A stretch of 64,000 bases of DNA from contig NZ_CP063815.1 in the NCBI RefSeq assembly GCF_015277895.1, positions 2,418,001 to 2,482,000 on the forward strand, given 5' to 3'. The position numbers were made by a program, and so were the translations under genes. Position 1 is the first letter of the stretch. Every line of letters starts with the position of its first letter. The notes under the pieces are model-generated. The model saw only the letters and a program-made list of their open reading frames with translations, made no database searches and had not been told where the DNA came from. The DNA is from Microbacterium abyssi (GTDB lineage Bacteria > Actinomycetota > Actinomycetes > Actinomycetales > Microbacteriaceae). Positions 1-64,000 of the stretch are shown piece by piece.

Positions 1-595
1 CTTCGAGCTCGGAGAGGATGTGACTCGAGATCAGGACCGTGCGCCCCTCGGCTGCGAGGCGGCGCAGCAGCACGCGCAGCTGCACGCGCGCATCCGGATC
101 GAGTCCGGACGCCGGCTCGTCCAGCAGGAGAACCTGCGGGTCGTGCACGAGCGCGCGGGCAAGGCCCAGCTTCTGCTTCTGCCCGCGCGAGAGCACCTTC
201 GCCGGAGCATCCGCCAGTTCACTCAGGCCGACGAGCACGAGCAGTTCGGCGGCGCGGGCCTCGGCTGCTGCCCGGTCGATGTCGTAAAGGCGCGCGGTCG
301 TGACGATGGTCTCGCGTGCGGTGAGGGACGGCCAGGCGCCCAGCGCATCCGGCATCCAGCCGAGCAGGCGGCGTGCGCTCAGCGGATCCTCGAGGGGGTC
401 GACGTCGCCGATGCGGATCGTGCCGGTGTCGGGGGCGAGCAGGGACGACAGCATCAGCAGCAGCGTCGTCTTTCCCGCGCCGTTGGGGCCGACAAGTCCC
501 GTCACGCGACCGCGTCCGGCTCGGAAGCTCGCGTTCCTGACGGCGTGAACCGTGCCGAACGACCTGCTGACGCCCTCGGCGACGATTCCGCTCAT
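1..595 (-). CDS. ABC transporter ATP-binding protein (3' end cut by window edge)
   Basis: This is the ATPase subunit of an ABC transporter. It is read on minus from an ATG at 595 and runs off the left edge, so only the first ~198 residues are visible. The translation has a Walker A GPNGAGKT, a signature loop LSRGQKQK (the usual LSGGQ with Arg at position 3) and a Walker B LLLDEPASGLDP, followed by a switch-region ISSHIL. This order is typical of drug/antibiotic-export or multicopper-type ATPases (CcmA/NosF-like). The partner permease must lie to the left of the window, so the substrate cannot be named. It is separated by about 20 bases from the downstream end of the phosphodiesterase gene on the same strand, suggesting possible co-transcription. 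Confidence 0.9.
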   Translation of the reverse strand, partial: MSGIVAEGVSRSFGTVHAVRNASFRAGRGRVTGLVGPNGAGKTTLLLMLSSLLAPDTGTIRIGDVDPLEDPLSARRLLGWMPDALGAWPSLTARETIVTTARLYDIDRAAAEARAAELLVLVGLSELADAPAKVLSRGQKQKLGLARALVHDPQVLLLDEPASGLDPDARVQLRVLLRRLAAEGRTVLISSHILSELE

Positions 596-615
596 GCGGT
601 CATTCTGGCAGGGAA

Positions 616-1602
616 TCAGCGGCGGAAGAACGCCACGCCGAGATCGGGATGATCGACGAAGACGCCGTCGACGCCGCTACGTGCGATCACGGCCCATTCC
701 GACTCGTAATCGCCGAACGCCTGCCGGCCGCCCTCGCCGCGGTACTCCGCCGCGAGGAACGCGTTCTCGGGGCGGACCGTCCAGGTGAACACCTTCAGCC
801 CTCTGGTGTGCGCATCCTCGACGATCGTGTTGCCCTTGACGAGCAGCATCCGCTTGCTGACGCTGATCCCGTCGACCCTGCCGACGAGCCCGTCGAGCCC
901 GCGCGCGGTCACTGTGGCCTTGTAGGTGGCGGCCTGTCGGCCATGCGCGACGAGCTGGTCGTAGGGGCGACCGGATGCCTCGATCAGGTAGATGTAGGAC
1001 GCCGCGATGCCCTCCTCGCGCAGCTGCGCGAGGACCGTCGACTCGAACGACTCGATCATCAGTGGCAGCTGGCCGTCTGCCCAGCCGGCGGCGCGCAGGT
1101 CGCGGGCGATCAGGGGGGCGAGGTCGATGCCGATGCTCGCGAAGTAGGTCGCGTGCTTGACCTCGAGCACGACCCCGATCTCGCGTCCGTGCTCGCTCGA
1201 GCCGGCGCTGATCAGCTCCAGGAGATCGGTGAGCCGCAGCATGGGCTGCGCGCCATCGAACGAGGCGCTGGACGGGCGCACCTCGGGCAGTCGTTCCCGC
1301 ACGCGGAGGGTTGCGAGCTCATCCCAGGTGAAGTCCTCGGTGAACCATCCCGTCAGAGGCTGGCCGTCGATGCGCTTGGTCGTCTTCCGGTCGGCGAACT
1401 CCGGATGGTCCTCGACGTCGGTCGTGCCGGAGATCTCGTTCTCGTGTCTGACGACGAGCACGCCGTCCTTCGTCGCCACGACGTCGGGCTCGACGGCATC
1501 CACACCCATCGCGAGTGCGAGTTCGTATGACGATCTGCTGTGTTCGGGCCGGTAGCCGGGTGCGCCCCGGTGGCCGATGACGAGCGGCGACTTCCTGGGC
1601 AT
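616..1602 (-). CDS. Glycerophosphodiester phosphodiesterase family protein
   Basis: A 328-residue TIM-barrel phosphodiesterase of the GDPD family, predicted to hydrolyse glycerophosphodiesters to glycerol-3-phosphate and an alcohol. The expected N-terminal catalytic signature is visible: IGHRGAPGYRPEHS (His 11), then VEPDV (Glu 38, Asp 40) and the second His in VRHENEISGTT (His 53). The C-terminal barrel strand GVDGVFVDHPD matches the family end motif. There is no signal peptide, so it looks cytoplasmic, unlike periplasmic GlpQ. The ATG at 1602 is the first in-frame start and is used. It is divergent from the Bax-inhibitor-like gene and lies just upstream of the partial ABC ATPase gene. The exact substrate is not deducible. 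Confidence 0.93.
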   Translation of the reverse strand: MPRKSPLVIGHRGAPGYRPEHSRSSYELALAMGVDAVEPDVVATKDGVLVVRHENEISGTTDVEDHPEFADRKTTKRIDGQPLTGWFTEDFTWDELATLRVRERLPEVRPSSASFDGAQPMLRLTDLLELISAGSSEHGREIGVVLEVKHATYFASIGIDLAPLIARDLRAAGWADGQLPLMIESFESTVLAQLREEGIAASYIYLIEASGRPYDQLVAHGRQAATYKATVTARGLDGLVGRVDGISVSKRMLLVKGNTIVEDAHTRGLKVFTWTVRPENAFLAAEYRGEGGRQAFGDYESEWAVIARSGVDGVFVDHPDLGVAFFRR

Positions 1603-1694
1603 GGATTCAGGTTAGAACACCCCATACATAGAATTCCGCCGGTATCGTAGAGGAAAGCGACCTTCAAACCCTTTCGGAGTGAGGCCCACCCACC

Positions 1695-2609
1695 ATGAGC
1701 AATTTCGCCTTCAACAACCCGGCGTTCCAGCAGCAGGATCCGCGCAACGTCGCCAGCTACCCGGGTGCGCCCGGCGCTCAGCGGGGTGTGCAGGGGGCCC
1801 AGGCCGCCTCGCTCCAGCACGGCGCCATGGATGCTGCCGCCAACGCGCAGCTCGAGGGCATGTACGCATCGCCCTCCGCCGGTTCCATCGAGACCGACCG
1901 GATGAGCGTCGAGGACACCGTCTGGAAGACCGCAGGACTCTTCGGGATCCTCCTCGTCACCGCAGCGATCGGCTGGGTCTGGTCGTTGGGCGGACTGTCC
2001 TTCAACCCGAGCGCGGGCGTGTCGATGCTGCCGATGATCATCGGTGCGCTCGGCGGATTCGTGCTCGCGATGGTCATCACCTTCACCTCGCGCAAGAAGG
2101 TGCGCCCCGCGCTGATCTTCGGCTATGCCGCTCTTGAGGGTCTTTTCGTCGGTGGCATCTCGGCATTCTTCGAGGTCATCTACCCGGGCATCGTCGTGCA
2201 GGCGACGCTCGCGACCCTCGCCGTCGTGGGCGTGACCCTGGCGCTGTTCGCCAACGGCAAGATCCGCGCGTCCAAGAAGATGACCAAGGTCTTCATGATC
2301 GCCATGGTCGGCTACCTCGTCTTCTCGCTGCTGAACCTCGTCCTCATGTGGACCGGCGTCAACCAGAACGCGTTCGGACTGCGCAGCGTCGAGATCATGG
2401 GCATTCCGCTCGGCCTGATCATCGGCGTTCTCGTGGTCTTCATGGCCGCGTACTCGCTGGTCATGGACTTCGACCAGATCCAGCAGGGCGTGCGCAACGG
2501 CGCTCCCCGTCAGTACGGCTGGGTCGGCGGCTTCGGCATCATGGTCACCGTCGTCTGGCTGTACGTCGAGATCCTCCGCATCATCGCGATCGCCCGCGGC
2601 AGCGACTGA
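1695..2609 (+). CDS. Bax inhibitor-1/YccA family integral membrane protein
   Basis: A 304-residue membrane protein. The first ~70 residues are hydrophilic and rich in Gln, Ala, Pro and Gly. Seven hydrophobic segments follow, in the pattern of the bacterial YccA/BI-1-like family, for example TAGLFGILLVTAAIGWVW, FEVIYPGIVVQATLATLAVV and GLIIGVLVVFMAAYSLVMDF. The conserved C-terminal Asp-containing pattern SLVMDFDQIQQG is present. Family members are proton-sensitive cation-leak channels in the few cases studied, and the role here is unknown. The ATG at 1695 is preceded by a purine-rich GGAGTGAGG. It is monocistronic, with a strong hairpin after the stop. Confidence 0.92.
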   Translation: MSNFAFNNPAFQQQDPRNVASYPGAPGAQRGVQGAQAASLQHGAMDAAANAQLEGMYASPSAGSIETDRMSVEDTVWKTAGLFGILLVTAAIGWVWSLGGLSFNPSAGVSMLPMIIGALGGFVLAMVITFTSRKKVRPALIFGYAALEGLFVGGISAFFEVIYPGIVVQATLATLAVVGVTLALFANGKIRASKKMTKVFMIAMVGYLVFSLLNLVLMWTGVNQNAFGLRSVEIMGIPLGLIIGVLVVFMAAYSLVMDFDQIQQGVRNGAPRQYGWVGGFGIMVTVVWLYVEILRIIAIARGSD

Positions 2610-2625
2610 TCAGATCCTCACCGGT

Positions 2626-2659
2626 GAATGGCCCCGTCTCCTCGGAGATGGGGCCATTC
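2626..2659 (+). terminator. Intrinsic hairpin after the BI-1-like gene
   Basis: Two 15-base arms starting at 2626 and 2645 pair with a single G-U wobble and a 4-base loop (ctcg). There is no real T-tract, which is common for terminators in high-GC actinobacteria. It sits 16 bases after the BI-1-like stop codon. Confidence 0.75.
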
Positions 2660-2766
2660 GCATTCCCAGCCTCATATCGGCAGTCGCAGCCACGCCGCAA
2701 GGGTGTAGCGCGTGTACCGCGCAGAGGAGCATAGTTGCATCACCGCAAACAGAAAGGGGATTGATC

Positions 2767-3039
2767 ATGGGTTTTCTCGGATTTCTTCTTCTCGGTCTCA
2801 TCGCCGGAGCGATCGCCAAGCTGATCCTGCCGGGCAAGCAGGGCGGCGGATGGTTCGTCACGCTGCTGCTCGGCGTCGTCGGCGCACTGCTCGGCGGCTG
2901 GATCGGAGGTCTGCTCTTCGGCCGCGGACTTGAGGAGTTCTTCGACCTCGGCACGTGGGCTCTCGCCATCGGCGGTGCGATCGTCGTGCTGCTGATCTAC
3001 GGCCTCATCGTGGGCCGCGGTCAGAAGGTCGACGACTAG
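2767..3039 (+). CDS. GlsB/YeaQ/YmgE family small membrane protein
   Basis: A 90-residue protein of the transglycosylase-associated/GlsB family. These very small membrane proteins are linked to general stress responses, and their biochemical activity is unknown. It shows three hydrophobic segments with the typical glycine pattern: GFLGFLLLGLIAGAIAKLIL, then VTLLLGVVGALLGGWIGGLLF, then ALAIGGAIVVLLIYGLI. The characteristic cytosolic motif LPGKQGGGW between the first two helices is present. An in-frame TTG at 2761 would add two residues, but the ATG at 2767 is preferred because AAAGGGGA lies 7 bases upstream. It converges with the sigma-factor gene, with only 6 bases between stop codons. Confidence 0.93.
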   Translation: MGFLGFLLLGLIAGAIAKLILPGKQGGGWFVTLLLGVVGALLGGWIGGLLFGRGLEEFFDLGTWALAIGGAIVVLLIYGLIVGRGQKVDD

Positions 3040-3045
3040 ATCTGA

Positions 3046-4329
3046 TCATTCGGCGGCCTTCGCCTCCAGAAGGGCCCGCTCCCGGTCGTTTCCCGCCAGT
3101 TCGGCGGCGACAGCGAACTCGGAGCGGGCCTCTTCTCTGCGTCCGAGACGCAGCAGCATCTCGCCGCGGGTGGCAGGCAGGAGATGGTATCCCGCCAGCG
3201 CTCCTGATTCGGCGAGCCGGTCGATGATGCGCAGAGCGGACGCCGGGCCCATCGCCATAGCGACGGCCGCAGCCCGGTTCAGCTCCACGATCGGCGATGG
3301 CGCGATCCTGCCCAGCGCCTCGTAGAGCAGGACGATCCTGTCCCAGTCCGTGTCGTCGATGGATGCCGCGACCGCATGGCACTCCGCGATGGCCGCCTGC
3401 AGTCCGTATGCACCGCGCCCGCGACCGCGCGCGTCGGCACGTTCGAGCGCGGCCCGACCGCGAGAGATGCGGCCGCGGTCCCAGCGGCTGCGGTCCTGGT
3501 CTGCGAGGAGGATCGGCTCCCCATGGGCGTCGACCCGGGCCGGAAACCGTGCGGCGGTGAGCTCCATCAGCGCGAGCAGGCTGTGCGCGTCGCGTTCACG
3601 GGGCACGAGGGCCGCCAGCACGCGTGTCAGACGGATCGCCTCGTGGCTGAGCTCGGGGCGCATCCAGTCCTCCCCGCTGCTGGCCGCGTGTCCCTCGTTG
3701 AAGACGAGGTAGAGCACGCCGAGGACGGCCGCGATGCGCTCGGGATACTCCTCACGCCCCGGCACCTCGAACGGCACCTTCGCGGCGCCCAGCGTCTTCT
3801 TGGCGCGGACGATGCGCTGCTGCACGGTCGCGGTGGGGACGACGAACGCCCTGGCGATCTCCTCGCTCGACAGACCGCCGACCACGCGAAGGGTCAGTGC
3901 CACGCTCGCCTCCCGCGACAGGACGGGGTGGCAGGAGATGAAGATCAGCCGGAGCACATCGTCGTCGATCGCATCCGGATCCCAGGGGGCGGCGTCCGCG
4001 GCATCCGCCTGCTCTCGTTCGAGATCGTGCGCGATCGTCGCGATCCGGTCGTCGTAGCGCTCCTGACGACGCCAGCCGTCGATGGCCCGGCGCTTCGCGA
4101 CGGCCGTCAGCCACGCCGCGGGGTTGCGCGGCACGCCCTCGGCGGGCCACTGGCGCAGCGCCTCGAGCACGGCATCCTGGGCGAGGTCCTCGGCGAGCCC
4201 GAAGTCGCCCACCATCCGGGTCAGGGTTGCGACGATCTTCGCGGACTCGATGCGCCACACGGCGGCGACGGTGCGCTCCACCTCTGGTGTGGAGCGCACC
4301 GCGCCGCCGTCGGGACCGGATTCCGTCAT
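3046..4329 (-). CDS. ECF sigma factor with C-terminal TPR-like extension (ECF42-type)
   Basis: A 427-residue extracytoplasmic-function sigma factor that directs RNA polymerase to its own promoters. Region 2 spans roughly residues 20-95 (DFGLAEDLAQDAVLEALRQW, then AWLTAVAKRRAIDGWRR). Region 4 lies around 140-185 (GLSSEEIARAFVVPTATVQQ). The remaining ~230 residues are an alpha-helical, TPR-like extension with DUF6596-type sequence (IVELNRAAAVAMAMGP, then PATRGEMLLRLGRREEA). This long extension, plus an adjacent DGPF-domain gene, is diagnostic of group ECF42, which has no classical anti-sigma factor. The start is ATG 4329, one base after the partner's stop codon, so translation is probably coupled. 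The signal it responds to cannot be read from the sequence. Confidence 0.93.
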   Translation of the reverse strand: MTESGPDGGAVRSTPEVERTVAAVWRIESAKIVATLTRMVGDFGLAEDLAQDAVLEALRQWPAEGVPRNPAAWLTAVAKRRAIDGWRRQERYDDRIATIAHDLEREQADAADAAPWDPDAIDDDVLRLIFISCHPVLSREASVALTLRVVGGLSSEEIARAFVVPTATVQQRIVRAKKTLGAAKVPFEVPGREEYPERIAAVLGVLYLVFNEGHAASSGEDWMRPELSHEAIRLTRVLAALVPRERDAHSLLALMELTAARFPARVDAHGEPILLADQDRSRWDRGRISRGRAALERADARGRGRGAYGLQAAIAECHAVAASIDDTDWDRIVLLYEALGRIAPSPIVELNRAAAVAMAMGPASALRIIDRLAESGALAGYHLLPATRGEMLLRLGRREEARSEFAVAAELAGNDRERALLEAKAAE

Positions 4330-4330
4330 G

Positions 4331-4756
4331 TCACTGCTGGGCGCGCTGAGACTGCTCCTCGCGCCAGCCCTCTTCCTTCTGGATCCACTCGTTGTCGGCC
4401 GGGAAGTCCTCCATCTCGGTCACTCGGCGGACCTCGAGGTAGCTGCCGGCGGTCAGCGGTGCGCGGCTCGCCCACTCCGCGGCCTCTTCACGCGTCGAGA
4501 CCTCGATGATCCAGAATCCGTTGAACAGCTCCTTCGTCTCGCCGTAGGGGCCGTCGGTGACCAGCGGCTTCTCGGCGCTGAAATCGACGACGAAGCCCTC
4601 GGCGGCATCGGTGAGGCCCTCCCCCGCGAGCAGGACGCCGGCCTTCATCATCGACTCGTTGTACTTGCCCATCGCCTCGATGATCTGCTCGAACGGGATC
4701 TGCTCGTAGGCCTCGACAGCCTCGTCGGTTGCGCGCATGATCAGCATGAACTTCAT
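4331..4756 (-). CDS. YCII-related DGPF-domain protein, partner of the ECF42 sigma factor
   Basis: A 141-residue protein of the YCII/DGPF superfamily (dimeric alpha-beta barrel fold). The name-giving motif appears as TDGPYGETKE, with Tyr in place of Phe. The N-terminal strand MKFMLIMRATDEAVE and the strand FWIIEVSTREEAAEWA are typical. DGPF proteins are almost always encoded beside ECF42 sigma factors and are thought to act with them, but their activity is unknown. Reading could extend upstream to 4798. The ATG at 4756 is chosen because GAAGGAGA stands 5 bases upstream and the encoded MKFMLIMR is the family start. It is the first gene of a two-gene unit with the sigma factor. Confidence 0.93.
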   Translation of the reverse strand: MKFMLIMRATDEAVEAYEQIPFEQIIEAMGKYNESMMKAGVLLAGEGLTDAAEGFVVDFSAEKPLVTDGPYGETKELFNGFWIIEVSTREEAAEWASRAPLTAGSYLEVRRVTEMEDFPADNEWIQKEEGWREEQSQRAQQ

Positions 4757-4864
4757 GATGTTCTCCTTCGGTTGCGGGGTCGTTCTCGACCCTCTCACTG
4801 AAGACGTCGAACGGGATAGACCTCGATCGACACTTCGTCCGAGAAAGTTCTGAGGAATCTTCGC

Positions 4865-6229
4865 TCAGCGGCCGGGGCGGGCGGCCGGGGCGGCTATCGC
4901 GTCGCGCACCGCCGCGCCCAGGGCCGCCATCGATGCCGCCGGGCTCCGGCGCGCGGCTGCGGTTCGCGCCTGGGATGCCAGCTCGTCACGGCGGCGCCGG
5001 TCGCCGATGACGGCTGTCATCGCGGATGCCAGCGCTTCGACGTCGCCGTCGTCCACCAGGATGCCGCCGCCGTCGACGAGCGCATCCTTCGGACCGTACG
5101 GCATGTCGTAGGAGATCAACGGAACGCCGTGCCCGAGCGCTTCGAGCACGACCATGCCCTGCCCCTCGTTCGTGCTGGTGAAGACGAAGGCATCCGCCTC
5201 GCGCCACGCCTCCGACAGATCGGCGAGGTGACCGTGCAGCTCGACCGCATCGTCGACACCGAGTTCTGCGGCCAGCTGCTCGAGGTCGTGCCGCAGTGCT
5301 CCCGCACCGTACACGTGCAGTTCGGCGTCTGGCACGTCGGCGCGCACGCGCGCCAGCGCGCGGATCGCGTGATCCACGCGCTTGCGCGGGATGAGCGAGC
5401 ACATCATCGACAGGCGCCCCGGTACCGGGAGGTTCTGCCCTTCGACGGGCACCGAGTGCGGGACGACGGCAGAGCGGATGCCGCTCCCGATGCGCCGCTC
5501 CACATCGGCCCGCTGAGAGGGGGTGAGCCAGAGGACCTGATCGAAGCGGTCCGCGATGCCGAGCCAGCGCTCCCAGATCGCATCAATCGGCGAATCCCAG
5601 TGGAACGGCGCCAGCACATGACAGGCGTGCGTGGCGTGCAGCAGTACGACACCCGGGGCGAGCAGCGGTGCGGCGTCGGCGACGAGGAGCTCCCCGACCT
5701 GACGCGCCTCGCAGATGACGATCACGCCCTCCGTCTCCGCGGCGAGAGCGTTGATCCAGGTGCGATACAGGGCACCGAAGCCGGCCAGCCGGCCCACGGG
5801 GCCTGCCGCGTCCCAGACGACTACCGAGGCTTCGCTCAGATGCCAGTTCGGGTCGCCGTGGATGACCGGCAGCTCGAGCACAGTGCGGCCGTCGGAATCG
5901 GTGATGATCCGGCGATCGCCGGCGGAATCCGCGGCATCGTCGAGCGGCCGCGCAGCGGCGCGCAGCCACGCGGCATCCGCTCGCGCATCGTCGAACAGGT
6001 TGCGCAGCTCGACACCGTCGGGAAGCAGACCACGACGACGCCATTCGGCGCGATGCGCATCATGCTCCTCGGCGGTTCCCGGGTCGACCGTGAGGATGCG
6101 CACCCGAGCACCGGCCGCGGCCATGTCGCGAGCGCGCCGCAGCACGGAGATCGTGAAGCCGCCGTCCAGGTCGGGGATGAGCCGGCTGGCGAGCACGAGA
6201 TACTCGCCCGATGGCAGCACCGAAGTCAT
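4865..6229 (-). CDS. Glycosyltransferase family 4 (GT-B fold), possibly polyol-phosphate-polymer glycosylating
   Basis: A 454-residue retaining glycosyltransferase. The C-terminal half has the GT4 donor site: MCSLIPRKRVDHAIRALARV, VYGAGALRHDLEQLA, LHGHLADLSEAW and the EX7E element in TNEGQGMVVLEALGHG. The motif SYDMPYGPKDAL after it, and the N-terminal pattern DLDGGFTISVLRRARDMAAAG, resemble TarM/GtfA-like enzymes that add sugars to wall teichoic acids or serine-rich proteins. This suggests cell-envelope glycosylation but is only a resemblance. There are no transmembrane segments. It is downstream of guaA on the same strand with a 77-base gap. The donor and acceptor are unknown. Confidence 0.85.
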   Translation of the reverse strand: MTSVLPSGEYLVLASRLIPDLDGGFTISVLRRARDMAAAGARVRILTVDPGTAEEHDAHRAEWRRRGLLPDGVELRNLFDDARADAAWLRAAARPLDDAADSAGDRRIITDSDGRTVLELPVIHGDPNWHLSEASVVVWDAAGPVGRLAGFGALYRTWINALAAETEGVIVICEARQVGELLVADAAPLLAPGVVLLHATHACHVLAPFHWDSPIDAIWERWLGIADRFDQVLWLTPSQRADVERRIGSGIRSAVVPHSVPVEGQNLPVPGRLSMMCSLIPRKRVDHAIRALARVRADVPDAELHVYGAGALRHDLEQLAAELGVDDAVELHGHLADLSEAWREADAFVFTSTNEGQGMVVLEALGHGVPLISYDMPYGPKDALVDGGGILVDDGDVEALASAMTAVIGDRRRRDELASQARTAAARRSPAASMAALGAAVRDAIAAPAARPGR

Positions 6230-6306
6230 GCCGGCGTCACTCCCGCTCGTCCGCTGTCGCGGACGAGCGCCACGCTGCGCTCACCTTCGAGCTCTCGTGA
6301 CATCCG

Positions 6307-7884
6307 TCACTCCCACTCGATGGTCCCCGGGGGCTTGGAGGTCACATCGAGCACGACGCGGTTGACGTCGCGCACGCCGTTGGTGATGCGGTTGGAGATC
6401 TTCGAGAGCACGTCGTACGGCAGGCGGGTCCAGTCGGCCGTCATGGCATCTTCACTGGACACCGGGCGCAGCACGATGGGGTGGCCGTAGGTGCGGCCGT
6501 CGCCCTGCACGCCCACCGAGCGGACGTCGGCGAGCAGCACGACGGGGCACTGCCAGATCTCGCTGTCGAGACCTGCCTTGGTCAGCTCCTCGCGGGCGAT
6601 GGCATCGGCCTCACGCAGAATCTCGAGGCGGTCAGCGGTGACCTCACCCACGATGCGGATGCCGAGGCCGGGGCCCGGAAACGGCTGCCGGCCGACGATG
6701 GCCTCCGGCAGGCCCAGCTCGCGGCCGATCGCGCGGACCTCGTCCTTGAACAGGGTGCGCAGCGGCTCGATGAGCTCGAAGTCGAGGTCTTCCGGCAGAC
6801 CGCCGACGTTGTGGTGCGACTTGATGTTCGCGGTTCCCGTGCCGCCGCCCGACTCGACGACGTCGGGGTAGAGCGTGCCCTGCACGAGGAACTTGATCGG
6901 CTCGCCCTCGGCCGCAGCCTCTGCGACGAGGTCGCGCTGCACCTGCTCGAACGCGCGGATGAACTCGCGGCCGATGATCTTGCGCTTCTGCTCGGGGTCG
7001 CTGACGCCCTTGAGATGCCCGAGGAACGTCTCACGTGCGTCCACGGTGATCAGACGCACGCCGGTCGAGGCGACGTAGTCGTTCTCGACCTGCTCGCGTT
7101 CGCCCTTGCGGAGGAGCCCGTGGTCGACGAACACGGCGGTGAGCTGGTCGCCGATCGCCTTGTGCACCAGCGCGGTCGAGACGGCGGAGTCGACGCCGCC
7201 GGAGAGCGCTGAGATGACGCGGGCGGAGCCGACCTGCTCGCGGATGCGCGCGACCTGCTCCTCGATGACGTTGCCGCTGTTCCAGTCGGAGGCGAGGCCT
7301 GCGGCCCTGTGCAGGAAGTTCTCGAGCACCTCCTGGCCGTGATCGGAGTGCTTGACCTCGGGGTGCCACTGCACGCCGTAGAAGCACTTCTCGTCGCTGC
7401 CGAAGGCCGCCACGGGGGTGTCGGGGGTGGATGCCAGGACGTCGAAGCCCTCGGGCGCGCGGGAGACCTGGTCGCCGTGGCTCATCCACACGTTCTGCGT
7501 GTTCGGCTGACCGCCGAGCAGCACGCCGCCGTCGTTCGCGATGACGGCATCCGTGGCGCCGTACTCGCGCAGACCGGTGTTGGCGACCTCGCCGCCGAGG
7601 GCGCGCGCCATGACTTGGAAGCCGTAGCAGATGCCGAGCGTCGGGACGCCGAGATCGAAGATCGCGCCGTCGAGAGAGGGTGCGCCCTCCTCGTAGACCG
7701 ACGACGGACCGCCGGAGAGGATGAGGGCGACCGGGTTCTTCTCGGCGATCTCCGATGCGCTGGCCGTATGCGGCACGATCTCGCTGTAGACACCGGCCTC
7801 GCGGACGCGGCGTGCGATGAGCTGCGCGTACTGGGCGCCGAAGTCGACGACGAGAACGGGGCGCTGTGCGGTGTCGGCGCTCAT
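6307..7884 (-). CDS. guaA: GMP synthase (glutamine-hydrolysing)
   Basis: A 525-residue enzyme that converts XMP, ATP and glutamine to GMP, the last step of guanylate synthesis. The N-terminal class-I amidotransferase has its nucleophile in GICYGFQ (Cys 86) and the His-Glu pair in QWHPEV (174-176). The synthetase domain has the pyrophosphate loop SGGVDS at 228-233. The C-terminal dimerisation domain ends in the invariant [10 protein letters not shown]. Length and motifs are complete. The start ATG 7884 overlaps the stop of the upstream DUF3817 gene by 4 bases (ATGA), so the two genes are translationally coupled, an arrangement common in this family. guaB and guaB3 lie 7-10 kb away on the same strand. 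Confidence 0.98.
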
Positions 7885-8405
7885 CGCGCTGCCTCCTGTG
7901 TCTGGGGTTCTGCAGCCGTCGCGGCTTCACGGGATGCGAGATACGCCTTGACCTCGCGGGAGACCCTGACCTCCATGATGAAGGAGAGGGCGGGGATGAC
8001 GCCGCCGAGTGCGAGCATGATGAAGCGGGCGAACGGCCAGCGCATCAGGCTCCACAGGCGGAAGATCGCGAACAGATAGACGACGTAGAACCAGCCGTGC
8101 GCGACGAGGATCAGCAGCGAGAGGTTGATGCCACCCGCCGTCTCGCCCGTGGAGATGTCTTCGCACCCCATGCCGCCCGGCACGAACAGCGAGTACCACT
8201 GGCATCCGTCCTGCATGATCACCGGAGCGAACCAGAGGAGTCCGCGGTCGCCGCCGGCGAACAGCTCGAGATGGATCGGCGTGTACTTCAGGATCATCTC
8301 TGCCAGCAGCAGGAGCAGCATGACACCGGTGACGATCGAGGCGATCTGATAGAACTTCAGCGCCCCGCGGATCTTCGGGAACGAGGCGGCTTTCGGTTCG
8401 GGCAT
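7881..8405 (-). CDS. DUF3817 domain-containing membrane protein
   Basis: A 174-residue membrane protein of uncharacterised family DUF3817 (YdzA-like). Four hydrophobic segments are visible: [60 protein letters not shown] and a weaker one near [10 protein letters not shown]. Family hallmarks are HGWFYVVY and the C-terminal [11 protein letters not shown]. Reading upstream is open to 8474, but the ATG at 8405 gives the family N-terminus ([19 protein letters not shown]). It is 4-base coupled to guaA, an association seen widely in actinobacteria, but no function has been established. Confidence 0.88.
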
Positions 8406-8503
8406 GTAGTCAAGTCTACCCGCGGGCACAGCGCCTCCCGCCGCGCTCTGATCGATCAGGAATCGAGAAGACACGGCATTCGGACGCGCGTACCGTCGCT
8501 GAC

Positions 8504-9112
8504 ATGAACACGATCGACAGCATCACACTCGAGGTCACCGACCTGCCCGGCGCGGAAGCGTTCTACTCGCAAGCGTTCGACCTCGGCGACAGGCTTCGCC
8601 TGATCCGGTCGGACGCCGCGACCTCGGGCTTCCGCGGATACACCCTCTCCCTCATCGTCCGGCAGCCGGCCGACGCGCGACTCGTTCTCGACGACGCGAT
8701 CGCCGCCGGCGCCACCGTGCTGAAGCCGGCCGCGAAGTCGCTGTGGGGCTTCGGCGGAACCGTCCAGGCACCGGACGGCGCGGTGTGGAACATCGCCACA
8801 TCGTCCAAGAAGGATGCCGCGCCGCCGAGCCGTACGATCGAGAACTTCGTCCTGCTTCTGGGTGCCGACGACGTCAAGGCGAGCAAGGCGTTCTACGTGG
8901 AGCGAGGCATCCGCGTCGGCAAGAGCTTCGGCAGCTACGTCGACTTCGAGATGCCCGAGGGGTCAATCGGGCTCGGTCTCTACAAGCGCGCCGCGCTCGC
9001 GAAATCCGCGGGCGTGGATGCCGAGGGCTCCGGCTCCCACCGCATCGTCATAGGCGGCGGGCTCGGCGAGGCGACCGATCCCGACGGTTTCCGCTGGGCG
9101 CCGTCCGCCTGA
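8504..9112 (+). CDS. VOC-superfamily (glyoxalase/bleomycin-resistance fold) protein
   Basis: A 202-residue protein made of two VOC-type halves. The first has ITLEVTDLPGAEAFYSQAF and ends with the QAPDGAVWNIATS strand. The second has FVLLLGADDVKASKAFY and ends in EATDPDGFRWAPS. VOC proteins bind a divalent metal and act on small molecules as lyases, dioxygenases or drug binders. The canonical metal-binding His/Glu set is not obvious here: the first strand has Thr-Leu-Glu rather than His. A binding rather than catalytic role is therefore possible. ATG 8504 is the start. It is monocistronic and convergent with the giant nuclease gene, sharing one terminator. Confidence 0.85.
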   Translation: MNTIDSITLEVTDLPGAEAFYSQAFDLGDRLRLIRSDAATSGFRGYTLSLIVRQPADARLVLDDAIAAGATVLKPAAKSLWGFGGTVQAPDGAVWNIATSSKKDAAPPSRTIENFVLLLGADDVKASKAFYVERGIRVGKSFGSYVDFEMPEGSIGLGLYKRAALAKSAGVDAEGSGSHRIVIGGGLGEATDPDGFRWAPSA

Positions 9113-9120
9113 ACGCACGA

Positions 9121-9154
9121 CGGAGGCCGCCGGGATCGCTCCCGACGGCCTCCG
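9121..9154. terminator. Bidirectional terminator hairpin
   Basis: Arms 9121-9135 and 9140-9154 pair over 15 positions with one C-A mismatch around a 4-base loop. It lies between the convergent VOC gene and the nuclease/nucleotidase gene and can serve both. Confidence 0.75.
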
Positions 9155-9170
9155 CTGCGACTTCAGTCGA

Positions 9171-12100
9171 TCAGAACCAGCCGCGGATGATGTCCCACAG
9201 CCAGTCGATGATCTGGCCGATGATGCCACCGGCGTTGCCGCCGCCCTTGTTGACCGTGACCTGGTCGGTGGCCTGGTCGCCGTCAGCCTGGGCGACGATC
9301 ACCGTGTAGCGTCCGGCGTCGGTCTTCTTCGGAACCGTGACCGAGGCGGAGAACGTGCCGTCCTCCTCGACCACGACGGTGCCCAGTTCGATGAGCTTGC
9401 CCTTCTTCGACTCGAGCGTGACCGTGAGGGTCTCGCCCGGCTCGAAGTCCGCGCCCGTCACCGTCAGCTTCTTGCCGGCGCTGACGGTGTTGCCCTCGAC
9501 CTCGATGGTTCCGGCGAACTCCTCCTCACCGGCATCCGCGAAGGTGATCGGGACCTGCACGCTCGTGCCGGCATCCGCGACCGCGACGGTGAGCAGCTGC
9601 TCGCCGGACACGCCCTCGGGGACGGTGAACGTCAGGCTCGCGCGGCCGGCCTCATCGGTGGTGTCGACGATCGTCGGGTCGACGGCGCCGGTCGCCAGCA
9701 CCGTGTCACCCAGCGAGACCGTGACCTCACCCGGTGCCTGCTCGCCACCGCTGAATGCGAGCGACGAGAGGTCGATCGTGACCTCGTCGCCTGCGCTGTA
9801 GCCGTCGGCATCCGGTGCGCTCAGCGACACGCCGACCGCACGCTGCGCGAGATCGGGCGTCGCCGTGCCGTTGGCGTCGAACCAGTCGACCATCGACTGC
9901 AGATCGATCTTGCCGGTGTCGGCCTTGTTCGTGCCCTCGGCGAAGGTGGCGAAGTTGTCTCCGCCCGCCGCGAGGAACGAGTTGGCCGCGACGACGTACG
10001 ACGCCTCCGGGTCGATCGGTTCTCCGTTCAGCGTGATCGAGGTGATCCGCTCGCCCGCCGCCGCCGTCGGGTCGTAGGTGTACTGCAGCCCCTCCGAGAC
10101 GCCGAGCTTCAGGAACGGGCGGCTCGCGCCCTCCGGCTGCCACTGCTCCTCGAGCACGCCCTTGAGCTGGGCGCCGGTGAGGCTCAGCGTCACCAGGGTG
10201 TTGGCGAAGGGCTGCACCGTGGCCGCCTCGCGGAACGTCACGTTGCCATCGGGGTCGGTCTCTCCGGAAGAGGCGTGCGTCAGGTTCGCGCGGATGCCGC
10301 CGGGGTTCATGATCGCGACATCGGCGCCGGTCGCCCACTGCTGGACGTCGGCGACGAAGTTCCCGATCGTGGACTCGCCACCGCGGTTCTCCGACCCGTT
10401 GGTCTGACGTGCGCGGTTGAAGTCCCCGGTGATCTGACCGACCGACTCAGCACCGAGGACGTCAGCCTCGGCCTTGGCGTCATCGACGATCTTCTGCACG
10501 TCGGCGACCGGCTCGTAGAGCGGCACGCCGTCCTGCGTGAGGGGCTTGATCTCGTTGGTGATCGAGAGCAGCTCCTTCGTCTCCGGGTCGACCTGCAGGT
10601 TCATCAGACCGAAGTTCTCGCCGTACTGACCGGCCGAGACGACCGGTCGGCCGTCGATGACGTGGTTGTACGCGAGGTGGGTGTGCGCCGAGACGATCGC
10701 GTTGACGCTGTCGTCGACGCCGGCGACGATCTCGCCGAGAGCCGAGTCCGGCGTGATGCTGGCGATGTCGGATGACGTCGCACCCTCGTGCACGAGCAGC
10801 ACCAGCACGTCGGCTTCGCCGTTGGCCGTGTCGCCGTCGGTGAGTTCGTCGGCCACGGCGTTCACCGAATCGACGATGCTGCGCACCTCGAGATCGGCGA
10901 TGCCCTCCGGCGAGACGAGCGAGTCGAGCTCTTCGGTCACAGCGCCGATGAAGCCGACGTTCACGCCGTCCATCTCCTTCACCCATGCGGGTGCGAGCGC
11001 GGTCTCACCGGTCTCGGTGAGGAACACGTTCGAGGAGATGTACTCCCAGTCCGCGCGGTCCTGCACGCGGTCGCGGAGGTCTTCCCAGCCCTGGTCGAAC
11101 TCGTGGTTGCCCGCCGCGCTCACTTCGAGCCCGGCCGCGTTCAGCGCATCGATGGTGGGGTTGTCGTCGTTGATGAACGACGTGAAGGTGGACGCTCCGA
11201 TGAGGTCGCCGGCTGCGGCGAACACGGTGTTCGGGTTCGCGTCGCGCACCGACTTCACCGCGCCTGCCAGCACAGCGGCACCGGCTGCGGCACCGTCCGC
11301 CTCGATGCGACCGTGGAAGTCGTTGATCGTGACGATGTCGATGTCGACGGGCGGGATCTCGCTGGAGATGCCGACGATGACCGGGTCGTGGTCGCTGGAG
11401 CGGAACGGCGTGCCGGCCTCGGCCGCGCCGAACGCGTAGCCGCGGTCGCTCCACTCGGGCGAGTTGATGGTCCACACGCCCGTGCCGGTCACCGACTCCG
11501 CAAGCTGCGGCGACGCGATCGCGTGGTCGAGTGAGCCGAGCTCGCCGTCGAAGGTGTACGTGTACTGGCCTTCGGCGTTCGCCGGAACCAGGTCGATCCA
11601 GCCGGCCTCCGCGAACACATTGATCGGGTCTTCCTGACCGTAGGCGTTGAAGTCGCCGAGCAGCAGGATGTCGGAACTACCCGCGGTGTCGGCGATCGTC
11701 TCGGTGAAGGACAGCAGCGACTGCGCCTGCGCGGTGCGGTCGGCGTTGAAGTGACCCTGGCCGTCGGCCGGCTCGTCGCCGTCACCGGACTTCGACTTGA
11801 AGTGGTTCGCGACGACCGAGACGATCCTGCCGTCCATGTCGAACGTCTGCGCGATCGGCTCGCGGGCGTTGCCCCACACCGACTCGTCGATCACCGCGGT
11901 GCTGTCGCCGACAGGCGTGACGGCATCCTTCTTGTAGATGATCGCGTTCGTGATGACGTCGGTCGTGGTGCCCAGCAGGGCCTCCGGCGTCGGGACGTAC
12001 TCCCAGATATCTGAGCCGGCGTCCTCGTTGAGTCCGTCGACGAGGTCCGCGAGAGCCACGTCAGGGGTGCCGTCGCCGAAGTGGACCGAGTTCTCGATCT

Positions 12101-13808
12101 CCATCAGCGCGACGACCTCGGCATCCAGGCCGCCTATCGCCGTGACGATCTTCGAACGCTGGACCGCGAAGAACTCCTCGTTCTTCGCGCCTCGGGCGTC
12201 GGCGTCGTCCTCGCTCATCGTCGTGAAGTAGTTGAAGACGTTGAACGCCGCGACCTGCACGTCGCCGCCGACCTCGGGGGCCGTCTCGGGGCGCGGGTTC
12301 TCGGTGGTGAACGATGCCCTGGCTGCGGCGTCGCTCGCATCGGTGATCGGGGTCACCGGCTGCAGACGCCAGTCCTCGAATCCGTACTGAAGCACGTAGC
12401 CGGCGTCGGCGAAGTCGACGACGTCGCCGTTGCGCACGATGGCGTCCTCGATGAAGTACGGCTGCTCGCCTGTGTGGGCGTTGTTGCTGATCTGGACGCT
12501 GTACCCGTCGTCGAGCAGAATGCGCTCGGCGCGGTTGGCGGCCGCGATCGCGTTCGCCTCGTCGCTGGGGCGGGTCGTCTCAGTACTCTTGACGTTGAGC
12601 TCGCCGGGGTTCAGCCACAGCGTGCCGAAGTTGTAGAGCTGATGACTGGATGCCACCCGGTAGGTGCCGTCGGGCGCGACGAGCATGTTCTCGTAAGCCT
12701 CGCGATCCGCGCCCGTGACCGTTCCGGGAAGCGGCGTCGCAGCGGGAGCACCGACGCCGGCCGTGACGACCGAGACGTCCTCGGCTGCGGCGGGAGAGAT
12801 CTGCGTCTGTCCGAAGTACTCCGAGACCGTGCCGGTGACCGAGACGAGGTCGCCGATCTCGCCGGGGGCCTGCTTGCCGTCCAAGAACACGAAGACGCCG
12901 TCGGAGGCACCGGGGGTCGCGTCGTTCTCGCCGCCGGTGCCCTGCGTCTGGATGACGATGCCGTTGTAGCCGCCGGTGCGGTAGTCAGCCGTGACGACGC
13001 CCTCGACGGTGACGTTCTGGCCGGCGAGCGGCGAGACGTCGCCGGTGCCCTGCACCTCGGCGATGGAGACCGCAGTCGGCTCGGGGTCGGGGTCAGGCTG
13101 CGGGTCGGGATCAGGGTCGGTTCCGCCGGTGCCCTGCGGCGTGATCGATGCCGACAGGGTGAAGTCGGCGGAGTTGTCGTCGGTGTCTGCGCCGTCGGTG
13201 CGGTTCAGCGACTTGACGTCCTGGTTGTTCGCTGGCGCCGTGGCCAGTGCGCCCTCGAAAGTGTTCGACCCGCCGTACCCGAGCAGGTCGACGACCCCTT
13301 CGGCGCCGACGACCGATCCGGTGGCGAGCGTGACCGCCGAGGTGCCCTCGACCAAGGCGAGCGTGCCGGTCGTGCCGCTCGGGTTCAGACTGCCGGTGGC
13401 GTCGGGCGAAGGGAGATCCGCACCGTTGGCGCCGTTCGAGCCGCCCTGCACGAGGAAGTACCCGCCGGCGGGGATGGTGCCGGAGAGCGGGACGACGTTG
13501 TTCGTGTTGCCGGTGCCTGTCGCGGAACGGTACTGGATCGACGTGCCGTCGAGCGTGATGTCGGCGTCGGTCGGGTTGTACAGCTCGACGAACTTGTTCT
13601 TGAAGGCGGCGCCAGCGCTGCCGCCGGACAGATATGCCTCATTGATGACGACGCCCGTGCCGTCCACTGCGGCGAAGGCGGGAGCGGCGACGAGCGTTCC
13701 GAAGCTCATCGCGCATGCGGTCGTCAGCGCGAGAGCGCCGATGCGCACCCGTCTGCGTGCGATGGACGATCCGGCGCGATGCGCCGCGCCGTCGGGGGTG
13801 TACATCAT
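9171..13808 (-). CDS. Secreted ExeM/NucH-type endonuclease fused to UshA-type 5'-nucleotidase
   Basis: A 1545-residue exported protein combining DNA degradation and nucleotide dephosphorylation. In order: a signal peptide (about 1-45, ending APAFAA); a lamin-tail domain (VVINEAYLSGGSAG); a Pro/Asp-Pro linker (DPDPDPQPDPDPEPT); an OB-fold (GQNVTVEGVVTADY); an exonuclease-endonuclease-phosphatase domain (QVAAFNVFNYFT, LLLGDFNAYGQ, SSDHDPVIVGI); then the metallophosphatase (INDFHGRIEA, GNHEFDQGW, VSAHTHLAYN) with its C-terminal 5'-nucleotidase domain; then Ig-like beta domains. It ends in an amphipathic tail, IIGQIIDWLWDIIRGWF. There is no LPxTG or transmembrane anchor. ATG 13808 is chosen because GAGGAGAA stands 7 bases upstream. 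Likely role: scavenging phosphate and nucleosides from extracellular DNA. Confidence 0.93.
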   Translation of the reverse strand: MMYTPDGAAHRAGSSIARRRVRIGALALTTACAMSFGTLVAAPAFAAVDGTGVVINEAYLSGGSAGAAFKNKFVELYNPTDADITLDGTSIQYRSATGTGNTNNVVPLSGTIPAGGYFLVQGGSNGANGADLPSPDATGSLNPSGTTGTLALVEGTSAVTLATGSVVGAEGVVDLLGYGGSNTFEGALATAPANNQDVKSLNRTDGADTDDNSADFTLSASITPQGTGGTDPDPDPQPDPDPEPTAVSIAEVQGTGDVSPLAGQNVTVEGVVTADYRTGGYNGIVIQTQGTGGENDATPGASDGVFVFLDGKQAPGEIGDLVSVTGTVSEYFGQTQISPAAAEDVSVVTAGVGAPAATPLPGTVTGADREAYENMLVAPDGTYRVASSHQLYNFGTLWLNPGELNVKSTETTRPSDEANAIAAANRAERILLDDGYSVQISNNAHTGEQPYFIEDAIVRNGDVVDFADAGYVLQYGFEDWRLQPVTPITDASDAAARASFTTENPRPETAPEVGGDVQVAAFNVFNYFTTMSEDDADARGAKNEEFFAVQRSKIVTAIGGLDAEVVALMEIENSVHFGDGTPDVALADLVDGLNEDAGSDIWEYVPTPEALLGTTTDVITNAIIYKKDAVTPVGDSTAVIDESVWGNAREPIAQTFDMDGRIVSVVANHFKSKSGDGDEPADGQGHFNADRTAQAQSLLSFTETIADTAGSSDILLLGDFNAYGQEDPINVFAEAGWIDLVPANAEGQYTYTFDGELGSLDHAIASPQLAESVTGTGVWTINSPEWSDRGYAFGAAEAGTPFRSSDHDPVIVGISSEIPPVDIDIVTINDFHGRIEADGAAAGAAVLAGAVKSVRDANPNTVFAAAGDLIGASTFTSFINDDNPTIDALNAAGLEVSAAGNHEFDQGWEDLRDRVQDRADWEYISSNVFLTETGETALAPAWVKEMDGVNVGFIGAVTEELDSLVSPEGIADLEVRSIVDSVNAVADELTDGDTANGEADVLVLLVHEGATSSDIASITPDSALGEIVAGVDDSVNAIVSAHTHLAYNHVIDGRPVVSAGQYGENFGLMNLQVDPETKELLSITNEIKPLTQDGVPLYEPVADVQKIVDDAKAEADVLGAESVGQITGDFNRARQTNGSENRGGESTIGNFVADVQQWATGADVAIMNPGGIRANLTHASSGETDPDGNVTFREAATVQPFANTLVTLSLTGAQLKGVLEEQWQPEGASRPFLKLGVSEGLQYTYDPTAAAGERITSITLNGEPIDPEASYVVAANSFLAAGGDNFATFAEGTNKADTGKIDLQSMVDWFDANGTATPDLAQRAVGVSLSAPDADGYSAGDEVTIDLSSLAFSGGEQAPGEVTVSLGDTVLATGAVDPTIVDTTDEAGRASLTFTVPEGVSGEQLLTVAVADAGTSVQVPITFADAGEEEFAGTIEVEGNTVSAGKKLTVTGADFEPGETLTVTLESKKGKLIELGTVVVEEDGTFSASVTVPKKTDAGRYTVIVAQADGDQATDQVTVNKGGGNAGGIIGQIIDWLWDIIRGWF

Positions 13809-14047
13809 GCGATTGTTCTCCTCGTCGACAGATGAGACCCCGGACACCGCCATGGGGCGCACGAGGGAATGTCCGCGAAACACAGGGTCCACGCCGCGGC
13901 CACTCGCGAGTGAGCTTATGAGTGGGCTGGGACTTTCCCGAGTGAGTTCACAGATCGCTAACCGGAAGTTCTTCCGCGCGCCGAGGCGATACGACTTTCA
14001 GCGCACGCCGACCGCGGATCACCTGGACGAAAGTCAGGTTCCCCGGA
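13809..14047. promoter_or_regulatory. Upstream region of the nuclease gene with repeated CTCACTCG
   Basis: This 239-base gene-free stretch precedes the nuclease gene on minus. Reading on minus it contains CTCACTCG twice about 30 bases apart. One copy is part of the 12-base perfect palindrome cactcgcgagtg at 13901-13912. This could be an operator. No convincing Pho box or -35/-10 pair was found. Confidence 0.35.
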
Positions 14048-14848
14048 TCAGGAGACGGATGACCCTGTGCTCTCCTCGAACTTCTCGACCTCGAGCTCCC
14101 AGCGGTCCTTCGCCAGGCGGTACCAGATGTAGAACGCGAAACCGGCGAAGACGGCCCATTCGAGCGCGTAGAAGATGTTCAGCCAATTGACGGTGGCGAG
14201 CTCGTTCGGGGCAGGCGATGCGATGTCCGCCAGGCCCTCCGGCGCCTCCACAGAGGCGAGATAGGGCCGGTAGACGGACAGCTGCTCGATGTCGTGCCAC
14301 TGGCCCAGCAGCATCGCCGGCGACATGCGGTCCATCGCGTGCGGGTCATCGGCGGGCGGCAGTGTCGTTCCCTCATCCGAGATCACGCGCCCGGCGATCT
14401 CGGCGTCGGGGCCCGCGGCATTCTCCTCGAGGTCGGCGGCCGCGGCATCCGCACTCTCGCGATCCGGCGCCCATCCCAGCGCGACCGCGATCGAGGTGCG
14501 GTCGGCGACGCGGAGCTGGCCGGTCACCCAGTACCCCTCGACACCGTCGTTGAAGCGCGACGACACGACGAGGAAGTCGCCGGGCACCCAGGTGCCGGCG
14601 GTCTCCACGCGCTGCCCGACGTACGGTTCGGGCAGGTACTCGCCAGGGCCGACCACTTCGGTGAGCGGCCTCACCTCCTCCGTGACGCCGGCCGGCACCG
14701 GGTCGGTGTCGACGGCGCGCTCCAGCTGCCACTGCCCGAGGAACGCGAACACGCCGGCCACCACGAGGCACGCGCACAGCACCGCGATCCAGCGGCCGCG
14801 CAGCATGACCTCGCGAAGGGTCGGCGGGAACTCCTGAGGCGTCGTCAC
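14048..14848 (-). CDS. SURF1 family cytochrome oxidase biogenesis protein
   Basis: A 266-residue protein with the SURF1 layout: an N-terminal helix (RWIAVLCACLVVAGVFAFLG, followed by the hallmark GQWQLERA), a ~170-residue extracytoplasmic domain (GQRVETAGTWVPGDFLVV, then GYWVTGQLRV, with VALGWAP) and a C-terminal helix (NIFYALEWAVFAGFAFYIWY). SURF1 proteins assist haem a insertion into cytochrome c oxidase. Start choice is uncertain. GTG 14848 gives VTTPQEFPPTLREV and sits 16 bases from the guaB3 stop, but no strong ribosome site is visible. ATG 14806 is the alternative, beginning directly at the first helix. Confidence 0.9.
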   Translation of the reverse strand: MTTPQEFPPTLREVMLRGRWIAVLCACLVVAGVFAFLGQWQLERAVDTDPVPAGVTEEVRPLTEVVGPGEYLPEPYVGQRVETAGTWVPGDFLVVSSRFNDGVEGYWVTGQLRVADRTSIAVALGWAPDRESADAAAADLEENAAGPDAEIAGRVISDEGTTLPPADDPHAMDRMSPAMLLGQWHDIEQLSVYRPYLASVEAPEGLADIASPAPNELATVNWLNIFYALEWAVFAGFAFYIWYRLAKDRWELEVEKFEESTGSSVS

Positions 14849-14864
14849 GGGATGAGGACGCCCG

Positions 14865-15983
14865 TCAGGACTGCTGGTACGGGGCGAGCACGACCTCGAC
14901 GCGCTGGAACTCCTTGAGGTCGGAGTATCCGGTTGTCGCCATGGACTTGCGCAGCGCCCCGATGAGGTTGGCGGTGCCGTCGGCGACGGGAGCCGGACCG
15001 TAGAGGATCTCCTCGAGCGTCGCGATGCCGGGCGTCTGGACGCGGCGTCCGCGCGGAAGCTGCGGGTGGTGCGCCTCTGGCCCCCAGTGGAAGCCCTGGC
15101 CGGGGGCATCCGTCGCGCGAGCGAGAGCGACGCCGAGCATGACGGCATCCGCGCCCATGGCGAGCGCCTTGACGATGTCGCCGGAGGTGCCGACGCCGCC
15201 ATCGGCGATGACGTGCACGTAGCGTCCGCCGGATTCGTCGAGGTAGTCGCGACGCGCGGCGGCGACGTCCGATACGGCCGTGGCCATCGGGGCGTGGATG
15301 CCGAGGGTGGCGCGCGTGGTGGATGCCGCTCCCCCGCCGAATCCGACGAGAACGCCTGCTGCGCCGGTGCGCATCAGGTGCAGCGCGGTCGTGTAGGTGG
15401 CGGCTCCGCCGACGATGACGGGGACGTCGAGGTCGTAGATGAACTTCTTGAGATTCAGGGGCTCGGCCACGCTGGAGACGTGCTCGGCCGACACGGTGGT
15501 GCCGCGGATCACGAACAGGTCGACGCCGGCCGCGGCGACGATGTCGTACAGCTCCTGGGTGCGCTGGGGGGTGAGCGAGCCGGCGACGGTCACGCCGCCT
15601 TCGCGGATCTCGGCGAGGCGCGAGGTGATGAGCTCGGGCTTGATCGGCTCGGAGTACAGCTGCTGCATCCGCACGGTCGCCTTCTCAGGCGGCAGCGAGG
15701 CGATCTCGGCGAGGAGAGGCTCGGGGTTCTCGTAGCGCGTCCACAGCCCCTCGAGGTCGAGGACGCCGAGGCCGCCGAGCTTGCCGAGCATGATCGCCGT
15801 CTTCGGGCTGACCACCGAGTCCATCGGCGCGCCGATGACGGGTGTGTCGAACGAGAACGCGTCGATCGTCCATGCGGTCGAGACGTCTTCGGGGTTGCGG
15901 GTCCGCCGCGACGGCACCACCGCGATGTCGTCGAACGTGTATGCGCGACGCGCGCGCTTTGCTCGGCCGAGTTCGATGTCCAT
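14865..15983 (-). CDS. guaB3: GuaB3 family IMP dehydrogenase-related protein
   Basis: A 372-residue TIM-barrel protein of the GuaB3 family, the short actinobacterial IMPDH paralogue without CBS domains. Family marks: the N-terminus MDIELGRAKRARRAYTFDDI, GAPMDSVVSP, VIVGGAATYTTALHLMRTGA, IADGGVGTSGDIVKALAMGA and a C-terminal IGALRKSMATTGY. The usual IMPDH catalytic loop (GxGSxCxTR) is replaced by LVGFGGGAASTTRATLG, which lacks the Cys. The reaction is therefore not the standard IMPDH one; related proteins have been proposed to act as GMP reductase-like enzymes, but this is unproven here. ATG 15983 matches the family start, and a GTG at 15989 would add two residues. Confidence 0.92.
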   Translation of the reverse strand: MDIELGRAKRARRAYTFDDIAVVPSRRTRNPEDVSTAWTIDAFSFDTPVIGAPMDSVVSPKTAIMLGKLGGLGVLDLEGLWTRYENPEPLLAEIASLPPEKATVRMQQLYSEPIKPELITSRLAEIREGGVTVAGSLTPQRTQELYDIVAAAGVDLFVIRGTTVSAEHVSSVAEPLNLKKFIYDLDVPVIVGGAATYTTALHLMRTGAAGVLVGFGGGAASTTRATLGIHAPMATAVSDVAAARRDYLDESGGRYVHVIADGGVGTSGDIVKALAMGADAVMLGVALARATDAPGQGFHWGPEAHHPQLPRGRRVQTPGIATLEEILYGPAPVADGTANLIGALRKSMATTGYSDLKEFQRVEVVLAPYQQS

Positions 15984-16107
15984 GCTCACGGGACAAGCCT
16001 ACCGGGCGTGCCGTTCAGCCCGGCCACCGCCCCGGGAGATGGCGGCTGCTGCCGCTTCGCCGCGGCGCGAGCGGCACGAAGCGCCACCTGCCGCGCCGGG
16101 GAGTTGC

Positions 16108-16422
16108 TCAGCTCGCGGCGCGGGCGGCGCGCTTCTCCTCCTGATAGACGCGGATCGCCTCGTAGCGCTCGGCGGATCGGGCACGGCGCTTGGCGGCCTC
16201 CTGGTCGCGGTCCTTCGGCGGCGCGGAGGTGACGAGGTCGTCGAGAAGGCGACGAGTCGCCCCCGCGATCTCGGCGACCGCTCGGTCGAAGACCGCCTGA
16301 TTCGCCCGCGACGGGGCGTTGGATCCGGAGATCTTCCGTACGAACTGCAGGGCCGCGTCCTGGCACTCCTGGTCGGTCGCGGCGGGCTTCAGGTTGTTCA
16401 GCGGAACGATGTTGCGGCACAT
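16108..16422 (-). CDS. DUF2277 domain-containing protein
   Basis: A 104-residue protein with the unmistakable DUF2277 N-terminus MCRNIVPLNNLKPAATDQEC followed by QFVRKISGSNAPSRANQAVF. A conserved central segment (VAEIAGATRRLLDDL) and a basic, helical tail follow. Cys 2 is invariant in the family and may be functional, but the biochemical role is unknown. It is monocistronic on minus between guaB3 and guaB, with no overlap to either. Confidence 0.92.
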   Translation of the reverse strand: MCRNIVPLNNLKPAATDQECQDAALQFVRKISGSNAPSRANQAVFDRAVAEIAGATRRLLDDLVTSAPPKDRDQEAAKRRARSAERYEAIRVYQEEKRAARAAS

Positions 16423-16518
16423 ACCGGCACGCTACGCCGGGCACGCGGCGTCCGGAACCCCGCCGCTGGTTCAGTCGTGCTCGCGGCGGTCCTGCCAAGG
16501 CCGCGCCGAGGTACGGAT

Positions 16519-16587
16519 GGCTGGCGAATCGCACGGATGCTTGTGGGAACCGGCCGGTTCGCCGGCCAGGTGTGCCGATCGCCAGCC
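16519..16587 (-). terminator. Long hairpin downstream of guaB
   Basis: Outer arms ggctggcga (from 16519) and tcgccagcc (to 16587) pair, and an inner aaccggccggtt palindrome adds a second stem. It lies 23 bases beyond the guaB stop on minus, so it probably ends that transcript. There is no T-tract. Confidence 0.45.
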
Positions 16588-16609
16588 AAACGTGCTTCGG
16601 GCGGCGAAC

Positions 16610-19602
<2,993 letters not shown>

Positions 19603-19604
19603 CC

Positions 19605-20582
19605 ATGGACTTCGGAAACATCTTCGGCAACACCGCCTCGTACCTGCTCAGCCCGACGACCATCGCGTACGCCCTCGCCGCGACCGGCCTCGCCGTGCAC
19701 TTCGGCTACGCCGGGCTCCTCAACTTCGGCATGGCGGCGTTCATGGCCGTCGGCGGCTACGGCTACGCGATCTCGATCCTCAGCTTCGGTCTCCCCTGGT
19801 GGGGCGGCGTCGCGGTGGGCGTGCTCGCCGGCGCCGTGTTCGCGCTGCTGCTCGGCATCCCGACCCTGCGGCTGCGCGCCGACTATCTGGCCATCGCGAC
19901 CATCGCCACGGCCGAGGTCGTGCGCCTGCTGTTCCTCACCGAGCTGTTCCGGGAGTGGACCAACTCCGCCGGAGGCCTCTCCGGCTATCACCAGAGCTTC
20001 CGCGAGATGAACCCGTTCCCCGAGGGCACCTACGGCTTCGGCCCGTGGACGTACAACGCCAACGACCTCTGGGTGCGCGTGTTCGGCCTGATCGTGCTCG
20101 CCCTGTCGCTGCTGGTCGTCTGGGCGCTCATGCGCAGCCCGTGGGGCCGCGTGATCAAGGGCATCCGCGAGGATGAGGACGCCGTGCGCTCGCTCGGCAA
20201 GAACGTCTTCGCATACAAGATGCAGGCGCTCGTCGTCGGCGGGATCATCGGCGCACTCGGCGGCATCGTGTTCGTGCTTCCCTCGGCCGTGATCCCCGGC
20301 AGCTATTCGACGTCGCTGACGTTCTTCCTCTGGACGATCCTGCTCCTGGGCGGGGCTGCGACGGTCTTCGGACCCACGCTCGGCGCCGTCCTCTTCTGGG
20401 TCGTGTTCGCGTTCCTGGGCGGTCTGCTGCCCGAGATGGCGCGCATCGGCTGGCTGCCGATGACCACCAACCAGGCCGACGTCGTCCGCTACATCGTGAT
20501 CGGCATCGTGCTCATGCTGATCGTGATCTTCCGCCCCCAGGGCATCCTCGGGAACAAGAGGGAGATGACCTTTGTCAAGTGA
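19605..20582 (+). CDS. livM: Branched-chain amino acid ABC permease LivM
   Basis: A 325-residue second permease of the liv importer. About 8-9 hydrophobic segments are present with the family motifs: GYAGLLNFGMAAFMAVGGYG, IPTLRLRADYLAIATIATAE, NSAGGLSGYHQ and the EAA-like cytoplasmic loop ALMRSPWGRVIKGIREDEDA. It ends with the shared IFRPQGILG tail. ATG 19605 immediately follows the livH stop and is the clear start, giving translational coupling. The stop overlaps the livG start by 11 bases. Confidence 0.95.
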   Translation: MDFGNIFGNTASYLLSPTTIAYALAATGLAVHFGYAGLLNFGMAAFMAVGGYGYAISILSFGLPWWGGVAVGVLAGAVFALLLGIPTLRLRADYLAIATIATAEVVRLLFLTELFREWTNSAGGLSGYHQSFREMNPFPEGTYGFGPWTYNANDLWVRVFGLIVLALSLLVVWALMRSPWGRVIKGIREDEDAVRSLGKNVFAYKMQALVVGGIIGALGGIVFVLPSAVIPGSYSTSLTFFLWTILLLGGAATVFGPTLGAVLFWVVFAFLGGLLPEMARIGWLPMTTNQADVVRYIVIGIVLMLIVIFRPQGILGNKREMTFVK

Positions 20583-21582
20583 CAGCACGGCGGGAAGCAC
20601 CTCCGCCCCGCAGACCGGCAGCATCCGCCGCCCCAAGACGACCGGCCTCGCGAACGGACCAGCCGCCCCCGGAGTCGCCAAGGTCGACCCGATCCTCGTG
20701 GTGGATGCCGTCACCCGCCGCTTCGGCGGCCTCACGGCCGTGGACGTCGACCACCTCGAGATCCCGCGCGGCGCGATCACGGCGCTGATCGGACCGAACG
20801 GCGCCGGCAAGACGACCCTGTTCAACCTGCTGTGCGGCTTCGACAAGCCGAACACGGGCACGTGGTCGTTCGACGGGAAGAACCTCTCCGGCATCCCGTC
20901 GTTCAAGGTCGCGCGCATGGGACAGGTCCGCACGTTCCAGCTCACCAAGTCGCTGTCGCTGCTGACCGTGCTCGAGAACATGAAGCTCGGCGCCACGCAC
21001 CAGCGCGGCGAGGGATTCTGGGCGAGCCTGTTCCCGTTCCTGTGGCGTGCGCAGGATGCCGAGATCGAGGCGCGCGCGAGAGATCTGCTGGCCCGGTTCA
21101 AGCTGGATGCCAAGGAGAAGGACTTCGCCGCCTCGCTCTCGGGCGGGCAGCGCAAGCTCCTCGAGATGGCACGGGCACTCATGAGCGACCCGACCCTGGT
21201 GATGCTCGATGAGCCGATGGCCGGCGTCAACCCGGCGCTCACGCAGTCGCTGCTCGAGCACATCCTCGATCTGAAGGAACTCGGCATGACGGTGCTGTTC
21301 GTCGAGCACGACATGCACATGGTGCGGCACATCGCCGACTGGGTCGTGGTGATGGCTGAGGGCCGCGTCGTCGCGGAGGGACCGCCGGACACCGTGATGG
21401 AGGATCCCGCCGTGGTGGACGCGTACCTGGGCGCGCATCAGGACGTCGACCTCGGCGCCGTCACCGGCCGCCTGCCGGTCATCGCGGATGCCGACGCGGC
21501 AGAGCTGCGTGAGCAGATCGAGGCGGAAGCCGAGGCCGAACTCGAGAGCACCGACCCGAGCACCGACGAGGAGAAGGCATGA
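20572..21582 (+). CDS. livG: Branched-chain amino acid ABC transporter ATP-binding protein LivG
   Basis: A 336-residue ATPase subunit. A low-complexity Ser/Thr/Pro leader of about 38 residues precedes the ABC domain: VTRRFGGLTAVDVDHLEI, Walker A GPNGAGKT, signature LSGGQRKLLEMARALM, Walker B LVMLDEPMAG and the switch His in LFVEHDMHMV. The C-terminal ~45 residues are acidic (EAEAEAELESTDPSTDEE). The likely start is TTG 20572, overlapping livM by 11 bases, since there is no ATG before the ABC domain in this frame. Both the leader and the acidic tail are longer than in typical LivG (~255 residues). Confidence 0.93.
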   Translation: MSSDSTAGSTSAPQTGSIRRPKTTGLANGPAAPGVAKVDPILVVDAVTRRFGGLTAVDVDHLEIPRGAITALIGPNGAGKTTLFNLLCGFDKPNTGTWSFDGKNLSGIPSFKVARMGQVRTFQLTKSLSLLTVLENMKLGATHQRGEGFWASLFPFLWRAQDAEIEARARDLLARFKLDAKEKDFAASLSGGQRKLLEMARALMSDPTLVMLDEPMAGVNPALTQSLLEHILDLKELGMTVLFVEHDMHMVRHIADWVVVMAEGRVVAEGPPDTVMEDPAVVDAYLGAHQDVDLGAVTGRLPVIADADAAELREQIEAEAEAELESTDPSTDEEKA

Positions 21583-22346
21583 CCGACGACACCGCAGCCG
21601 CCAGTGCTGCTCCCAGCGCCGACGTCATCGTCGAGATGAAGGACGTGCATGCCGGGTACCTGCCAGGCGTGAACATCCTCAACGGCGCGAACCTGGTCGC
21701 GCGCTGCGGCGAGCTGATCGGCATCATCGGCCCGAACGGCGCAGGCAAGTCGACGCTGCTCAAGGCGATCTTCGGCATGGTGCAGGTGCGCGACGGCGAC
21801 ATCACCGTGAAAGGCGAGAGCATCGTCGGGCTGAAGGCCGACAAGCTCGTCCGGCGCGGTGTGGCGTTCGTACCGCAGACGAACAACGTGTTCCCCTCGC
21901 TCACCATCGAGGAGAACCTGCAGATGGGCCTCTACCAGAACCCGAAGATCTACGCCGAGCGCCTCGAGTTCGTCAGCGGGATCTTCGCCGAGCTCGGCAA
22001 GCGGCTGAAGCAGCGTGCCGGGTCCCTCTCGGGCGGAGAGCGGCAGATGGTCGCGATGTCGCGGGCGCTGATGATGGATCCGTCCGTCCTGCTTCTCGAC
22101 GAGCCTTCGGCGGGTCTGTCGCCGGTGCGGCAGGATGACGCGTTCATCCGCGTCTCGGACATCAACAAGGCCGGTGTCACGACGATCATGGTCGAGCAGA
22201 ACGCTCGTCGCTGCCTGCAGATCTGCGACCGCGGCTACGTGCTCGATCAGGGCCGAGACGCCTACGAGGGCAGTGGTCGGGAGTTGCTGAACGATCCGAA
22301 GGTGATCGGACTGTACCTGGGCACGCTCGGCACCGACGCGGCGTAA
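21579..22346 (+). CDS. livF: Branched-chain amino acid ABC transporter ATP-binding protein LivF
   Basis: A 255-residue ATPase subunit pairing with LivG. It shows ADVIVEMKDVHAGYLPGVNI, Walker A GPNGAGKS, the LivF-typical VPQTNNVFPSLTIEENL, signature LSGGERQMVAMSRALM and Walker B VLLLDEPSAGLSP. ATG 21579 overlaps the livG stop in ATGA. The binding-protein gene for the system is not in this operon but on the opposite strand at 23596-24852. Confidence 0.95.
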   Translation: MTDDTAAASAAPSADVIVEMKDVHAGYLPGVNILNGANLVARCGELIGIIGPNGAGKSTLLKAIFGMVQVRDGDITVKGESIVGLKADKLVRRGVAFVPQTNNVFPSLTIEENLQMGLYQNPKIYAERLEFVSGIFAELGKRLKQRAGSLSGGERQMVAMSRALMMDPSVLLLDEPSAGLSPVRQDDAFIRVSDINKAGVTTIMVEQNARRCLQICDRGYVLDQGRDAYEGSGRELLNDPKVIGLYLGTLGTDAA

Positions 22347-22392
22347 GGTGCGCCCTTCGCTCCCTGAGCCCGTCGAAGGGTCGAAGGGCACC
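22347..22392 (+). terminator. Hairpin after livF containing a CCTGAGCCCGTCGAAGG repeat
   Basis: The arms ggtgc(gc)ccttcg and cgaagggcacc pair with a 2-base bulge directly after the livF stop. The loop region carries ctccctgagcccgtcgaagg, a dispersed intergenic word common in many actinobacterial genomes. It is probably both terminator and repeat element. Confidence 0.6.
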
Positions 22393-22408
22393 CCGTAGGC
22401 TCGTGCTC

Positions 22409-23398
22409 ATGACGAGCATCCTGTATCTGGGCGGAACCGGCACGATCAGCGCAGCCTGCGTGCGCCGCTCGGTCGAGCGCGGGCACGACGTGACGGTGGT
22501 CAATCGGGGCAACGCGCGGCGCGATCTGCCCGATGCCGTCTCGATCGTGTCCGCGGACGTGCGCGATGCCGCAGAACTGAAGCATGCGCTCGGCGGTCGC
22601 GAGTTCGACGCCGTGGCCGACTTCCTCTCGTTCTCCCCCGCCGACGTAGCGACGGGCCTTGAGGTGTTCGAGGGGCGCACAGGGCAGTACGTCTTCATCA
22701 GCTCGGCGTCGGCGTATCAGAAGCCGCCGGCGCGGCTGCCGATCACGGAGCGCACGCCGCTGGAGAACCCGTTCTGGCAGTATTCGCGCGACAAGATCGC
22801 GTGCGAGGAGCTGCTGCTCGCGGCATCCGGCGATCGGGGCGTGCCGGTCACGATCGTGCGTCCCTCGCATACCTACGACGAGCAGATGCTCCCGACGCTC
22901 GGACGCTGGAACGACATCGCGCGCATGCGTGACGGGCGCCCCGTCGTCGTGCACGGCGACGGCACGAGCCTGTGGACCATCACCCACGCCGACGACTTCG
23001 CGGTCGCGTTCACCGGCCTGATCGGGCATCCTGGTGCGATCGGCGAGGACTTCACGATCACCGGATCGCACGCACCGACCTGGAACCGGATCTACACGTG
23101 GCTGGCCGAGGCGGCCGGCGTCGATGAGCCGGAGCTGGTGCACGTGGCCTCCGACACGATCGCCTCGATCGCGCCGGACCTCGGGCCGACGCTGGTCGGC
23201 GACAAGGCGCACTCCAGCCTGTTCGACACCGCGAAGGTGCAGGCGCTCGTGCCCGAGTTCGCCACGACGATCACCTTCGACGAGGGCGCCAGGCGGATCC
23301 TCGCCTACCACGACGCCCACCCCGAGACCCAGGTCGTCGATACCGATCGCGATGCGCAGTTCGACCGCATGATCGCGCACGCCTGCTCGGCCCGCTAA
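22409..23398 (+). CDS. NAD-dependent epimerase/dehydratase-like protein (extended SDR)
   Basis: A 329-residue Rossmann-fold protein. The dinucleotide-binding loop is LYLGGTGTISAACVRRSVER, and the first acidic patch after strand 3 is VSADVRD. YVFISSASAYQKPPARLP holds the Ser/Tyr region, and DKIACEELLL aligns with the YxxxK region, although the catalytic Tyr is replaced (SRDKIACE). It may therefore be an atypical SDR used for nucleotide-sugar or mRNA-binding-like functions. ATG 22409 is the start; a GTG two codons upstream is less likely. It lies between livF and the binding-protein gene but has its own upstream hairpin, so a transport role is not implied. Confidence 0.8.
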   Translation: MTSILYLGGTGTISAACVRRSVERGHDVTVVNRGNARRDLPDAVSIVSADVRDAAELKHALGGREFDAVADFLSFSPADVATGLEVFEGRTGQYVFISSASAYQKPPARLPITERTPLENPFWQYSRDKIACEELLLAASGDRGVPVTIVRPSHTYDEQMLPTLGRWNDIARMRDGRPVVVHGDGTSLWTITHADDFAVAFTGLIGHPGAIGEDFTITGSHAPTWNRIYTWLAEAAGVDEPELVHVASDTIASIAPDLGPTLVGDKAHSSLFDTAKVQALVPEFATTITFDEGARRILAYHDAHPETQVVDTDRDAQFDRMIAHACSAR

Positions 23399-23412
23399 GG
23401 CCGGCCGGGACG

Positions 23413-23530
23413 CCGGCATGTCCGGGAAACGGCGGGTTGCCGGCATCCGTACCCGCAACAACCCGGACGCGCTCCCCGGCATGTCCGGGAAACGGCGGGT
23501 TACCGGCATCCACACCCACCGCAACCCCGA
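23413..23530. repeat. Two tandem imperfect ~55-bp palindromic repeat copies (63-bp period)
   Basis: A block beginning ccggcatgtccgggaaacgg occurs at 23413 and again at 23476 with a few substitutions. In copy 1 the core is bounded by the inverted pair gccggca/tgccggc, so it can fold. A truncated third piece (cgccgggtg) follows. It resembles intergenic REP-like elements and codes for nothing convincing. Confidence 0.7.
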
Positions 23531-23555
23531 CATGCTTCGCCGGGTGCACACGAAA

Positions 23556-23582
23556 GCGCCCCGGATGCTGAATCCGGGGCGC
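23556..23582. terminator. Bidirectional terminator between the epimerase and liv binding-protein genes
   Basis: A perfect 11-bp stem gcgccccggat / atccggggcgc with a 5-base loop. On minus it is followed by TTTCG. It serves the convergent genes on both sides. Confidence 0.8.
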
Positions 23583-23595
23583 CTCGTCTGTGCGG

Positions 23596-24852
23596 TTACT
23601 TGATGCGCGAGTGGACGTTGTCGGCGTCGAACTCGTAGACGCCGATCGCGGCGCCTTCGGGGTCGTTGTCATCGTTGAACGTGACCTCGCCGGAGTACCC
23701 GTCGTAGTCGATCGTGCCTCCGCCGTTGATGATCTCGGCGCACTCGGCGAAGCTGGTGCACTTCTCGCCTTCGCCGGATCCGCCGGACACCTGCTGCATG
23801 GCGCCGGCGATGTCCTCACCCTCGACCGACACGGCCTGCAGCGCCGCCAGGGCGATGAGGATCGTGGCGTCGTAGGCCTCGGCCGAGTACGTCAGGGCGT
23901 CGATCGGCTCGTTGCCCTCGGCGGTCCAGACCTCGTTGAGCTGGTCGATGAAGTCGTCGGGCAGCTCCGCACCTGCGCGCGTGCCCTTCGAGCCCTCGAG
24001 GCTCACTCCGAGGTCGGGCCAGTCCTTCAGGTTGCCGTCGACCAGGTACAGCGCACCGGTGTCCACTCCGGCGTTGCCGAGCAGCGGTGCGATGGTGGCG
24101 AACTGGTCGTACGACACGATGGCGACGGCATCCGGGTTCGCGGCCGCGATGGTCTGCACCTGCGCGTTGAACTGCCCGTCACCCTGGTTGTACGACGCGT
24201 CGGCGACGACCTCGCCGCCGGTGCTCTCGAACGTCGCCTTGATGGCTTCGAACAGGCCGGTGCCGTACGGGTCGTTCTGGTAGATGATGCCGAGGGTCTT
24301 GTGACCGTCCTCGGCGACCTGGTTGCCCAGCACCTCACCCTGCAGGTTGTCACTCGGCGCCGTGCGGAAGTACAGCGGGTTGATGCCGGTGAAGTCCGCC
24401 GACGTGTTCGACGGCGAGACGGTCAGGATGCCGGAACCGGCGTTGCCGTCGAGGATCAGCTTGGTGACGCTCGACGAGGCCGCGCCCACCATGGCCGTGA
24501 CGCCGGCGCTCTGCAGGTTCGTGATCGAGGTCTCGTAGGCCTTGTTGTCGAGATCGCCCTCGTCTTCGGAGGTGAGTTCGACCTGGATGCCGGCGTCTGC
24601 CTCATTGATCTGCGAGACGGCGAGCTGGACGCCGGCCTCCATCGGCGCGCCGAGGAAGGACAGCGATCCTGTCGATGGAAGAAGGGATCCGAGCTGCAGC
24701 GTCAGGTCGACGTCAGCGGGGCGTTCGGTGTTCGTTCCTTCGCCGGACTCGGGTTCGGGCGCGGTGTTGCTGCAGCCCGTGATCACAAGCGCCGATGCGC
24801 TTGCCAGGGCGATGCCGGCAAGCCACTTCGTGCGCGTCTGCGTGCGGTTCAT
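23596..24852 (-). CDS. Branched-chain amino acid ABC transporter substrate-binding lipoprotein
   Basis: A 418-residue type-I periplasmic-binding-fold lipoprotein. The signal peptide ends in a lipobox, LVITGC, so Cys ~25 would be lipidated, followed by an acidic linker (NTAPEPESGEGTNTERP). The mature protein has LQLGSLLPSTGSLSFLGAPM, typical of LivJ/K-like receptors, the hinge segment MVGAASSSVTKLILD and a C-terminal SGEVTFNDDNDPEGAAIGVY. It is presumed to deliver Leu/Ile/Val or similar ligands to LivHMGF encoded on the other strand. ATG 24852 is chosen because AAGGAG stands 5 bases upstream, although reading is open further up. Confidence 0.94.
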   Translation of the reverse strand: MNRTQTRTKWLAGIALASASALVITGCSNTAPEPESGEGTNTERPADVDLTLQLGSLLPSTGSLSFLGAPMEAGVQLAVSQINEADAGIQVELTSEDEGDLDNKAYETSITNLQSAGVTAMVGAASSSVTKLILDGNAGSGILTVSPSNTSADFTGINPLYFRTAPSDNLQGEVLGNQVAEDGHKTLGIIYQNDPYGTGLFEAIKATFESTGGEVVADASYNQGDGQFNAQVQTIAAANPDAVAIVSYDQFATIAPLLGNAGVDTGALYLVDGNLKDWPDLGVSLEGSKGTRAGAELPDDFIDQLNEVWTAEGNEPIDALTYSAEAYDATILIALAALQAVSVEGEDIAGAMQQVSGGSGEGEKCTSFAECAEIINGGGTIDYDGYSGEVTFNDDNDPEGAAIGVYEFDADNVHSRIK

Positions 24853-24904
24853 AGTGCTCCTTTGCGACAACAAGCATGGCGGGCATGCTCGGGTGATCCC
24901 CACT

Positions 24905-25852
24905 TTATGGCGCGGGCGATGCCGGTGGGTATCGGTGCGCTAACGATCTTGCAGACCGTGTCGCCAGCAGCAGATCGACGATGAAGACGCCGACGGCGAT
25001 CCACACCAGGATGAACCCGATCCAGCGCTCGGCGGGCATCGGCTCATGCAGGATGAGCACTCCCGTGAGGAACTGCATGATCGGGGTCGTGAACTGGATC
25101 ATGCCGATCACCGTCAGGTTGATCCGGCGGGCGCCGGCGGCGAACAGCAGCAGCGGCACGGCCGTCGCGACACCGGCGAACAGCAGCAGCGCCGTGTGCC
25201 AGACGCCCACCGTTCCGAACGTGATGCCGGTCGTCTGCGCGACCAGGATGAGCTGGACGACGGCGACCGGGATCAGCCAGAAGGATTCGAGCGTGAGACC
25301 GCTCACGGCGTCGACCGCGGGGCCGATCTTCTTCTTGATCAGGCCGTAGACGCCGAAGGACGCCGTCAGCGAGAGCGCGATCCACGGGAACGAGGCGTAC
25401 GCGACGATGATCGCGACGACGGCGAGAGCCGCGATGCCGATCGCCACCCACTGCAGCCGGCGGATCCGCTCGTGCATCACGAACACCCCGAGCAGCACCG
25501 TGGTGATCGGGTTGATGAAGTAGCCGAGCGCTGTCTCGACCACATGGCCTGTGAGGGTGCCGATCAGGAAGACCTGCCAGTTCACGTAGATCAGGGCACC
25601 GGCGAGCGCGGTCCAGCCGAGCAGCCGGGGCTGTCGGATGATGGCCATGATCCGACGCCATCCCCGTGTCACGGTCAGCAGCAGCACGCAGAACACGAAC
25701 GAGAACAGCACTCGCGCGGCGACGATCTCCCAGGGGCCAGTGGGCACGAGCAGCAGGAAGTACAGCGGCAGAACGCCCCACAGCAGGTACGCGCCCCCGG
25801 CGTACGCGACTCCGAATCCCTGCTCGGCGCGCACGGAAGCTGGGAGGGTCAC
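24905..25852 (-). CDS. rarD: EamA-family transporter RarD
   Basis: A 315-residue, ten-helix drug/metabolite-superfamily permease. The RarD signature is clear: GGAYLLWGVLPLYF at the N-terminus, ALIYVNWQVFLIGTLTGHVV, then ETALGYFINPITTVLLGV and ASFGVYGLIKKK. The second EamA repeat ends with FTTPIMQFLTGVLILHEPM. RarD proteins are often annotated as chloramphenicol-sensitive, but physiological substrates are unknown. ATG 25852 is used. It lies 52 bases upstream of the liv binding-protein gene on the same strand and may be co-transcribed with it. Confidence 0.94.
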   Translation of the reverse strand: MTLPASVRAEQGFGVAYAGGAYLLWGVLPLYFLLLVPTGPWEIVAARVLFSFVFCVLLLTVTRGWRRIMAIIRQPRLLGWTALAGALIYVNWQVFLIGTLTGHVVETALGYFINPITTVLLGVFVMHERIRRLQWVAIGIAALAVVAIIVAYASFPWIALSLTASFGVYGLIKKKIGPAVDAVSGLTLESFWLIPVAVVQLILVAQTTGITFGTVGVWHTALLLFAGVATAVPLLLFAAGARRINLTVIGMIQFTTPIMQFLTGVLILHEPMPAERWIGFILVWIAVGVFIVDLLLATRSARSLAHRYPPASPAP

Positions 25853-25957
25853 GGAATCACACTAGTCCCGGCGTCAGACCCTCTTCCGCCCGGCGGGCAA
25901 ACGACCTATAGTGAGCCGTGTCCGACACCAGTTCTGGGGACGGTAGGCGGAAAGGGA

Positions 25958-27913
25958 ATGGGCGAGTACGAAGTCGTGCTCGCGCTGGACTTGGGGATCA
26001 GTCGCATCATCGCGGCGTCTGCGGGTCTCGCGCAGAGCGAAGATGTCGAAACCGACTCCTACGTGCTGGGGCACAGGGGCGGCAGCACCGCCGTGCTCGC
26101 GTTCGTCGCAGATGACGGAGAGATCCTGTTCGGCGACGTGGCGGAGCAGCGCGGATTCATCCAGCCGGAGAACCTCTTGCGTGCGTTCACCGCCGAGATC
26201 GGGGACGAGATCCCCCTGGTGGCCGGCAGGAGCGCCATACCCGCCGCGGAGCTGACCGCACAGCTCGCCTCGTGGGCCGCCGCGCTCGCCGCACAGCCCC
26301 ACGAGCAGCGCCCGGCGATCGCGATCGCGCATCCGGCCGCGTGGACCTCGCATCGGATCGACGCGCTCCGCGCTGCACTGAGCGGTGCCGGGTTCGAGGA
26401 CGTCCGGTTCATGACCGCGGCTGAGGCCGCCGTCCGCCAACACGACTCGATGCTCCGCGATGCCGGGGCACCGCCACTGCCGGCGAACGCCGTCGTGGCG
26501 GTCTACGACCTGGGCGGCGAGTCCTTCGAAGCGACCGTCCTGCGCAAGGAGGCCGACGCGCAGTTCCGCATCCTCGGCGAGCCGATCGCGATCGTCGATG
26601 GTGCGGGGGCGCTGTTCGACGACCTGCTGATGGAGCACGCGCTCAGGACATCCGGCGCCGACGCGGCACCCGCGGTGCCGGATGCCGGCGATCGCGTCGC
26701 ATTCGCCCGCTTGCGCCGCGCATGCGTCGCGGCGAAGGAATCTCTCTCGTTCGATGCGGATGCCACGATCCCCGTGACCCTGCCGGGGCGCAGCGCCAGC
26801 GTGCGCATCACGCGCTCGGAGCTCGAGGCGATGATCGATCCCGCTCTGGAACGCACCCTGGATGCCGTCGAGCGCGCGCTCGACGGCGCGAAGCTGAGCC
26901 AGGACCAGCTGGACCACGTGCTCCTCCTCGGCGGGTCCTCGCACATCCCTCTGGTCGCGCAGCGGCTCTCCGAACGCTTCGATCGCCCCATCGTCACCGC
27001 ACCGGATGCCGCGGCGGCGCTGGGTGCGGCCCGAGCCGCCCTGCTCGAGCATCAGGAGTCCGCAGCGCTCGCCCTCCTGCCCGCCTCGGATGCCGAGATC
27101 GTGACGGCCGCCGCATCGACGCAGACCGATGGATCGCCGCGTCACACCCGCAAGCGGCGCCTGATCCCGGTGTTCGCCAGGGCCTCGGTGCGCTCGGCGT
27201 CTCCGGCTATCGTGACCATCGCCGCCGTGCTGGCCGCCGTCGGCGTCGCGACCACGACTGCGGGTGCGGCCATCCTCCGGGATGTCGCCGCCGACGCGCC
27301 GGCCGTCGCGAACGCGGCGCCGGAAGCCGTGACCGACGTGACCGACGTGACCGCGGAGGATCCCTTCGCTGCACTGTTCTCCGAGACCGGGACGCTCACT
27401 CCCCCTGAACGGGCCGCCCCGCAGGCTCCCGTGCCCGCGCCGGCGCCCATCGTCGTGAAGGACGCCCTCGCTCCTGGTCCGCGCAGCGCCGTCCGCGACA
27501 CGCTCTCCGCGTCGAAGGTGCCGCGGACGACCGCTCCCAAGAGCCGAACGCAGCGTGGCCCCGTGGTGGAGAACGCGGCGACGCCGATCTCCGCCCCGAA
27601 ACCGCCGAGATCCACGCCGACACCCCGCCCGCAGCCGTCGCCGGAACCCTCGTCGCAGCCGGTGCCCGATCCCGGGCCTGCGGATCCGGCTCCGACCACG
27701 CCACCCGCAGATCCGACACCGACCACGCCACCCGCCGACCCGACACCGACCACGCCACCCGCTGACCCGACACCGACCACGCCACCCGCCGATCCACCGG
27801 CGGATCCGGTGCCCGCCGACCCCACTCCGACAGTCCCCCCGCCCGCCGACCCGGCCCCGTCGCCTCCTCCCGAGGAGCCCGTGCCTCTCCCCCCTTCAGC
27901 AGAACCGATCTAG
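25958..27913 (+). CDS. Membrane-anchored Hsp70-like protein with proline-rich exterior tail
   Basis: A 651-residue protein. The first ~390 residues form an actin/Hsp70 ATPase: phosphate-1 loop LALDLGISRIIAAS, phosphate-2 loop VAVYDLGGESFEATVL and adenosine motif LLLGGSSHIPLVAQRL. There is no Hsp70 peptide-binding domain. Instead a basic stretch (HTRKRRL) leads into one transmembrane helix (about 414-439), then a ~200-residue Pro/Ala/Thr-rich tail with a four-fold repeat of TTPPADPTP. The ATPase should be cytoplasmic and the tail outside. ATG 25958 follows GGAAAGGGA closely. It heads the plus-strand operon of the iniBAC-like locus, 21 bases before the regulator gene. The client is unknown. Confidence 0.9.
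   Translation: MGEYEVVLALDLGISRIIAASAGLAQSEDVETDSYVLGHRGGSTAVLAFVADDGEILFGDVAEQRGFIQPENLLRAFTAEIGDEIPLVAGRSAIPAAELTAQLASWAAALAAQPHEQRPAIAIAHPAAWTSHRIDALRAALSGAGFEDVRFMTAAEAAVRQHDSMLRDAGAPPLPANAVVAVYDLGGESFEATVLRKEADAQFRILGEPIAIVDGAGALFDDLLMEHALRTSGADAAPAVPDAGDRVAFARLRRACVAAKESLSFDADATIPVTLPGRSASVRITRSELEAMIDPALERTLDAVERALDGAKLSQDQLDHVLLLGGSSHIPLVAQRLSERFDRPIVTAPDAAAALGAARAALLEHQESAALALLPASDAEIVTAAASTQTDGSPRHTRKRRLIPVFARASVRSASPAIVTIAAVLAAVGVATTTAGAAILRDVAADAPAVANAAPEAVTDVTDVTAEDPFAALFSETGTLTPPERAAPQAPVPAPAPIVVKDALAPGPRSAVRDTLSASKVPRTTAPKSRTQRGPVVENAATPISAPKPPRSTPTPRPQPSPEPSSQPVPDPGPADPAPTTPPADPTPTTPPADPTPTTPPADPTPTTPPADPPADPVPADPTPTVPPPADPAPSPPPEEPVPLPPSAEPI
27692..27801 (+). repeat. 27-bp in-frame tandem repeat in the Hsp70-like gene
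   Basis: The unit gaccacgccacccgc plus a 12-base remainder starts at 27694, 27721, 27748 and 27775, encoding TTPPADPTP four times. Repeat number is likely variable between strains. Confidence 0.85.
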
Positions 27914-27934
27914 AGAGAAGACGAGCTGATCGCC

Positions 27935-30535
27935 ATGACTGTTGTTTCGATGCGGCCGGATCACACGAAGAGGACCGGTCCCGCCTTCCTCTGGGACCGG
28001 CAGTTGCGAGCCGCCATCGAGACCATCGGCGCATCGCCCGGGTCCCCTCCCCGGGCGATGCTCATCGGAAACGCGGGCTCGGGGAAGTCGGCGTCACTGC
28101 GGCACCTGCAGAGCGTGCTCCTCGACCAGCATGCGGAGGTGGTGCTCATGCACTCCCCCGTTGCCGCCTCGATCGACCTGCCTCCCGCGGACACGGTGCT
28201 CATCATCGACGATGCGCACCTGCTGGATGAGGAGCAGCTCGCGCAGGTGATGGCGCGCGCGGCGGATCCGTCCGCGGCGCTCATCGTCGCCGCCCGTCCG
28301 TGGCCGTCGCCGGAGGCGCTGCGCGCAATCGCCCGGATGCTGGAGCACGCGTTCCCCGCGATCGTCCTCGGTCACGTCGGCCGGTCCGACGTGCTTCCCC
28401 ACCTCGACGCGCACGGCGTCGTGATGCGGGACTCCTGCGTGCAGCACATCCTCGACGTCACCGGAGGCGTCACCTGGCTCGTCGCCGAGGCTCTCGCGCG
28501 GCACGACGAGCTCGACTGCGCCGATGACGACGCCCACGACGAACTCCACCGCGCCCTCCAGGAGACGGTGCTGCACCGTCTCGACACCGTGAGCCCGGAT
28601 CATCACGATGCCGTCGAGGCGATGTGCGTGAAGTCGGCACGGCGTACGACGTCGGATGAGGCGGCCGACGACGCGGTGCTGTGCGGGTACGCCGAGGGGC
28701 TCCTGCTGCGCAGCGGTCGCCCCGTTCCGCTCGTGTTGTCGGCCGTCAGCGCATCGCTCCCGATCCGCCGCCTCGCCGAGCTGACCGGTACGCTCGCCGC
28801 CGCGCAGAGCGCCGGCGACGCGGATGATCGCGACTTCCGTGCGCTGGCGGAGGAGATCGGGACGGATGCCGTCGCCGACGCTCTCGTGAAGCAGGGCGAT
28901 CGGATGCTGGATGCCGACCCCGCGCGGGCAGAGGAGGCCTACCGGGAGGCGCTCCTGTGCGGTGCCGACGCATCCGTGCTCGCCGCACGGCGCGCGCGGG
29001 CGGCGTGGGCGCGTGGGGATCTGGACACCGCGATCGCGATCGCCGATGACCCTGCCTCCGGGACACCGACAGCGGACGGCGACCTGCTCACGGATGTGTC
29101 CGCCGGCGTCTGGGCCGCTCGGGGAATGATGGCGCAGGCAGGCGCCGTGTACCGCGCCCGTCCGCCTGTCGGCGACGAGTCCGCCGCTCTCGCATCGATC
29201 GCCGCGTTCGGCGTCGGATCCACGGCCGTGACCGAACGGCGCGCCGGCGGAGCGGCGCCGTCGACCCTGAGCGTGTCGATGGATCTGCTGCGCCGCGGTC
29301 TCGACGCCTCGCTCGCGGGAGGGAGCCCGGAGGTGGTGCTGGCCGATCTCGTCCGCGCCGCCGAGATGTACACGAGCTCGCGCGCTTCCAGCGCCGTTCC
29401 GGAGCTGCCCGCCGTCATCGCCGCCGTCATCGCGCTGAACCTCGGTGCCACGGCCACGGCGCGCACCGTCATCGACGACGCGATACACGGTGAGCATGGC
29501 GGACCGTGGGCGGCCCCGCGGCTGCTGCTCTGGCGCGCCTGGGTCGCCGTGCAGTGCGCCCGTCCCGCCGAGGCGCGCGCGGATCTGGCGCGCGCCCACG
29601 GACTGGCGCCCGACATGCCCGCGCGCGACGCCCTGCTTGCGAAGGCGGTGCGCGTCGCGATCGCACGGCGGTACGAGGACGCCTCGGGAGCGGACGAGGC
29701 GTGGCGTCAGGCACGCGGCGTCGTCCTGCGCGCGGAGATCGACCTGTACCTGCTGCATCCGCTGTCCGAACTCATCAGCGCCGCGACCCGCGCCGGCGAC
29801 GCCGGGCGGATCAAGGCGCACTTCGCGCGTGCGATCGAGATCACCGCTCAGCTCGGTGATCCGCCGCTGTGGATCGCGCACCTGCGCTGGGCCGGCATCC
29901 AGCAGGGCATCCTGCTCGGCAATCCCGCGCACCTGACCCCGCATGCCAAGGCGCTCGTCGCGGCATCTGCCGAGAGCCATGTCGCCGCCGTCATGGCGAA
30001 GGGCGGCCGGGTATGGACCTCCGTTCTCGGCGGCGCCGTCGACCCCGCAGCGGTCGAGGCCGCGGCGGAGGGACTCGCATCGGTCGGCCTGAAGTGGGAC
30101 GGCGCACGCCTGGCCGGTCATGGGGCCGGTCGCACCGACGACCGCAAGGTCGCCGCCCGGCTGCTCGCCTGCGCGCGCGAGCTGCACCCGACCGACAGCA
30201 CGCGCAAGACCGCGGATGCCGGAGACGCCGCAGACCCGGCACGGACGCGCACCGCACCGGAGGAGCTGCTGAGCGACCGTGAGATCGAGGTCGCCCGCCT
30301 GGTGCTGCAGGGGAAGACGTACGCCGAGATCGGCGAGACGATCTTCATCTCGCCCCGTACCGCCGAGCACCACATCGCGCATATCCGCAACCGCCTGGGT
30401 GCGACGTCCCGTTCCGAGGTGCTCGCGAAGCTGCGGCAGCTCATCGGCGACGACCACACCGTCACGTCCATCCACCCCGTCCGATCGGCCCCGGCAGACG
30501 AATCCCCCTCCCCGCAGCTGCGGGTATCGGGGTGA
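27935..30535 (+). CDS. Large ATPase-LuxR transcription regulator, IniR-like
   Basis: An 866-residue regulator. An N-terminal P-loop ATPase has Walker A GNAGSGKS (45-52) and Walker B VLIIDDAH (88-95). A long alpha-helical, TPR-like middle follows (for example DPARAEEAYREALLCGADAS). A LuxR-type helix-turn-helix lies at the C-terminus, ~777-840 (LSDREIEVARLVLQGKTYAE, then ISPRTAEHHIAHIRNRLG). Proteins of this architecture switch on promoters after ligand and ATP binding. Size and placement next to iniB/iniA/iniC-like genes match mycobacterial IniR (Rv0339c). It therefore probably controls the neighbouring operons, which is inference. ATG 27935 lies 21 bases after the Hsp70-like stop. Confidence 0.9.
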   Translation: MTVVSMRPDHTKRTGPAFLWDRQLRAAIETIGASPGSPPRAMLIGNAGSGKSASLRHLQSVLLDQHAEVVLMHSPVAASIDLPPADTVLIIDDAHLLDEEQLAQVMARAADPSAALIVAARPWPSPEALRAIARMLEHAFPAIVLGHVGRSDVLPHLDAHGVVMRDSCVQHILDVTGGVTWLVAEALARHDELDCADDDAHDELHRALQETVLHRLDTVSPDHHDAVEAMCVKSARRTTSDEAADDAVLCGYAEGLLLRSGRPVPLVLSAVSASLPIRRLAELTGTLAAAQSAGDADDRDFRALAEEIGTDAVADALVKQGDRMLDADPARAEEAYREALLCGADASVLAARRARAAWARGDLDTAIAIADDPASGTPTADGDLLTDVSAGVWAARGMMAQAGAVYRARPPVGDESAALASIAAFGVGSTAVTERRAGGAAPSTLSVSMDLLRRGLDASLAGGSPEVVLADLVRAAEMYTSSRASSAVPELPAVIAAVIALNLGATATARTVIDDAIHGEHGGPWAAPRLLLWRAWVAVQCARPAEARADLARAHGLAPDMPARDALLAKAVRVAIARRYEDASGADEAWRQARGVVLRAEIDLYLLHPLSELISAATRAGDAGRIKAHFARAIEITAQLGDPPLWIAHLRWAGIQQGILLGNPAHLTPHAKALVAASAESHVAAVMAKGGRVWTSVLGGAVDPAAVEAAAEGLASVGLKWDGARLAGHGAGRTDDRKVAARLLACARELHPTDSTRKTADAGDAADPARTRTAPEELLSDREIEVARLVLQGKTYAEIGETIFISPRTAEHHIAHIRNRLGATSRSEVLAKLRQLIGDDHTVTSIHPVRSAPADESPSPQLRVSG

Positions 30536-30551
30536 TCCCCGATGCCCGGTC
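30526..30551. promoter_or_regulatory. Inverted repeat ATCGGGG-N4-CCCCGAT upstream of the IniB-type gene
   Basis: A perfect 7-4-7 palindrome overlaps the regulator stop codon and is followed by gcccgg. A similar word, TCCCCGATGctgCCCGG, lies upstream of the other IniB-like gene (37121-37139 on minus). It is a candidate binding site for the LuxR-type regulator, inferred from position and shared sequence only. Confidence 0.4.
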
Positions 30552-30669
30552 GGGTACGAGCCGCATACGATCCGAGGCAGGATCTGGGGATCTGCGGGCC
30601 CCCGCAGGAGCGGGTGCACGACGAAGACGCAACTGAGCTTCGAACGATATCCAAGAGGGGGACATCTCC

Positions 30670-31410
30670 ATGACGTCACCGGTCGAGACGATCGCAGATG
30701 CGCTGATCGCCTTCATCTTGAGCCTGCTCCGTGATCCGGATGCCGCCGCAGGGTTCGCCGCCGATCCGGATACGGCCCTCGAAGACAACAACCTGCGCAG
30801 CGCGTGCATGGCCGATGTCGCCGCCGTCCGCCCCGTCATCGTCGACAGGCCGGACGTCGTCACGCGCACGCAGGTGGATCCGCCGCCTCCGCCGAGCACC
30901 CCGACCGAGGTGACGAACGAGATCATGCGGATGGTGCAGCAGTTCACGACGATCGACGCGCGCTCGACGATGGTCGACCAGTCGGTGAACCAGAACATCT
31001 GGACGGCCGGCGGCGATGTCACCCAGCTGTTCGATCAGGAGGCGATCATCGCATCCGGTGACGGCTCGGTGGCCGCCGGCGACGACGGCACGATCGAGAA
31101 CGGCGACACCGACGTGACGGTCGGCGATGTGTCGGTCGGCAACGACACCTACGACGGCAGCTTCAACGGCACCGACGTCGATGTCACGACTCCCTCCCCC
31201 GCCGCACCGGCCGATCCGGCGGAGGCGGCGACGCCGGTCCCGGCTGCACCGGTCACGACGACGGAGCCCGCTGCTCCGGTCGACGTTCCGGAGCCCGCCG
31301 ACGTCCTCGACACCGACATGGCCGCGGCGGACGACTCGTACGACGCCGACGCGGCGAGCGCCGCCGTCGCCGACGAGGCGCTCGCCGAAGAGCCGGTCGA
31401 GGAGGAGTGA
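30670..31410 (+). CDS. IniB N-terminal-domain protein
   Basis: A 246-residue acidic protein. The first ~60 residues (MTSPVETIADALIAFILSLL, RDPDAAAGFAADPDTAL, LRSACMADVAAVRP) match the N-terminal domain named after mycobacterial IniB. A polyproline spacer (PPPPPSTPTE) follows, then a module with DQSVNQNIWTAGGDV, ASGDGSVAAGDDG and TVGDVSVGNDTYDGSFNGTD. The last third is Ala/Pro/Glu/Asp-rich. The middle module recurs in the 424-residue repeat protein at 35783-37057. There is no signal peptide and no transmembrane segment. ATG 30670 has GAGGGGG 8-9 bases upstream. IniB function is unknown; in mycobacteria the iniBAC genes respond to cell-wall damage. Confidence 0.85.
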   Translation: MTSPVETIADALIAFILSLLRDPDAAAGFAADPDTALEDNNLRSACMADVAAVRPVIVDRPDVVTRTQVDPPPPPSTPTEVTNEIMRMVQQFTTIDARSTMVDQSVNQNIWTAGGDVTQLFDQEAIIASGDGSVAAGDDGTIENGDTDVTVGDVSVGNDTYDGSFNGTDVDVTTPSPAAPADPAEAATPVPAAPVTTTEPAAPVDVPEPADVLDTDMAAADDSYDADAASAAVADEALAEEPVEEE

Positions 31411-31420
31411 CATCAGCGCC

Positions 31421-32011
31421 GTGGCCCGACAGGATCCCGAGCCGGCTCGGGAAGCACCGAGCCGGCCGTCGACGTCCAGCGACAACGGCGCACCGGTCCT
31501 GGTGAAGGCGACACCGCCGTTCGAAGTGCGTCTGAGCCAGTTCTTCTGGATCATCAGCTTCGCCGTCGGGGCGTTCGCCGTGGTCTTCCTGTTCATCATC
31601 CGCGAGGAGCTGCTGCCCCTCATCGAGGAAGTGGCCCGCGCCGTGACGGACGGCCGCAGCGACGCGACCTATACGAGCGCCGCCGACATCCTCTTCTGGA
31701 TCGTCTTCGGCACGCTCGTCACCGTGCTGCTGCTGCAGATCACGCTGATGGTGTCGTTCACGAGCCGCCGTCCGAATGTGCGCTGGTGGCAGTTCGGCAC
31801 GCTGGCACTGCTGGCGCTGCTCGTGGTGCTGTCACCCGAGTGGGTGGCTCTGGGCACCCAGGGCTCGCAATTTCAGACGATGATCGCGGCGGAGGCCGCG
31901 CTCGTCGTGCTCGCTCTGCTGTGCAGCATCCTGCCCCGTGCGATGAGCTGGTCGGCCCGCCGAGTCGATGTCCGGCGCAGCGCCGCCGGTCCGCCCCGCG
32001 CCGACATCTGA
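31421..32011 (+). CDS. Four-helix membrane protein of the ini-like locus
   Basis: A 196-residue unrecognised membrane protein. After a 40-residue hydrophilic, Pro/Ser-rich leader there are four hydrophobic segments: FFWIISFAVGAFAVVFLFII, ILFWIVFGTLVTVLLLQITL, FGTLALLALLVVLSPEWVAL and MIAAEAALVVLALLCSILP, then a basic tail. The start is probably GTG 31421, with GGAGGAG at the end of the preceding gene 13 bases upstream, a long spacing. No in-frame ATG exists before the first helix. It is 10 bases behind the IniB-type gene, so it is the fourth gene of the operon. Its last 180 bases are overlapped in antisense by the dynamin-like gene. Confidence 0.72.
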   Translation: MARQDPEPAREAPSRPSTSSDNGAPVLVKATPPFEVRLSQFFWIISFAVGAFAVVFLFIIREELLPLIEEVARAVTDGRSDATYTSAADILFWIVFGTLVTVLLLQITLMVSFTSRRPNVRWWQFGTLALLALLVVLSPEWVALGTQGSQFQTMIAAEAALVVLALLCSILPRAMSWSARRVDVRRSAAGPPRADI

Positions 32012-33484
32012 CACGGCCGCTGCGGCCTCCGACGCGATCTGCTCGAGGGTTCGGATCACGACACGGCAGGCGTCGACTGCAGCACGACCGGCGAGCGGTG
32101 ATTCGCTCAGCCGGCGCCAGCGCGCGATCCCCTCGCGTGCCGTCGCGTGGACGATGACGTCGTCCGCCTGGGGCGACAGGCCGAGCCGGGTGTGCGCGTC
32201 GGTGCCCTCGGCACCGACGACGCGCTCGGCCTCGACGGCATCCTCATCGGTCAGCGGCAGCCCCTTCGACCTGGCATCCGCGAGCAGTGAGAGTTCGCGC
32301 AGCGTGTGCGCCGCCAGCGTGAAGCGCTCGACGCCCGCGCGGATGGCGTCCGTGCCCTGCCGAGGGAACTCCCGCGTGAGACGCTCGAGCTGGAGCACGA
32401 TCCCGCGCGCCTTCAGCGTCGCCGCCCTGGGCTGGAACTGCCGTGCGATGAAGTCCTGGATCTCCAGCAGACCGCTCTGCTGCACGAGCTCCTCGGAGAG
32501 CTCCGAGGAACTCGCTGCGCCTCCGCGGATGATCGCGGTCGCCATGCGCACCCCGAAGATGCCGAACCGGGCGAGCAGGTCACGGCGTACGACGACGCTG
32601 AGGCCCGTGGCATCCGTCTCGCGCACGAACCGATCGGCCGAGACGAGCAGCCGCTCGCGTTCATCGCGATCGAGGCCGGCCAGCTCACGGAACGCGATGT
32701 ACTCGCTCTCGCGCAGCGTCCGCGCGCCCTCGGCCAGGAGCCCGGTGACCGGGATCACGCCGAGGGTGAGCGAGGCGAGCTCCGGATCGCGCTGGTAGCG
32801 GTGCGCCACGCGTCGTGCCGAGAGCAGCGAGTCGATGCGTCCCGACCCGACCTCGTCGGCGCGGGAGAGCACGCTGACCGCGCAGACCGTCTGCGCGGCC
32901 CCAGCTGCGTTGTCACGGAAAGCCTCGAGGAACTTCACGTCCGAGCCGTGCAGGTGACGCAGCAGGTACACGACCGCGTCTGCGGCGGACGGCGCGTCGT
33001 CCGGGGTGAGGAACCGGAGTGCACGCGTCGAGGTGTCGGCGGAGAGCGAGGCGATGCCCGGCGTGTCGATCAGGATCACCGATTTCAGCGCCTGCAGCGG
33101 CCAGCCGACGTCGAGCCATTCCACCTCCTCCGCGGAGAGACCGCCGAGATCGAGCACGAGCAGTCCCCGCTCCCGCCGGATCGGCATCCTGCGCGGTTCG
33201 CCCACGCGGGGGTGCAGGGTGATGGTCGGGGTCGGTGAGTACCGGTACCAGGTCACCACCCGCGTGCATTCACCGGTGTCGGTGGGCGCGATGCGCTCAC
33301 CGAGCATGGCGTTCAGCAGCGTCGACTTGCCCGCCTTCACCATGCCCGCCAGCGCGAGGCGCAGCGGTTCGTGCAGACGTTCCTCGAGCTGGTCGATGAT
33401 CTCGCGCACCGTCTCGTCGTCCGCGTAGACGTCCTTGGCCGTGGCGAGCAGCTCGTCGGTGATGCCGACGATGGATGCCGTCAT
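31832..33484 (-). CDS. Dynamin-like GTPase, IniC-like
   Basis: A 550-residue large GTPase. G1 is AGMVKAGKSTLLNAM (47-54), G3 is DTPGIAS (140-143) and G4 is degenerate, SRAD (207-210) in place of TKxD. A long helical stalk follows. Mycobacterial IniC is about 490 residues. Here the recognisable part also ends near residue 490 (base ~32015), and a further ~60 residues of low-quality sequence are read antisense through the end of the membrane-protein gene. This suggests a lost stop codon. ATG 33484 overlaps the IniA-like stop by 4 bases, so the two dynamins are made together and probably form heteromers. Expected role: membrane remodelling or repair. Confidence 0.87.
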   Translation of the reverse strand: MTASIVGITDELLATAKDVYADDETVREIIDQLEERLHEPLRLALAGMVKAGKSTLLNAMLGERIAPTDTGECTRVVTWYRYSPTPTITLHPRVGEPRRMPIRRERGLLVLDLGGLSAEEVEWLDVGWPLQALKSVILIDTPGIASLSADTSTRALRFLTPDDAPSAADAVVYLLRHLHGSDVKFLEAFRDNAAGAAQTVCAVSVLSRADEVGSGRIDSLLSARRVAHRYQRDPELASLTLGVIPVTGLLAEGARTLRESEYIAFRELAGLDRDERERLLVSADRFVRETDATGLSVVVRRDLLARFGIFGVRMATAIIRGGAASSSELSEELVQQSGLLEIQDFIARQFQPRAATLKARGIVLQLERLTREFPRQGTDAIRAGVERFTLAAHTLRELSLLADARSKGLPLTDEDAVEAERVVGAEGTDAHTRLGLSPQADDVIVHATAREGIARWRRLSESPLAGRAAVDACRVVIRTLEQIASEAAAAVSDVGAGRTGGAAPDIDSAGRPAHRTGQDAAQQSEHDERGLRRDHRLKLRALGAQSHPLG

Positions 33485-35385
33485 GAGACCGTCCGTCCCG
33501 ACGGACCCGGTGTCAGCGCGCCGACGGGGCTGGACGCGCGCTCCACGGCCTGGGCGGGCACGGGTTCCTCCAACGCCGGGATGCGGCTTCTGAGCTCCTC
33601 GAGCTGAGCGATGCGCTTCTGCAGCGCATTCACCCTGGCGTCGCGCTTCGCGGTGTAGGTGGTCGCCGCCTGCTTCGCGGTGGTGAGCGCCTCGGACAGC
33701 GAGCGATGCAGTTCCTCTGCCATCGAGCCGAAGTGGTCCCGTGCGGTCCGCTGCACCAGCCGCAGGCGATCCTTCAGCTGCTTGCCGACCTGGAACGTGA
33801 CCTCATCGATGTGCCGGCGCACGATCAGCTTCGCCTCCTGCTGGCGCCTGGCGAGCCGCGAGTGCATGTCCTCGCGGTAGGCACGCCTGCCCACGAGCAC
33901 TCCCGCGAGCAGCGACAGCGGGTTGATCAGGGTCATGCCGATGAGCCCTGTCACGAGCCCCACCATGAGCACCCCGCCGTAGGAGCCGCGAACGCCGATG
34001 TAGATCTTCTCGCCGGCACTGAGCTGGCCGGAGTCGAGCCCTGCGATCTCCTCGACCGGGTCCAGGACCCCCTGCGTGTCGTGTACGTCGATCGCGGGAA
34101 GAGCCGTCTCCCCCTTGCTGAACAGGTCGGCGACCTCCTCCGACAGCCAGGTCGAACGCTCGTCGGTCCACACGAAGGTCTCGGCCACCGCCGCGGCGAC
34201 CCGCTGATCGAGCCACTCCGTGATCTGATCCCAGATCGGTCCGGGGTCGCCCTCATCGATGGATTTCTCCGCCTCTCGCATCACGCGTCGCAGGCGATCG
34301 CGCACATCGTGCTCCATGTCGGCGACGAGATCGGCGATGCCGTCGGTGAGCGTCACCTGCCAGCGCGCGGAGCGCCCGCGGAACTCATCGGCGCTCGCCT
34401 TGGCCGCCTCGAGCTCGGCGATCATGCGCGGGGTGTCCTCGGGATTCTGCAGCGCGTTCAGCTCGGTGCGCATCGACATCGTCAGCTGATCGATCACCGA
34501 GAGCAGATCGTGCACGGCGCCGCGCTCGTGGATCACCTCGGCCCGTCCGAGCACCTCGCGTCGCAGATGCGCGACGAGGGCAGGGAACCCGGAGTCGTCG
34601 TTCAGCGTCCGATCCTGCAGTTCCGCGGCGAGAAGCCGGAGATCGCTCGAGACCGCGAAGATCGGCACGTCACCGGCATCCAGCAGGTGCCGCCGGTCGA
34701 TCTCCTCGACTTCGCGCCATTCCGGGTAGAGGTCGGTCTTGGCGAGTACCGCGGCGACATTCGGCGAGATGCGCATGGCGTGGCGCAGGAACTGCACCTC
34801 CGGCTCGGTGTACTCCTGCGAGGCATCCGAGACCATCAGCACGGCGTGTGCGGAGGACAGCGCCGCCAGCGTCGTGAGCGCGTTCGTCGACTCGAACCCG
34901 CCGACGCCCGGCGAGTCCACGAGCTGCAGCCCGCCTTTGAGGATCTCTCTCGGCAGCAGGACCTCGGCCGACAGGATGCCGCGCTCGTTGCCCGGATTTC
35001 CGCGCTCCGAGACGAAGTCGGCGAGATCCTCGAGAGGGATCTCACGGCGGTCGATCCCGGGATTCCGGGGATCGGTTCCGACGCCCTTCGACCTCTCGAG
35101 GATCCACGCCGAGGGTTCCGGCGCGTAGCCGACCATCGTCGGGACACTGGTGGCGATGTCATCGTCGACCGGACATGCCGGCGCGTTCACGAGGGCGTTG
35201 ATGAGCTTGCTCTTGCCCTGTTTGAACTCTCCGACGACGATGACGCGGATTCCCGGATCGAGCAGCCGCCTACGCGTCTGATCCAGACGTTCGGCTAGAT
35301 CCGCCCTTCCGGCGGATGCCGCGAGACTGCCCACCTCGCGGACGGTTTCTGCGACCGTATCCCCAGCGGTTCGCATCTCCGGCAC
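33481..35385 (-). CDS. Dynamin-like GTPase, IniA-like
   Basis: A 634-residue bacterial dynamin-like protein, the same size as mycobacterial IniA (~640). The GTPase core has G1 GEFKQGKSKLINAL (52-59), the switch ATSVPT, G3 LVDSPGVGGFES (157-160) and G4 AKTDLYPEW (215-218). A helical stalk follows. Residues ~463-498 hold two hydrophobic stretches (GGVLMVGLVTGLIGMTLINP, then LLAGVLVGRRAY), the expected membrane-inserting paddle. The C-terminus is coiled coil then Pro-rich. GTG 35385 is chosen because GGGGGGA lies 5 bases upstream. ATG 35376 is an alternative. IniA is membrane-active and linked to isoniazid/ethambutol stress in mycobacteria; a similar envelope-stress role is inferred. Confidence 0.9.
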   Translation of the reverse strand: MPEMRTAGDTVAETVREVGSLAASAGRADLAERLDQTRRRLLDPGIRVIVVGEFKQGKSKLINALVNAPACPVDDDIATSVPTMVGYAPEPSAWILERSKGVGTDPRNPGIDRREIPLEDLADFVSERGNPGNERGILSAEVLLPREILKGGLQLVDSPGVGGFESTNALTTLAALSSAHAVLMVSDASQEYTEPEVQFLRHAMRISPNVAAVLAKTDLYPEWREVEEIDRRHLLDAGDVPIFAVSSDLRLLAAELQDRTLNDDSGFPALVAHLRREVLGRAEVIHERGAVHDLLSVIDQLTMSMRTELNALQNPEDTPRMIAELEAAKASADEFRGRSARWQVTLTDGIADLVADMEHDVRDRLRRVMREAEKSIDEGDPGPIWDQITEWLDQRVAAAVAETFVWTDERSTWLSEEVADLFSKGETALPAIDVHDTQGVLDPVEEIAGLDSGQLSAGEKIYIGVRGSYGGVLMVGLVTGLIGMTLINPLSLLAGVLVGRRAYREDMHSRLARRQQEAKLIVRRHIDEVTFQVGKQLKDRLRLVQRTARDHFGSMAEELHRSLSEALTTAKQAATTYTAKRDARVNALQKRIAQLEELRSRIPALEEPVPAQAVERASSPVGALTPGPSGRTVS

Positions 35386-35415
35386 GTGTTCCCCCCAGAT
35401 GTTCTTCGAGCTGTT

Positions 35416-35433
35416 GGGGTGGTGCACCACCCC
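35416..35433. promoter_or_regulatory. Perfect 18-bp palindrome upstream of the IniA-like gene
   Basis: ggggtggtg/caccacccc has no spacer and lies 31 bases upstream of the GTG start, in the 66-base gap after the 80-residue gene. A zero-spacer palindrome cannot form a normal terminator loop of full length, so an operator is more likely. Confidence 0.4.
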
Positions 35434-35451
35434 TGCTCCCCAGTTTCGGGA

Positions 35452-35694
35452 TCAGACGAGTAGGTCTGGCCCCAGTGCCCCTCCGTCGATGTCGGAAGCA
35501 GCGGCCGGATCATCTCCCCAGATGAGTTCCGGATCCACTTCCCAATCGGCGGAATTCACGTTCTCGATCTCCGCAGTGAAGATGTTCGCCCCCGTCGGGT
35601 CGGCATCGGCTGCGGCATCCGGCCAGAGGGTCTCCTCGAAAGCGTCGAAACCCATCGGCTGCTGTGCCGATTCGCCCTGCGCGTCGTCGGACAT
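35452..35694 (-). CDS. Small acidic protein of the ini-like operon, function unknown
   Basis: I do not recognise this 80-residue protein. It is strongly acidic, with no transmembrane segment, signal peptide or Cys. Visible features are SDDAQGESAQQPMGFDAFEE, TLWPDAAADADP, IFTAEIENVNSADWEVDPEL and IWGDDPAAASDIDGG, with three Trp residues in acidic surroundings. ATG 35694 has a weak GAAGG 9 bases upstream. It is placed between the repeat protein and the IniA-like GTPase with gaps of 88 and 66 bases on the same strand, so it is very likely part of the operon. It could be an adaptor or a regulator of the GTPases. Confidence 0.65.
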   Translation of the reverse strand: MSDDAQGESAQQPMGFDAFEETLWPDAAADADPTGANIFTAEIENVNSADWEVDPELIWGDDPAAASDIDGGALGPDLLV

Positions 35695-35782
35695 GTCTCA
35701 CGACCTTCGGATCGGATTGTCTGCAGTGTACTGCTCTGCCCGGCCGCCTTCCAGAGGCAGCCGGGCAGACCAGGCTGATGCC

Positions 35783-37057
35783 TCAGAAGGCGACGTCGTT
35801 CATATCTCCCGTGGGGCTGCCGACGTTGATGTCGTCGACCGCGACGTCGACGTTCAGCGACTCGTCGGTCATCGAGCTGTCCTGGAACGAGTCGTTCACG
35901 GACCACGTGTCGGAGTTGTCCGTCATCGAGTTGTCCTGGAACGAGTCGTTCACCGACCAGTTGTCCGAGAAGTCGGTCATCGAGTTGTCGGAGTTGTCCG
36001 AGTTGTCGGAGTTGTCGGTCGTCGAGTTGTCCGAGTTGTCGGTCGTCGAGTTGTCCTGGAACGAGTCGTTGATCGACCAGTTGTCCGAGAAGTCCTCGTT
36101 GAACGAGTCGGTGTAGGTCTCGTTGCCGATCGCGACATCGCCCACCGTGATGTTGGTGCTGATGTTCGTCAGCGCGCCGTCGCCACCTGCCGCGACGGAG
36201 CCGTCACCGGATGCCGTGATGCTGCTGTTGGCGATGAACTGATTGACGTCGCCACCGGTGTTGCCGCCACCTGCCGGGACGCCTCCGTACTCCAGACCGG
36301 CAAGGCCCGCAGAGCCTGCCGCACCGGCACCGCTGGCTGCGGTGGAGATGTTCTGGTTCACCGACTGGTCGTTCAGCGTCGCGCGAGCGTCGATCGTGAG
36401 GCTGCCGCCACCGGCTCCGGCCATGCCGGCTCCGCTGAGGTTCAGGTCGTTGAACCCGGCGTTGAACTGACGTGTGCCGACGCTGATCGAGTGATCGTTG
36501 AGCGTCGTGTTGCCCGAGTCGTGAACGGAGTTGTTCTGGAACGAGTCGTTGATCGAGTTGTCGGAGTTGTCCGAGTTGTCGGAGTTGTCCTGGAACGAGT
36601 CGTTGACCTGGAACGAGTCGCTGATCGAGTTGTCCGAGTTGTCCGAGTTGTCGGAGTTGTCCGAGTTGTCCGAGTTGTCGGAGTTGTCGCTGTTGTCGGA
36701 GTTGTCCGAGTTGTCGGAGTTGTCGCTGTTGTCCGAGTTGTCGTCCGTCGAGTTGTCCGAGTTGTCGGAGTTGTCGTCGGTCGAGTTGTCGGAGTTGTCC
36801 GAGTTGTCGCTGTTGTCCGAGTTGTCCGAGTTGTCGGAGTTGTCGCTGTTGTCCGAGTTGTCCGAGTTGTCGGAGTTGTCCGAGTTGTCGGAGTTGTCCG
36901 AGTTGTCCGAGTTGTCGGAACTGTCCGTCCAGGAGTTGTCGTCGGTCGAGTTGTCGTCCGCCGAGTTGTCCGAGTTGTCCGTGTTGCCGTTGCCGACATC
37001 CTCCACACCCAGATTCCACTGAGCGCCGAGCAAGTTGACGTTGTCCTGCACAGCCAT
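35783..37057 (-). CDS. Asp-Asn-Ser repeat protein, IniB-like
   Basis: A 424-residue, very low-complexity acidic protein. After MAVQDNVNLLGAQWNLGVED come ~120 residues built almost wholly of the triplet Asp-Asn-Ser, with occasional TDDNS breaks. Next is a Gly/Ala-rich middle (GAGMAGAGGGSL, then AASGAGAAGSAGLAGL) containing LNDQSVNQNIS, ASGDGSVAAGGDG and ITVGDVAIGNETYTDSFN. A second repeat zone with ~18-residue units (WSVNDSFQDNSMTD) follows, ending MNDVAF. The SVNQN-to-SFN module is shared with the IniB-N-domain protein at 30670-31410. There is no signal peptide. ATG 37057 has AAAGGGG 8 bases upstream. It occupies the iniB position before the IniA/IniC-like genes. Confidence 0.85.
   Translation of the reverse strand: MAVQDNVNLLGAQWNLGVEDVGNGNTDNSDNSADDNSTDDNSWTDSSDNSDNSDNSDNSDNSDNSDNSDNSDNSDNSDNSDNSDNSDNSDNSTDDNSDNSDNSTDDNSDNSDNSDNSDNSDNSDNSDNSDNSDNSDNSDNSDNSISDSFQVNDSFQDNSDNSDNSDNSINDSFQNNSVHDSGNTTLNDHSISVGTRQFNAGFNDLNLSGAGMAGAGGGSLTIDARATLNDQSVNQNISTAASGAGAAGSAGLAGLEYGGVPAGGGNTGGDVNQFIANSSITASGDGSVAAGGDGALTNISTNITVGDVAIGNETYTDSFNEDFSDNWSINDSFQDNSTTDNSDNSTTDNSDNSDNSDNSMTDFSDNWSVNDSFQDNSMTDNSDTWSVNDSFQDSSMTDESLNVDVAVDDINVGSPTGDMNDVAF
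35855..36105 (-). repeat. Second in-frame repeat zone of the Asp-Asn-Ser protein
   Basis: Units of about 54 bases encode variants of WSVNDSFQDNSMTD separated by Asn-Ser-Asp steps. At least five NDSFQ cores are seen. Confidence 0.75.
36530..36985 (-). repeat. Nine-base tandem repeat array encoding (Asp-Asn-Ser)n
   Basis: On plus the unit reads gttgtccga or gttgtcgga, so the Ser codon varies between TCC and TCG while GAC and AAC stay fixed. Around 40 units fill the tract, interrupted by a few ttgtcgtcSgtcga variants. Such arrays are prone to slippage in steps of nine bases, which keep the frame. Confidence 0.9.
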
Positions 37058-37277
37058 GATGAGACCCCTTTATCCGTGTGAGTGCCGAGTGGCGCTTGGT
37101 AAGAGTCTGGAACCGGCGTGCCCGGGCAGCATCGGGGAGCATCCCGGGGCTTGTCGGGGAATGGTCGGGGGATCATCGGGGGCGTCGTGGGGGCCAGTAG
37201 GGGGAGCCCCGGGAAACCACGAAGGTCCGGATGCCGAAGCATCCGGACCTTCAGTGCTGGTCGCTGCGCGTCTCGCG
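37058..37277 (-). promoter_or_regulatory. Upstream region of the Asp-Asn-Ser gene with helically phased G/C runs
   Basis: On plus, runs of four or five G begin at 37134, 37146, 37156, 37167, 37178, 37189 and 37200, i.e. every 10-12 bases, one per DNA turn. They lie 77-147 bases upstream of the minus-strand ATG at 37057. No clear -35/-10 pair was identified. Such phasing suggests a cooperative protein array or bent/stacked DNA controlling the operon. Confidence 0.6.
37221..37252 (-). terminator. groES terminator
   Basis: A perfect 14-bp stem gaaggtccggatgc / gcatccggaccttc with a cgaa tetraloop, 25 bases beyond the groES stop on minus. On that strand it is followed after a few bases by TTTCCC. 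Confidence 0.85.
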
Positions 37278-37574
37278 TCAGCGAACGACGACGGCGAGGA
37301 CGTCGCGAGCCGAGAGCACCAGGTACTCGTCGGCGCCGAACTTCACCTCGGTGCCGCCGTACTTGCTGTAGAGAACGCGGTCGCCGACGGCGACGTCGAG
37401 CGGAACGCGGTTGCCGTTGTCATCGATGCGGCCAGGGCCGACAGCCACGACCTCGCCCTCCTGGGGCTTCTCCTTGGCGGTGTCGGGGATGACCAGGCCA
37501 CTTGCGGTGGTCTGCTCGGCCTCGACCTGCTGGATGACGATGCGGTCCTCGAGCGGCTTGATGGAAACCGACAC
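37278..37574 (-). CDS. groES: Co-chaperonin GroES
   Basis: A 98-residue Hsp10 that caps the GroEL chamber during protein folding. The sequence is complete and canonical: [12 protein letters not shown] at the start, the mobile loop [29 protein letters not shown] and the end strand [14 protein letters not shown]. The start is GTG 37574, six bases after an AGAGG ribosome site. groEL is not adjacent, as upstream lies a divergent methyltransferase gene and downstream the ini-like locus, so the chaperonin gene must be elsewhere. Expression should be heat-inducible through HrcA, given two CIRCE elements upstream. Confidence 0.97.
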
Positions 37575-37614
37575 GGTCTACCTCTTCTTTCTTGACGCTG
37601 ACACGAAAGACTCG

Positions 37615-37641
37615 TTCGCACTCTCAACCCGAGAGTGCTAA
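37615..37641 (-). promoter_or_regulatory. CIRCE operator 1 (HrcA site) of groES
   Basis: On minus: TTAGCACTC, nine bases, GAGTGCGAA. The consensus is TTAGCACTC-N9-GAGTGCTAA, so 17 of 18 arm positions match. It lies between the -10 element and the groES start. Confidence 0.93.
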
Positions 37642-37646
37642 TCACA

Positions 37647-37676
37647 AGTGTAGGCGCTCGGCTGGCACTCATGCAA
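37647..37676 (-). promoter_or_regulatory. groES core promoter
   Basis: On minus, TTGCAT (37676-37671) and TACACT (37652-37647) are separated by 18 bases. The -35 lies inside the second CIRCE and the first CIRCE follows the -10, so HrcA would block polymerase from both sides. Confidence 0.6.
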
Positions 37677-37688
37677 TGCGAGTGCCAA
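37662..37688 (-). promoter_or_regulatory. CIRCE operator 2 (variant) of groES
   Basis: On minus: TTGGCACTC, nine bases, GAGTGCCAG. The core GCACTC/GAGTGC is intact and the outer bases diverge symmetrically. Two CIRCE copies upstream of groES are common in actinobacteria. Confidence 0.85.
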
Positions 37689-37715
37689 TGCGTGGCATCC
37701 GCGTAGTCTGAATCG

Positions 37716-38903
37716 GTGGAGATGTCCGAGCTGACCGCGTTGCTCACCCCCGACGGCCTCCGGCTGCTCGACGAGGTCGGCACGATCTCAAGGGCCGACG
37801 AGGTCACGCAGGCCGTCTCGCGGTTGCGCGCCGCGGGCCACTCCCCCGACCTCGTGTCGGCCGTCGTCGGCCAGGCGCATCTGCGCGCGAAGGCTGCCGC
37901 GAAGTTCGGCGGCTTCGCGGAGCGGATGCTATTCACAAGGGCCGGTCTCGAGCAGGCGACGCGCCTGGGGGTCGCGGCACGGCACGCCGGACGCATGCGT
38001 CGCGCGGGCATCGAGCGCGTCGCCGACCTGGGGTGCGGTATCGGCGGCGACGCGCTCGCGTTCGCCGGTGCCGGGCTCGCCGTGTCGGCAGTGGACGCGG
38101 ATGAGGTCACCGCCGCGATCGCCGCCTACAACCTCGCCCCGTTCGGCGATGACGCCACAGTCCAGCACGGCACCGCCGAGACCGCCGACCTCAGCGGCAT
38201 CGACGCCGTGTGGCTCGACCCCGCCCGCCGGACGGCCGGGCACAGCGAGACGCGGCGGGTGACGGCATCCGACTATTCGCCGTCGCTCGACTGGGCGTAC
38301 GCGCTCGCGGAGCGGATGCCGGTCGGCATCAAGCTCGGCCCCGCGCACGACCGCGACGCGCTCCCGGCTGATGCCGAAGCGCAGTGGGTGAGCGCCGACG
38401 GCAGCGTGGTGGAGCTGGTGCTGTGGTCCGGTGCCCTCGCACGCGAGGGCGTGCGCCGGTCGGCGCTCGTCATCCGCGGCGACGAGTCGCACGAGATGAC
38501 GGCAGGGGCGGATGCCGAGGACGCCGACGTGCGCGAGCTCGGAGCGTTCCTGCACGAGCCGGACGGCGCGGTGATCCGCGCCCGCCTGATCGGGGATGTC
38601 GCGCGGAGCCTGGATGCCGGGATGCTCGACCCGAAGATCGCCTACCTCACCGGGGATGCCGCGGTGACGAGTCCGTTCGTGCAGTCCTTCCGCGTGCGCG
38701 CGGTGACCGCCGCGAATCCGAAATCGATCAACACCGTGCTGCGGGCGCACGACGTCGGCACGCTGGAGATCAAGAAACGCGGGATGGACGTCGATCCCGC
38801 CGCATTCCGGAGGAAGCTGCACCTGCGCGGCGCGGCGAGCGCGACCCTGATCCTCACACGCGTCGGCGATCGCCGGATGGCGATCCTCGCCGACCGGGTC
38901 TGA
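37716..38903 (+). CDS. THUMP-like class I SAM-dependent methyltransferase
   Basis: A 395-residue Rossmann-fold methyltransferase. The SAM site is VADLGCGIGGDALAFAGAGL (motif I) with VSAVDADEVTAAIAAYN (motif II). An acceptor-side motif, VWLDPARR, resembles the DPPR of nucleic-acid N-methyltransferases. The C-terminal ~90 residues (KKRGMDVDPAAFRRKLHLRG) form a THUMP-like domain, suggesting RNA as substrate. The start is GTG 37716, with ATG 37722 as alternative. A TAGTCT box 6 bases before the GTG suggests a leaderless transcript. It is divergent from groES. The target RNA is unknown. Confidence 0.85.
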   Translation: MEMSELTALLTPDGLRLLDEVGTISRADEVTQAVSRLRAAGHSPDLVSAVVGQAHLRAKAAAKFGGFAERMLFTRAGLEQATRLGVAARHAGRMRRAGIERVADLGCGIGGDALAFAGAGLAVSAVDADEVTAAIAAYNLAPFGDDATVQHGTAETADLSGIDAVWLDPARRTAGHSETRRVTASDYSPSLDWAYALAERMPVGIKLGPAHDRDALPADAEAQWVSADGSVVELVLWSGALAREGVRRSALVIRGDESHEMTAGADAEDADVRELGAFLHEPDGAVIRARLIGDVARSLDAGMLDPKIAYLTGDAAVTSPFVQSFRVRAVTAANPKSINTVLRAHDVGTLEIKKRGMDVDPAAFRRKLHLRGAASATLILTRVGDRRMAILADRV

Positions 38904-38905
38904 GG

Positions 38906-40087
38906 CTACTGGACGACGTCGCCGGTCTTGTCGTCGATCACGAGATCGTCGAACATCGGGTCGTCGACGCTGAACTCACTGACCACGGGATGACGCACGA
39001 TCGTGAGCTGCGGGCCACGCATCTCGGCCTGCCGGACGATGTAGTCCGTGGGAACGCCGTCGACGCGCAGCACGAGAGTGATGTCCTGCGTCGGGTCGTC
39101 CGCGCACATCTCGGCAAGGCCGTCATCGGCGGGGGCGAGGACACAGAACTGCCCGCTCTCCCAGGTGCTCCAGATCGCGGTGTCGCCGTCGTAGCCGATG
39201 ATGCTGAGGCTCTCCGGCAGGTAACCGGCGGCTTCGATCTCTCTCGCCTGTGCGAGTTCGCTCTCGCTGTACTGCGATTCCCAGTCGAACTGCTCCTGGC
39301 CGCCCCATACCTGGATGAACGGCACGAGCTCACCGGACGGCGTCGGGATGAGTCCCGCCACGAGCTGATGTCCGGCCTCCTCCTGACCCTCCGGAACCGT
39401 CGCCGAGGCGTTCGGCCAGTTCGACTTCTCGACCTGCTCGTAGGCGATGCAACCGTCCTGGCTGTGCTCCGCGCCGGTGACGATGACGCACAGCTCCTCG
39501 CCCTCCGAGCGATCCGCCCGCCAGACGACGACGCCGTGCTGCTCGGCGATGGGGACCACCGTACCGGGATCGTAGGCGCCGGATGCCTCCAGCTCGGCGC
39601 GCTCCTCGCCATGTGCGGCGTCGAGCGCGAACTGATGACTGTCCCAGCCCCAGATGCCCCAGCCGACGCCGAGGCCGATCGCGAGCAGCGCGGCTGCCGT
39701 CCCGAGGATGACGGGCCAGCGGCGGCGGGGTTGCTCGGGAGAACTCGCGGTTTCGACTCGCTCCGCTCGCTCAACCCGTTTCGTCTCGCCTTCGGCTCGC
39801 GGGGCGACCCGCGACAAGAGCTCCGCGGTCGGATCATGGGTGCTGGCGGAGGGTGCGGGGCCAGCTTCCTGCGGGTCGTTGAGCGGAGGCTGCGGAGCAG
39901 CCGCAGACGAAAGGGGCTGAGCGACCGAAGGGAGACGAGGCCTCTCCTCCTCAGCGGGCTCATCGGCCGTGCCCGGCCCCTCCAGCTCATGCAGCCGCGC
40001 GAGCTCCTCCGCCGACAGGCCTCCGTCCCGCCCATAGGCCTTGGCGCGCAGCGCCCGCAACTCCGAGGACGCATCTTCCGCTGGCAT
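38906..40087 (-). CDS. Single-pass membrane protein of unknown function
   Basis: A 393-residue protein not matched to a named family. Residues 1-30 (SSELRALRAKAYGRDGGLSA) resemble the short cytoplasmic N-terminus found in many Microbacteriaceae membrane proteins. A long low-complexity linker of about 90 residues follows, then one helix (PVILGTAAALLAIGLGVGWG). The ~240-residue outer domain has Cys in ELCVIVTG, DGCIAYEQV, GQFCVLAP and AEMCADDP, likely two disulfides. Part of the linker is encoded by inserted REP-like repeats (39749-39930). ATG 40087 starts 2 bases after the DUF4190-like stop, so it ends the tsa operon. Function unknown. Confidence 0.75.
   Translation of the reverse strand: MPAEDASSELRALRAKAYGRDGGLSAEELARLHELEGPGTADEPAEEERPRLPSVAQPLSSAAAPQPPLNDPQEAGPAPSASTHDPTAELLSRVAPRAEGETKRVERAERVETASSPEQPRRRWPVILGTAAALLAIGLGVGWGIWGWDSHQFALDAAHGEERAELEASGAYDPGTVVPIAEQHGVVVWRADRSEGEELCVIVTGAEHSQDGCIAYEQVEKSNWPNASATVPEGQEEAGHQLVAGLIPTPSGELVPFIQVWGGQEQFDWESQYSESELAQAREIEAAGYLPESLSIIGYDGDTAIWSTWESGQFCVLAPADDGLAEMCADDPTQDITLVLRVDGVPTDYIVRQAEMRGPQLTIVRHPVVSEFSVDDPMFDDLVIDDKTGDVVQ
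39749..39930. repeat. REP-like palindromic repeats embedded in a coding region
   Basis: ggtttcgactcgctccgctc plus gctcaaccc (39749-39777) is a dispersed Microbacterium-type repeat. Two divergent inverted copies follow at about 39873-39911 (gggtcgttgagcggaggctg...) and 39914-39942 (ctgagcgaccgaagggagac). Together they encode the hydrophilic linker of the 393-residue membrane protein without breaking its frame. Confidence 0.65.
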
Positions 40088-40089
40088 CG

Positions 40090-40587
40090 CTATCCGATCT
40101 GCTCGAACTGCATGGCGGCCCAGATGAGCCAGCCCAGACTGAACATCGTCGCCGCGAGACCGAGCACGAGTGCCCAGATGGCGATCGAGCGACTCTCGAC
40201 CGGGCGACGCAGCGACATGATCGCCGCGACCACCGCGATGATCGCCAGCGGGATGCCCCAGCCGACGAACCACGAGGCGACCAGTGCCACGACCGCGGCG
40301 ACGAGCGCCCAGGGCGCGAGGCGACTCTTGTCATCGACGACGAACTCGTCCTGCGGCGCCCACTGCACCGCCGGCATCCCGGCTGTGTCGGCTGGGCCAC
40401 TGGCGACGAGAGGCTCGGTGCTCACCGGCCCGGTCGGCATCTTCGTGTACTGCGCGCGCGGCAGACCGGGCACCCGTGCGCTGTCCGCCGGGTGCTCCAC
40501 CTCGGGGCGAGGGCTCTCGACCGTCGGCGGCTCCGGCGACGGCGCCGGGTCAGGCTGCGGTCCCGACTGTGCGGACGGTCCGTTCAT
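40090..40587 (-). CDS. DUF4190-type two-helix membrane protein with proline-rich N-terminus
   Basis: A 165-residue protein. The first ~85 residues are Pro/Ser-rich ([20 protein letters not shown]). Two hydrophobic segments follow: [20 protein letters not shown], then the pair [16 protein letters not shown] and [20 protein letters not shown], the pattern of DUF4190 proteins. The role is unknown. ATG 40587 overlaps the tsaD stop by 4 bases, making it a coupled downstream member of the tsaB-rimI-tsaD operon. Confidence 0.8.
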
Positions 40588-41660
40588 CCGGCTCCCTCTC
40601 CGCGCTGCTCCGCCACCTGGATCTCCGTCACCGGCAGAGTCGAGTCCGCGCCGAACGCGAGCGTCGACGGGCGACGGCCCGAGGCGATGAGGTCGGCGGC
40701 GAGCGCCGCGATCATCGCACCGTTGTCGGTGCACAGGCTCAGCGGCGGGATGCGCACCGTGACGCCCGCCGCGGCCGCGCGCTCGAGTGCGACCTCGCGC
40801 AGCCGCCGGTTCGCGATCACGCCGCCGCCCAGGAGCAGGCGGGGCACCCCGCGGTCCGCGCAGGCGGCGAGCGCCTTGGTGACGAGCACATCGACGACGG
40901 CCTCGCGGAAGCTGGCCGCGACGTCCGCCACCGGCACCGGGTCGCCCTCCGCCTCGCAGCGCTCGACCCAGCGGGCGACGGCGGTCTTCAGCCCCGAGAA
41001 GGAGAAGTCGTAGCGGTGCCTGGCCATGTCCTGCGGCTTGGAGAGCCCACGCGGGAAGCGGATCGCCTTCGGATCGCCGTCGATCGCGACGCGGTCGATC
41101 TCGGGGCCGCCGGGGTACGGCAGCGACAGCAGCCTGGCGACCTTGTCGAACGCCTCGCCCGCCGCATCGTCGATCGTCTCGCCGAGCAGTTCGACGTCGG
41201 TGGTGAGGTCCCGGACGTGGAGCAGCGAGGTGTGCCCGCCCGAGACCAGCAGCGCGATCGTCGGGTACTCCAGAGGGTCGGAGTCGGGCGTCACGATGTC
41301 GGCGGCGATGTGACCGACGAGGTGATTGACGGCGTACAGCGGCTTGTCCAGCGACACCGCGAGTCCCTTCGCGGCGCCGACGCCGACCATCAGAGCGCCG
41401 GCGAGGCCGGGGCCGCTGGTGACGGCGACGGCGTCGAGGTCGTCGAGCAACACCTGTGCTTCGGCGAGCGCGGCCCGGATCGCCGGCTGCAGCGCCTCGA
41501 GGTGCGCGCGTGCGGCGACCTCGGGCACGACCCCGCCGTAGCGTGCGTGCTCGTCCATGCTCGAGGCGATCGTGTTCGACAGCAGTGTGCGCCCGCGCAC
41601 GATCCCGATCCCGGTCTCGTCGCAGCTCGTCTCGATGCCCAGCACCAGTGGTTCGGTCAT
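40584..41660 (-). CDS. tsaD: tRNA N6-threonylcarbamoyladenosine transferase TsaD
   Basis: A 358-residue ASKHA-fold enzyme that transfers the threonylcarbamoyl group to A37 of ANN-decoding tRNAs. It shows [15 protein letters not shown], the metal-binding HLVGH (His 113 and 117), [22 protein letters not shown] and the C-terminal NGAMIAALA. Size and motifs are complete. ATG 41660 gives the family start [16 protein letters not shown]; open reading upstream is not coding. It overlaps rimI and the DUF4190-like gene by 4 bases each. Confidence 0.97.
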
Positions 41661-42103
41661 CGCAGCTCCACCTTCATCACGATCGCATCCACATCGTCGG
41701 GCTGGTAGTAGCGGGGCCGGCGGCCGATCTCCTCGAACCCCTCCGACCGGTACAGCGCCTCGGCCTGGGGGTTGTCGGCGCGCACCTCGAGGAACACCTC
41801 GCGGGCGCCGCGAGCGGATGCCTCGGCGAGCAGCATGCGCAGCATGGCGCGTCCGCGCCCTTCTCCCCTCCGCGCTTCCACCAGGGCGATGGTCTGGATG
41901 TCGGCATCCGCATTTCCGCGGATCGAGCGGAGCCCGGCATAGCCGATGACCTGGCCCGCGTCCTCGTCGACGAGGTAGTGACCGTAGTCCGTGGCGAGCT
42001 CGGCGGCCATCGCCTCGCCGCTCCATGCATCGCTGGGGAAGGAAGCGTTCTCGATCGCCATGATCGCGTCGAGATCGGCGGCGGTCGCTGTGCGTATCGC
42101 CAT
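41657..42103 (-). CDS. rimI: Ribosomal-protein-alanine N-acetyltransferase RimI
   Basis: A 148-residue GNAT acetyltransferase with the acetyl-CoA loop [19 protein letters not shown] and the RimI segment [20 protein letters not shown]. RimI acetylates the N-terminus of ribosomal protein S18 in E. coli. In actinobacteria it is standardly encoded between tsaB and tsaD, as here. ATG 42103 shares one base with the tsaB stop. Confidence 0.94.
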
Positions 42104-42723
42104 CAGCTCACCCGCTTCGGCGCACCGGGGACGGTGACGTCGGGCTGGCGCAGATACAGCGGCTCGGCGCCGGCCAGATCGCGTCCGGCGTTCGCCGCGC
42201 GCATGCCGACCCGGGCGAGGGCGGCGGCATCGAGCGTCGAGACCTCGATGGCATGGATGCCGTGCAGGCGCTCGTCGGCATCCGCGCGCGGAACGAGGAC
42301 TGTGGGTTCGACGAGATTCGGGATGCCGTCGGCATCCACACCGTCGAACAGGCTGATCGCGACCTCCCGGCGGCGGGCATCCGTGACGATCGCGAACGGC
42401 GTCTCGGGCGCATCCGTCTCGATCACCCTGAGGGCCGCGGCGAAGTGGCTCGGCACCGGGACGACCGGGATCCCGCGACCGAGCGCGAAAGCGCGGGCCG
42501 TGGCGATGCCGATCCGCAGCCCGGTGAACGGTCCTGGCCCCATGCCGGCCACGACGTGGGTGACGGCATCCGCGCCCGCCTCGGCGAGCGCTCGCTGCAG
42601 GAGGGTGCCGATCACCTCCGCGTGGCCGAGAGGATCGGGGCTGGACGCGTCAGCGCGCCCCCGGCCGTCGGCATCGATGAGAGCGACGGCCGATCCCAGG
42701 GAGGTGTCGACGGCGAGAATCAC
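42103..42723 (-). CDS. tsaB: tRNA threonylcarbamoyladenosine biosynthesis protein TsaB
   Basis: A 206-residue partner of TsaD in t6A synthesis with the family N-terminus [16 protein letters not shown] and the pattern [20 protein letters not shown]. It uses a GTG start at 42723 that overlaps the stop of the upstream membrane GGDEF-like gene (GTGA), so it is translationally coupled to a sensory gene. tsaE is not in the window. Confidence 0.94.
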
Positions 42724-43871
42724 CTCTCCAGGGTAGTCGGCGCCTTCTTCACCCGCTCCCAGCGGTCACCGCCGTTCTCACGACCACGGATGGCGGCCTC
42801 TTCTGCGGCCGCGATGAGATCGTCGTAGTCGTATCCCACGACGCCGACCGAGGCCCAGCCGACGCTGGCAGACAATCGCATTCCGGCGCTGGCGCCCGTG
42901 ACCTCGATGGCGGAGATCCGTCGCAGCATCGCGCGCACATGATGCTGCACCGACTCGTCGCTGCCGTGGATGATGACGATGCTGCGGTCATCCGCGACCC
43001 GTTCGGCGTCCGCCGCCGCGGGCAGGCTCTCCGAGACGTCGTCATGGAAGCGGTCGACGATGAGCGAGAAGCCCGCGCCCGTCGTCGACTCTCGCAGGTC
43101 TGCCGGGTCGTCCAGTCGTACATCGAGGATCGACCACGACTGCTCGCCCTGCGCGCGCGCCTTCTGAAGCCTTCGCCGCGCGCGCACCGCTCCGAGTGCG
43201 GCCGCGTCGATGCGCGGCCCGTCCGCGCGGACCAGCATCACCAGCGTGAATGCGGCGCAGGTGCTCGTCACGAGGGTTCCGACGCTGTTGACGTCGCGGA
43301 TCACGTCGAGCTGACCCGCGAGGCCCAGGTCGGTCTCGAACAGCGCTGCGACACCGCCCACCGCGGCGACGATCGCGAACGCGCACGACACGAGTGCCAG
43401 CGGCAGCTTGATGTCGCGCCGGGGGCTGCGGCTGCGGAACAGCTCGAACGCGATCAGGGCGGCGAAGACGCCGGCGGCGACGAACGCGAGACGGAAGGAG
43501 GTCTGGAAGGTCGGCGTTCCTGCGGTCACGGCGAGGACTGCGGGCACCGCGAGCACGAACGCCACGACCGGCCACCAGATCGGGCGCTTGCCGAAGTGCA
43601 GGCGCAGTCCGAGCCAGACGATCGGCTCGAAGCAGATCATCAATCCGGATGCCGCGCCTTGCAGCGTCGCGGAGTCCATCTGGTGCGCGGCCACCCAGAC
43701 ATAGGTCCCCAGCAGGCCGAGGCCGAAGGCGACGCCCCAGGCGACCGTGGCACGACTTGGGCACGCGAGCGTCGCCAGCCCGAATACCAGTGCGGTCACC
43801 AGCGTCACGATGGCGACGAGGCTGGTCGAAGCGTCGATGCTGATCGTCTCGTGGACGGCGTGGACGATCAT
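42720..43871 (-). CDS. Membrane protein with degenerate GGDEF-like domain
   Basis: A 383-residue protein. About seven hydrophobic segments (for example LVAIVTLVTALVFGLATLAC, WWPVVAFVLAVPAVLAVTAG, FVAAGVFAALIAFELF) are followed by a cytoplasmic domain of ~160 residues. The end of that domain follows the GGDEF-domain pattern (RLSASVGWASVGVVGYDYDD, then LIAAAEEAAIRGRENGGDRW). No GGDEF/GGEEF catalytic motif is present, so cyclase activity is unlikely, and a sensing or binding role is inferred. ATG 43871 has GAGGGAG 5 bases upstream and overlaps the kinase stop (ATGA). It also overlaps tsaB. Confidence 0.75.
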   Translation of the reverse strand: MIVHAVHETISIDASTSLVAIVTLVTALVFGLATLACPSRATVAWGVAFGLGLLGTYVWVAAHQMDSATLQGAASGLMICFEPIVWLGLRLHFGKRPIWWPVVAFVLAVPAVLAVTAGTPTFQTSFRLAFVAAGVFAALIAFELFRSRSPRRDIKLPLALVSCAFAIVAAVGGVAALFETDLGLAGQLDVIRDVNSVGTLVTSTCAAFTLVMLVRADGPRIDAAALGAVRARRRLQKARAQGEQSWSILDVRLDDPADLRESTTGAGFSLIVDRFHDDVSESLPAAADAERVADDRSIVIIHGSDESVQHHVRAMLRRISAIEVTGASAGMRLSASVGWASVGVVGYDYDDLIAAAEEAAIRGRENGGDRWERVKKAPTTLER

Positions 43872-45514
43872 GCCGGCTCCCTCACCTGCAGCCGCTCCGC
43901 CTCGAGCGGTTCCGGACGGTTCTGCGTCTTTCCTTCCGGCCGGCGTGGGAACCGCAGCGTGATGCTGGTGCCCACGCCGGGCTCGCTGACGACATCGATC
44001 ACGCCGCCATGTGCGGTGACGATGTCCCGAGCGATCCCCATGCCGAGTCCCGTGCCGGGGATGTCGCCCTGACGCGCCTCGTCCGTGCGGAAGTACGGGT
44101 CGAACAGATGCTCCAACTCGTCCGGCGCGATGCCCAGCCCCGTGTCGGTGATCGTGACCTCCGCCCACCCGTCGGGACCGACGTCGAGGACCAGCCCGAT
44201 GCTGCCGCCCGTCGGGGTGTACTTGACGGCGTTGCTGAGCAGGTTGTCGATCACCTGTCGCAACCGGAACGCATCGCCGTAGATGAGCAGAGTGTCTGCA
44301 CCGGACACCTCGATCGTGTGTCCACGACTCGTCCCGATCGGAAGGTAGCTGGCGATCGATGCGTCGGTCACCTGACGCAGGTCCACCGGTTCGGACAGGA
44401 CGGCCGGCGCGGGACGGGACTCGTCGAGCGCGCTCGACACGAGTCGCAGCATCCGGTCACCCGCGTTCGCGACGACGGCCAGTTGTCCAGCGACGTCGGC
44501 GGGCAGGTCCTCCCGCTCGAGCATGAGGTCGACGTGGCCGATGATCGCCGTGAGCGGATTGCGCAGCTCGTGCGAGACGATGGCGGAGACCATGCGACGC
44601 TCCTCGGCGGCTTCGAGCGCGTCCGTGACGTCGTCGATGACGACCAGAGTCGTGCGCCGCGCGTCGGATGGCCCGGCGAGCGGCTGGGTGCTGACCTGCA
44701 GCGCCCGCCACCTGCCCGCCGTGTCGTAGAGCCACACGCGATCGCCCTGTATTGTCTCGCCGCGTGCGGCACGTGCCAGCACGGTCTGGTCCGGCGGAAC
44801 GGGCTCGCCACGTCGATCGTCGTATTCGACCGCGGGCGACGGCAGGCTCGCACCGAAGCGGTCCCTGCCGTAGAGCTTGCGGTACGCGTCGTTCATGCGC
44901 TGGATCACGCCGTCGTCGCCGATGGCGACGAGCGCGGTGTCGAGCACGTCGATGATCTGCACCACGCGCTGCTGATGCGTCTCGGCGCGCGTGGCCGCGC
45001 GGTTGACCTGCTCGGACTGACGCTGCAGCAGACGCCGTGCTGCACGGGAACGCTGCATCCCGATCCTCACTGTCGTGCCGAGGAAGCCGAGCGTGATCAC
45101 GACCACCAGCACGCGCAGCATCATCAGGGCGGGGTCGCCGGGTTGGTTACCGAAGACGACGAGGCTCACGCTGGTGATGCCGATCCCGGCGAACACCCAC
45201 GCCATGGTGAAGTACGTGGCCAGCCACGTCACGGGAAAAACCCAGAGGAAGCCGAGTCGGATGTCGGGTGCGGCCGTCGTGAATCCGATCGCGAGCGCGT
45301 CGAGCATCGGCACCGCGATCGAGGCGGAGGCAGGCAGCCGATCCCAGGGGGTCATGATCGTCGCGAGCGTGACGACAACCACCAGTCCGAATCCGACGAC
45401 GACGAGCGGCGTGGCGAAAGTCGACGGGTTGAAGGCGGCGATCATCACGGCGACGGCGACGATTCCGCCGGTGAAGATCAGCTGCCATCGCCAGATCGAT
45501 GGCGTGCGAAACAT
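43868..45514 (-). CDS. Membrane sensor histidine kinase with PAS domain
   Basis: A 548-residue kinase. Five or six N-terminal helices (IFTGGIVAVAVMIAAF to MLRVLVVVITLGFLG) lead to a linker coiled coil and a PAS domain (VVQIIDVLDTALVAIGDDGV). HisKA carries the phospho-acceptor in SHELRNPLTAIIGH. The ATPase has N-box DNLLSNAVKYT, G1 DTGLGIAPDE and G2 GTGLGMGIARDIV. It is autophosphorylated on that His and passes phosphate to an unknown regulator. No response regulator is adjacent; the nearest is at 49657-50493, 4 kb away. ATG 45514 has only a distant purine site, so the start is less certain. Confidence 0.92.
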   Translation of the reverse strand: MFRTPSIWRWQLIFTGGIVAVAVMIAAFNPSTFATPLVVVGFGLVVVVTLATIMTPWDRLPASASIAVPMLDALAIGFTTAAPDIRLGFLWVFPVTWLATYFTMAWVFAGIGITSVSLVVFGNQPGDPALMMLRVLVVVITLGFLGTTVRIGMQRSRAARRLLQRQSEQVNRAATRAETHQQRVVQIIDVLDTALVAIGDDGVIQRMNDAYRKLYGRDRFGASLPSPAVEYDDRRGEPVPPDQTVLARAARGETIQGDRVWLYDTAGRWRALQVSTQPLAGPSDARRTTLVVIDDVTDALEAAEERRMVSAIVSHELRNPLTAIIGHVDLMLEREDLPADVAGQLAVVANAGDRMLRLVSSALDESRPAPAVLSEPVDLRQVTDASIASYLPIGTSRGHTIEVSGADTLLIYGDAFRLRQVIDNLLSNAVKYTPTGGSIGLVLDVGPDGWAEVTITDTGLGIAPDELEHLFDPYFRTDEARQGDIPGTGLGMGIARDIVTAHGGVIDVVSEPGVGTSITLRFPRRPEGKTQNRPEPLEAERLQVREPA

Positions 45515-45624
45515 ATGTTGTGAGCCCCCTCAGGCCGATGCTCAAGTCTGCCGCAAGATTACTCAAAGAAGTCGTCTGCGGCATTCCGGCCGCCACGCGC
45601 GCGTCTTAGCATCATGAACGGACG

Positions 45625-45662
45625 ACTGAGGCTGCGGCGTGGGGGATCACCGCGGCCTCAGT
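45625..45662 (+). ncRNA. Leader hairpin of the polysaccharide synthase gene
   Basis: The 13-bp arms actgaggctgcgg and ccgcggcctcagt (one G-U pair) enclose 12 bases and end 22 bases before ATG 45685, just ahead of the GGGAG ribosome site. The surrounding leader also has the inverted pair tgccgca (45549) / tgcggca (45577). It could control translation or be a divergent operator. It is not a riboswitch class I recognise. Confidence 0.4.
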
Positions 45663-45684
45663 GCCGAAGAGGGAGAACACGACA

Positions 45685-47997
45685 ATGACGACCGATCGCA
45701 CGACTGCGCCGCCGCGGCGCCGACACCAATGGGGCACAGAGAAGGAGCGGGCGGCGCTTCCTGCCGTCCACGTGCGCCCGTCGACCCGCAAGCTCGTCCT
45801 GGCCCGCGTCGCGATCTGGTTCACCGTCGCGATGTGGATCCTGTACGTGCTCACGGTGCTGCTGACGATGTTCGTCGCCGGCGAGTTCGACACAACCTGG
45901 CGCATGATCGAGGGCGCTTCGTACATCGTGGTCGTGACGTTCCTGATCTTCTCCGCGCTGATGTACCTGCTCGCCAGGTACGGCGCCTTCCAGCGGTTCC
46001 GCACCCACCAGCGGGCGGCGCGCGGAGAGCTCGACCGGCACTTCTCGCTCGACCACCGCCCGCTCACCGTCCTAGTCCCCTCGTACGCGGAGGAGCCCGG
46101 TGTCGTCCGCAAGACGCTGTGGTCGGCGGCCCTGCAGGAGTATCCCGAGATGAGGGTCGTGCTGCTCGTCGACGACAACCCGTTCCCGAGCGACCAGGAG
46201 ACACGCGACAAGCTGAACGCGACACGCGCCGTCACCGCCGAGATCGCTTACGCCTTGAACGAGCCGCGCGAGCGAGCGGCCGATGCGCTGGCGTTCTTCC
46301 AGACCGTCCGGGAGCTGCCCGGAATCGCCCAGGACACGCTGCCCGACCTCATCGACCAGTACTGGAGCGCGATCGCCTGGCTGCGCGACTTCGCCGCCCA
46401 GGAGCCGCGCGAGGACCACGTCGACGATTTCTTCGTCGAGGAGATCCTCGAGGGTCTGGCCGACGACCTCCAGTCGACGGCCGTCGCGCTGGAGATGGCT
46501 GAGGCAGAGGGCACCGCGCCGAGCGCGGAGCGCGTGCACGAGCTGTACCGACGACTCGTGTGGATCTTCTCGGCCGAGATCACATCGTTCGAGCGCAAGC
46601 GTTACGCATCGCTGTCGCACGAGGCCAATAAGGCGATGAACCTCAACGCGTACATCGGACTTCTCGGCGGACGGTTCGTCGAGCACGTCACGCCGGACGG
46701 CGTCATGCTGCGGCCCGCCCCGGGTGGTGCTCCGGCCGACATCGAGATCCCGTACTCGGACTTCGTGCTCACCCTCGACGCCGACTCGCTGCTGCTGCGC
46801 GACTACTGCCTGCGGCTGGTGCATTTCCTGGAACAGCCCGAGAACGCGAACGTCGCGGTGACCCAGACGCCGTACTCCTCGTTCCGCAACGCGCCGACGC
46901 GCATCGAGCGACTGGCAGGCGCGACGACGGATGTGCAGCACATCCTTCACCAGGGCATGACGAAGTACAACGCGACGTTCTGGGTCGGCGCGAACGCCGT
47001 CATCCGGATGGAGGCGCTCGATGACATCCTCGAGATCGAGAGCGTCGACGGCATCGAGGTGCGGCGCTACGTCCAGGACCGCACCGTCATCGAGGACACC
47101 GAGTCGAGCGTCGACCTCATGCTGTTCGGCTGGAAACTGGTCAACTACCCCGAGCGGCTGAGCTACAGCGCGACGCCGCCGGACTGGGGCTCGCTGGTGG
47201 TGCAGCGTCGTCGTTGGGCGAACGGCGGTCTGCTGATCCTGCCGAAGATGTGGCGGCAGATGCGCGACGGCCGTCGCCAGCACAAGCCGCTGAGCATCGG
47301 CGAGATCTCACTGCGGATGAACTACATGGCCTCGATCGCATGGGCCAGCTTCGGCCTGATCTTCCTGCTGGTCTACCCGTACGACAACCGACTGGTGAGC
47401 CCGTTCATCCTGATTGGCGCCCTGCCGTACTTCATCGCGATGGCAAGCGACCTGCGCTACTGCGGCTACAAGCGCACCGACATCTTTCGGATCTACGGCT
47501 TCAACCTGATCCTGCTGCCGGTGAACCTCGCCGGCGTCCTCAAGTCGCTGCAGCAGGGCATGACAGGACGCAAGATCCCGTTCGCCCGCACTCCGAAGGT
47601 CAAGGACCGCACCAGCTCACCGCTGCTCTACGTCATCAGCCCGGTCATCATCATCGCGTACTCGGCGTTCGTCGCCTGGCGCAGTTACACGGACGGCTCT
47701 TGGTGGACGCTGGCGTTCTCAGGGTTCAACGCGATCTGCGCCACCTGGGCGTTCCTGGGCAACATCGGTGTGCGCAACGGTCTCGTCGACACCTGGATCG
47801 GTCTGACCGACTGGATGTACGTCGACATCGAACGCCCCGAGCCGGAGGCTCCCGCCGAGGATGCTGCGCCCGACTGGCGTGCGATGCTCCACGAGGGGCA
47901 CCCGGCACCGGGCACAGTCGGCCCGACACCGGAGCGCCGGTCGGTGGCAGCGAGGCCGATGCTCGATCTCCGCTCCGATCTGGAGCTGCGCTCATGA
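45685..47997 (+). CDS. Processive family-2 glycosyltransferase (cellulose/chitin-synthase-like)
   Basis: A 770-residue membrane glycosyltransferase. Two N-terminal helices precede the GT2 core: VLVPSYAEEPGVVRKTLWSA, VVLLVDDNPFP (first Asp pair), DFVLTLDADS (DxD), VIEDTESSVD (the TED-like base) and VVQRRRWANGG (the QRRRW acceptor motif). These identify a processive synthase that couples polymerisation with export. About five C-terminal helices form the channel. Between the first Asp pair and the DxD there is a helical insertion of ~170 residues, not normal for cellulose or chitin synthases. No PilZ domain is seen. ATG 45685 has GGGAG 9 bases upstream. It is 4-base coupled to the GH18 gene. The product polysaccharide is unknown. 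Confidence 0.9.
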   Translation: MTTDRTTAPPRRRHQWGTEKERAALPAVHVRPSTRKLVLARVAIWFTVAMWILYVLTVLLTMFVAGEFDTTWRMIEGASYIVVVTFLIFSALMYLLARYGAFQRFRTHQRAARGELDRHFSLDHRPLTVLVPSYAEEPGVVRKTLWSAALQEYPEMRVVLLVDDNPFPSDQETRDKLNATRAVTAEIAYALNEPRERAADALAFFQTVRELPGIAQDTLPDLIDQYWSAIAWLRDFAAQEPREDHVDDFFVEEILEGLADDLQSTAVALEMAEAEGTAPSAERVHELYRRLVWIFSAEITSFERKRYASLSHEANKAMNLNAYIGLLGGRFVEHVTPDGVMLRPAPGGAPADIEIPYSDFVLTLDADSLLLRDYCLRLVHFLEQPENANVAVTQTPYSSFRNAPTRIERLAGATTDVQHILHQGMTKYNATFWVGANAVIRMEALDDILEIESVDGIEVRRYVQDRTVIEDTESSVDLMLFGWKLVNYPERLSYSATPPDWGSLVVQRRRWANGGLLILPKMWRQMRDGRRQHKPLSIGEISLRMNYMASIAWASFGLIFLLVYPYDNRLVSPFILIGALPYFIAMASDLRYCGYKRTDIFRIYGFNLILLPVNLAGVLKSLQQGMTGRKIPFARTPKVKDRTSSPLLYVISPVIIIAYSAFVAWRSYTDGSWWTLAFSGFNAICATWAFLGNIGVRNGLVDTWIGLTDWMYVDIERPEPEAPAEDAAPDWRAMLHEGHPAPGTVGPTPERRSVAARPMLDLRSDLELRS

Positions 47998-49574
47998 GCC
48001 GCAGGACCGCCGATGCGGGCGAAGACGTCCAGCCCGAAGCGACCGACGAAGTATCCCGGAAGCGCGGCAGGCACCCGGGCAAGCGCCTCTCCCCGTGGCG
48101 GATTCTGCTGGGCATCGCCGTCGCCATGGTCGTCGTGGCGAGCGCGGTGACTGTGCCCTGGTATCTCACGCAGCGCGACGCCGCCGTCGCGGAGACCGCC
48201 GGTCCGCAGTGGTTCGGCGGATACTTCGACGTCACGGCCGCGGACGCATCCATGTCTCCGACCGCCGGGGACGGCAACGACGACACCGTCGTGCTCGGGT
48301 TCGTCGTCGCGGCGAGCGCCGAGCGATGCGCGCCGACCTGGGGCACCCACTACAGCCTCGCCGAGGCCGGGCAGCAGCTCGATCTCGACCGGCGGATCGA
48401 CGGCATACGTCGCGAGGGAGCCCATGTGGCCGTCTCGTTCGGAGGCGCGCTCAACACCGAACTCGCGGTCGCGTGCGACACGACCTCCTCGCTGATGCAG
48501 GCGTACTCACGGGTGCTCGACCGCTACGGCATCACCACGATCGATCTCGACCTCGAGGGTGAGGCCCTCCTCGACACGGCGGCCGCCGATCGGCGCGCCA
48601 CCGCGATCTCGGCTCTGCAGCGTCAGTACGCGGCGAGCGGCGGGAGCCTGGACGTCTGGGTGACCCTGCCGACGGCGACGACGGGGCTGACCGATACCGG
48701 CCTGGACGCCGTGCGGCGGCTACTGGACGGCGGCGTCGAGCTCGCCGGCGTGAACGCGATGACCATGGACTACGGCACCGATCTGGGCGGCGCGACGATG
48801 GCCGAGGCATCGGTTCAGGCGCTCAACGGCGTGCACGACCAGCTGACGCAGCTGTATCGCAATCAGAGGATCCCGCTGCCGGCCGCCGGTGCCTGGGCGG
48901 TGATGGGTGCGACGCCGATGATCGGGCAGAATGACGTCCACGACGAGGTGTTCACGCTCGCCGACGCGGCCGAGCTGAGCGCCTTCGCCCAGCAGCGCGA
49001 TCTGGCGCGGATGTCGATGTGGTCGATCAACCGCGACCGCACGTGCGGACCGAACTATCCGGACGTCTCAGCCGTCTCCGATTCGTGCAGCGGCGTCGAC
49101 CAGGGAACGCAGACCTTCGCCGGCATCCTTTCCGCCGGTTTCGACGAAGCACCGTCCGACGCCGCCGCGACACCTGCGGCGACGCCGCTCCCCGACGACC
49201 CCGAGACGAGTCCGTACCCGATCTGGTCTGAGGATGCCCCCTACTCGCATGGCGTGCGCGTGGTCTGGCACGGCTATGTGTACGCCGCCAAGTGGTGGGT
49301 CAGCGGCGGTCCGGAGCCGGACGACCCCACGCAGACCGCGGATGCCACCTCGTGGGTGCTCGTGGGGCCCGTGCTGCCGGAGGATCGTCCCTTCGCCCTG
49401 CCAACCGTCGCTGACGACACCTACCCGGAATGGAATGTCGGCACGGTCTACCAGAAGGGCACCCGCGTGGTCGTCGACGGCGTGCCGTTCGAGGCCAAGT
49501 GGTGGACGCAGGCGGAGGATCCCCTGGACGGCATCACCGATCACGATCGGTCGCCGTGGGAACTCGTCGAGTGA
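47994..49574 (+). CDS. Membrane-anchored GH18-like protein with two chitin-binding (CBM5/12) modules
   Basis: A 526-residue protein. A basic cytoplasmic start and one helix (ILLGIAVAMVVVASAVTVPW) lead to an exterior GH18 barrel with GAHVAVSFGGALN and the catalytic DxDxE in TTIDLDLEGE, and VNAMTMDYG further on. A Pro/Ala/Asp linker precedes two CBM5/12 modules (WSEDAPYSHGVRVVWHGYVY, AAKWWVSGG; then WNVGTVYQKGTRVVVDG, EAKWWTQAEDP). It is likely to trim or bind a beta-1,4-GlcNAc-type polymer. ATG 47994 overlaps the synthase stop (ATGA), so the two probably act on the same polysaccharide. Confidence 0.9.
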   Translation: MSRRTADAGEDVQPEATDEVSRKRGRHPGKRLSPWRILLGIAVAMVVVASAVTVPWYLTQRDAAVAETAGPQWFGGYFDVTAADASMSPTAGDGNDDTVVLGFVVAASAERCAPTWGTHYSLAEAGQQLDLDRRIDGIRREGAHVAVSFGGALNTELAVACDTTSSLMQAYSRVLDRYGITTIDLDLEGEALLDTAAADRRATAISALQRQYAASGGSLDVWVTLPTATTGLTDTGLDAVRRLLDGGVELAGVNAMTMDYGTDLGGATMAEASVQALNGVHDQLTQLYRNQRIPLPAAGAWAVMGATPMIGQNDVHDEVFTLADAAELSAFAQQRDLARMSMWSINRDRTCGPNYPDVSAVSDSCSGVDQGTQTFAGILSAGFDEAPSDAAATPAATPLPDDPETSPYPIWSEDAPYSHGVRVVWHGYVYAAKWWVSGGPEPDDPTQTADATSWVLVGPVLPEDRPFALPTVADDTYPEWNVGTVYQKGTRVVVDGVPFEAKWWTQAEDPLDGITDHDRSPWELVE

Positions 49575-49602
49575 CCCGAAGTCGTCGGCCGGGCATGAAG
49601 AA

Positions 49603-49637
49603 GGCGGTCGCGCGTATTCGGGTCACGCGCGACCGCC
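49603..49637. terminator. Bidirectional terminator
   Basis: A 13-bp GC-rich stem ggcggtcgcgcgt / acgcgcgaccgcc with a 9-base loop, between the convergent GH18 and response-regulator genes. Confidence 0.85.
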
Positions 49638-49656
49638 GGATTCGATGAGGCGCGGC

Positions 49657-50493
49657 TCAGGCTATGGCGGGCACCTCGGCAGGTGTGAGCCGGTAGCCGA
49701 CGCCGCGGACCGTCTCGATGTACCGCGGTTCGACGCTGTTGTCGCCGATCTTGCGGCGCAGGTTCGCCATGTGAGCCTCGATGGCGCGCTTGTCCGGCTC
49801 ACCGACGTAGTAGGACGTCGATCCGAAGGCCTCGCCGCGCAGTACGAGTGCGAGGTCCGCCTTGCTGCGCACTCGACGCTTGGATTCGAGCAGGGTCGCG
49901 AGCAGGTCGAACTCGGTCGGCGTGAGCTCGACCTCGCGCTGCGAGACGAGCGCTGTGTGTGTGGCGAGGTTGAGGCTGATGTCGCGGTGCGATTCCCAGC
50001 GCTCGAGGCTTCCGGGGTCGGTCGTCGGGATCGCAGCCGTCGCCGCAGGGTTGCGCGCAGCTGTGCGTACGGGACCGGTGATGACCGTCTCGGATTCCTC
50101 CGGCGGTTCGATACGCGGGCGACGCATGAGCGCCTCGATCCTGGCGCGCAGCTCCCGCGGACGGAAGGGCTTGATGACGTAGTCGTCTGCGCCGGAGCTG
50201 AGGCCGAGCACGACGTCGGTCTCCTCAGCCAGCGCCGAGAGCATCATGACGAACGACGAGCTGGACTTGCGGATGCGGCGCACGACCTCGATGCCGTCGA
50301 TGCCGGGAAGATTGATGTCCACGGTCGTGATGGTCGGTTCGTGCTCCATGACCGCGGCGATGCCGTCCGGCCCGGTTCCGGTGAGCACGACCTGGAAACC
50401 AGCGGAGCGGAAGACCGCGTCGAGCAGGCTGCGAACGTCCGGGTCGTCTTCGATGACCACTGCGACTTTTGGCTGTATTGCGGCACCGCTCAT
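49657..50493 (-). CDS. OmpR/PhoB-family response regulator
   Basis: A 278-residue two-domain regulator. The receiver has the acidic pair Asp 16-17 (VIEDDPDVR), phospho-acceptor Asp 59 (TTVDINLPGIDG), Ser 86 and Lys 108 (DDYVIKPFRPREL). A ~45-residue linker precedes the winged-helix domain (VELTPTEFDLLATLLESKRR, AHMANLRRKIGD, YIETVRGVGYRL). The family binds direct-repeat DNA as a dimer. No kinase is adjacent; the nearest is at 43868-45514. Flanking fliW and a polysaccharide pair, it could link motility and matrix, which is inference. ATG 50493 is used, with a TATAAT -10 upstream. Confidence 0.94.
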   Translation of the reverse strand: MSGAAIQPKVAVVIEDDPDVRSLLDAVFRSAGFQVVLTGTGPDGIAAVMEHEPTITTVDINLPGIDGIEVVRRIRKSSSSFVMMLSALAEETDVVLGLSSGADDYVIKPFRPRELRARIEALMRRPRIEPPEESETVITGPVRTAARNPAATAAIPTTDPGSLERWESHRDISLNLATHTALVSQREVELTPTEFDLLATLLESKRRVRSKADLALVLRGEAFGSTSYYVGEPDKRAIEAHMANLRRKIGDNSVEPRYIETVRGVGYRLTPAEVPAIA

Positions 50494-50552
50494 TTACTGT
50501 CCCCTCAGACTGAACGGAGGCTGCCGAGTGGCCGACAGTCCCGATGTTCGGA

Positions 50553-50601
50553 ATTATAGCCATAAGTCGTAAACGCTCGGCGACAAACTACGACTTAAGT
50601 C
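50553..50601 (-). promoter_or_regulatory. Response-regulator promoter with CGACTTA repeats
   Basis: On minus a perfect -10 TATAAT lies at 50558-50553. Upstream are aagtcgta (50564) and tacgactt (50589) as an inverted pair, the latter extended into the palindrome gacttaagtc (50592-50601). No good -35 is present, so activator-dependent transcription, possibly autoregulation, is likely. Confidence 0.5.
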
Positions 50602-50610
50602 TAGATCCGG

Positions 50611-50982
50611 TCAGGTGAGGGGCGCTCTCAACGGATAGTCCTGCCCCTCGAGGATCACCTGCGATGCGACTCCCGTGCCGCGATTGACCACCACCGGGGC
50701 GAGGAGATTGACGCTGACGCCCTCGGCGGACGGGTGAGCGACGACCAGCAGCATGGCGTCATCGGGCGACTCGAGTGACAGCTCCGCAGTCTGCTCGTCG
50801 GTGAGCACAGGTGCATAGTCGTGCAGCACTGTGTCGGGATCGACGAGGTACAGACGCAGGTCGGCATCGTCGACGGCGCGCATCGTGAACAAGCCGTCCG
50901 AGCCGTCCACCGCCGTCAACGCGAACTCCACGTGCGGTGCGAGCCCGGGCGGCGGCGCCACGAAGCTCAGGGCGGCGCTCAC
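50611..50982 (-). CDS. fliW: Flagellar assembly factor FliW
   Basis: A 123-residue FliW, which binds flagellin and, in bacteria with CsrA, releases that RNA-binding repressor. Family marks: LSFVAPPPGLAPHVEFALTA, LRLYLVDPDTVLHDYAPVL, AMLLVVAHPSAEGVSVNLLA and APVVVNRGTGVASQVIL. No csrA is present beside it, although the two are often neighbours. Its ATG overlaps the flgL stop by 4 bases. It ends the flgN-flgK-flgL-fliW operon. Confidence 0.93.
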   Translation of the reverse strand: MSAALSFVAPPPGLAPHVEFALTAVDGSDGLFTMRAVDDADLRLYLVDPDTVLHDYAPVLTDEQTAELSLESPDDAMLLVVAHPSAEGVSVNLLAPVVVNRGTGVASQVILEGQDYPLRAPLT

Positions 50983-51863
50983 TGGAGGAAGTCCATCAGT
51001 GACGGCTGCAGCACCCGGGCGTTGACGGCGAGCGCCGAGCGGTAGACCAGCTCCTGCGCCTGCAGCCGCACGAGCACCTCCACCGAGTCGACGTCTTCGA
51101 CGGCGGCGCGGCGGGATTCGAGCGAAACCGAGTTCTGCACAGCCGCCTCCTTGGCGCGTTCGATCTGTGTCTGACGGGCGCCGACCGCGCCCTGGGCACT
51201 GAGCATAGCGGTCCGTCGATCGTCGATCTCGTTCAGCCGGGGACCGACGTTGGTGCCTGAGCGGAGGTCCTCGATGATGTTGCCGACCAAGGCGAAGACC
51301 GACTCGTCGCCCACGCCGAAGACCGCCGAGCCATCGGCGTCGACACGCACGGATGAGCTGTCGGATACTCGCCGCACCACCTCGCCGGTCGGCGATCCGC
51401 TGTACGCATAGGTGGTGGCGTCGAACGCCGCGCTGTCGGAGGTGCCGGCGAACACGGAGCGCCCCAGCAGCCGGGTGTTGGCCTGCGCGAGCAGCTCGTC
51501 GCGGATGCCCTCGAGCTCCACGGCGATGGCCTCCTTCGCCGTGGCATCCAGCGCACCGTCGTTCGCGCCCTGCACAGTGAGGTCGCGAACGCGGCCGAGC
51601 AGACTGGTGCTGCGAGAGATCGCCGCATCCGCCGTCGTCACCCAGGCCAGTCCGTCGTCGATGTTGCGCGCGTACTGGTCGTTGCGTCGCTGCTCGGCGT
51701 GCAGATTCAGCGCGGTGGCGGCCGCGGCGGGATCGTCGGACGGCGCTGCGAAGGCGCGCTGCGAGGTCGCCTGCTCCTGCAGGCGCGCCAGTTCCGACAG
51801 GTTCGACTGCAGATGGCGCATCGCCGTCTGCGTCATGGACGATGCGGTCACGCGAGAGATCAT
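50979..51863 (-). CDS. flgL: Flagellar hook-associated protein 3 FlgL
   Basis: A 294-residue junction protein between hook and filament. The N-terminal flagellin-like helix is ISRVTASSMTQTAMRHLQSN with LARLQEQATSQRAFAAPSDD. The C-terminal helix is VEVLVRLQAQELVYRSALAV, ending near the hallmark PSLMDFL. It is 13 bases after flgK on minus. FlgL is exported through the flagellar type III machinery without a cleaved signal. Confidence 0.95.
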   Translation of the reverse strand: MISRVTASSMTQTAMRHLQSNLSELARLQEQATSQRAFAAPSDDPAAAATALNLHAEQRRNDQYARNIDDGLAWVTTADAAISRSTSLLGRVRDLTVQGANDGALDATAKEAIAVELEGIRDELLAQANTRLLGRSVFAGTSDSAAFDATTYAYSGSPTGEVVRRVSDSSSVRVDADGSAVFGVGDESVFALVGNIIEDLRSGTNVGPRLNEIDDRRTAMLSAQGAVGARQTQIERAKEAAVQNSVSLESRRAAVEDVDSVEVLVRLQAQELVYRSALAVNARVLQPSLMDFLQ

Positions 51864-51876
51864 GATGTTCCTCCGG

Positions 51877-53286
51877 TCAGCGTCCGACGACGCCAGTGCG
51901 GTTGATCAGGACGTCGAGCGCCTCATCGACGGCGGTCATCACCCTGGCGGCGGCCTGGTAGGCCGTCTGATACATGAGCAGGCTGATGGTCTCCTCGTCA
52001 CCGTCGACCGCGGCGACCGACTGCTGTGCCGTGGCGGCGGTGATGGCGCTTGTTTCGGACACCCGAGCGCGCTGGATGTCGCCGGCGGTGTTCACACTGA
52101 GGCTCGACACCGCGCTCGACCAGATCGCATCGGGTCCGTCCTCGCGGAGGCCGATCTGCGAGATCGCGTCGGCGTTGCTCGAATCCCAGGCTCCGGCGTC
52201 CAGCTTCGCGAGTGCGAGGTCCGCGGGGGATTTCACGGCGACGCTCAGGCCGAGCGCGGCCGGCACCGCAGCATCCAGGGCGAAGAAGTCGCCGCCCGTC
52301 ACGCCCGCGGCCGTCACACCTTTCCCGTGCTGCTCGTTGACGGTCGCAGCGAGTTCCTCGGCGACCTCGTTGTACTTCTCGGCGAGCTGAGCGAGCACGC
52401 CGCCCTTGTCCGCGGACGCGAGGACGGAGAGGTTGCCGCCGAGCTCGCCGCCGCCGATCGAGACGGTGATGTCGGATGCCGTCGCCCAGGTCACGGTGAC
52501 GTTCCCGCCGGCGTCGATGGAGGCCGGCCCGGTCAGAGCGAGGTGGCGGGCATCGGAGCCCACGACCAGAGCGTTGCCGTCGATGCGGACGGTCAGGGTG
52601 CCATCGCTCTCGATGTTCGCCTTGGCGCCGGCGAGACGGGCCACGTTCTGGGCGAGCACGCTGCGCTGGTCGATGAGCTCGTTCGCGGAGCGCCCGGACG
52701 CGAGCGCATCGCGGATCTCACGGTTGAGGTCGGCGATCTGGTCGGCGGCCGCATTCACCTGCGACACCGTGCGCTCGGCCGCAGTGCGGGCACCGGACCA
52801 CTGGTCCGCCACGGCGCGATAGCCGCCGGCGACCTGGGCCGCCAGCTCTGCCGCCGACTCGAGCACGACGGATGCCGCGGCGCCGGAATCCGGGGTGTTC
52901 GCGAGATCCTGCCAGCCGGACCAGAACTGCGACAGACGGGCGGCCAGACCGTTCTCGGTGGGCTCCGCGAGCGAGGCCTCGAGGGTCGTCGAGGCCACCG
53001 CGCGCGTGGACCAGAAGCCCGAGGCCGCAAGCGTGTCGCGCACTCGGGCATCCAGCAGCGCGTCACCGAGCCGGGTGACGCCGTCGATCGAGACGCCATG
53101 CCCCGGCGCCGCTCCCGTGCTGAAGCGCCCGGTCTGCGCGAGCGCCGCGATCGACGAGGTGGTCACACGTTGCCTGGTGTAGCCCTCGGTGGTCTGATTG
53201 GCGATGTTCTGCCCGACCACGTCCATCCCGCGCCGCGCAGCCGCAAGTCCGGAGGCCGCGGTGTTCAATCCACTGAAAGTCGACAT
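51877..53286 (-). CDS. flgK: Flagellar hook-associated protein 1 FlgK
   Basis: A 469-residue hook-filament junction protein. The N-terminus has FSGLNTAASGLAAARRGMDV and VGQNIANQTTEGYTRQRV, the rod/hook-family signature. The C-terminal D0 helix ends TAYQAAARVMTAVDEALDVL then INRTGVVGR. It is somewhat short compared with enteric FlgK (~550) but complete. ATG 53286 lies 27 bases after flgN. Confidence 0.95.
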   Translation of the reverse strand: MSTFSGLNTAASGLAAARRGMDVVGQNIANQTTEGYTRQRVTTSSIAALAQTGRFSTGAAPGHGVSIDGVTRLGDALLDARVRDTLAASGFWSTRAVASTTLEASLAEPTENGLAARLSQFWSGWQDLANTPDSGAAASVVLESAAELAAQVAGGYRAVADQWSGARTAAERTVSQVNAAADQIADLNREIRDALASGRSANELIDQRSVLAQNVARLAGAKANIESDGTLTVRIDGNALVVGSDARHLALTGPASIDAGGNVTVTWATASDITVSIGGGELGGNLSVLASADKGGVLAQLAEKYNEVAEELAATVNEQHGKGVTAAGVTGGDFFALDAAVPAALGLSVAVKSPADLALAKLDAGAWDSSNADAISQIGLREDGPDAIWSSAVSSLSVNTAGDIQRARVSETSAITAATAQQSVAAVDGDEETISLLMYQTAYQAAARVMTAVDEALDVLINRTGVVGR

Positions 53287-53313
53287 CGTCTCTTCTCCGT
53301 CAGGTCCGGTCGG

Positions 53314-53796
53314 TCACATCTGGGTGTCGACGATGCGTGCGGAATCGTCGCGCGCGCGGACGCCGTCGGTCGTGTACTCGCCGGTGTCCAGGCCGAGCGC
53401 GGCGATCGTCTCCTGCGTAGCGCGCATGACGCCCGCGATCTGATCGGCGTTCGTGTCGCGCATCTGTGCGATCTCGGCCGTCAGCTGTGTGAGTGAATGC
53501 AGGTGATCGGCGAAGACGTCGCGCCAGACACCCTCGGGCGCATGCGCGATGAGAGCGCGCAGCGTCGCGTCGTCGGCCGCTCCCCACTCTTCGGCTACGG
53601 CCGAGACCTCGACCGAGCGCGCCAGAGCAGTCGTCCGGAGGCGTTCGAGTACCTGTTCGATCTCGCGTGTAGCAAAATGGATCCAGTGCGATCGCCCGGC
53701 GGTCAGCAGCAACTGCTGCTCGTCCAGCTTGAACAGCAGCATCTCCAGCAGTTCGCGTTCTCGCCACAACTGCATCGACAGTTCGTTGGCTCCCAT
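53314..53796 (-). CDS. flgN: FlgN-type flagellar export chaperone
   Basis: A 160-residue all-helical protein in the FlgN position, immediately before flgK and flgL, whose products FlgN-type chaperones deliver to the export gate. Typical features: the N-terminal helix LWRERELLEMLLFKLDEQQL (LLxxE/LxxKLxxQ pattern) and a C-terminal helix NADQIAGVMRATQETIAALG. Sequence identity in this family is always low, so the call rests on pattern and context. It is the first gene of the operon, behind a sigma-28 promoter. Confidence 0.85.
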   Translation of the reverse strand: MGANELSMQLWRERELLEMLLFKLDEQQLLLTAGRSHWIHFATREIEQVLERLRTTALARSVEVSAVAEEWGAADDATLRALIAHAPEGVWRDVFADHLHSLTQLTAEIAQMRDTNADQIAGVMRATQETIAALGLDTGEYTTDGVRARDDSARIVDTQM

Positions 53797-53825
53797 AATC
53801 CCTTCCCCAGCATCCCCCAGCCGAT

Positions 53826-53847
53826 GAACCGAACGATTTTTCGGTTC
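53826..53847. promoter_or_regulatory. Inverted repeat GAACCGAA-N6-TTCGGTTC in the flgN leader
   Basis: A perfect 8-6-8 inverted repeat between the flgN sigma-28 promoter and the flgN start. In the flgN transcript it forms a 5'-leader hairpin about 30 bases before the start codon. Confidence 0.5.
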
Positions 53848-53856
53848 GTTGTACCT

Positions 53857-53883
53857 CTATCGGCCACCCTGGCCCTAAGGTTA
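53857..53883 (-). promoter_or_regulatory. Sigma-28-type promoter of flgN-flgK-flgL-fliW
   Basis: On minus: TAAC, 15 bases, GCCGATAG. The enterobacterial FliA consensus is TAAA-N15-GCCGATAA. The same eight-base -10 and four-base -35 recur before fliC and flgB in this window. Confidence 0.88.
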
Positions 53884-54000
53884 CTACCGGGGGAATTGAT
53901 GGATAGTTCTACCCATGGACATATCGCTGTGGTAGTGATATGAGCACCACGTCAGTTGCACACTGAGCGTCCCAGCGCTCTCCAGAGAGGTGAACACCCC

Positions 54001-54813
54001 ATGTCGCCGCTTGTTGAGCGCAACCGCCTTGTCGAAGATAACCTGCCGCTGGTCGGATACCTGGCCGCAGAAACCCACGCACGCGCGACGCACATCCCGC
54101 GCGAGGAGCTCGCCTCTGTCGGGGCACTGGCTCTCGTCACTGCGGCCGACGCGTTCGACCCGTCGCTCGGCGTCCCCTTCGGCGCGTACGCGCGACGTCG
54201 CATCCTCGGAGCGTTCGCGGATGAGATGCGCGCGATGGACTGGGCCTCGCGCGGCATCCGCAAGCGCATCAAGGAGACCACCGCTGTTCGCGACACACTG
54301 ACCGCCGGGCTCGGACGCACCGCGACCGTGGCCGAGATCGCCACGGCGATGTCGGTTCCGACGGACGTCGTGTCCGAGGCGCTGGCCGACGGTGCGCGCA
54401 CCGTGGTCACGCTGGAGGATCCGTCGGCGCACACGCTGGCATCCGACATCCCGCTGCCCGAGGAGTCGGCGATGGTGAGCGAGCGGCGCGAGGTTCTCGA
54501 GCACGCCGTGGCCGCCCTCCCTGAGCGCATGCGCCTCATCGTGCAGGCCGTGTACTTCGATGAACGTCCGGTGAAGGAGATCGCCGAGGAGCTCGGCGTC
54601 TCGCACTCGGCCGTGTCGCAGCAGCGCTCCGAGGCGATGCGCCTGCTGCGCGATGCGCTGGAGAAGTACTTCGCCGACGGCGAGGAGCCGACCGCCGTCG
54701 CCCGCGTGTCGATGGCCGTGCGCGAGGCGTTCTTCGCGCGGATCGGCGAGACGGGCAGCAACCGGCTCGCGAACGTCTTCCGCGGTGCGCCTGCGGCTCA
54801 GGCGATCGCCTGA
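54001..54813 (+). CDS. fliA: Flagellar RNA polymerase sigma factor (FliA/WhiG family)
   Basis: A 270-residue sigma-70-family protein. Region 2 has VEDNLPLVGYLAAETHARAT, LASVGALALVTAADAFDPSL, FGAYARRRILGAFADEMRAM and DWASRGIRKRIK (the FliA/WhiG-typical R(S)xRxK pattern). Region 3 follows (GRTATVAEIATAMSVPTDVV). Region 4 is LPERMRLIVQAVYFDERPVK with EIAEELGVSHSAVSQQRSEA. It most likely recognises the TAAC-N15-GCCGATAG promoters found before flgN, fliC and flgB. ATG 54001 is chosen because GAGAGGTGAA lies 5-10 bases upstream; reading extends to 53956. No FlgM anti-sigma gene is visible. Confidence 0.93.
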   Translation: MSPLVERNRLVEDNLPLVGYLAAETHARATHIPREELASVGALALVTAADAFDPSLGVPFGAYARRRILGAFADEMRAMDWASRGIRKRIKETTAVRDTLTAGLGRTATVAEIATAMSVPTDVVSEALADGARTVVTLEDPSAHTLASDIPLPEESAMVSERREVLEHAVAALPERMRLIVQAVYFDERPVKEIAEELGVSHSAVSQQRSEAMRLLRDALEKYFADGEEPTAVARVSMAVREAFFARIGETGSNRLANVFRGAPAAQAIA

Positions 54814-54866
54814 CCTGCTTCTCCACACCCCTTCCCCACTTCGAAGCTTTGTACTAAACTGGCTTC

Positions 54867-56201
54867 ATGGAGCAGTTCTTCGATGATGTGGATGATCGGC
54901 CTCGTGATGCCGCGTTCGTCATCGGGTCTGCTCTGGATGATCTGCAGTGCGCGGATATCGATCTGAATCGGTATGCGGCGCGGCGTGGGGCGCAGATCGC
55001 GGATGCTGTCGCTCTGGCGCGCCGGAACCCCGAGGTGTTCGTGCTGGAGGACGCACAGGATGCGGCTGATCAGGCTGAGCGTGCGGCGGTCTCCGATATC
55101 GCCCTGCGGCTGAAGCGGTCCGAGGAGGACGTGCAGGCTGAGCTCGCTGTCGTGCAGGCCGCGATGCGACGACTGCCCACCTTGTGGGGGCATGCGCGGG
55201 ACGGGTTCGTGTCGATGTATCTCGTGACGCGGACGGTGGGGGCGCTGGGCAGGGTGCGGGCTCCCGCGAATGCCACGGCGGAGCAGCAGGAGGCCGAGCG
55301 CGAGGCGGCGCGACGGATCGATGAGGCGACCTCGGAGTGGGCGTTGACCTGTTCCCCGGTCAACTTCCTGCGCCGCCTCAAGCGCCTGACCGACCGACTC
55401 GACCCCGAACCCGCGGAGATGCGCCATACCCGCGCGGTGGCCGACCGGCGGGTGTGCGTCGAGCATGTGGACGACGGGATGAGCTGGATCAATGCCTACA
55501 TCCCCACCACGGAGGCGCTCGCTGTCGACCGTCGCCTCGCCGCGACGGCGAAGCAGGTGAAGAAGAGTGACCCGTGCGAGACGCGCACGATCGCGCAGAT
55601 CCGCGCCGACCTGTACTCCGAGTGGCTGCGCGGAGTCGGCACCGACCGGGCCGCGCAGACGAAGATCTTCGTCACCATCCCCGTCCAACTCCTCGACGAC
55701 GCCAGCAGCGATGCTGTCGACCTTCCCGTCCCGGAGGCGGAGATCGTCGGGCACGGCCCGATCGACCCGCTCACCGCGAAGCAGCTGCTCCTCGACACCG
55801 GCGTCTTCCGCCGGGTGATCGTCGACCCGATCCGCAGCGTGGTCATCGACATGGACCGCCGCAGCCGCCACGCCACACAAGCCCAGCGCGACTGGCTCAT
55901 CCTGCAGCACGGCACCTGCGCGAGAGACGGCTGCACCCGACTCGCCCTCGACGCCGACATCGACCACAACACCCCCTGGGCACAAGGCGGCACAACCAAC
56001 CTCGAAGACCTCCGGCCCCTCTGCCCCAGACACCACGTCGACAGGCATCGAACCCGCGCCATCTACCGATCCCGCCCCGACGGGACCGTCGAAGTCACCA
56101 CCCCCACCGGGTTCCGCAGTGCGTCCCCGCCACCCGAGACTCGCGCCACCGAGCACATCGCCCCGGTCCCGACCGTCCGCGATCTCGTCGCGCCGTTCTA
56201 G
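54867..56201 (+). CDS. HNH endonuclease of the DUF222/13E12 repeat family
   Basis: A 444-residue protein. The N-terminal ~320 residues are the helical DUF222 region (ALDDLQCADIDLNRYAARRG; ALAVDRRLAATAKQVKK; TRTIAQIRADLYSEWL). The C-terminal HNH nuclease has CARDGCTRLALDADIDHNTP, WAQGGTTNLEDLRPLC and PRHHVDRH. Such genes occur in many copies in actinobacterial genomes (REP13E12 in M. tuberculosis) and behave like dispersed repeats; their targets are unknown. Here it separates the flagellar sigma factor from flagellin and ends 5 bases before the fliC promoter. It is not a flagellar component. Confidence 0.93.
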   Translation: MEQFFDDVDDRPRDAAFVIGSALDDLQCADIDLNRYAARRGAQIADAVALARRNPEVFVLEDAQDAADQAERAAVSDIALRLKRSEEDVQAELAVVQAAMRRLPTLWGHARDGFVSMYLVTRTVGALGRVRAPANATAEQQEAEREAARRIDEATSEWALTCSPVNFLRRLKRLTDRLDPEPAEMRHTRAVADRRVCVEHVDDGMSWINAYIPTTEALAVDRRLAATAKQVKKSDPCETRTIAQIRADLYSEWLRGVGTDRAAQTKIFVTIPVQLLDDASSDAVDLPVPEAEIVGHGPIDPLTAKQLLLDTGVFRRVIVDPIRSVVIDMDRRSRHATQAQRDWLILQHGTCARDGCTRLALDADIDHNTPWAQGGTTNLEDLRPLCPRHHVDRHRTRAIYRSRPDGTVEVTTPTGFRSASPPPETRATEHIAPVPTVRDLVAPF

Positions 56202-56205
56202 CAGC

Positions 56206-56232
56206 TAACGCCCGCTCCGGTTCCGCCGATAG
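56206..56232 (+). promoter_or_regulatory. Sigma-28-type promoter of fliC
   Basis: TAAC (56206-56209), 15 bases, GCCGATAG (56225-56232). It is identical in both boxes to the flgN and flgB promoters. The transcript leader to the flagellin ATG would be about 50 bases. Confidence 0.92.
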
Positions 56233-56289
56233 GTGTGTGTGAAGCCCACGGATGGGCTTCGGTACATCCCAATCACGGAGGAACACACC

Positions 56290-57126
56290 ATGGGTATGCA
56301 GATCAACACCAACGTGTCGGCGCTCAACGCCTACCGCAACCTGTCCAGCACGCAGAACGACCTGTCGAAGTCCCTGGAGAAGCTGTCCAGCGGTCTTCGC
56401 ATCAACCGCGCGGCGGACGACGCCGCGGGCCTGGCGATCTCCGAGGGCCTGCGTTCGCAGGTCAACGGCCTGAACGTCGCGGCTCGCAACGCTCAGGACG
56501 GCATCTCGGTCATCCAGACCGCTGAAGGCGCCCTGACCGAGGTCCACTCCATCCTGCAGCGCATGCGCGACCTCGCGGTGCAGGGTGCGAACGACTCGAA
56601 CAACGACGCGTCGCGTGACGCGATCGGGACAGAGGTTGCCGCTCTCGCCGACGAACTCACCCGCGTCGCCGCGAGCACGAACTTCAACGGAATCAAGCTG
56701 CTCCAGGGCGGCGACCCGCTGACGTTCCAGGTCGGCGCTGGATCGACCGCCGCTGAGGACCAGATCCAGGTCACCCTGACCGACTTCTCGGGCCTCGGAG
56801 CCGAGATGAAGGATGCCACCACGGGAGTCGCCGTCGACTCGGCAGCCAACGCGCTGGCGTCGGTCGGCCGGATCGACGCTAAGATCACCGAGGTCTCGAC
56901 GGCGCGTGCCGGCTACGGTGCAGTCCAGAACCGCTTCGAGTCGACGATCAACTCGCTCAACGTCTCGTCGGAGAACCTGGCTGCTGCCGAGAGCCGCATC
57001 CGCGACACCGACATGGCGGCCGAGATGGTCAAGTACACCGCTGCGAACATCCTGTCGCAGGCCGGTACGGCGATGCTCGCTCAGGCGAACCAGTCGACGC
57101 AGGGCGTTCTTCAGCTCCTGCGCTGA
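56290..57126 (+). CDS. fliC: Flagellin
   Basis: A 278-residue filament subunit with conserved D0/D1 ends and a very short central domain. N-terminus: MQINTNVSALNAYRNLSSTQ, LEKLSSGLRINRAADDAAGL. The D1 segment HSILQRMRDLAVQGANDSNN corresponds to the TLR5-contact region of other flagellins. C-terminus: AESRIRDTDMAAEMVKYTAA, ILSQAGTAMLAQANQSTQGV, LQLLR. ATG 56290 has GGAGG 8 bases upstream, a strong site fitting high expression. It is preceded by a sigma-28 promoter and followed by a strong hairpin before fliD. Confidence 0.98.
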   Translation: MGMQINTNVSALNAYRNLSSTQNDLSKSLEKLSSGLRINRAADDAAGLAISEGLRSQVNGLNVAARNAQDGISVIQTAEGALTEVHSILQRMRDLAVQGANDSNNDASRDAIGTEVAALADELTRVAASTNFNGIKLLQGGDPLTFQVGAGSTAAEDQIQVTLTDFSGLGAEMKDATTGVAVDSAANALASVGRIDAKITEVSTARAGYGAVQNRFESTINSLNVSSENLAAAESRIRDTDMAAEMVKYTAANILSQAGTAMLAQANQSTQGVLQLLR

Positions 57127-57136
57127 TTCGCTCGCA

Positions 57137-57175
57137 GGTTCCGGGTGGGCGGCCGATCGTCGCCCACCCGGAACC
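57137..57175 (+). terminator. Hairpin between fliC and fliD
   Basis: A perfect 15-bp stem ggttccgggtgggcg / cgcccacccggaacc with a 9-base loop. fliD has no sigma-28 box of its own in the remaining gap, so this probably works as a partial terminator, giving far more flagellin than cap mRNA. Confidence 0.8.
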
Positions 57176-57205
57176 AGCATCCGCACCTGATCCGGAAAGG
57201 CACAC

Positions 57206-58582
57206 ATGGGTATCGCGCTCGACGGCCTCGTCTCGGGCCTCAACACCACCGAGCTCATCAATGCGCTCATGGATGTGCAAGCCATTCCCCGCAACCTGAT
57301 GAGCGCGAAGGCCGATGACAAGAAGCTCATCATCTCGCAGCTCCAGACCTTGAACACCTCCCTGCAGGACCTCGCGACCAAGGCCAAGACGGCCGCATCC
57401 GGCGAGAGCCTCAACGCCTTCTCGGCGACCTCGTCGTCCAACAACGTCACCGTCGCCCTTCGCCCCGGCGCCGCCGCCCTCACGACCGACATCGTCGTCG
57501 ACCGTCTCGCGCAGAAGCACACCGTCGTCACCGCGGCATCCACCGAATGGCCGGACGCTCCCCCGACTCTCACCCTCAAGAACGCTGCAGGCGAGCTCCT
57601 CAAGGTCACCGCTTCATCGTCGTCGATGACCGACGTCGCCCGCGCGATCAACGCCGCCGGCTTCGGCATCACCGCGAGCGTCGTCTCCGCAGGCAAGGAT
57701 GCCGAAGGAAACCCGCTGCAGCGCCTGCAGCTCGTCGCCGCAGAATCCGGCGAGCAGGGCTCGTTCAGCGTGTTCCGCGGCGATGAGGCCGCCGTCGGCG
57801 CGGACACAGACATCTCGGCCGCCCCCGGCGCCGCGATCATCGTCACCGGCGCCGACGCGCAGGTGCGGCTGTGGGCCGGAACCGCCGCCGAGCAGACCAT
57901 CACTTCGTCATCGAACACCTTCACCGATCTGTTCACCGGCGTCGACGTCACCGTCAGCGCCGTATCGACTGATCCGGTCACCGTCGGCGTCGCGGTCGAC
58001 GACAAGGCCCGTACGACAGCGGCCGCCGATTTCGTCAAGCAGATCGCATCGCTCCTCACCCGCATCGACAACGGCTCCAAGGCGACCGTCGGCACCGGCG
58101 ACGAGGCCACGACGCTCGGCGTCTTCACCGGCGACAGCACGGTGCGCGCTCTTCGCCAATCGCTCGCGCAGGCCGTGCAGTATCCGGTCGACGGCGCGTC
58201 GCCCTCGAGCATCGGCATCTCGATCGACCGCTACGGCGTCCTCACGATCGACGAGACCAAGTTCGCCGCGGCCCTCGCCGACGACCCGGATGCCGTCACC
58301 GGCATGTTCACCGGCATCGCCGAGCGCGTGCAGCAGACGGCCGAGACATACTCCGACAAATACGACGGTCTGCTCACGGCGCGCATCACCGGGCAGCAGA
58401 ACGAAGTCGATTCGCTCGGCGAGCAGATGGAGCGCTGGGATGTGCGCCTCGAACAGCGCAGGGCGACGCTCGAGCGCACCTACGCACGACTGGAGACCAT
58501 GCTCTCGCAGATGCAGTCGCAGTCCTCCTACCTGACCTCGCAGCTGGCGAACCTGCCGAGCTACGGCACCGGAACGAGCTGA
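57206..58582 (+). CDS. fliD: Flagellar filament cap protein FliD
   Basis: A 458-residue HAP2. N-terminal family segment: IALDGLVSGLNTTELINALM, DVQAIPRNLMSAKADDKK. The central domain includes VVDRLAQKHTV and TASSSSMTDVARAINAAGFG. The C-terminal FliD domain has YGVLTIDETKFAAALADDPD, AVTGMFTGIAERVQQ and a terminal coiled coil (QMERWDVRLEQRRATLERTY) typical of the cap. ATG 57206 has GGAAAGG upstream. It is one base from fliS. Confidence 0.95.
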   Translation: MGIALDGLVSGLNTTELINALMDVQAIPRNLMSAKADDKKLIISQLQTLNTSLQDLATKAKTAASGESLNAFSATSSSNNVTVALRPGAAALTTDIVVDRLAQKHTVVTAASTEWPDAPPTLTLKNAAGELLKVTASSSSMTDVARAINAAGFGITASVVSAGKDAEGNPLQRLQLVAAESGEQGSFSVFRGDEAAVGADTDISAAPGAAIIVTGADAQVRLWAGTAAEQTITSSSNTFTDLFTGVDVTVSAVSTDPVTVGVAVDDKARTTAAADFVKQIASLLTRIDNGSKATVGTGDEATTLGVFTGDSTVRALRQSLAQAVQYPVDGASPSSIGISIDRYGVLTIDETKFAAALADDPDAVTGMFTGIAERVQQTAETYSDKYDGLLTARITGQQNEVDSLGEQMERWDVRLEQRRATLERTYARLETMLSQMQSQSSYLTSQLANLPSYGTGTS

Positions 58583-58583
58583 T

Positions 58584-58991
58584 ATGAACGCTACCGCCGC
58601 TCTCCGCGCCCAGCAGCGCTACCGTGACGACGCCGTGCTCTCGGCGACGCCGGAGCGCCTCGTTACCATGTTGTACGACCGCCTGATGCTCGACATCGAG
58701 CGCGGGGAGGCCGCCCAGCGCTCAGGCGACTGGACAGAGGCGAACACGCAACTGCAGCATGCGCAGGCGATCGTCGCCGAGCTGACCTCGTCACTGTCGA
58801 ACGACTGGACGGGCAGCACAGGACTCCGCGCACTGTACGCCTTCCTGACGCAGACGCTGATCAGCGCGAACGTCGGCCGCGACCCGGAGCGCACCCGCTC
58901 CTGCCACGAACTCGTCGCGCCCCTGCGCCAGGCGTGGCATGAAGCCGCCGGCACGCTCGTAGGTGCCGTCTCAGGAGCGAGCGCCTCATGA
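58584..58991 (+). CDS. fliS: Flagellin chaperone FliS
   Basis: A 135-residue helical chaperone that keeps flagellin unfolded before export. The sequence pattern is clear: YRDDAVLSATPERLVTMLYD (the conserved PxxLxxMLYDxxL), RLMLDIERGEAAQRSGDW, LQHAQAIVAELTSSLSNDWT and LYAFLTQTLISANV. It is placed directly after fliD and is 4-base coupled to the next gene. Confidence 0.95.
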   Translation: MNATAALRAQQRYRDDAVLSATPERLVTMLYDRLMLDIERGEAAQRSGDWTEANTQLQHAQAIVAELTSSLSNDWTGSTGLRALYAFLTQTLISANVGRDPERTRSCHELVAPLRQAWHEAAGTLVGAVSGASAS

Positions 58992-59314
58992 GCGAGGCCA
59001 TCGCGACGGACACCGACGGGCGAGGCGCCGAGATCGCCGCGATCGAGGAGTCGGACCCGGCGTGGGTGGCGCTGCTCGCGGGAATCGAGAGCGACCTCGA
59101 CGATCCGGCCCCGACCGTCAGCACGTGGACGAAGCCCGGCACGTCACTGCCGACCGCCCTCGCCGATCGCGCTCATGGCCTACACCGACGGCAGCAGGAG
59201 CGGATGCAGCAGATGCGTGACGAGCTCGACGACATCCGTCATCAGCTCGAGGCCCTGCGCCGTGTTCCGGCCGGGCGGGAAGACGCGCCGGCCTACCTCG
59301 ACGTCGACGGATAG
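58988..59314 (+). CDS. Small protein in the FliT position, function unknown
   Basis: A 108-residue hydrophilic protein, not recognised by sequence. Residues ~60-95 form a likely amphipathic coiled coil (ADRAHGLHRRQQERMQQMRD, ELDDIRHQLEALRRV). The preceding half is acidic (EESDPAWVALLAGIESDLDD). It overlaps fliS by 4 bases (ATGA), exactly where fliT lies in other flagellar operons. A FliD/FliS-linked chaperone is a reasonable guess, but no FliT motif is seen. Confidence 0.65.
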   Translation: MSEAIATDTDGRGAEIAAIEESDPAWVALLAGIESDLDDPAPTVSTWTKPGTSLPTALADRAHGLHRRQQERMQQMRDELDDIRHQLEALRRVPAGREDAPAYLDVDG

Positions 59315-59401
59315 CATTCGGCGACACGCGAAGCACGGCTGCTGCGCGGGCGCGGGTTATGCTATCCCAACTGCTCACATCGTCGCCCCGGGGAGGGCTC
59401 A

Positions 59402-59941
59402 ATGAAGAATCTGACGAAAGCCACCATCGCCGGCGCATTGGGCGTCGTCATGCTCGCGGGAGGAACGACGTTCGCTCTGTGGAGTGACAGCGCAGGGCTC
59501 GGCTCGAGCGCCGTGAACTCGGGTACGCTCGCGCTCACGGAGACCGGGACTGGGGCATGGACCGACCTGTCTGACGACAGCGCCATCACCGACATTTCGG
59601 CGTTTCGCATCGTTCCGGGCGACACCATCGAGTACACCGCCGAGTTCACCGTCGCGGCGAGCGGCAAGAACCTGACCGCAACGCTCGACGTGTCAGACCC
59701 CGTCGCTGCAACCGGCGACGCCGAGCTTCTCGCGAACACGACGGTGACGCAGACGTTCACGGACGCCGCCGGCGAGCCCGTCGTAGACGGCGACATCACG
59801 AGCGCGAACAACGGCGACGTCATCGACGTCACCGTGACCGTCGCGTTCGCCGAGGCGACAGGGGGCACGACCGCACAGGGGCAGGCTCTCGACCTCAGCG
59901 CTCTGACCGTGACGCTCACGCAGACCACCACCACGCCGTAA
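59402..59941 (+). CDS. SipW-type (TasA/CalY-like) exported protein
   Basis: A 179-residue secreted protein with the alternate-type signal peptide found on TasA/CalY-like proteins: KNLTKATIAGALGVVMLAGG followed by TTFALWSDSAGLGSSAVNSG, the LW(S/N)D motif just after the hydrophobic core. The mature part is an all-beta, Thr-rich domain (NSGTLALTETGTG, IEYTAEFTVAASGKNLTATL, DVTVTVAFAEATGGT). It is a candidate fibre or matrix subunit processed by the SipW-type peptidase encoded downstream. ATG 59402 has GGGAGGG 4 bases upstream. It is the first gene of the five-gene unit. Confidence 0.87.
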   Translation: MKNLTKATIAGALGVVMLAGGTTFALWSDSAGLGSSAVNSGTLALTETGTGAWTDLSDDSAITDISAFRIVPGDTIEYTAEFTVAASGKNLTATLDVSDPVAATGDAELLANTTVTQTFTDAAGEPVVDGDITSANNGDVIDVTVTVAFAEATGGTTAQGQALDLSALTVTLTQTTTTP

Positions 59942-59975
59942 TCGTCGGCGCGGCCGCACGAAGGCGCCAGCAACT

Positions 59976-60569
59976 GTGGTGAAACGCGTCGCTCTCCTCG
60001 CCGCCGGGGCCGCACTGGTTCTGCTCACCGGAACCGGAGTGACCCTGGCGCTGTGGAACGACTCCGAGACGATCGAGGGAGCCACCGTGTCGTCCGGCAC
60101 GCTGGATATCACCGTCGACGGAGAGTCGCAGATCACCGTGGGGCCGCTGACCGGCCTCTATCCCGGTGGTGTGGTGGCGACGAGGATTCAGCTCGACGGG
60201 CAGGCGTCCGGAAACCTTGGGCTCGACTATGCGATCACGTCATCGCTGTCCGATACGTCGAGCGCGTCATCGACGCTGTTCAGCGTGCTCGACGCGCAGA
60301 TCTTCGTCGACGACAGCGCGGCGGGCTCGTGCAGCACGACCGCGACGCCGAGCGGAAGCCCGATCTACCCTGCCGGAGGCGGATACGGCGACCTCGCGGC
60401 GCTCTCGGCAGCCGGCACGCTCGTCGCTCCGGATGACGGCTCGGCTACCGCGTACGTCTGCGCCCGCTTCACGATTCCCTCCGGAACGCCGCCGACGGTC
60501 GGGGGCGTCGAGCTGAGCGGGGCAGGGAGTTCGTTCGCACTCGTCGTCACCGGGGAGGGAACGCGATGA
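59976..60569 (+). CDS. Second SipW-type exported protein
   Basis: A 197-residue protein with a similar signal region: VALLAAGAALVLLTGTGVTL followed by ALWNDSETIEGATVSSGTLD. The mature domain is beta-rich with two Cys (AAGSCSTTAT and ATAYVCARFT), probably disulfide-bonded outside the cell. It is related in design but not close in sequence to the preceding protein. The start is GTG 59976 (or 59979), 34 bases after the upstream stop. The end is 4-base coupled to the next gene. Confidence 0.83.
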   Translation: MVKRVALLAAGAALVLLTGTGVTLALWNDSETIEGATVSSGTLDITVDGESQITVGPLTGLYPGGVVATRIQLDGQASGNLGLDYAITSSLSDTSSASSTLFSVLDAQIFVDDSAAGSCSTTATPSGSPIYPAGGGYGDLAALSAAGTLVAPDDGSATAYVCARFTIPSGTPPTVGGVELSGAGSSFALVVTGEGTR

Positions 60570-61105
60570 GCGTGCGCGCGCGAACCCGCTGGCGGCTGCC
60601 GTTCGCCGCGATGCTCGTCATCGCTGCTGTGTCGCTGGCGATCCCCGCCTCGGCGCAGTGGTCGGCGACAGCCCGCGCAACCGTCGCCGTCACCGCCGGC
60701 TACCCCGCCCTGCCCGTGAACAACGGTCAGTGGCTGAGTTGCCGTGGTCCGCAGCAGTACAACGGCTACAGCAACAGCATCGGCGGTGACTTCCAGGCCA
60801 TCCAGTACCGCTATCGCGACCAGATCCCGCCGGTGTTCACGAACTTCCGGGTCTATCGCACGGTCGGCGGCGTCACACGGTCCGATCTCTGGTCGACGGC
60901 CCCCACCGACTTTCTCGGCATCCAGTCCAGTTACAACTACATGTTCCACGACCGCGGAACAGCGTTCTACAACCTCCCTGCAGACAACTCGCCGATGCAG
61001 GTCTACGTGCGACCGGTGTACGACGGCGGCTGGCTCGGGCCCGCCAGTAACACGATCACGATCTATCCTCAGCCCGACCTCAGCCAGAGCTATTGCCAGA
61101 CATGA
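60566..61105 (+). CDS. Exported protein of unknown function in the SipW operon
   Basis: A 179-residue protein with a signal peptide (RLPFAAMLVIAAVSLAIPAS, then AQWSATARATVAVTAGYPA). The AQW replaces the LW(S/N)D of its neighbours but the spacing is the same, so it may be a third SipW-type substrate. The mature part is rich in aromatic residues (GPQQYNGYSNSIGGDFQAIQ, YNYMFHDRGTAFYNLP, GGWLGPASNTITIYP) and suggests a fibronectin-III-like beta domain with Cys near each end. It overlaps both neighbours by 4 bases. Confidence 0.75.
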   Translation: MSVRARTRWRLPFAAMLVIAAVSLAIPASAQWSATARATVAVTAGYPALPVNNGQWLSCRGPQQYNGYSNSIGGDFQAIQYRYRDQIPPVFTNFRVYRTVGGVTRSDLWSTAPTDFLGIQSSYNYMFHDRGTAFYNLPADNSPMQVYVRPVYDGGWLGPASNTITIYPQPDLSQSYCQT

Positions 61106-61746
61106 TGCCGATGCAGTCGCGCCGTGCGCTGCGGGAAGCACAGCAGACCCCCGCAACCGAGACCCCCGCAACCGAAAGCCGCGCACCCGCCGAGCGCCGC
61201 CTGAGCCGTCCCACGCCGATGCGCATCGTGCTGCGAGTACTCGGGTGGGTCGCGTTCACGGTCGTGATGGTCGTGCTCGCGGTGGCGATCGTCATACCGC
61301 GACTCCTCGGCGCCGTGCCGCTCGCCGTGCTCACCTCGTCGATGGAGCCCACCCTTCCCCCGGGAACGCTGGTCGTGGTGAAGCCCGTCGACCCCGAGGC
61401 TCTCGGCGTCGGTGACGTCGTGACGTTCCAACCCGTATCCGACGATCCCCTGCTCGTCACGCATCGCATCGTCGGTGTCGGCTATCAGGCGGACGGCGAG
61501 ATCACCTTCACGACCCGCGGCGACAACAACGGCATCGACGACGAGCCGATCGCAGGCGCTCAGGTGATGGGCGAGGTCATCTACTCGGTGCCGTTCGTCG
61601 GGTATGCGACGACCGTGTTCAGCAGCACGGAGCGCGGCTGGATCGTCGGCGCGATCGGCGGCCTGCTCATCGGCTACGCCGTCTTCACGATCATCCGCGA
61701 ACTGCGACGAAAGCGCGTTCAACGGCCAGCGGGCGCAGAGCAATGA
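61102..61746 (+). CDS. Signal peptidase I, SipW/ER type
   Basis: A 214-residue membrane peptidase. A variable hydrophilic N-terminus precedes helix 1 (VLGWVAFTVVMVVLAVAIVI). The catalytic Ser 80 lies in VLTSSMEPTLPPGTLVVV. The general base is His 121 (LLVTHRIVGV) rather than the Lys of ordinary bacterial SPase I, which marks the SipW/archaeal/ER subtype. FTTRGDNNGIDD carries the conserved Asp. Helix 2 is near the C-terminus (GWIVGAIGGLLIGYAVFTII). It should process the SipW-type precursors of this operon. ATG 61102 is 4-base coupled to the previous gene. Confidence 0.92.
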   Translation: MMPMQSRRALREAQQTPATETPATESRAPAERRLSRPTPMRIVLRVLGWVAFTVVMVVLAVAIVIPRLLGAVPLAVLTSSMEPTLPPGTLVVVKPVDPEALGVGDVVTFQPVSDDPLLVTHRIVGVGYQADGEITFTTRGDNNGIDDEPIAGAQVMGEVIYSVPFVGYATTVFSSTERGWIVGAIGGLLIGYAVFTIIRELRRKRVQRPAGAEQ

Positions 61747-62468
61747 CGATCGCGTGGCGAGCGATCTCGGCATCCATCGCGGCAGCGACCGCGCTCGTCT
61801 TCCTGCTCGCCGGCGCTCCAGCCGGCGCCGACACCCGGCCCGAGATCACCGACCCGCCCTCGCCACTGGCCCTCAGTTACGACGGCGTCACCTGGCACGA
61901 CGACCTGCCGCCCCTGTTCGCACCGACCACCGTCGTGCCGGGCGATCTGCTCACGAGGACCGTCTTCGTGCGCAACGGCGCCGACCGCGCCGCGGCCCTG
62001 ACTGTCGTCGCCGAGCAGGTCGAGATGTACTCGACCTCACCGCATCCCTTCTACGACGAGCTGACGCTGGATGTACGCGAGCAGGGCGCGCCGAGCACCG
62101 CCGTCGTCTTCCCAGAGCTCTTGGGCACCGAGCTCCACGAAGGCGAGCTCGGCGCCGCGCAGGTCGTCGCGCTCACGGTCGACCTGCGATTTCCGCGCGA
62201 CGCGACATCGGGCGCCGATCCGCATCCTGATGAAGCATCGTTCGCGCTTCGCATCACCCTCGCCGAAAGCGCCGTCACCATTCCGAGCCACCGCGGACAG
62301 AGTGACGATGCCGACGACGACGCCGACGACTCTCTGGCCGGAACCGGCGGAACCGTCGTCGGCCTCTGGTGGGCGCTCGCCGCGATCGCGATCGGCGCCC
62401 TCGCCGTGCTCGTCGACACCCGGCGCGCCCGATCGCGCGCGCCGGCCGGCCGAGTCTCGGACCACTGA
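61743..62468 (+). CDS. Exported protein with LAxTG-type sorting signal
   Basis: A 241-residue protein. An N-terminal signal peptide (ISASIAAATALVFLLAGAPA, then GAD) leads to a beta-sandwich domain (LTRTVFVRNGADRAAALTVV, ALTVDLRFPRDATSGA). An acidic spacer (DDADDDADD) is followed by SLAGTGGTVVGLWWALAAIA, a hydrophobic stretch and a basic tail. LAGTG fits the LAxTG motif of class E sortases, so the protein may be linked to the cell wall and could anchor the fibre built from the upstream proteins. No sortase gene is in the window. It is coupled to the peptidase gene by ATGA. Confidence 0.8.
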   Translation: MTIAWRAISASIAAATALVFLLAGAPAGADTRPEITDPPSPLALSYDGVTWHDDLPPLFAPTTVVPGDLLTRTVFVRNGADRAAALTVVAEQVEMYSTSPHPFYDELTLDVREQGAPSTAVVFPELLGTELHEGELGAAQVVALTVDLRFPRDATSGADPHPDEASFALRITLAESAVTIPSHRGQSDDADDDADDSLAGTGGTVVGLWWALAAIAIGALAVLVDTRRARSRAPAGRVSDH

Positions 62469-62482
62469 AAACGAAACATCCC

Positions 62483-62509
62483 TAACGGATCCTGAGCATC
62501 TGCCGATAG
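62483..62509 (+). promoter_or_regulatory. Sigma-28-type promoter of the flgB operon
   Basis: TAAC (62483-62486), 15 bases, GCCGATAG (62502-62509). It lies 77 bases before the flgB start, just after the sorting-signal gene, so rod genes are transcribed separately from the SipW-type operon. Confidence 0.92.
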
Positions 62510-62585
62510 ACGAATGCGAGCAGGGAGCGCTCGACTGACTCGGCCATGGATCGGCCGCACCACCCACCGACGGGAAACCGGGTTC

Positions 62586-62927
62586 GTGTTCGATTCAGTG
62601 ACCATTTCGGCACTCTCCAGTGCCCTCGACGGTCTCGCGCTGCGCCAGCGCGCCATCGCCGACAACATCGCCAACGTCAACACCCCGAACTATCACGCCA
62701 AACGGGTGCAGTTCGAGGAGGCTCTCGCAGACGCCGTCGCATCCGGAAGCGGCAGCGTCACGGCCACGGTCGGCGAATCGCTCGAGCCGACCCGCCTGGA
62801 CGGCAACAACGTCAACCTCGACACCGAGACCCTCTCCAGCGTCGACACGATGCTGCGTTACCAGTTCGCGACGCAGGCGATCAATGGATCGTTCTCGTCC
62901 GTGCGCACCGCGATGAGGACATCATGA
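62586..62927 (+). CDS. flgB: Flagellar basal-body rod protein FlgB
   Basis: A 113-residue proximal-rod protein with ALDGLALRQRAIADNIANVN followed by TPNYHAKRVQFEEAL, the rod-family signature, and the C-terminal helix MLRYQFATQAINGSFSSVRT. The start is GTG 62586 (FDSVTISALSSALDG); no strong ribosome site is seen and GTG 62598 is possible. It overlaps flgC by 4 bases. Confidence 0.93.
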   Translation: MFDSVTISALSSALDGLALRQRAIADNIANVNTPNYHAKRVQFEEALADAVASGSGSVTATVGESLEPTRLDGNNVNLDTETLSSVDTMLRYQFATQAINGSFSSVRTAMRTS

Positions 62928-63316
62928 CCTTCGACGCCATCGGGATCGCCGGCACCGGGCTCACCGTGCACCGCAAATGGCTGGATGCCGTCAGCGACAA
63001 CATCTCGAACATCAACACCGTCACCGCGACCGACGACGAGGCGTTCCGCCAGCGGTACGTGCTCGCGCAGACCAGCGCGGACTCCCCCGGCGTGTACGTC
63101 GCGGGCACCGCGCTCGGCAGCGCAGAGGGGCGGCTCGTGCACCAGCCCGACCACCCGCTCGCGGACGCCGACGGCTACGTGCGCTACCCCGACATCGACC
63201 TCGGCGATCAGATGAGCCAGCTCATCCTCGCCCAACGCGGCTACCAGGCCAGCGCCGCGATCGTCGACCGCGCGCGCAACGCCTACGAAGCCGCCCTGCA
63301 GATCGGACGCAGCTGA
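62924..63316 (+). CDS. flgC: Flagellar basal-body rod protein FlgC
   Basis: A 130-residue rod protein. The N-terminus is FDAIGIAGTGLTVHRKWLDA with VSDNISNINTVTATDDEAFR. The conserved YVRYPDIDLGDQMSQLILAQ and RGYQASAAIVDRARNAYEAA form the C-terminal helix. The HQPDHPLADADGYVRYP element is diagnostic for FlgC. It is coupled to flgB and shares one base with fliE. Confidence 0.95.
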   Translation: MTFDAIGIAGTGLTVHRKWLDAVSDNISNINTVTATDDEAFRQRYVLAQTSADSPGVYVAGTALGSAEGRLVHQPDHPLADADGYVRYPDIDLGDQMSQLILAQRGYQASAAIVDRARNAYEAALQIGRS

Positions 63317-63621
63317 TGGCATCGGTTTCCGGCATCGAGGGCATCTCCTCGGCCTTCTCGCTCCCGCAGATCCCCTCGGTCGACACCTCGTCGACCGGCG
63401 ACTCGGCATTCGCCTCGAGCCTCACCGGCGCGATCGACGAGCTGCACTCGCTGCAGTCCGAGTCGAACACGCTGAAAGTCGCCGCAGTCACCGGCGATCT
63501 GGATGACATCCACGCCGCCATGATCGCCTCGTCCCGTGCGTCCGTCACGCTTGAGCTCGTCGCCGCCGTCCGCAACAAGGGCGTCGACGCGTTCAACGAG
63601 ATCATGAGGATGCAAGCCTGA
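63316..63621 (+). CDS. fliE: Flagellar hook-basal body complex protein FliE
   Basis: A 101-residue protein joining the MS ring to the rod. It shows the FliE C-terminal pattern: LKVAAVTGDLDDIHAAMIAS, SRASVTLELVAAVRNKGVDA, FNEIMRMQ. ATG 63316 overlaps the flgC stop by one base and its stop overlaps the fliF ATG. Confidence 0.95.
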   Translation: MASVSGIEGISSAFSLPQIPSVDTSSTGDSAFASSLTGAIDELHSLQSESNTLKVAAVTGDLDDIHAAMIASSRASVTLELVAAVRNKGVDAFNEIMRMQA

Positions 63622-64000
63622 TGCCCCAGGCCGTCCAGAATGTGTTCCAGCGGATCGGGCGCGTCATCGCGGGCTTCACGCTCGCGCAGCGCACGATCGC
63701 GATCATCGGCGTCGCCGTGCTCGCGCTCGGCATCTTCGCCCTGTCCAGCTGGCTCACCCGCCCGACGCTCACGCCGCTGTTCTCGGGGCTGAGCGCCTCC
63801 GACGCGAACGCCGTCGTCGAACAGCTGCGCTCGGCATCAGTGCCCTATGAGCTCACCGAGGGCGGCACGACCGTGCTCGTCCCGGAGACAGAGGTCTACG
63901 ACCAGCGTCTGACCGCCGCGGCCGCGGGCCTGCCCACCTCGAGCTCCGGCGGATACTCGCTGCTCGACGACATGGGCGTCACGACCTCCGAGTTCCAGCA
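63621..64000 (+). CDS. fliF: Flagellar MS-ring protein FliF (3' end cut by window edge)
   Basis: The first 126 residues of FliF. After RIGRVIAGFTLAQRTIAIIG and the first transmembrane helix (IGVAVLALGIFALSSWL) come TPLFSGLSASDANAVVEQLR and SVPYELTEGGTTVLVPETEV, the ring-building motif-1 domain shared with YscJ proteins. ATG 63621 overlaps the fliE stop. The remainder lies beyond the window. Confidence 0.95.
   Translation, partial: MPQAVQNVFQRIGRVIAGFTLAQRTIAIIGVAVLALGIFALSSWLTRPTLTPLFSGLSASDANAVVEQLRSASVPYELTEGGTTVLVPETEVYDQRLTAAAAGLPTSSSGGYSLLDDMGVTTSEFQ

Follow-up and report, generated by a model that had tools for sequence, protein, structure and literature searches.

The mycobacterial iniBAC operon has been studied as a tuberculosis drug-response operon; the activator IniR is sufficient for its induction and gives a ChIP peak in front of it (PMC5760070). 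The same work records a dnaK-like gene adjoining iniR in M. smegmatis (Boot et al. 2017), and M. smegmatis IniA is reported to perform GTP-dependent membrane fission in vitro (PMC6715688). A literature search, with most subscription papers outside its scope, returned no paper on a cluster of Hsp70, IniR, and dynamins beyond this dnaK-like remark. Since the gene beside M. smegmatis iniR had already been described, the Hsp70 link is extended here, not discovered.

The locus occupies positions 25958 to 37057 of a 64,000-nt stretch of the Microbacterium abyssi genome (GCF_015277895.1, NZ_CP063815.1, positions 2,418,001 to 2,482,000), which we call the window. Its eight genes, whose open reading frames were confirmed at all of the positions given below, form converging operons that overlap by 180 bp (31832 to 32011). 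The first-pass annotation, which missed this overlap, took the locus to be a larger iniBAC-like system; the iniBAC-type reading holds, with corrections to the foreignness and chaperone role ascribed to the Hsp70, to the origin of a small protein (P80), and to the distribution, which is patchy. We consider it likely that the locus is a full-form IniR/IniBAC envelope-stress system in which Hsp70 and IniR are the sensing pair and the iniB*-TM4 and iniB-P80-iniA-iniC operons are the targets.

The first gene (25958 to 27913, plus strand) encodes an ini-type Hsp70 (Pfam HSP70, E = 1.9e-28) composed of a cytosolic ATPase domain (NBD; residues ~1 to 375), a membrane helix (~417 to 435; hydropathy 2.05, positive N-side flank), and a Pro/Thr-rich tail that is predicted to be disordered and should lie outside the membrane. 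In the AlphaFold2 model, blocks of residues 11 to 370 are mostly at pLDDT 74 to 97 and residues 387 to 546 are below 50. The protein shares the ATPase domain fold and phosphate motifs with DnaK and other Hsp70 chaperones but, unlike them, has no detected substrate-binding domain and no Lys70 and carries a membrane helix and outer tail. The DnaK substrate-binding domain scored 0 (a comparison of sequence only) in 127 of 127 non-DnaK rows of at least 350 aa, with duplicate loci excluded and shorter matches dropped from the counts; the position of DnaK Lys70 is Lys in 0 of 123 Hsp70 rows, Glu in 77, and a gap in 14. In a tree, the ini Hsp70s form a group apart from DnaK. Five DnaK genes in the vicinity of mycobacterium-like loci or their relatives (L168, L170, L177, L178, and L186) could be told apart because they have the substrate domain, and they were left uncounted. 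The Hsp70 had been regarded as foreign to the described mycobacterial system, a view contradicted by the dnaK-like gene beside M. smegmatis iniR (PMC5760070) and by the presence of at least one ini-type Hsp70, weakly similar in L064, in all 18 mycobacterium-like loci examined: the Hsp70 belongs to the ini system. The remodeling-chaperone role proposed for it is unlikely, given the undetected DnaK-type substrate-binding domain and a Lys70 position that is never Lys.

The next gene (27935 to 30535, plus strand) encodes a STAND ATPase with a LuxR-type HTH (Pfam GerE, E = 8.5e-13). It matches the IniR profile NF038181 (NCBIfam) end to end (positions 5 to 825 of 827) at 333 bits, below the equivalog cutoff of 750 bits, and we therefore file it as an IniR-like homologue and not as an equivalog. 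Across 396 genomes of the phylum, a long IniR match occurs in 16, each of which also has IniA.

Two IniB-type proteins had been proposed. The plus-strand protein (30670 to 31410), in the position of mycobacterial iniB*, carries the IniB N-terminal domain (IniB_NTERM, NF038175; 56.4 bits, above the cutoff of 40), as do 12 of 12 aligned relatives. The minus-strand protein (35783 to 37057) is an Asp-Asn-Ser repeat protein (20% D, 19% N, and 19% S; 48 DNS tripeptides, longest run 15) that has no match to NF038175 and is IniB-related by its core only (DQSVNQN...GGDVNQ...SGDGSVAAGGDG), the profile of which ties it to IniB proteins of other loci. P80, an 80-aa protein (35452 to 35694, minus strand) previously put forward as a new component, belongs to a family whose profile was compared with 26 first and 26 second IniB-like proteins: it matches the C termini of 8 of the second (best E = 5.3e-14) and none of the first below E = 0.8. 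On this resemblance, P80 is best read as a putative shrunken C terminus of a second IniB paralogue. The remaining plus-strand gene (31421 to 32011, GTG start) encodes a four-helix membrane protein, TM4, without a Pfam match at E = 0.1.

The two dynamin-like GTPases, IniC-type (31832 to 33484) and IniA-type (33481 to 35430), both on the minus strand, match Pfam Dynamin_N at E = 1.3e-10 and 6.9e-17, respectively, and the IniA-like protein matches the solved M. smegmatis IniA (6j72) at E = 9.4e-130, the next chain standing at 1.5e-12. Their membership in the IniA/IniC clade was the subject of a test set beforehand: a tree of 77 IniA and IniC rows, built without outgroup dynamins, splits into an IniA side of 40 rows and an IniC side of 37 (SH-aLRT of 100), and each window protein falls inside its respective group. 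One mycobacterium-like row on the IniA side scores 1045 bits to 6j72. The IniC-like gene lies downstream of IniA, and tree and gene order together place it with IniC.

One promoter element, CCCCGAT about 29 nt upstream of a -10, is common to both operons and was also missed by the first-pass annotation. The predicted IniR-type operator and -10 of iniB*-TM4 (30526 to 30571, plus strand) read ATCGGGG-TGAT-CCCCGAT, with TACGAT placed 29 nt after the beginning of CCCCGAT; the predicted operator array and promoter of iniB-P80-iniA-iniC (37103 to 37181, minus strand) have, relative to the ATG, CCCCGA at -124, -113, -102, and -80 and CCCCGG at -92. In a PWM scan of both strands of the 64-kb window, these are the best (30.1 bits) and second-best (26.4 bits) matches. 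With a PWM trained without Microbacterium, they score 17.2 and 16.0 bits, the latter close to a third window site (42715, minus strand, 14.4), and with the core masked, they fall to ranks 160th and 153rd of 127890. Exact CCCCGATG occurs in 55 of 183 IniB upstream regions versus 3 in one shuffle, and the element lies upstream of IniB genes in related genera and in 13 of 18 mycobacterium-like loci (as GGGG-N-CCCCG[AT]T, ~28 to 29 nt upstream of the -10; the mycobacterial form is CCCCGTT). Half-site spacings group near 11, 22 to 24, 33 to 34, 42 to 44, 55 to 58, and 65 to 67 bp (raw spacings, dominated by related sequences). An automatic dyad search initially gave as top matches the iniR coding sequence and mycobacterial copies, and only the CCCCGATG signal was retained after inspection. 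The shared element is a new observation: because both operons carry it, a single IniR regulon is predicted, with these sites as its predicted operators, and the element offers a direct test of that regulon.

The named loci used to examine gene company are the 80 nearest relatives, many of them Arthrobacter and Microbacterium and hence not independent. We counted the 54 in which iniA is flanked on each side by 8 kb or more and dropped the 26 with shorter flanks (Hsp70 in 10 and IniR in 15), along with duplicate contigs L050, L054, L055, and L165; L124, in which Hsp70 and IniR are fragmented, was counted as having both. Separately, 54 IniA places gave 41 rows taken as 40 loci, with 9 already in the set and 4 left out. 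Hsp70, IniR, IniB-type, and IniC genes are present in all 54 long named loci and the TM4 profile in 50. In 44 of the 54, Hsp70 immediately precedes IniR on the same strand, an order also found in mycobacterium-like loci, and the gap is -3 to 45 bp in 58 of 74 tandem pairs. Among 58 relatives, 10 genomes have IniA at an E of 1.9e-134 or lower; the ini-type Hsp70 (at least 468 bits) occurs in each of these and is absent from the remaining 48, the next Hsp70 score, 199 bits, belonging to DnaK; TM4 is found in 9 of the 10 IniA genomes and in no others. A second test set beforehand found the neighborhood conserved wherever IniA occurs in Microbacteriaceae, and far beyond. Conservation across loci and genomes rules out a chance neighborhood, which we reject on the company kept in 54/54 loci and the joint presence and absence among the 58 relatives. 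The system is patchy within Microbacterium (8 of 35 genomes), where the locus occupies a single chromosomal site next to housekeeping genes.

The gene set, its co-occurrence, the shared promoter element, and the Hsp70 architecture are observations; for the role of every part in M. abyssi, we infer the following. The two sensing components, the MalT-like activator IniR and an Hsp70-type ATPase anchored in the membrane, would come from one operon, with the Hsp70 presumably regulating IniR. Envelope damage would be read by the Hsp70 tail and/or through a small molecule bound by IniR (trehalose is the mycobacterial signal and need not be the signal in this organism), upon which IniR would assemble on CCCCGAT half-sites spaced by roughly one turn of the helix, switching on both operons. 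IniA and IniC could then act jointly on the membrane, through scission, vesicle release, or repair, with the IniB proteins as a putative scaffold and TM4 as a candidate membrane anchor. Against this scheme count an IniR score far below the equivalog cutoff and, in a class sample, 6 of 37 IniA-IniC pairs with neither Hsp70 nor a strong IniR. An Hsp70 role confined to IniR is further opposed by two loci (L188 and L189) in which Hsp70 lies beside IniA-IniC and IniR is undetectable (in L188, the order along one strand is Hsp70, small protein, IniA, IniC) and by five distant loci (L069, L070, L072, L074, and L075) with Hsp70 at the IniB/IniA end and IniR on the other side. These arrangements favor a different target for Hsp70, the dynamins or IniB, with the protein serving as a membrane-bound ATP switch that recruits, loads, or dismantles the IniA/IniC assembly. 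We regard that alternative as possible though rather unlikely: it sits poorly with the prevailing Hsp70-IniR tandem; an ordinary disassembly cycle is not expected of a protein missing the substrate-binding domain and Lys70; and none of the 181 window matches to the promoter element above 11 bits falls at the Hsp70 start, which sets it apart from the effector genes. The stripped-down, membrane-anchored Hsp70-like protein may help to sense damage or drive the membrane-cutting proteins.

A variant of the envelope-stress reading, in no contradiction with it, makes the effector a vesicle-release machine, with stress-induced shedding of membrane vesicles by IniA/IniC and IniB as coat or cargo. It draws on IniA fission and on the lower vesicle output of M. 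tuberculosis upon iniAC deletion, both genes being required according to a review (PMC11077946, citing Gupta 2023). These data are from mycobacteria only, and a thick Gram-positive wall would be in the way; we regard the variant as rather unlikely. STAND ATPases serve in defense, and their presence here with dynamins, the patchy distribution, and a 52.5-bit score of the IniA-like protein to PADLOC LeoBC and LeoA (models given no cutoff, and a score far below the IniA match) could suggest an antiphage or membrane-integrity defense island. We reject this as very improbable on the Leo-model scores, which probably reflect common dynamin family membership, and on the constant chromosomal position, which is not that of a variable island; in addition, IniR combines a DNA-binding HTH with a dedicated promoter element, and viral contigs yield a single weak match. 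That the two operons are unrelated neighbors, as convergence on different strands might imply, can hardly be credited: the same promoter element, the company conserved in 54/54 loci, and the joint presence and absence already contradict it.

A mycolic-acid envelope is not expected in Microbacterium. If the fuller envelope-stress system, with its constant Hsp70-type partner and conserved promoter element, spans actinobacteria free of mycolic acids, its basic signal is not tied to mycolic-acid lipids alone, and harmless Microbacterium or Arthrobacter strains would become test beds for the signal route to IniR. A bolder proposal, which we advance tentatively and with more doubt than confidence, casts the Hsp70 of the ini locus as an envelope sensor of a new type: an ATPase domain that shed both its substrate domain and its catalytic lysine, became anchored in the membrane with a tail reaching into the wall, and gates a STAND activator in the manner of MalK and MalT. 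On this view, iniBAC of the tuberculosis type would have been pared down from an older system for which a mycolic-acid envelope is unnecessary. If true, this would add a non-chaperone-looking Hsp70-type protein to the known modes of envelope-damage sensing.

Compared with the mycobacterial iniR/iniB*/iniBAC system (Rv0339c to Rv0343 and relatives), the Microbacterium locus has the same IniR-type activator, IniB* and IniB, IniA-IniC pair, and GGGG-N-CCCCG[AT]T promoter layout, as well as the dnaK-like gene beside iniR known from M. smegmatis (PMC5760070), but it differs in having two promoters and two converging operons, Asp/Asn/Ser-rich IniB proteins, and TM4 and P80. Clusters of the Arthrobacter/Agromyces type (unpublished loci L106 to L151) share its parts and promoter element, whereas in them Hsp70, IniR, a single IniB, IniA, and IniC follow a fixed order along the same strand, and TM4 converges from the far end. 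In E. coli, MalT is a STAND activator with a LuxR-type HTH that binds phased half-sites, and MalK is an ABC ATPase. The ini system resembles this pair in its STAND activator with a LuxR-type HTH, its phased half-sites, and a membrane-bound ATPase as a possible partner, and it would differ in that the candidate partner is of the Hsp70 type and not an ABC ATPase.

All eight genes called in the first-pass annotation are real and lie where it placed them, in two convergent operons that overlap by 180 bp. The plus-strand operon runs from the Hsp70 gene (25958-27913) through those for an IniR-like regulator (27935-30535) and an IniB-N protein (30670-31410) to that for a four-helix membrane protein, TM4 (31421-32011); the minus-strand operon runs from the Asp-Asn-Ser protein (35783-37057) through an 80-residue protein, P80 (35452-35694), to the IniA-like (33481-35430) and IniC-like (31832-33484) proteins. 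Just outside the locus lies GroES (37278-37574), recognized from its own sequence without a profile; it adjoins the Asp-Asn-Ser gene in the window and stands on the Hsp70 side in most other Microbacterium loci showing GroES, and its position here is a local rearrangement. The source genome is one contig of 3.27 Mb, and GC skew is clearly negative (-0.05 to -0.13) across the final 8 kb of the window (56001-64000).

An IniA profile search of genome contigs yielded at least 532 confirmed relatives, of which the best 80 were kept; 54 of these 80, with at least 8 kb on either side of iniA, form the counted set. These long loci are the nearest relatives, concentrated in Microbacterium, Arthrobacter, and Pseudarthrobacter, and also include Agromyces, Georgenia, Cellulomonas, Tessaracoccus, Phycicoccus, and Pseudonocardia. 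The neighborhood conservation that the first-pass annotation had proposed to check is borne out in this set: Hsp70, IniR, IniB-type, and IniC proteins occur in all 54 loci, TM4 in 50, and P80 in 6. In a class-wide sample of 394 genomes from 137 genera, 49 genomes in 17 genera have IniA at E 1e-60. Among 40 loci fetched from this sample, 37 have an IniA-IniC pair, and in the other three IniA is an unpaired paralogue accompanied by neither Hsp70 nor IniR. The ini-type Hsp70 (the non-DnaK Hsp70 of ini loci) is present in 30 of the 37 and a strong IniR in 27; no ini-type Hsp70 was found in L190 and L196-L200, also without a strong IniR, or in L178, which ends at a contig edge. L196-L200, whose IniA-IniC pairs have a short LuxR-type regulator (263-308 aa) in place of IniR, are a sister system.

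Among 58 relatives, the ini-type Hsp70 (at least 468 bits; all others at most 199) is found in all 10 genomes whose IniA match reaches E <=1.9e-134 and in none of the remaining 48, one of which has a weak IniA-like match only; TM4 is found in 9 of those 10 and nowhere else among the 58. Across 396 genomes of the phylum, all 16 with a long IniR match also have IniA, itself present in 19. Within Microbacterium, the system occurs in 8 of 35 genomes and occupies one chromosomal place, since 35 loci (duplicates counted) retain at least one of the window's four flanking genes; this patchiness therefore seems to stem from loss, not from multiple insertions. Loci from Phycicoccus, Tessaracoccus, and Propionibacteriaceae (L117, L152, and L095-L097) have the Microbacterium layout, and Phycicoccus IniA and IniC group with Microbacterium in the dynamin tree, from which whole-cluster transfer is possible. 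A Microbacterium-type locus titled Planococcus sp. (L088), with a GroES 97% identical to that of the window, is probably contamination or mislabelling.

The two operons share a promoter element. Counting both strands, the 64 kb contain two copies of CCCCGATGC, upstream of the IniB-N gene (30537) and of the Asp-Asn-Ser gene (37137, minus strand), and the latter promoter has five CCCCG[AG] half-sites spaced 10 to 12 bp apart. Across loci, exact CCCCGATG is found in 55 of 183 IniB upstream regions versus 3 in one shuffle, and aligned copies combine an upstream GGGG arm with a -10-like TA(C/G)NNT at constant spacing (29 nt in the copies counted). A 56-position matrix whose training set excluded the window ranks the two window sites first and second there (30.1 and 26.4; third, 13.0), and so does one built from 16 nonredundant non-Microbacterium sites (17.2 and 16.0; third, 14.4); with the core removed from the latter, the two sites rank only 160th and 153rd of 127890. 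All loci together, those used for training among them, gave 181 matches scoring over 11 bits: 117 fall in the 200 bp upstream of an IniB-type gene on the same strand, and none precedes an Hsp70 gene. GGGG-N3-6-CCCCGATG occurs at four places in the source genome, one being the window promoter and the other three scoring <=10.0. The same layout recurs in mycobacterium-like loci, where 13 of 18 show it in the top-scoring match upstream of IniB, 11 with CCCCGTT and 2 with CCCCGATT. IniR would be the natural reader of this element, because in M. tuberculosis it binds upstream of iniBAC and induces it (PMC5760070).

Lys70 and Glu171 have functional roles in DnaK. In the ini-type Hsp70s, the Lys70 column contains no Lys in any of 123 rows: 77 have E, 14 a gap and 8 Q, and other residues are rarer. 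The window protein has Ala in the Glu171 column. The second phosphate motif keeps its Asp in 121 of 123. The window's ATPase domain is confidently predicted (most ten-residue blocks of 11-370 at pLDDT 74-97), and residues 387 to 546 are all below 50. Excluding duplicate loci, 132 Hsp70 matches of at least 350 aa comprise 5 true DnaKs and 127 others, and no similarity to DnaK's substrate domain was seen in any of the 127. Of these, 110 have a clear membrane helix (hydropathy >1.6), in most cases leading into a Pro/Thr-rich tail; the other 17, some truncated, fall under the threshold. An outer location of the tail fits these sequences, because the flank before the helix is the more positive in 88 of the 110. 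In a tree of 46 rows, some on very long branches, ini Hsp70s and DnaKs fall on opposite sides (SH-aLRT 100). Tandem 27-bp repeats (27683-27795) encode the window protein's Pro/Thr tail. Nine mycobacterium-like loci (L061, L062, L166-L169, L171, L173, and L174) each have two non-DnaK Hsp70 genes, the Thr-rich-tail copy beside iniR and the Pro-rich-tail copy further out.

Assignment of the GTPases as IniA-like and IniC-like was upheld: the former gives E 9.4e-130 against the M. smegmatis IniA of solved structure. A quick maximum-likelihood tree built solely from 77 actinobacterial IniA and IniC rows fully separates 40 IniA from 37 IniC (SH-aLRT 100), and each window protein falls inside its own group. 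The regulator matches the IniR model over its full length, at 333 bits, under the curated cut-off of 750. Of the two proteins proposed as IniB-type, the IniB-N protein passes the cut-off for the IniB N-terminal domain, and its counterparts in 12 of 12 aligned relatives also match this domain at E 0.001; the Asp-Asn-Ser protein, in which the N-terminal domain was not found, shares the IniB core and is similar to IniB proteins from other loci. Long Asp/Asn/Ser tails are common among IniB proteins of related genera. Moderate evidence, from a small set of low-complexity sequences, likens P80 to the C terminus of the second IniB-like protein: it matches 8 of 26 such C termini (best E 5.3e-14); the 8 all come from Microbacterium-type loci, and the first IniB-like proteins gave no match. 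The window's TM4 has no Pfam match, and 18 relatives gave scattered weak matches only. At IniB's usual place, between Hsp70 and IniA, L188 encodes a small protein (7611-8435) with an amphipathic-looking start that the IniB profile does not match. A single viral contig (L157) encodes a weak IniA relative (31% identity), and in Pseudarthrobacter sp. Fe7 (L124), IniR is in two pieces and Hsp70 in four, through either decay or sequencing errors.

How the Hsp70 might act can be read in two ways, and both may be true. Its gene forms a tight tandem with iniR in 44 of the 54 long loci (among the best 80 of at least 532 relatives), which suggests a membrane-bound Hsp70 switch that would control IniR. 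Action with the dynamins is slightly less likely; it would account for L188 and L189, where Hsp70 is present and IniR absent, and for distant loci that place Hsp70 beside IniA or IniB. The effector step would be as in mycobacteria, with membrane fission by IniA (PMC6715688) and vesicle release, which there requires both iniA and iniC (PMC11077946, a review).

The ini locus is a variant of an already known system. IniR is like MalT, a protein that needs a sugar for its activity (PMC5760070). MalT is also under the control of a membrane transporter. The Hsp70 had been set outside the described mycobacterial system, and this must be withdrawn: Boot et al. (PMC5760070) already mention that M. smegmatis has a dnaK-like gene adjacent to iniR, and they place iniB* between iniR and iniBAC. 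A full-text literature search, with coverage short of all print, turned up no other account of an Hsp70 associated with the ini system. What the present analysis adds is how constant the ini-type Hsp70 is and how it is built, the promoter element common to both operons, the arrangement in two operons, TM4 as a regular component of Micrococcales-type loci, and the interpretation given to the 80-residue protein.
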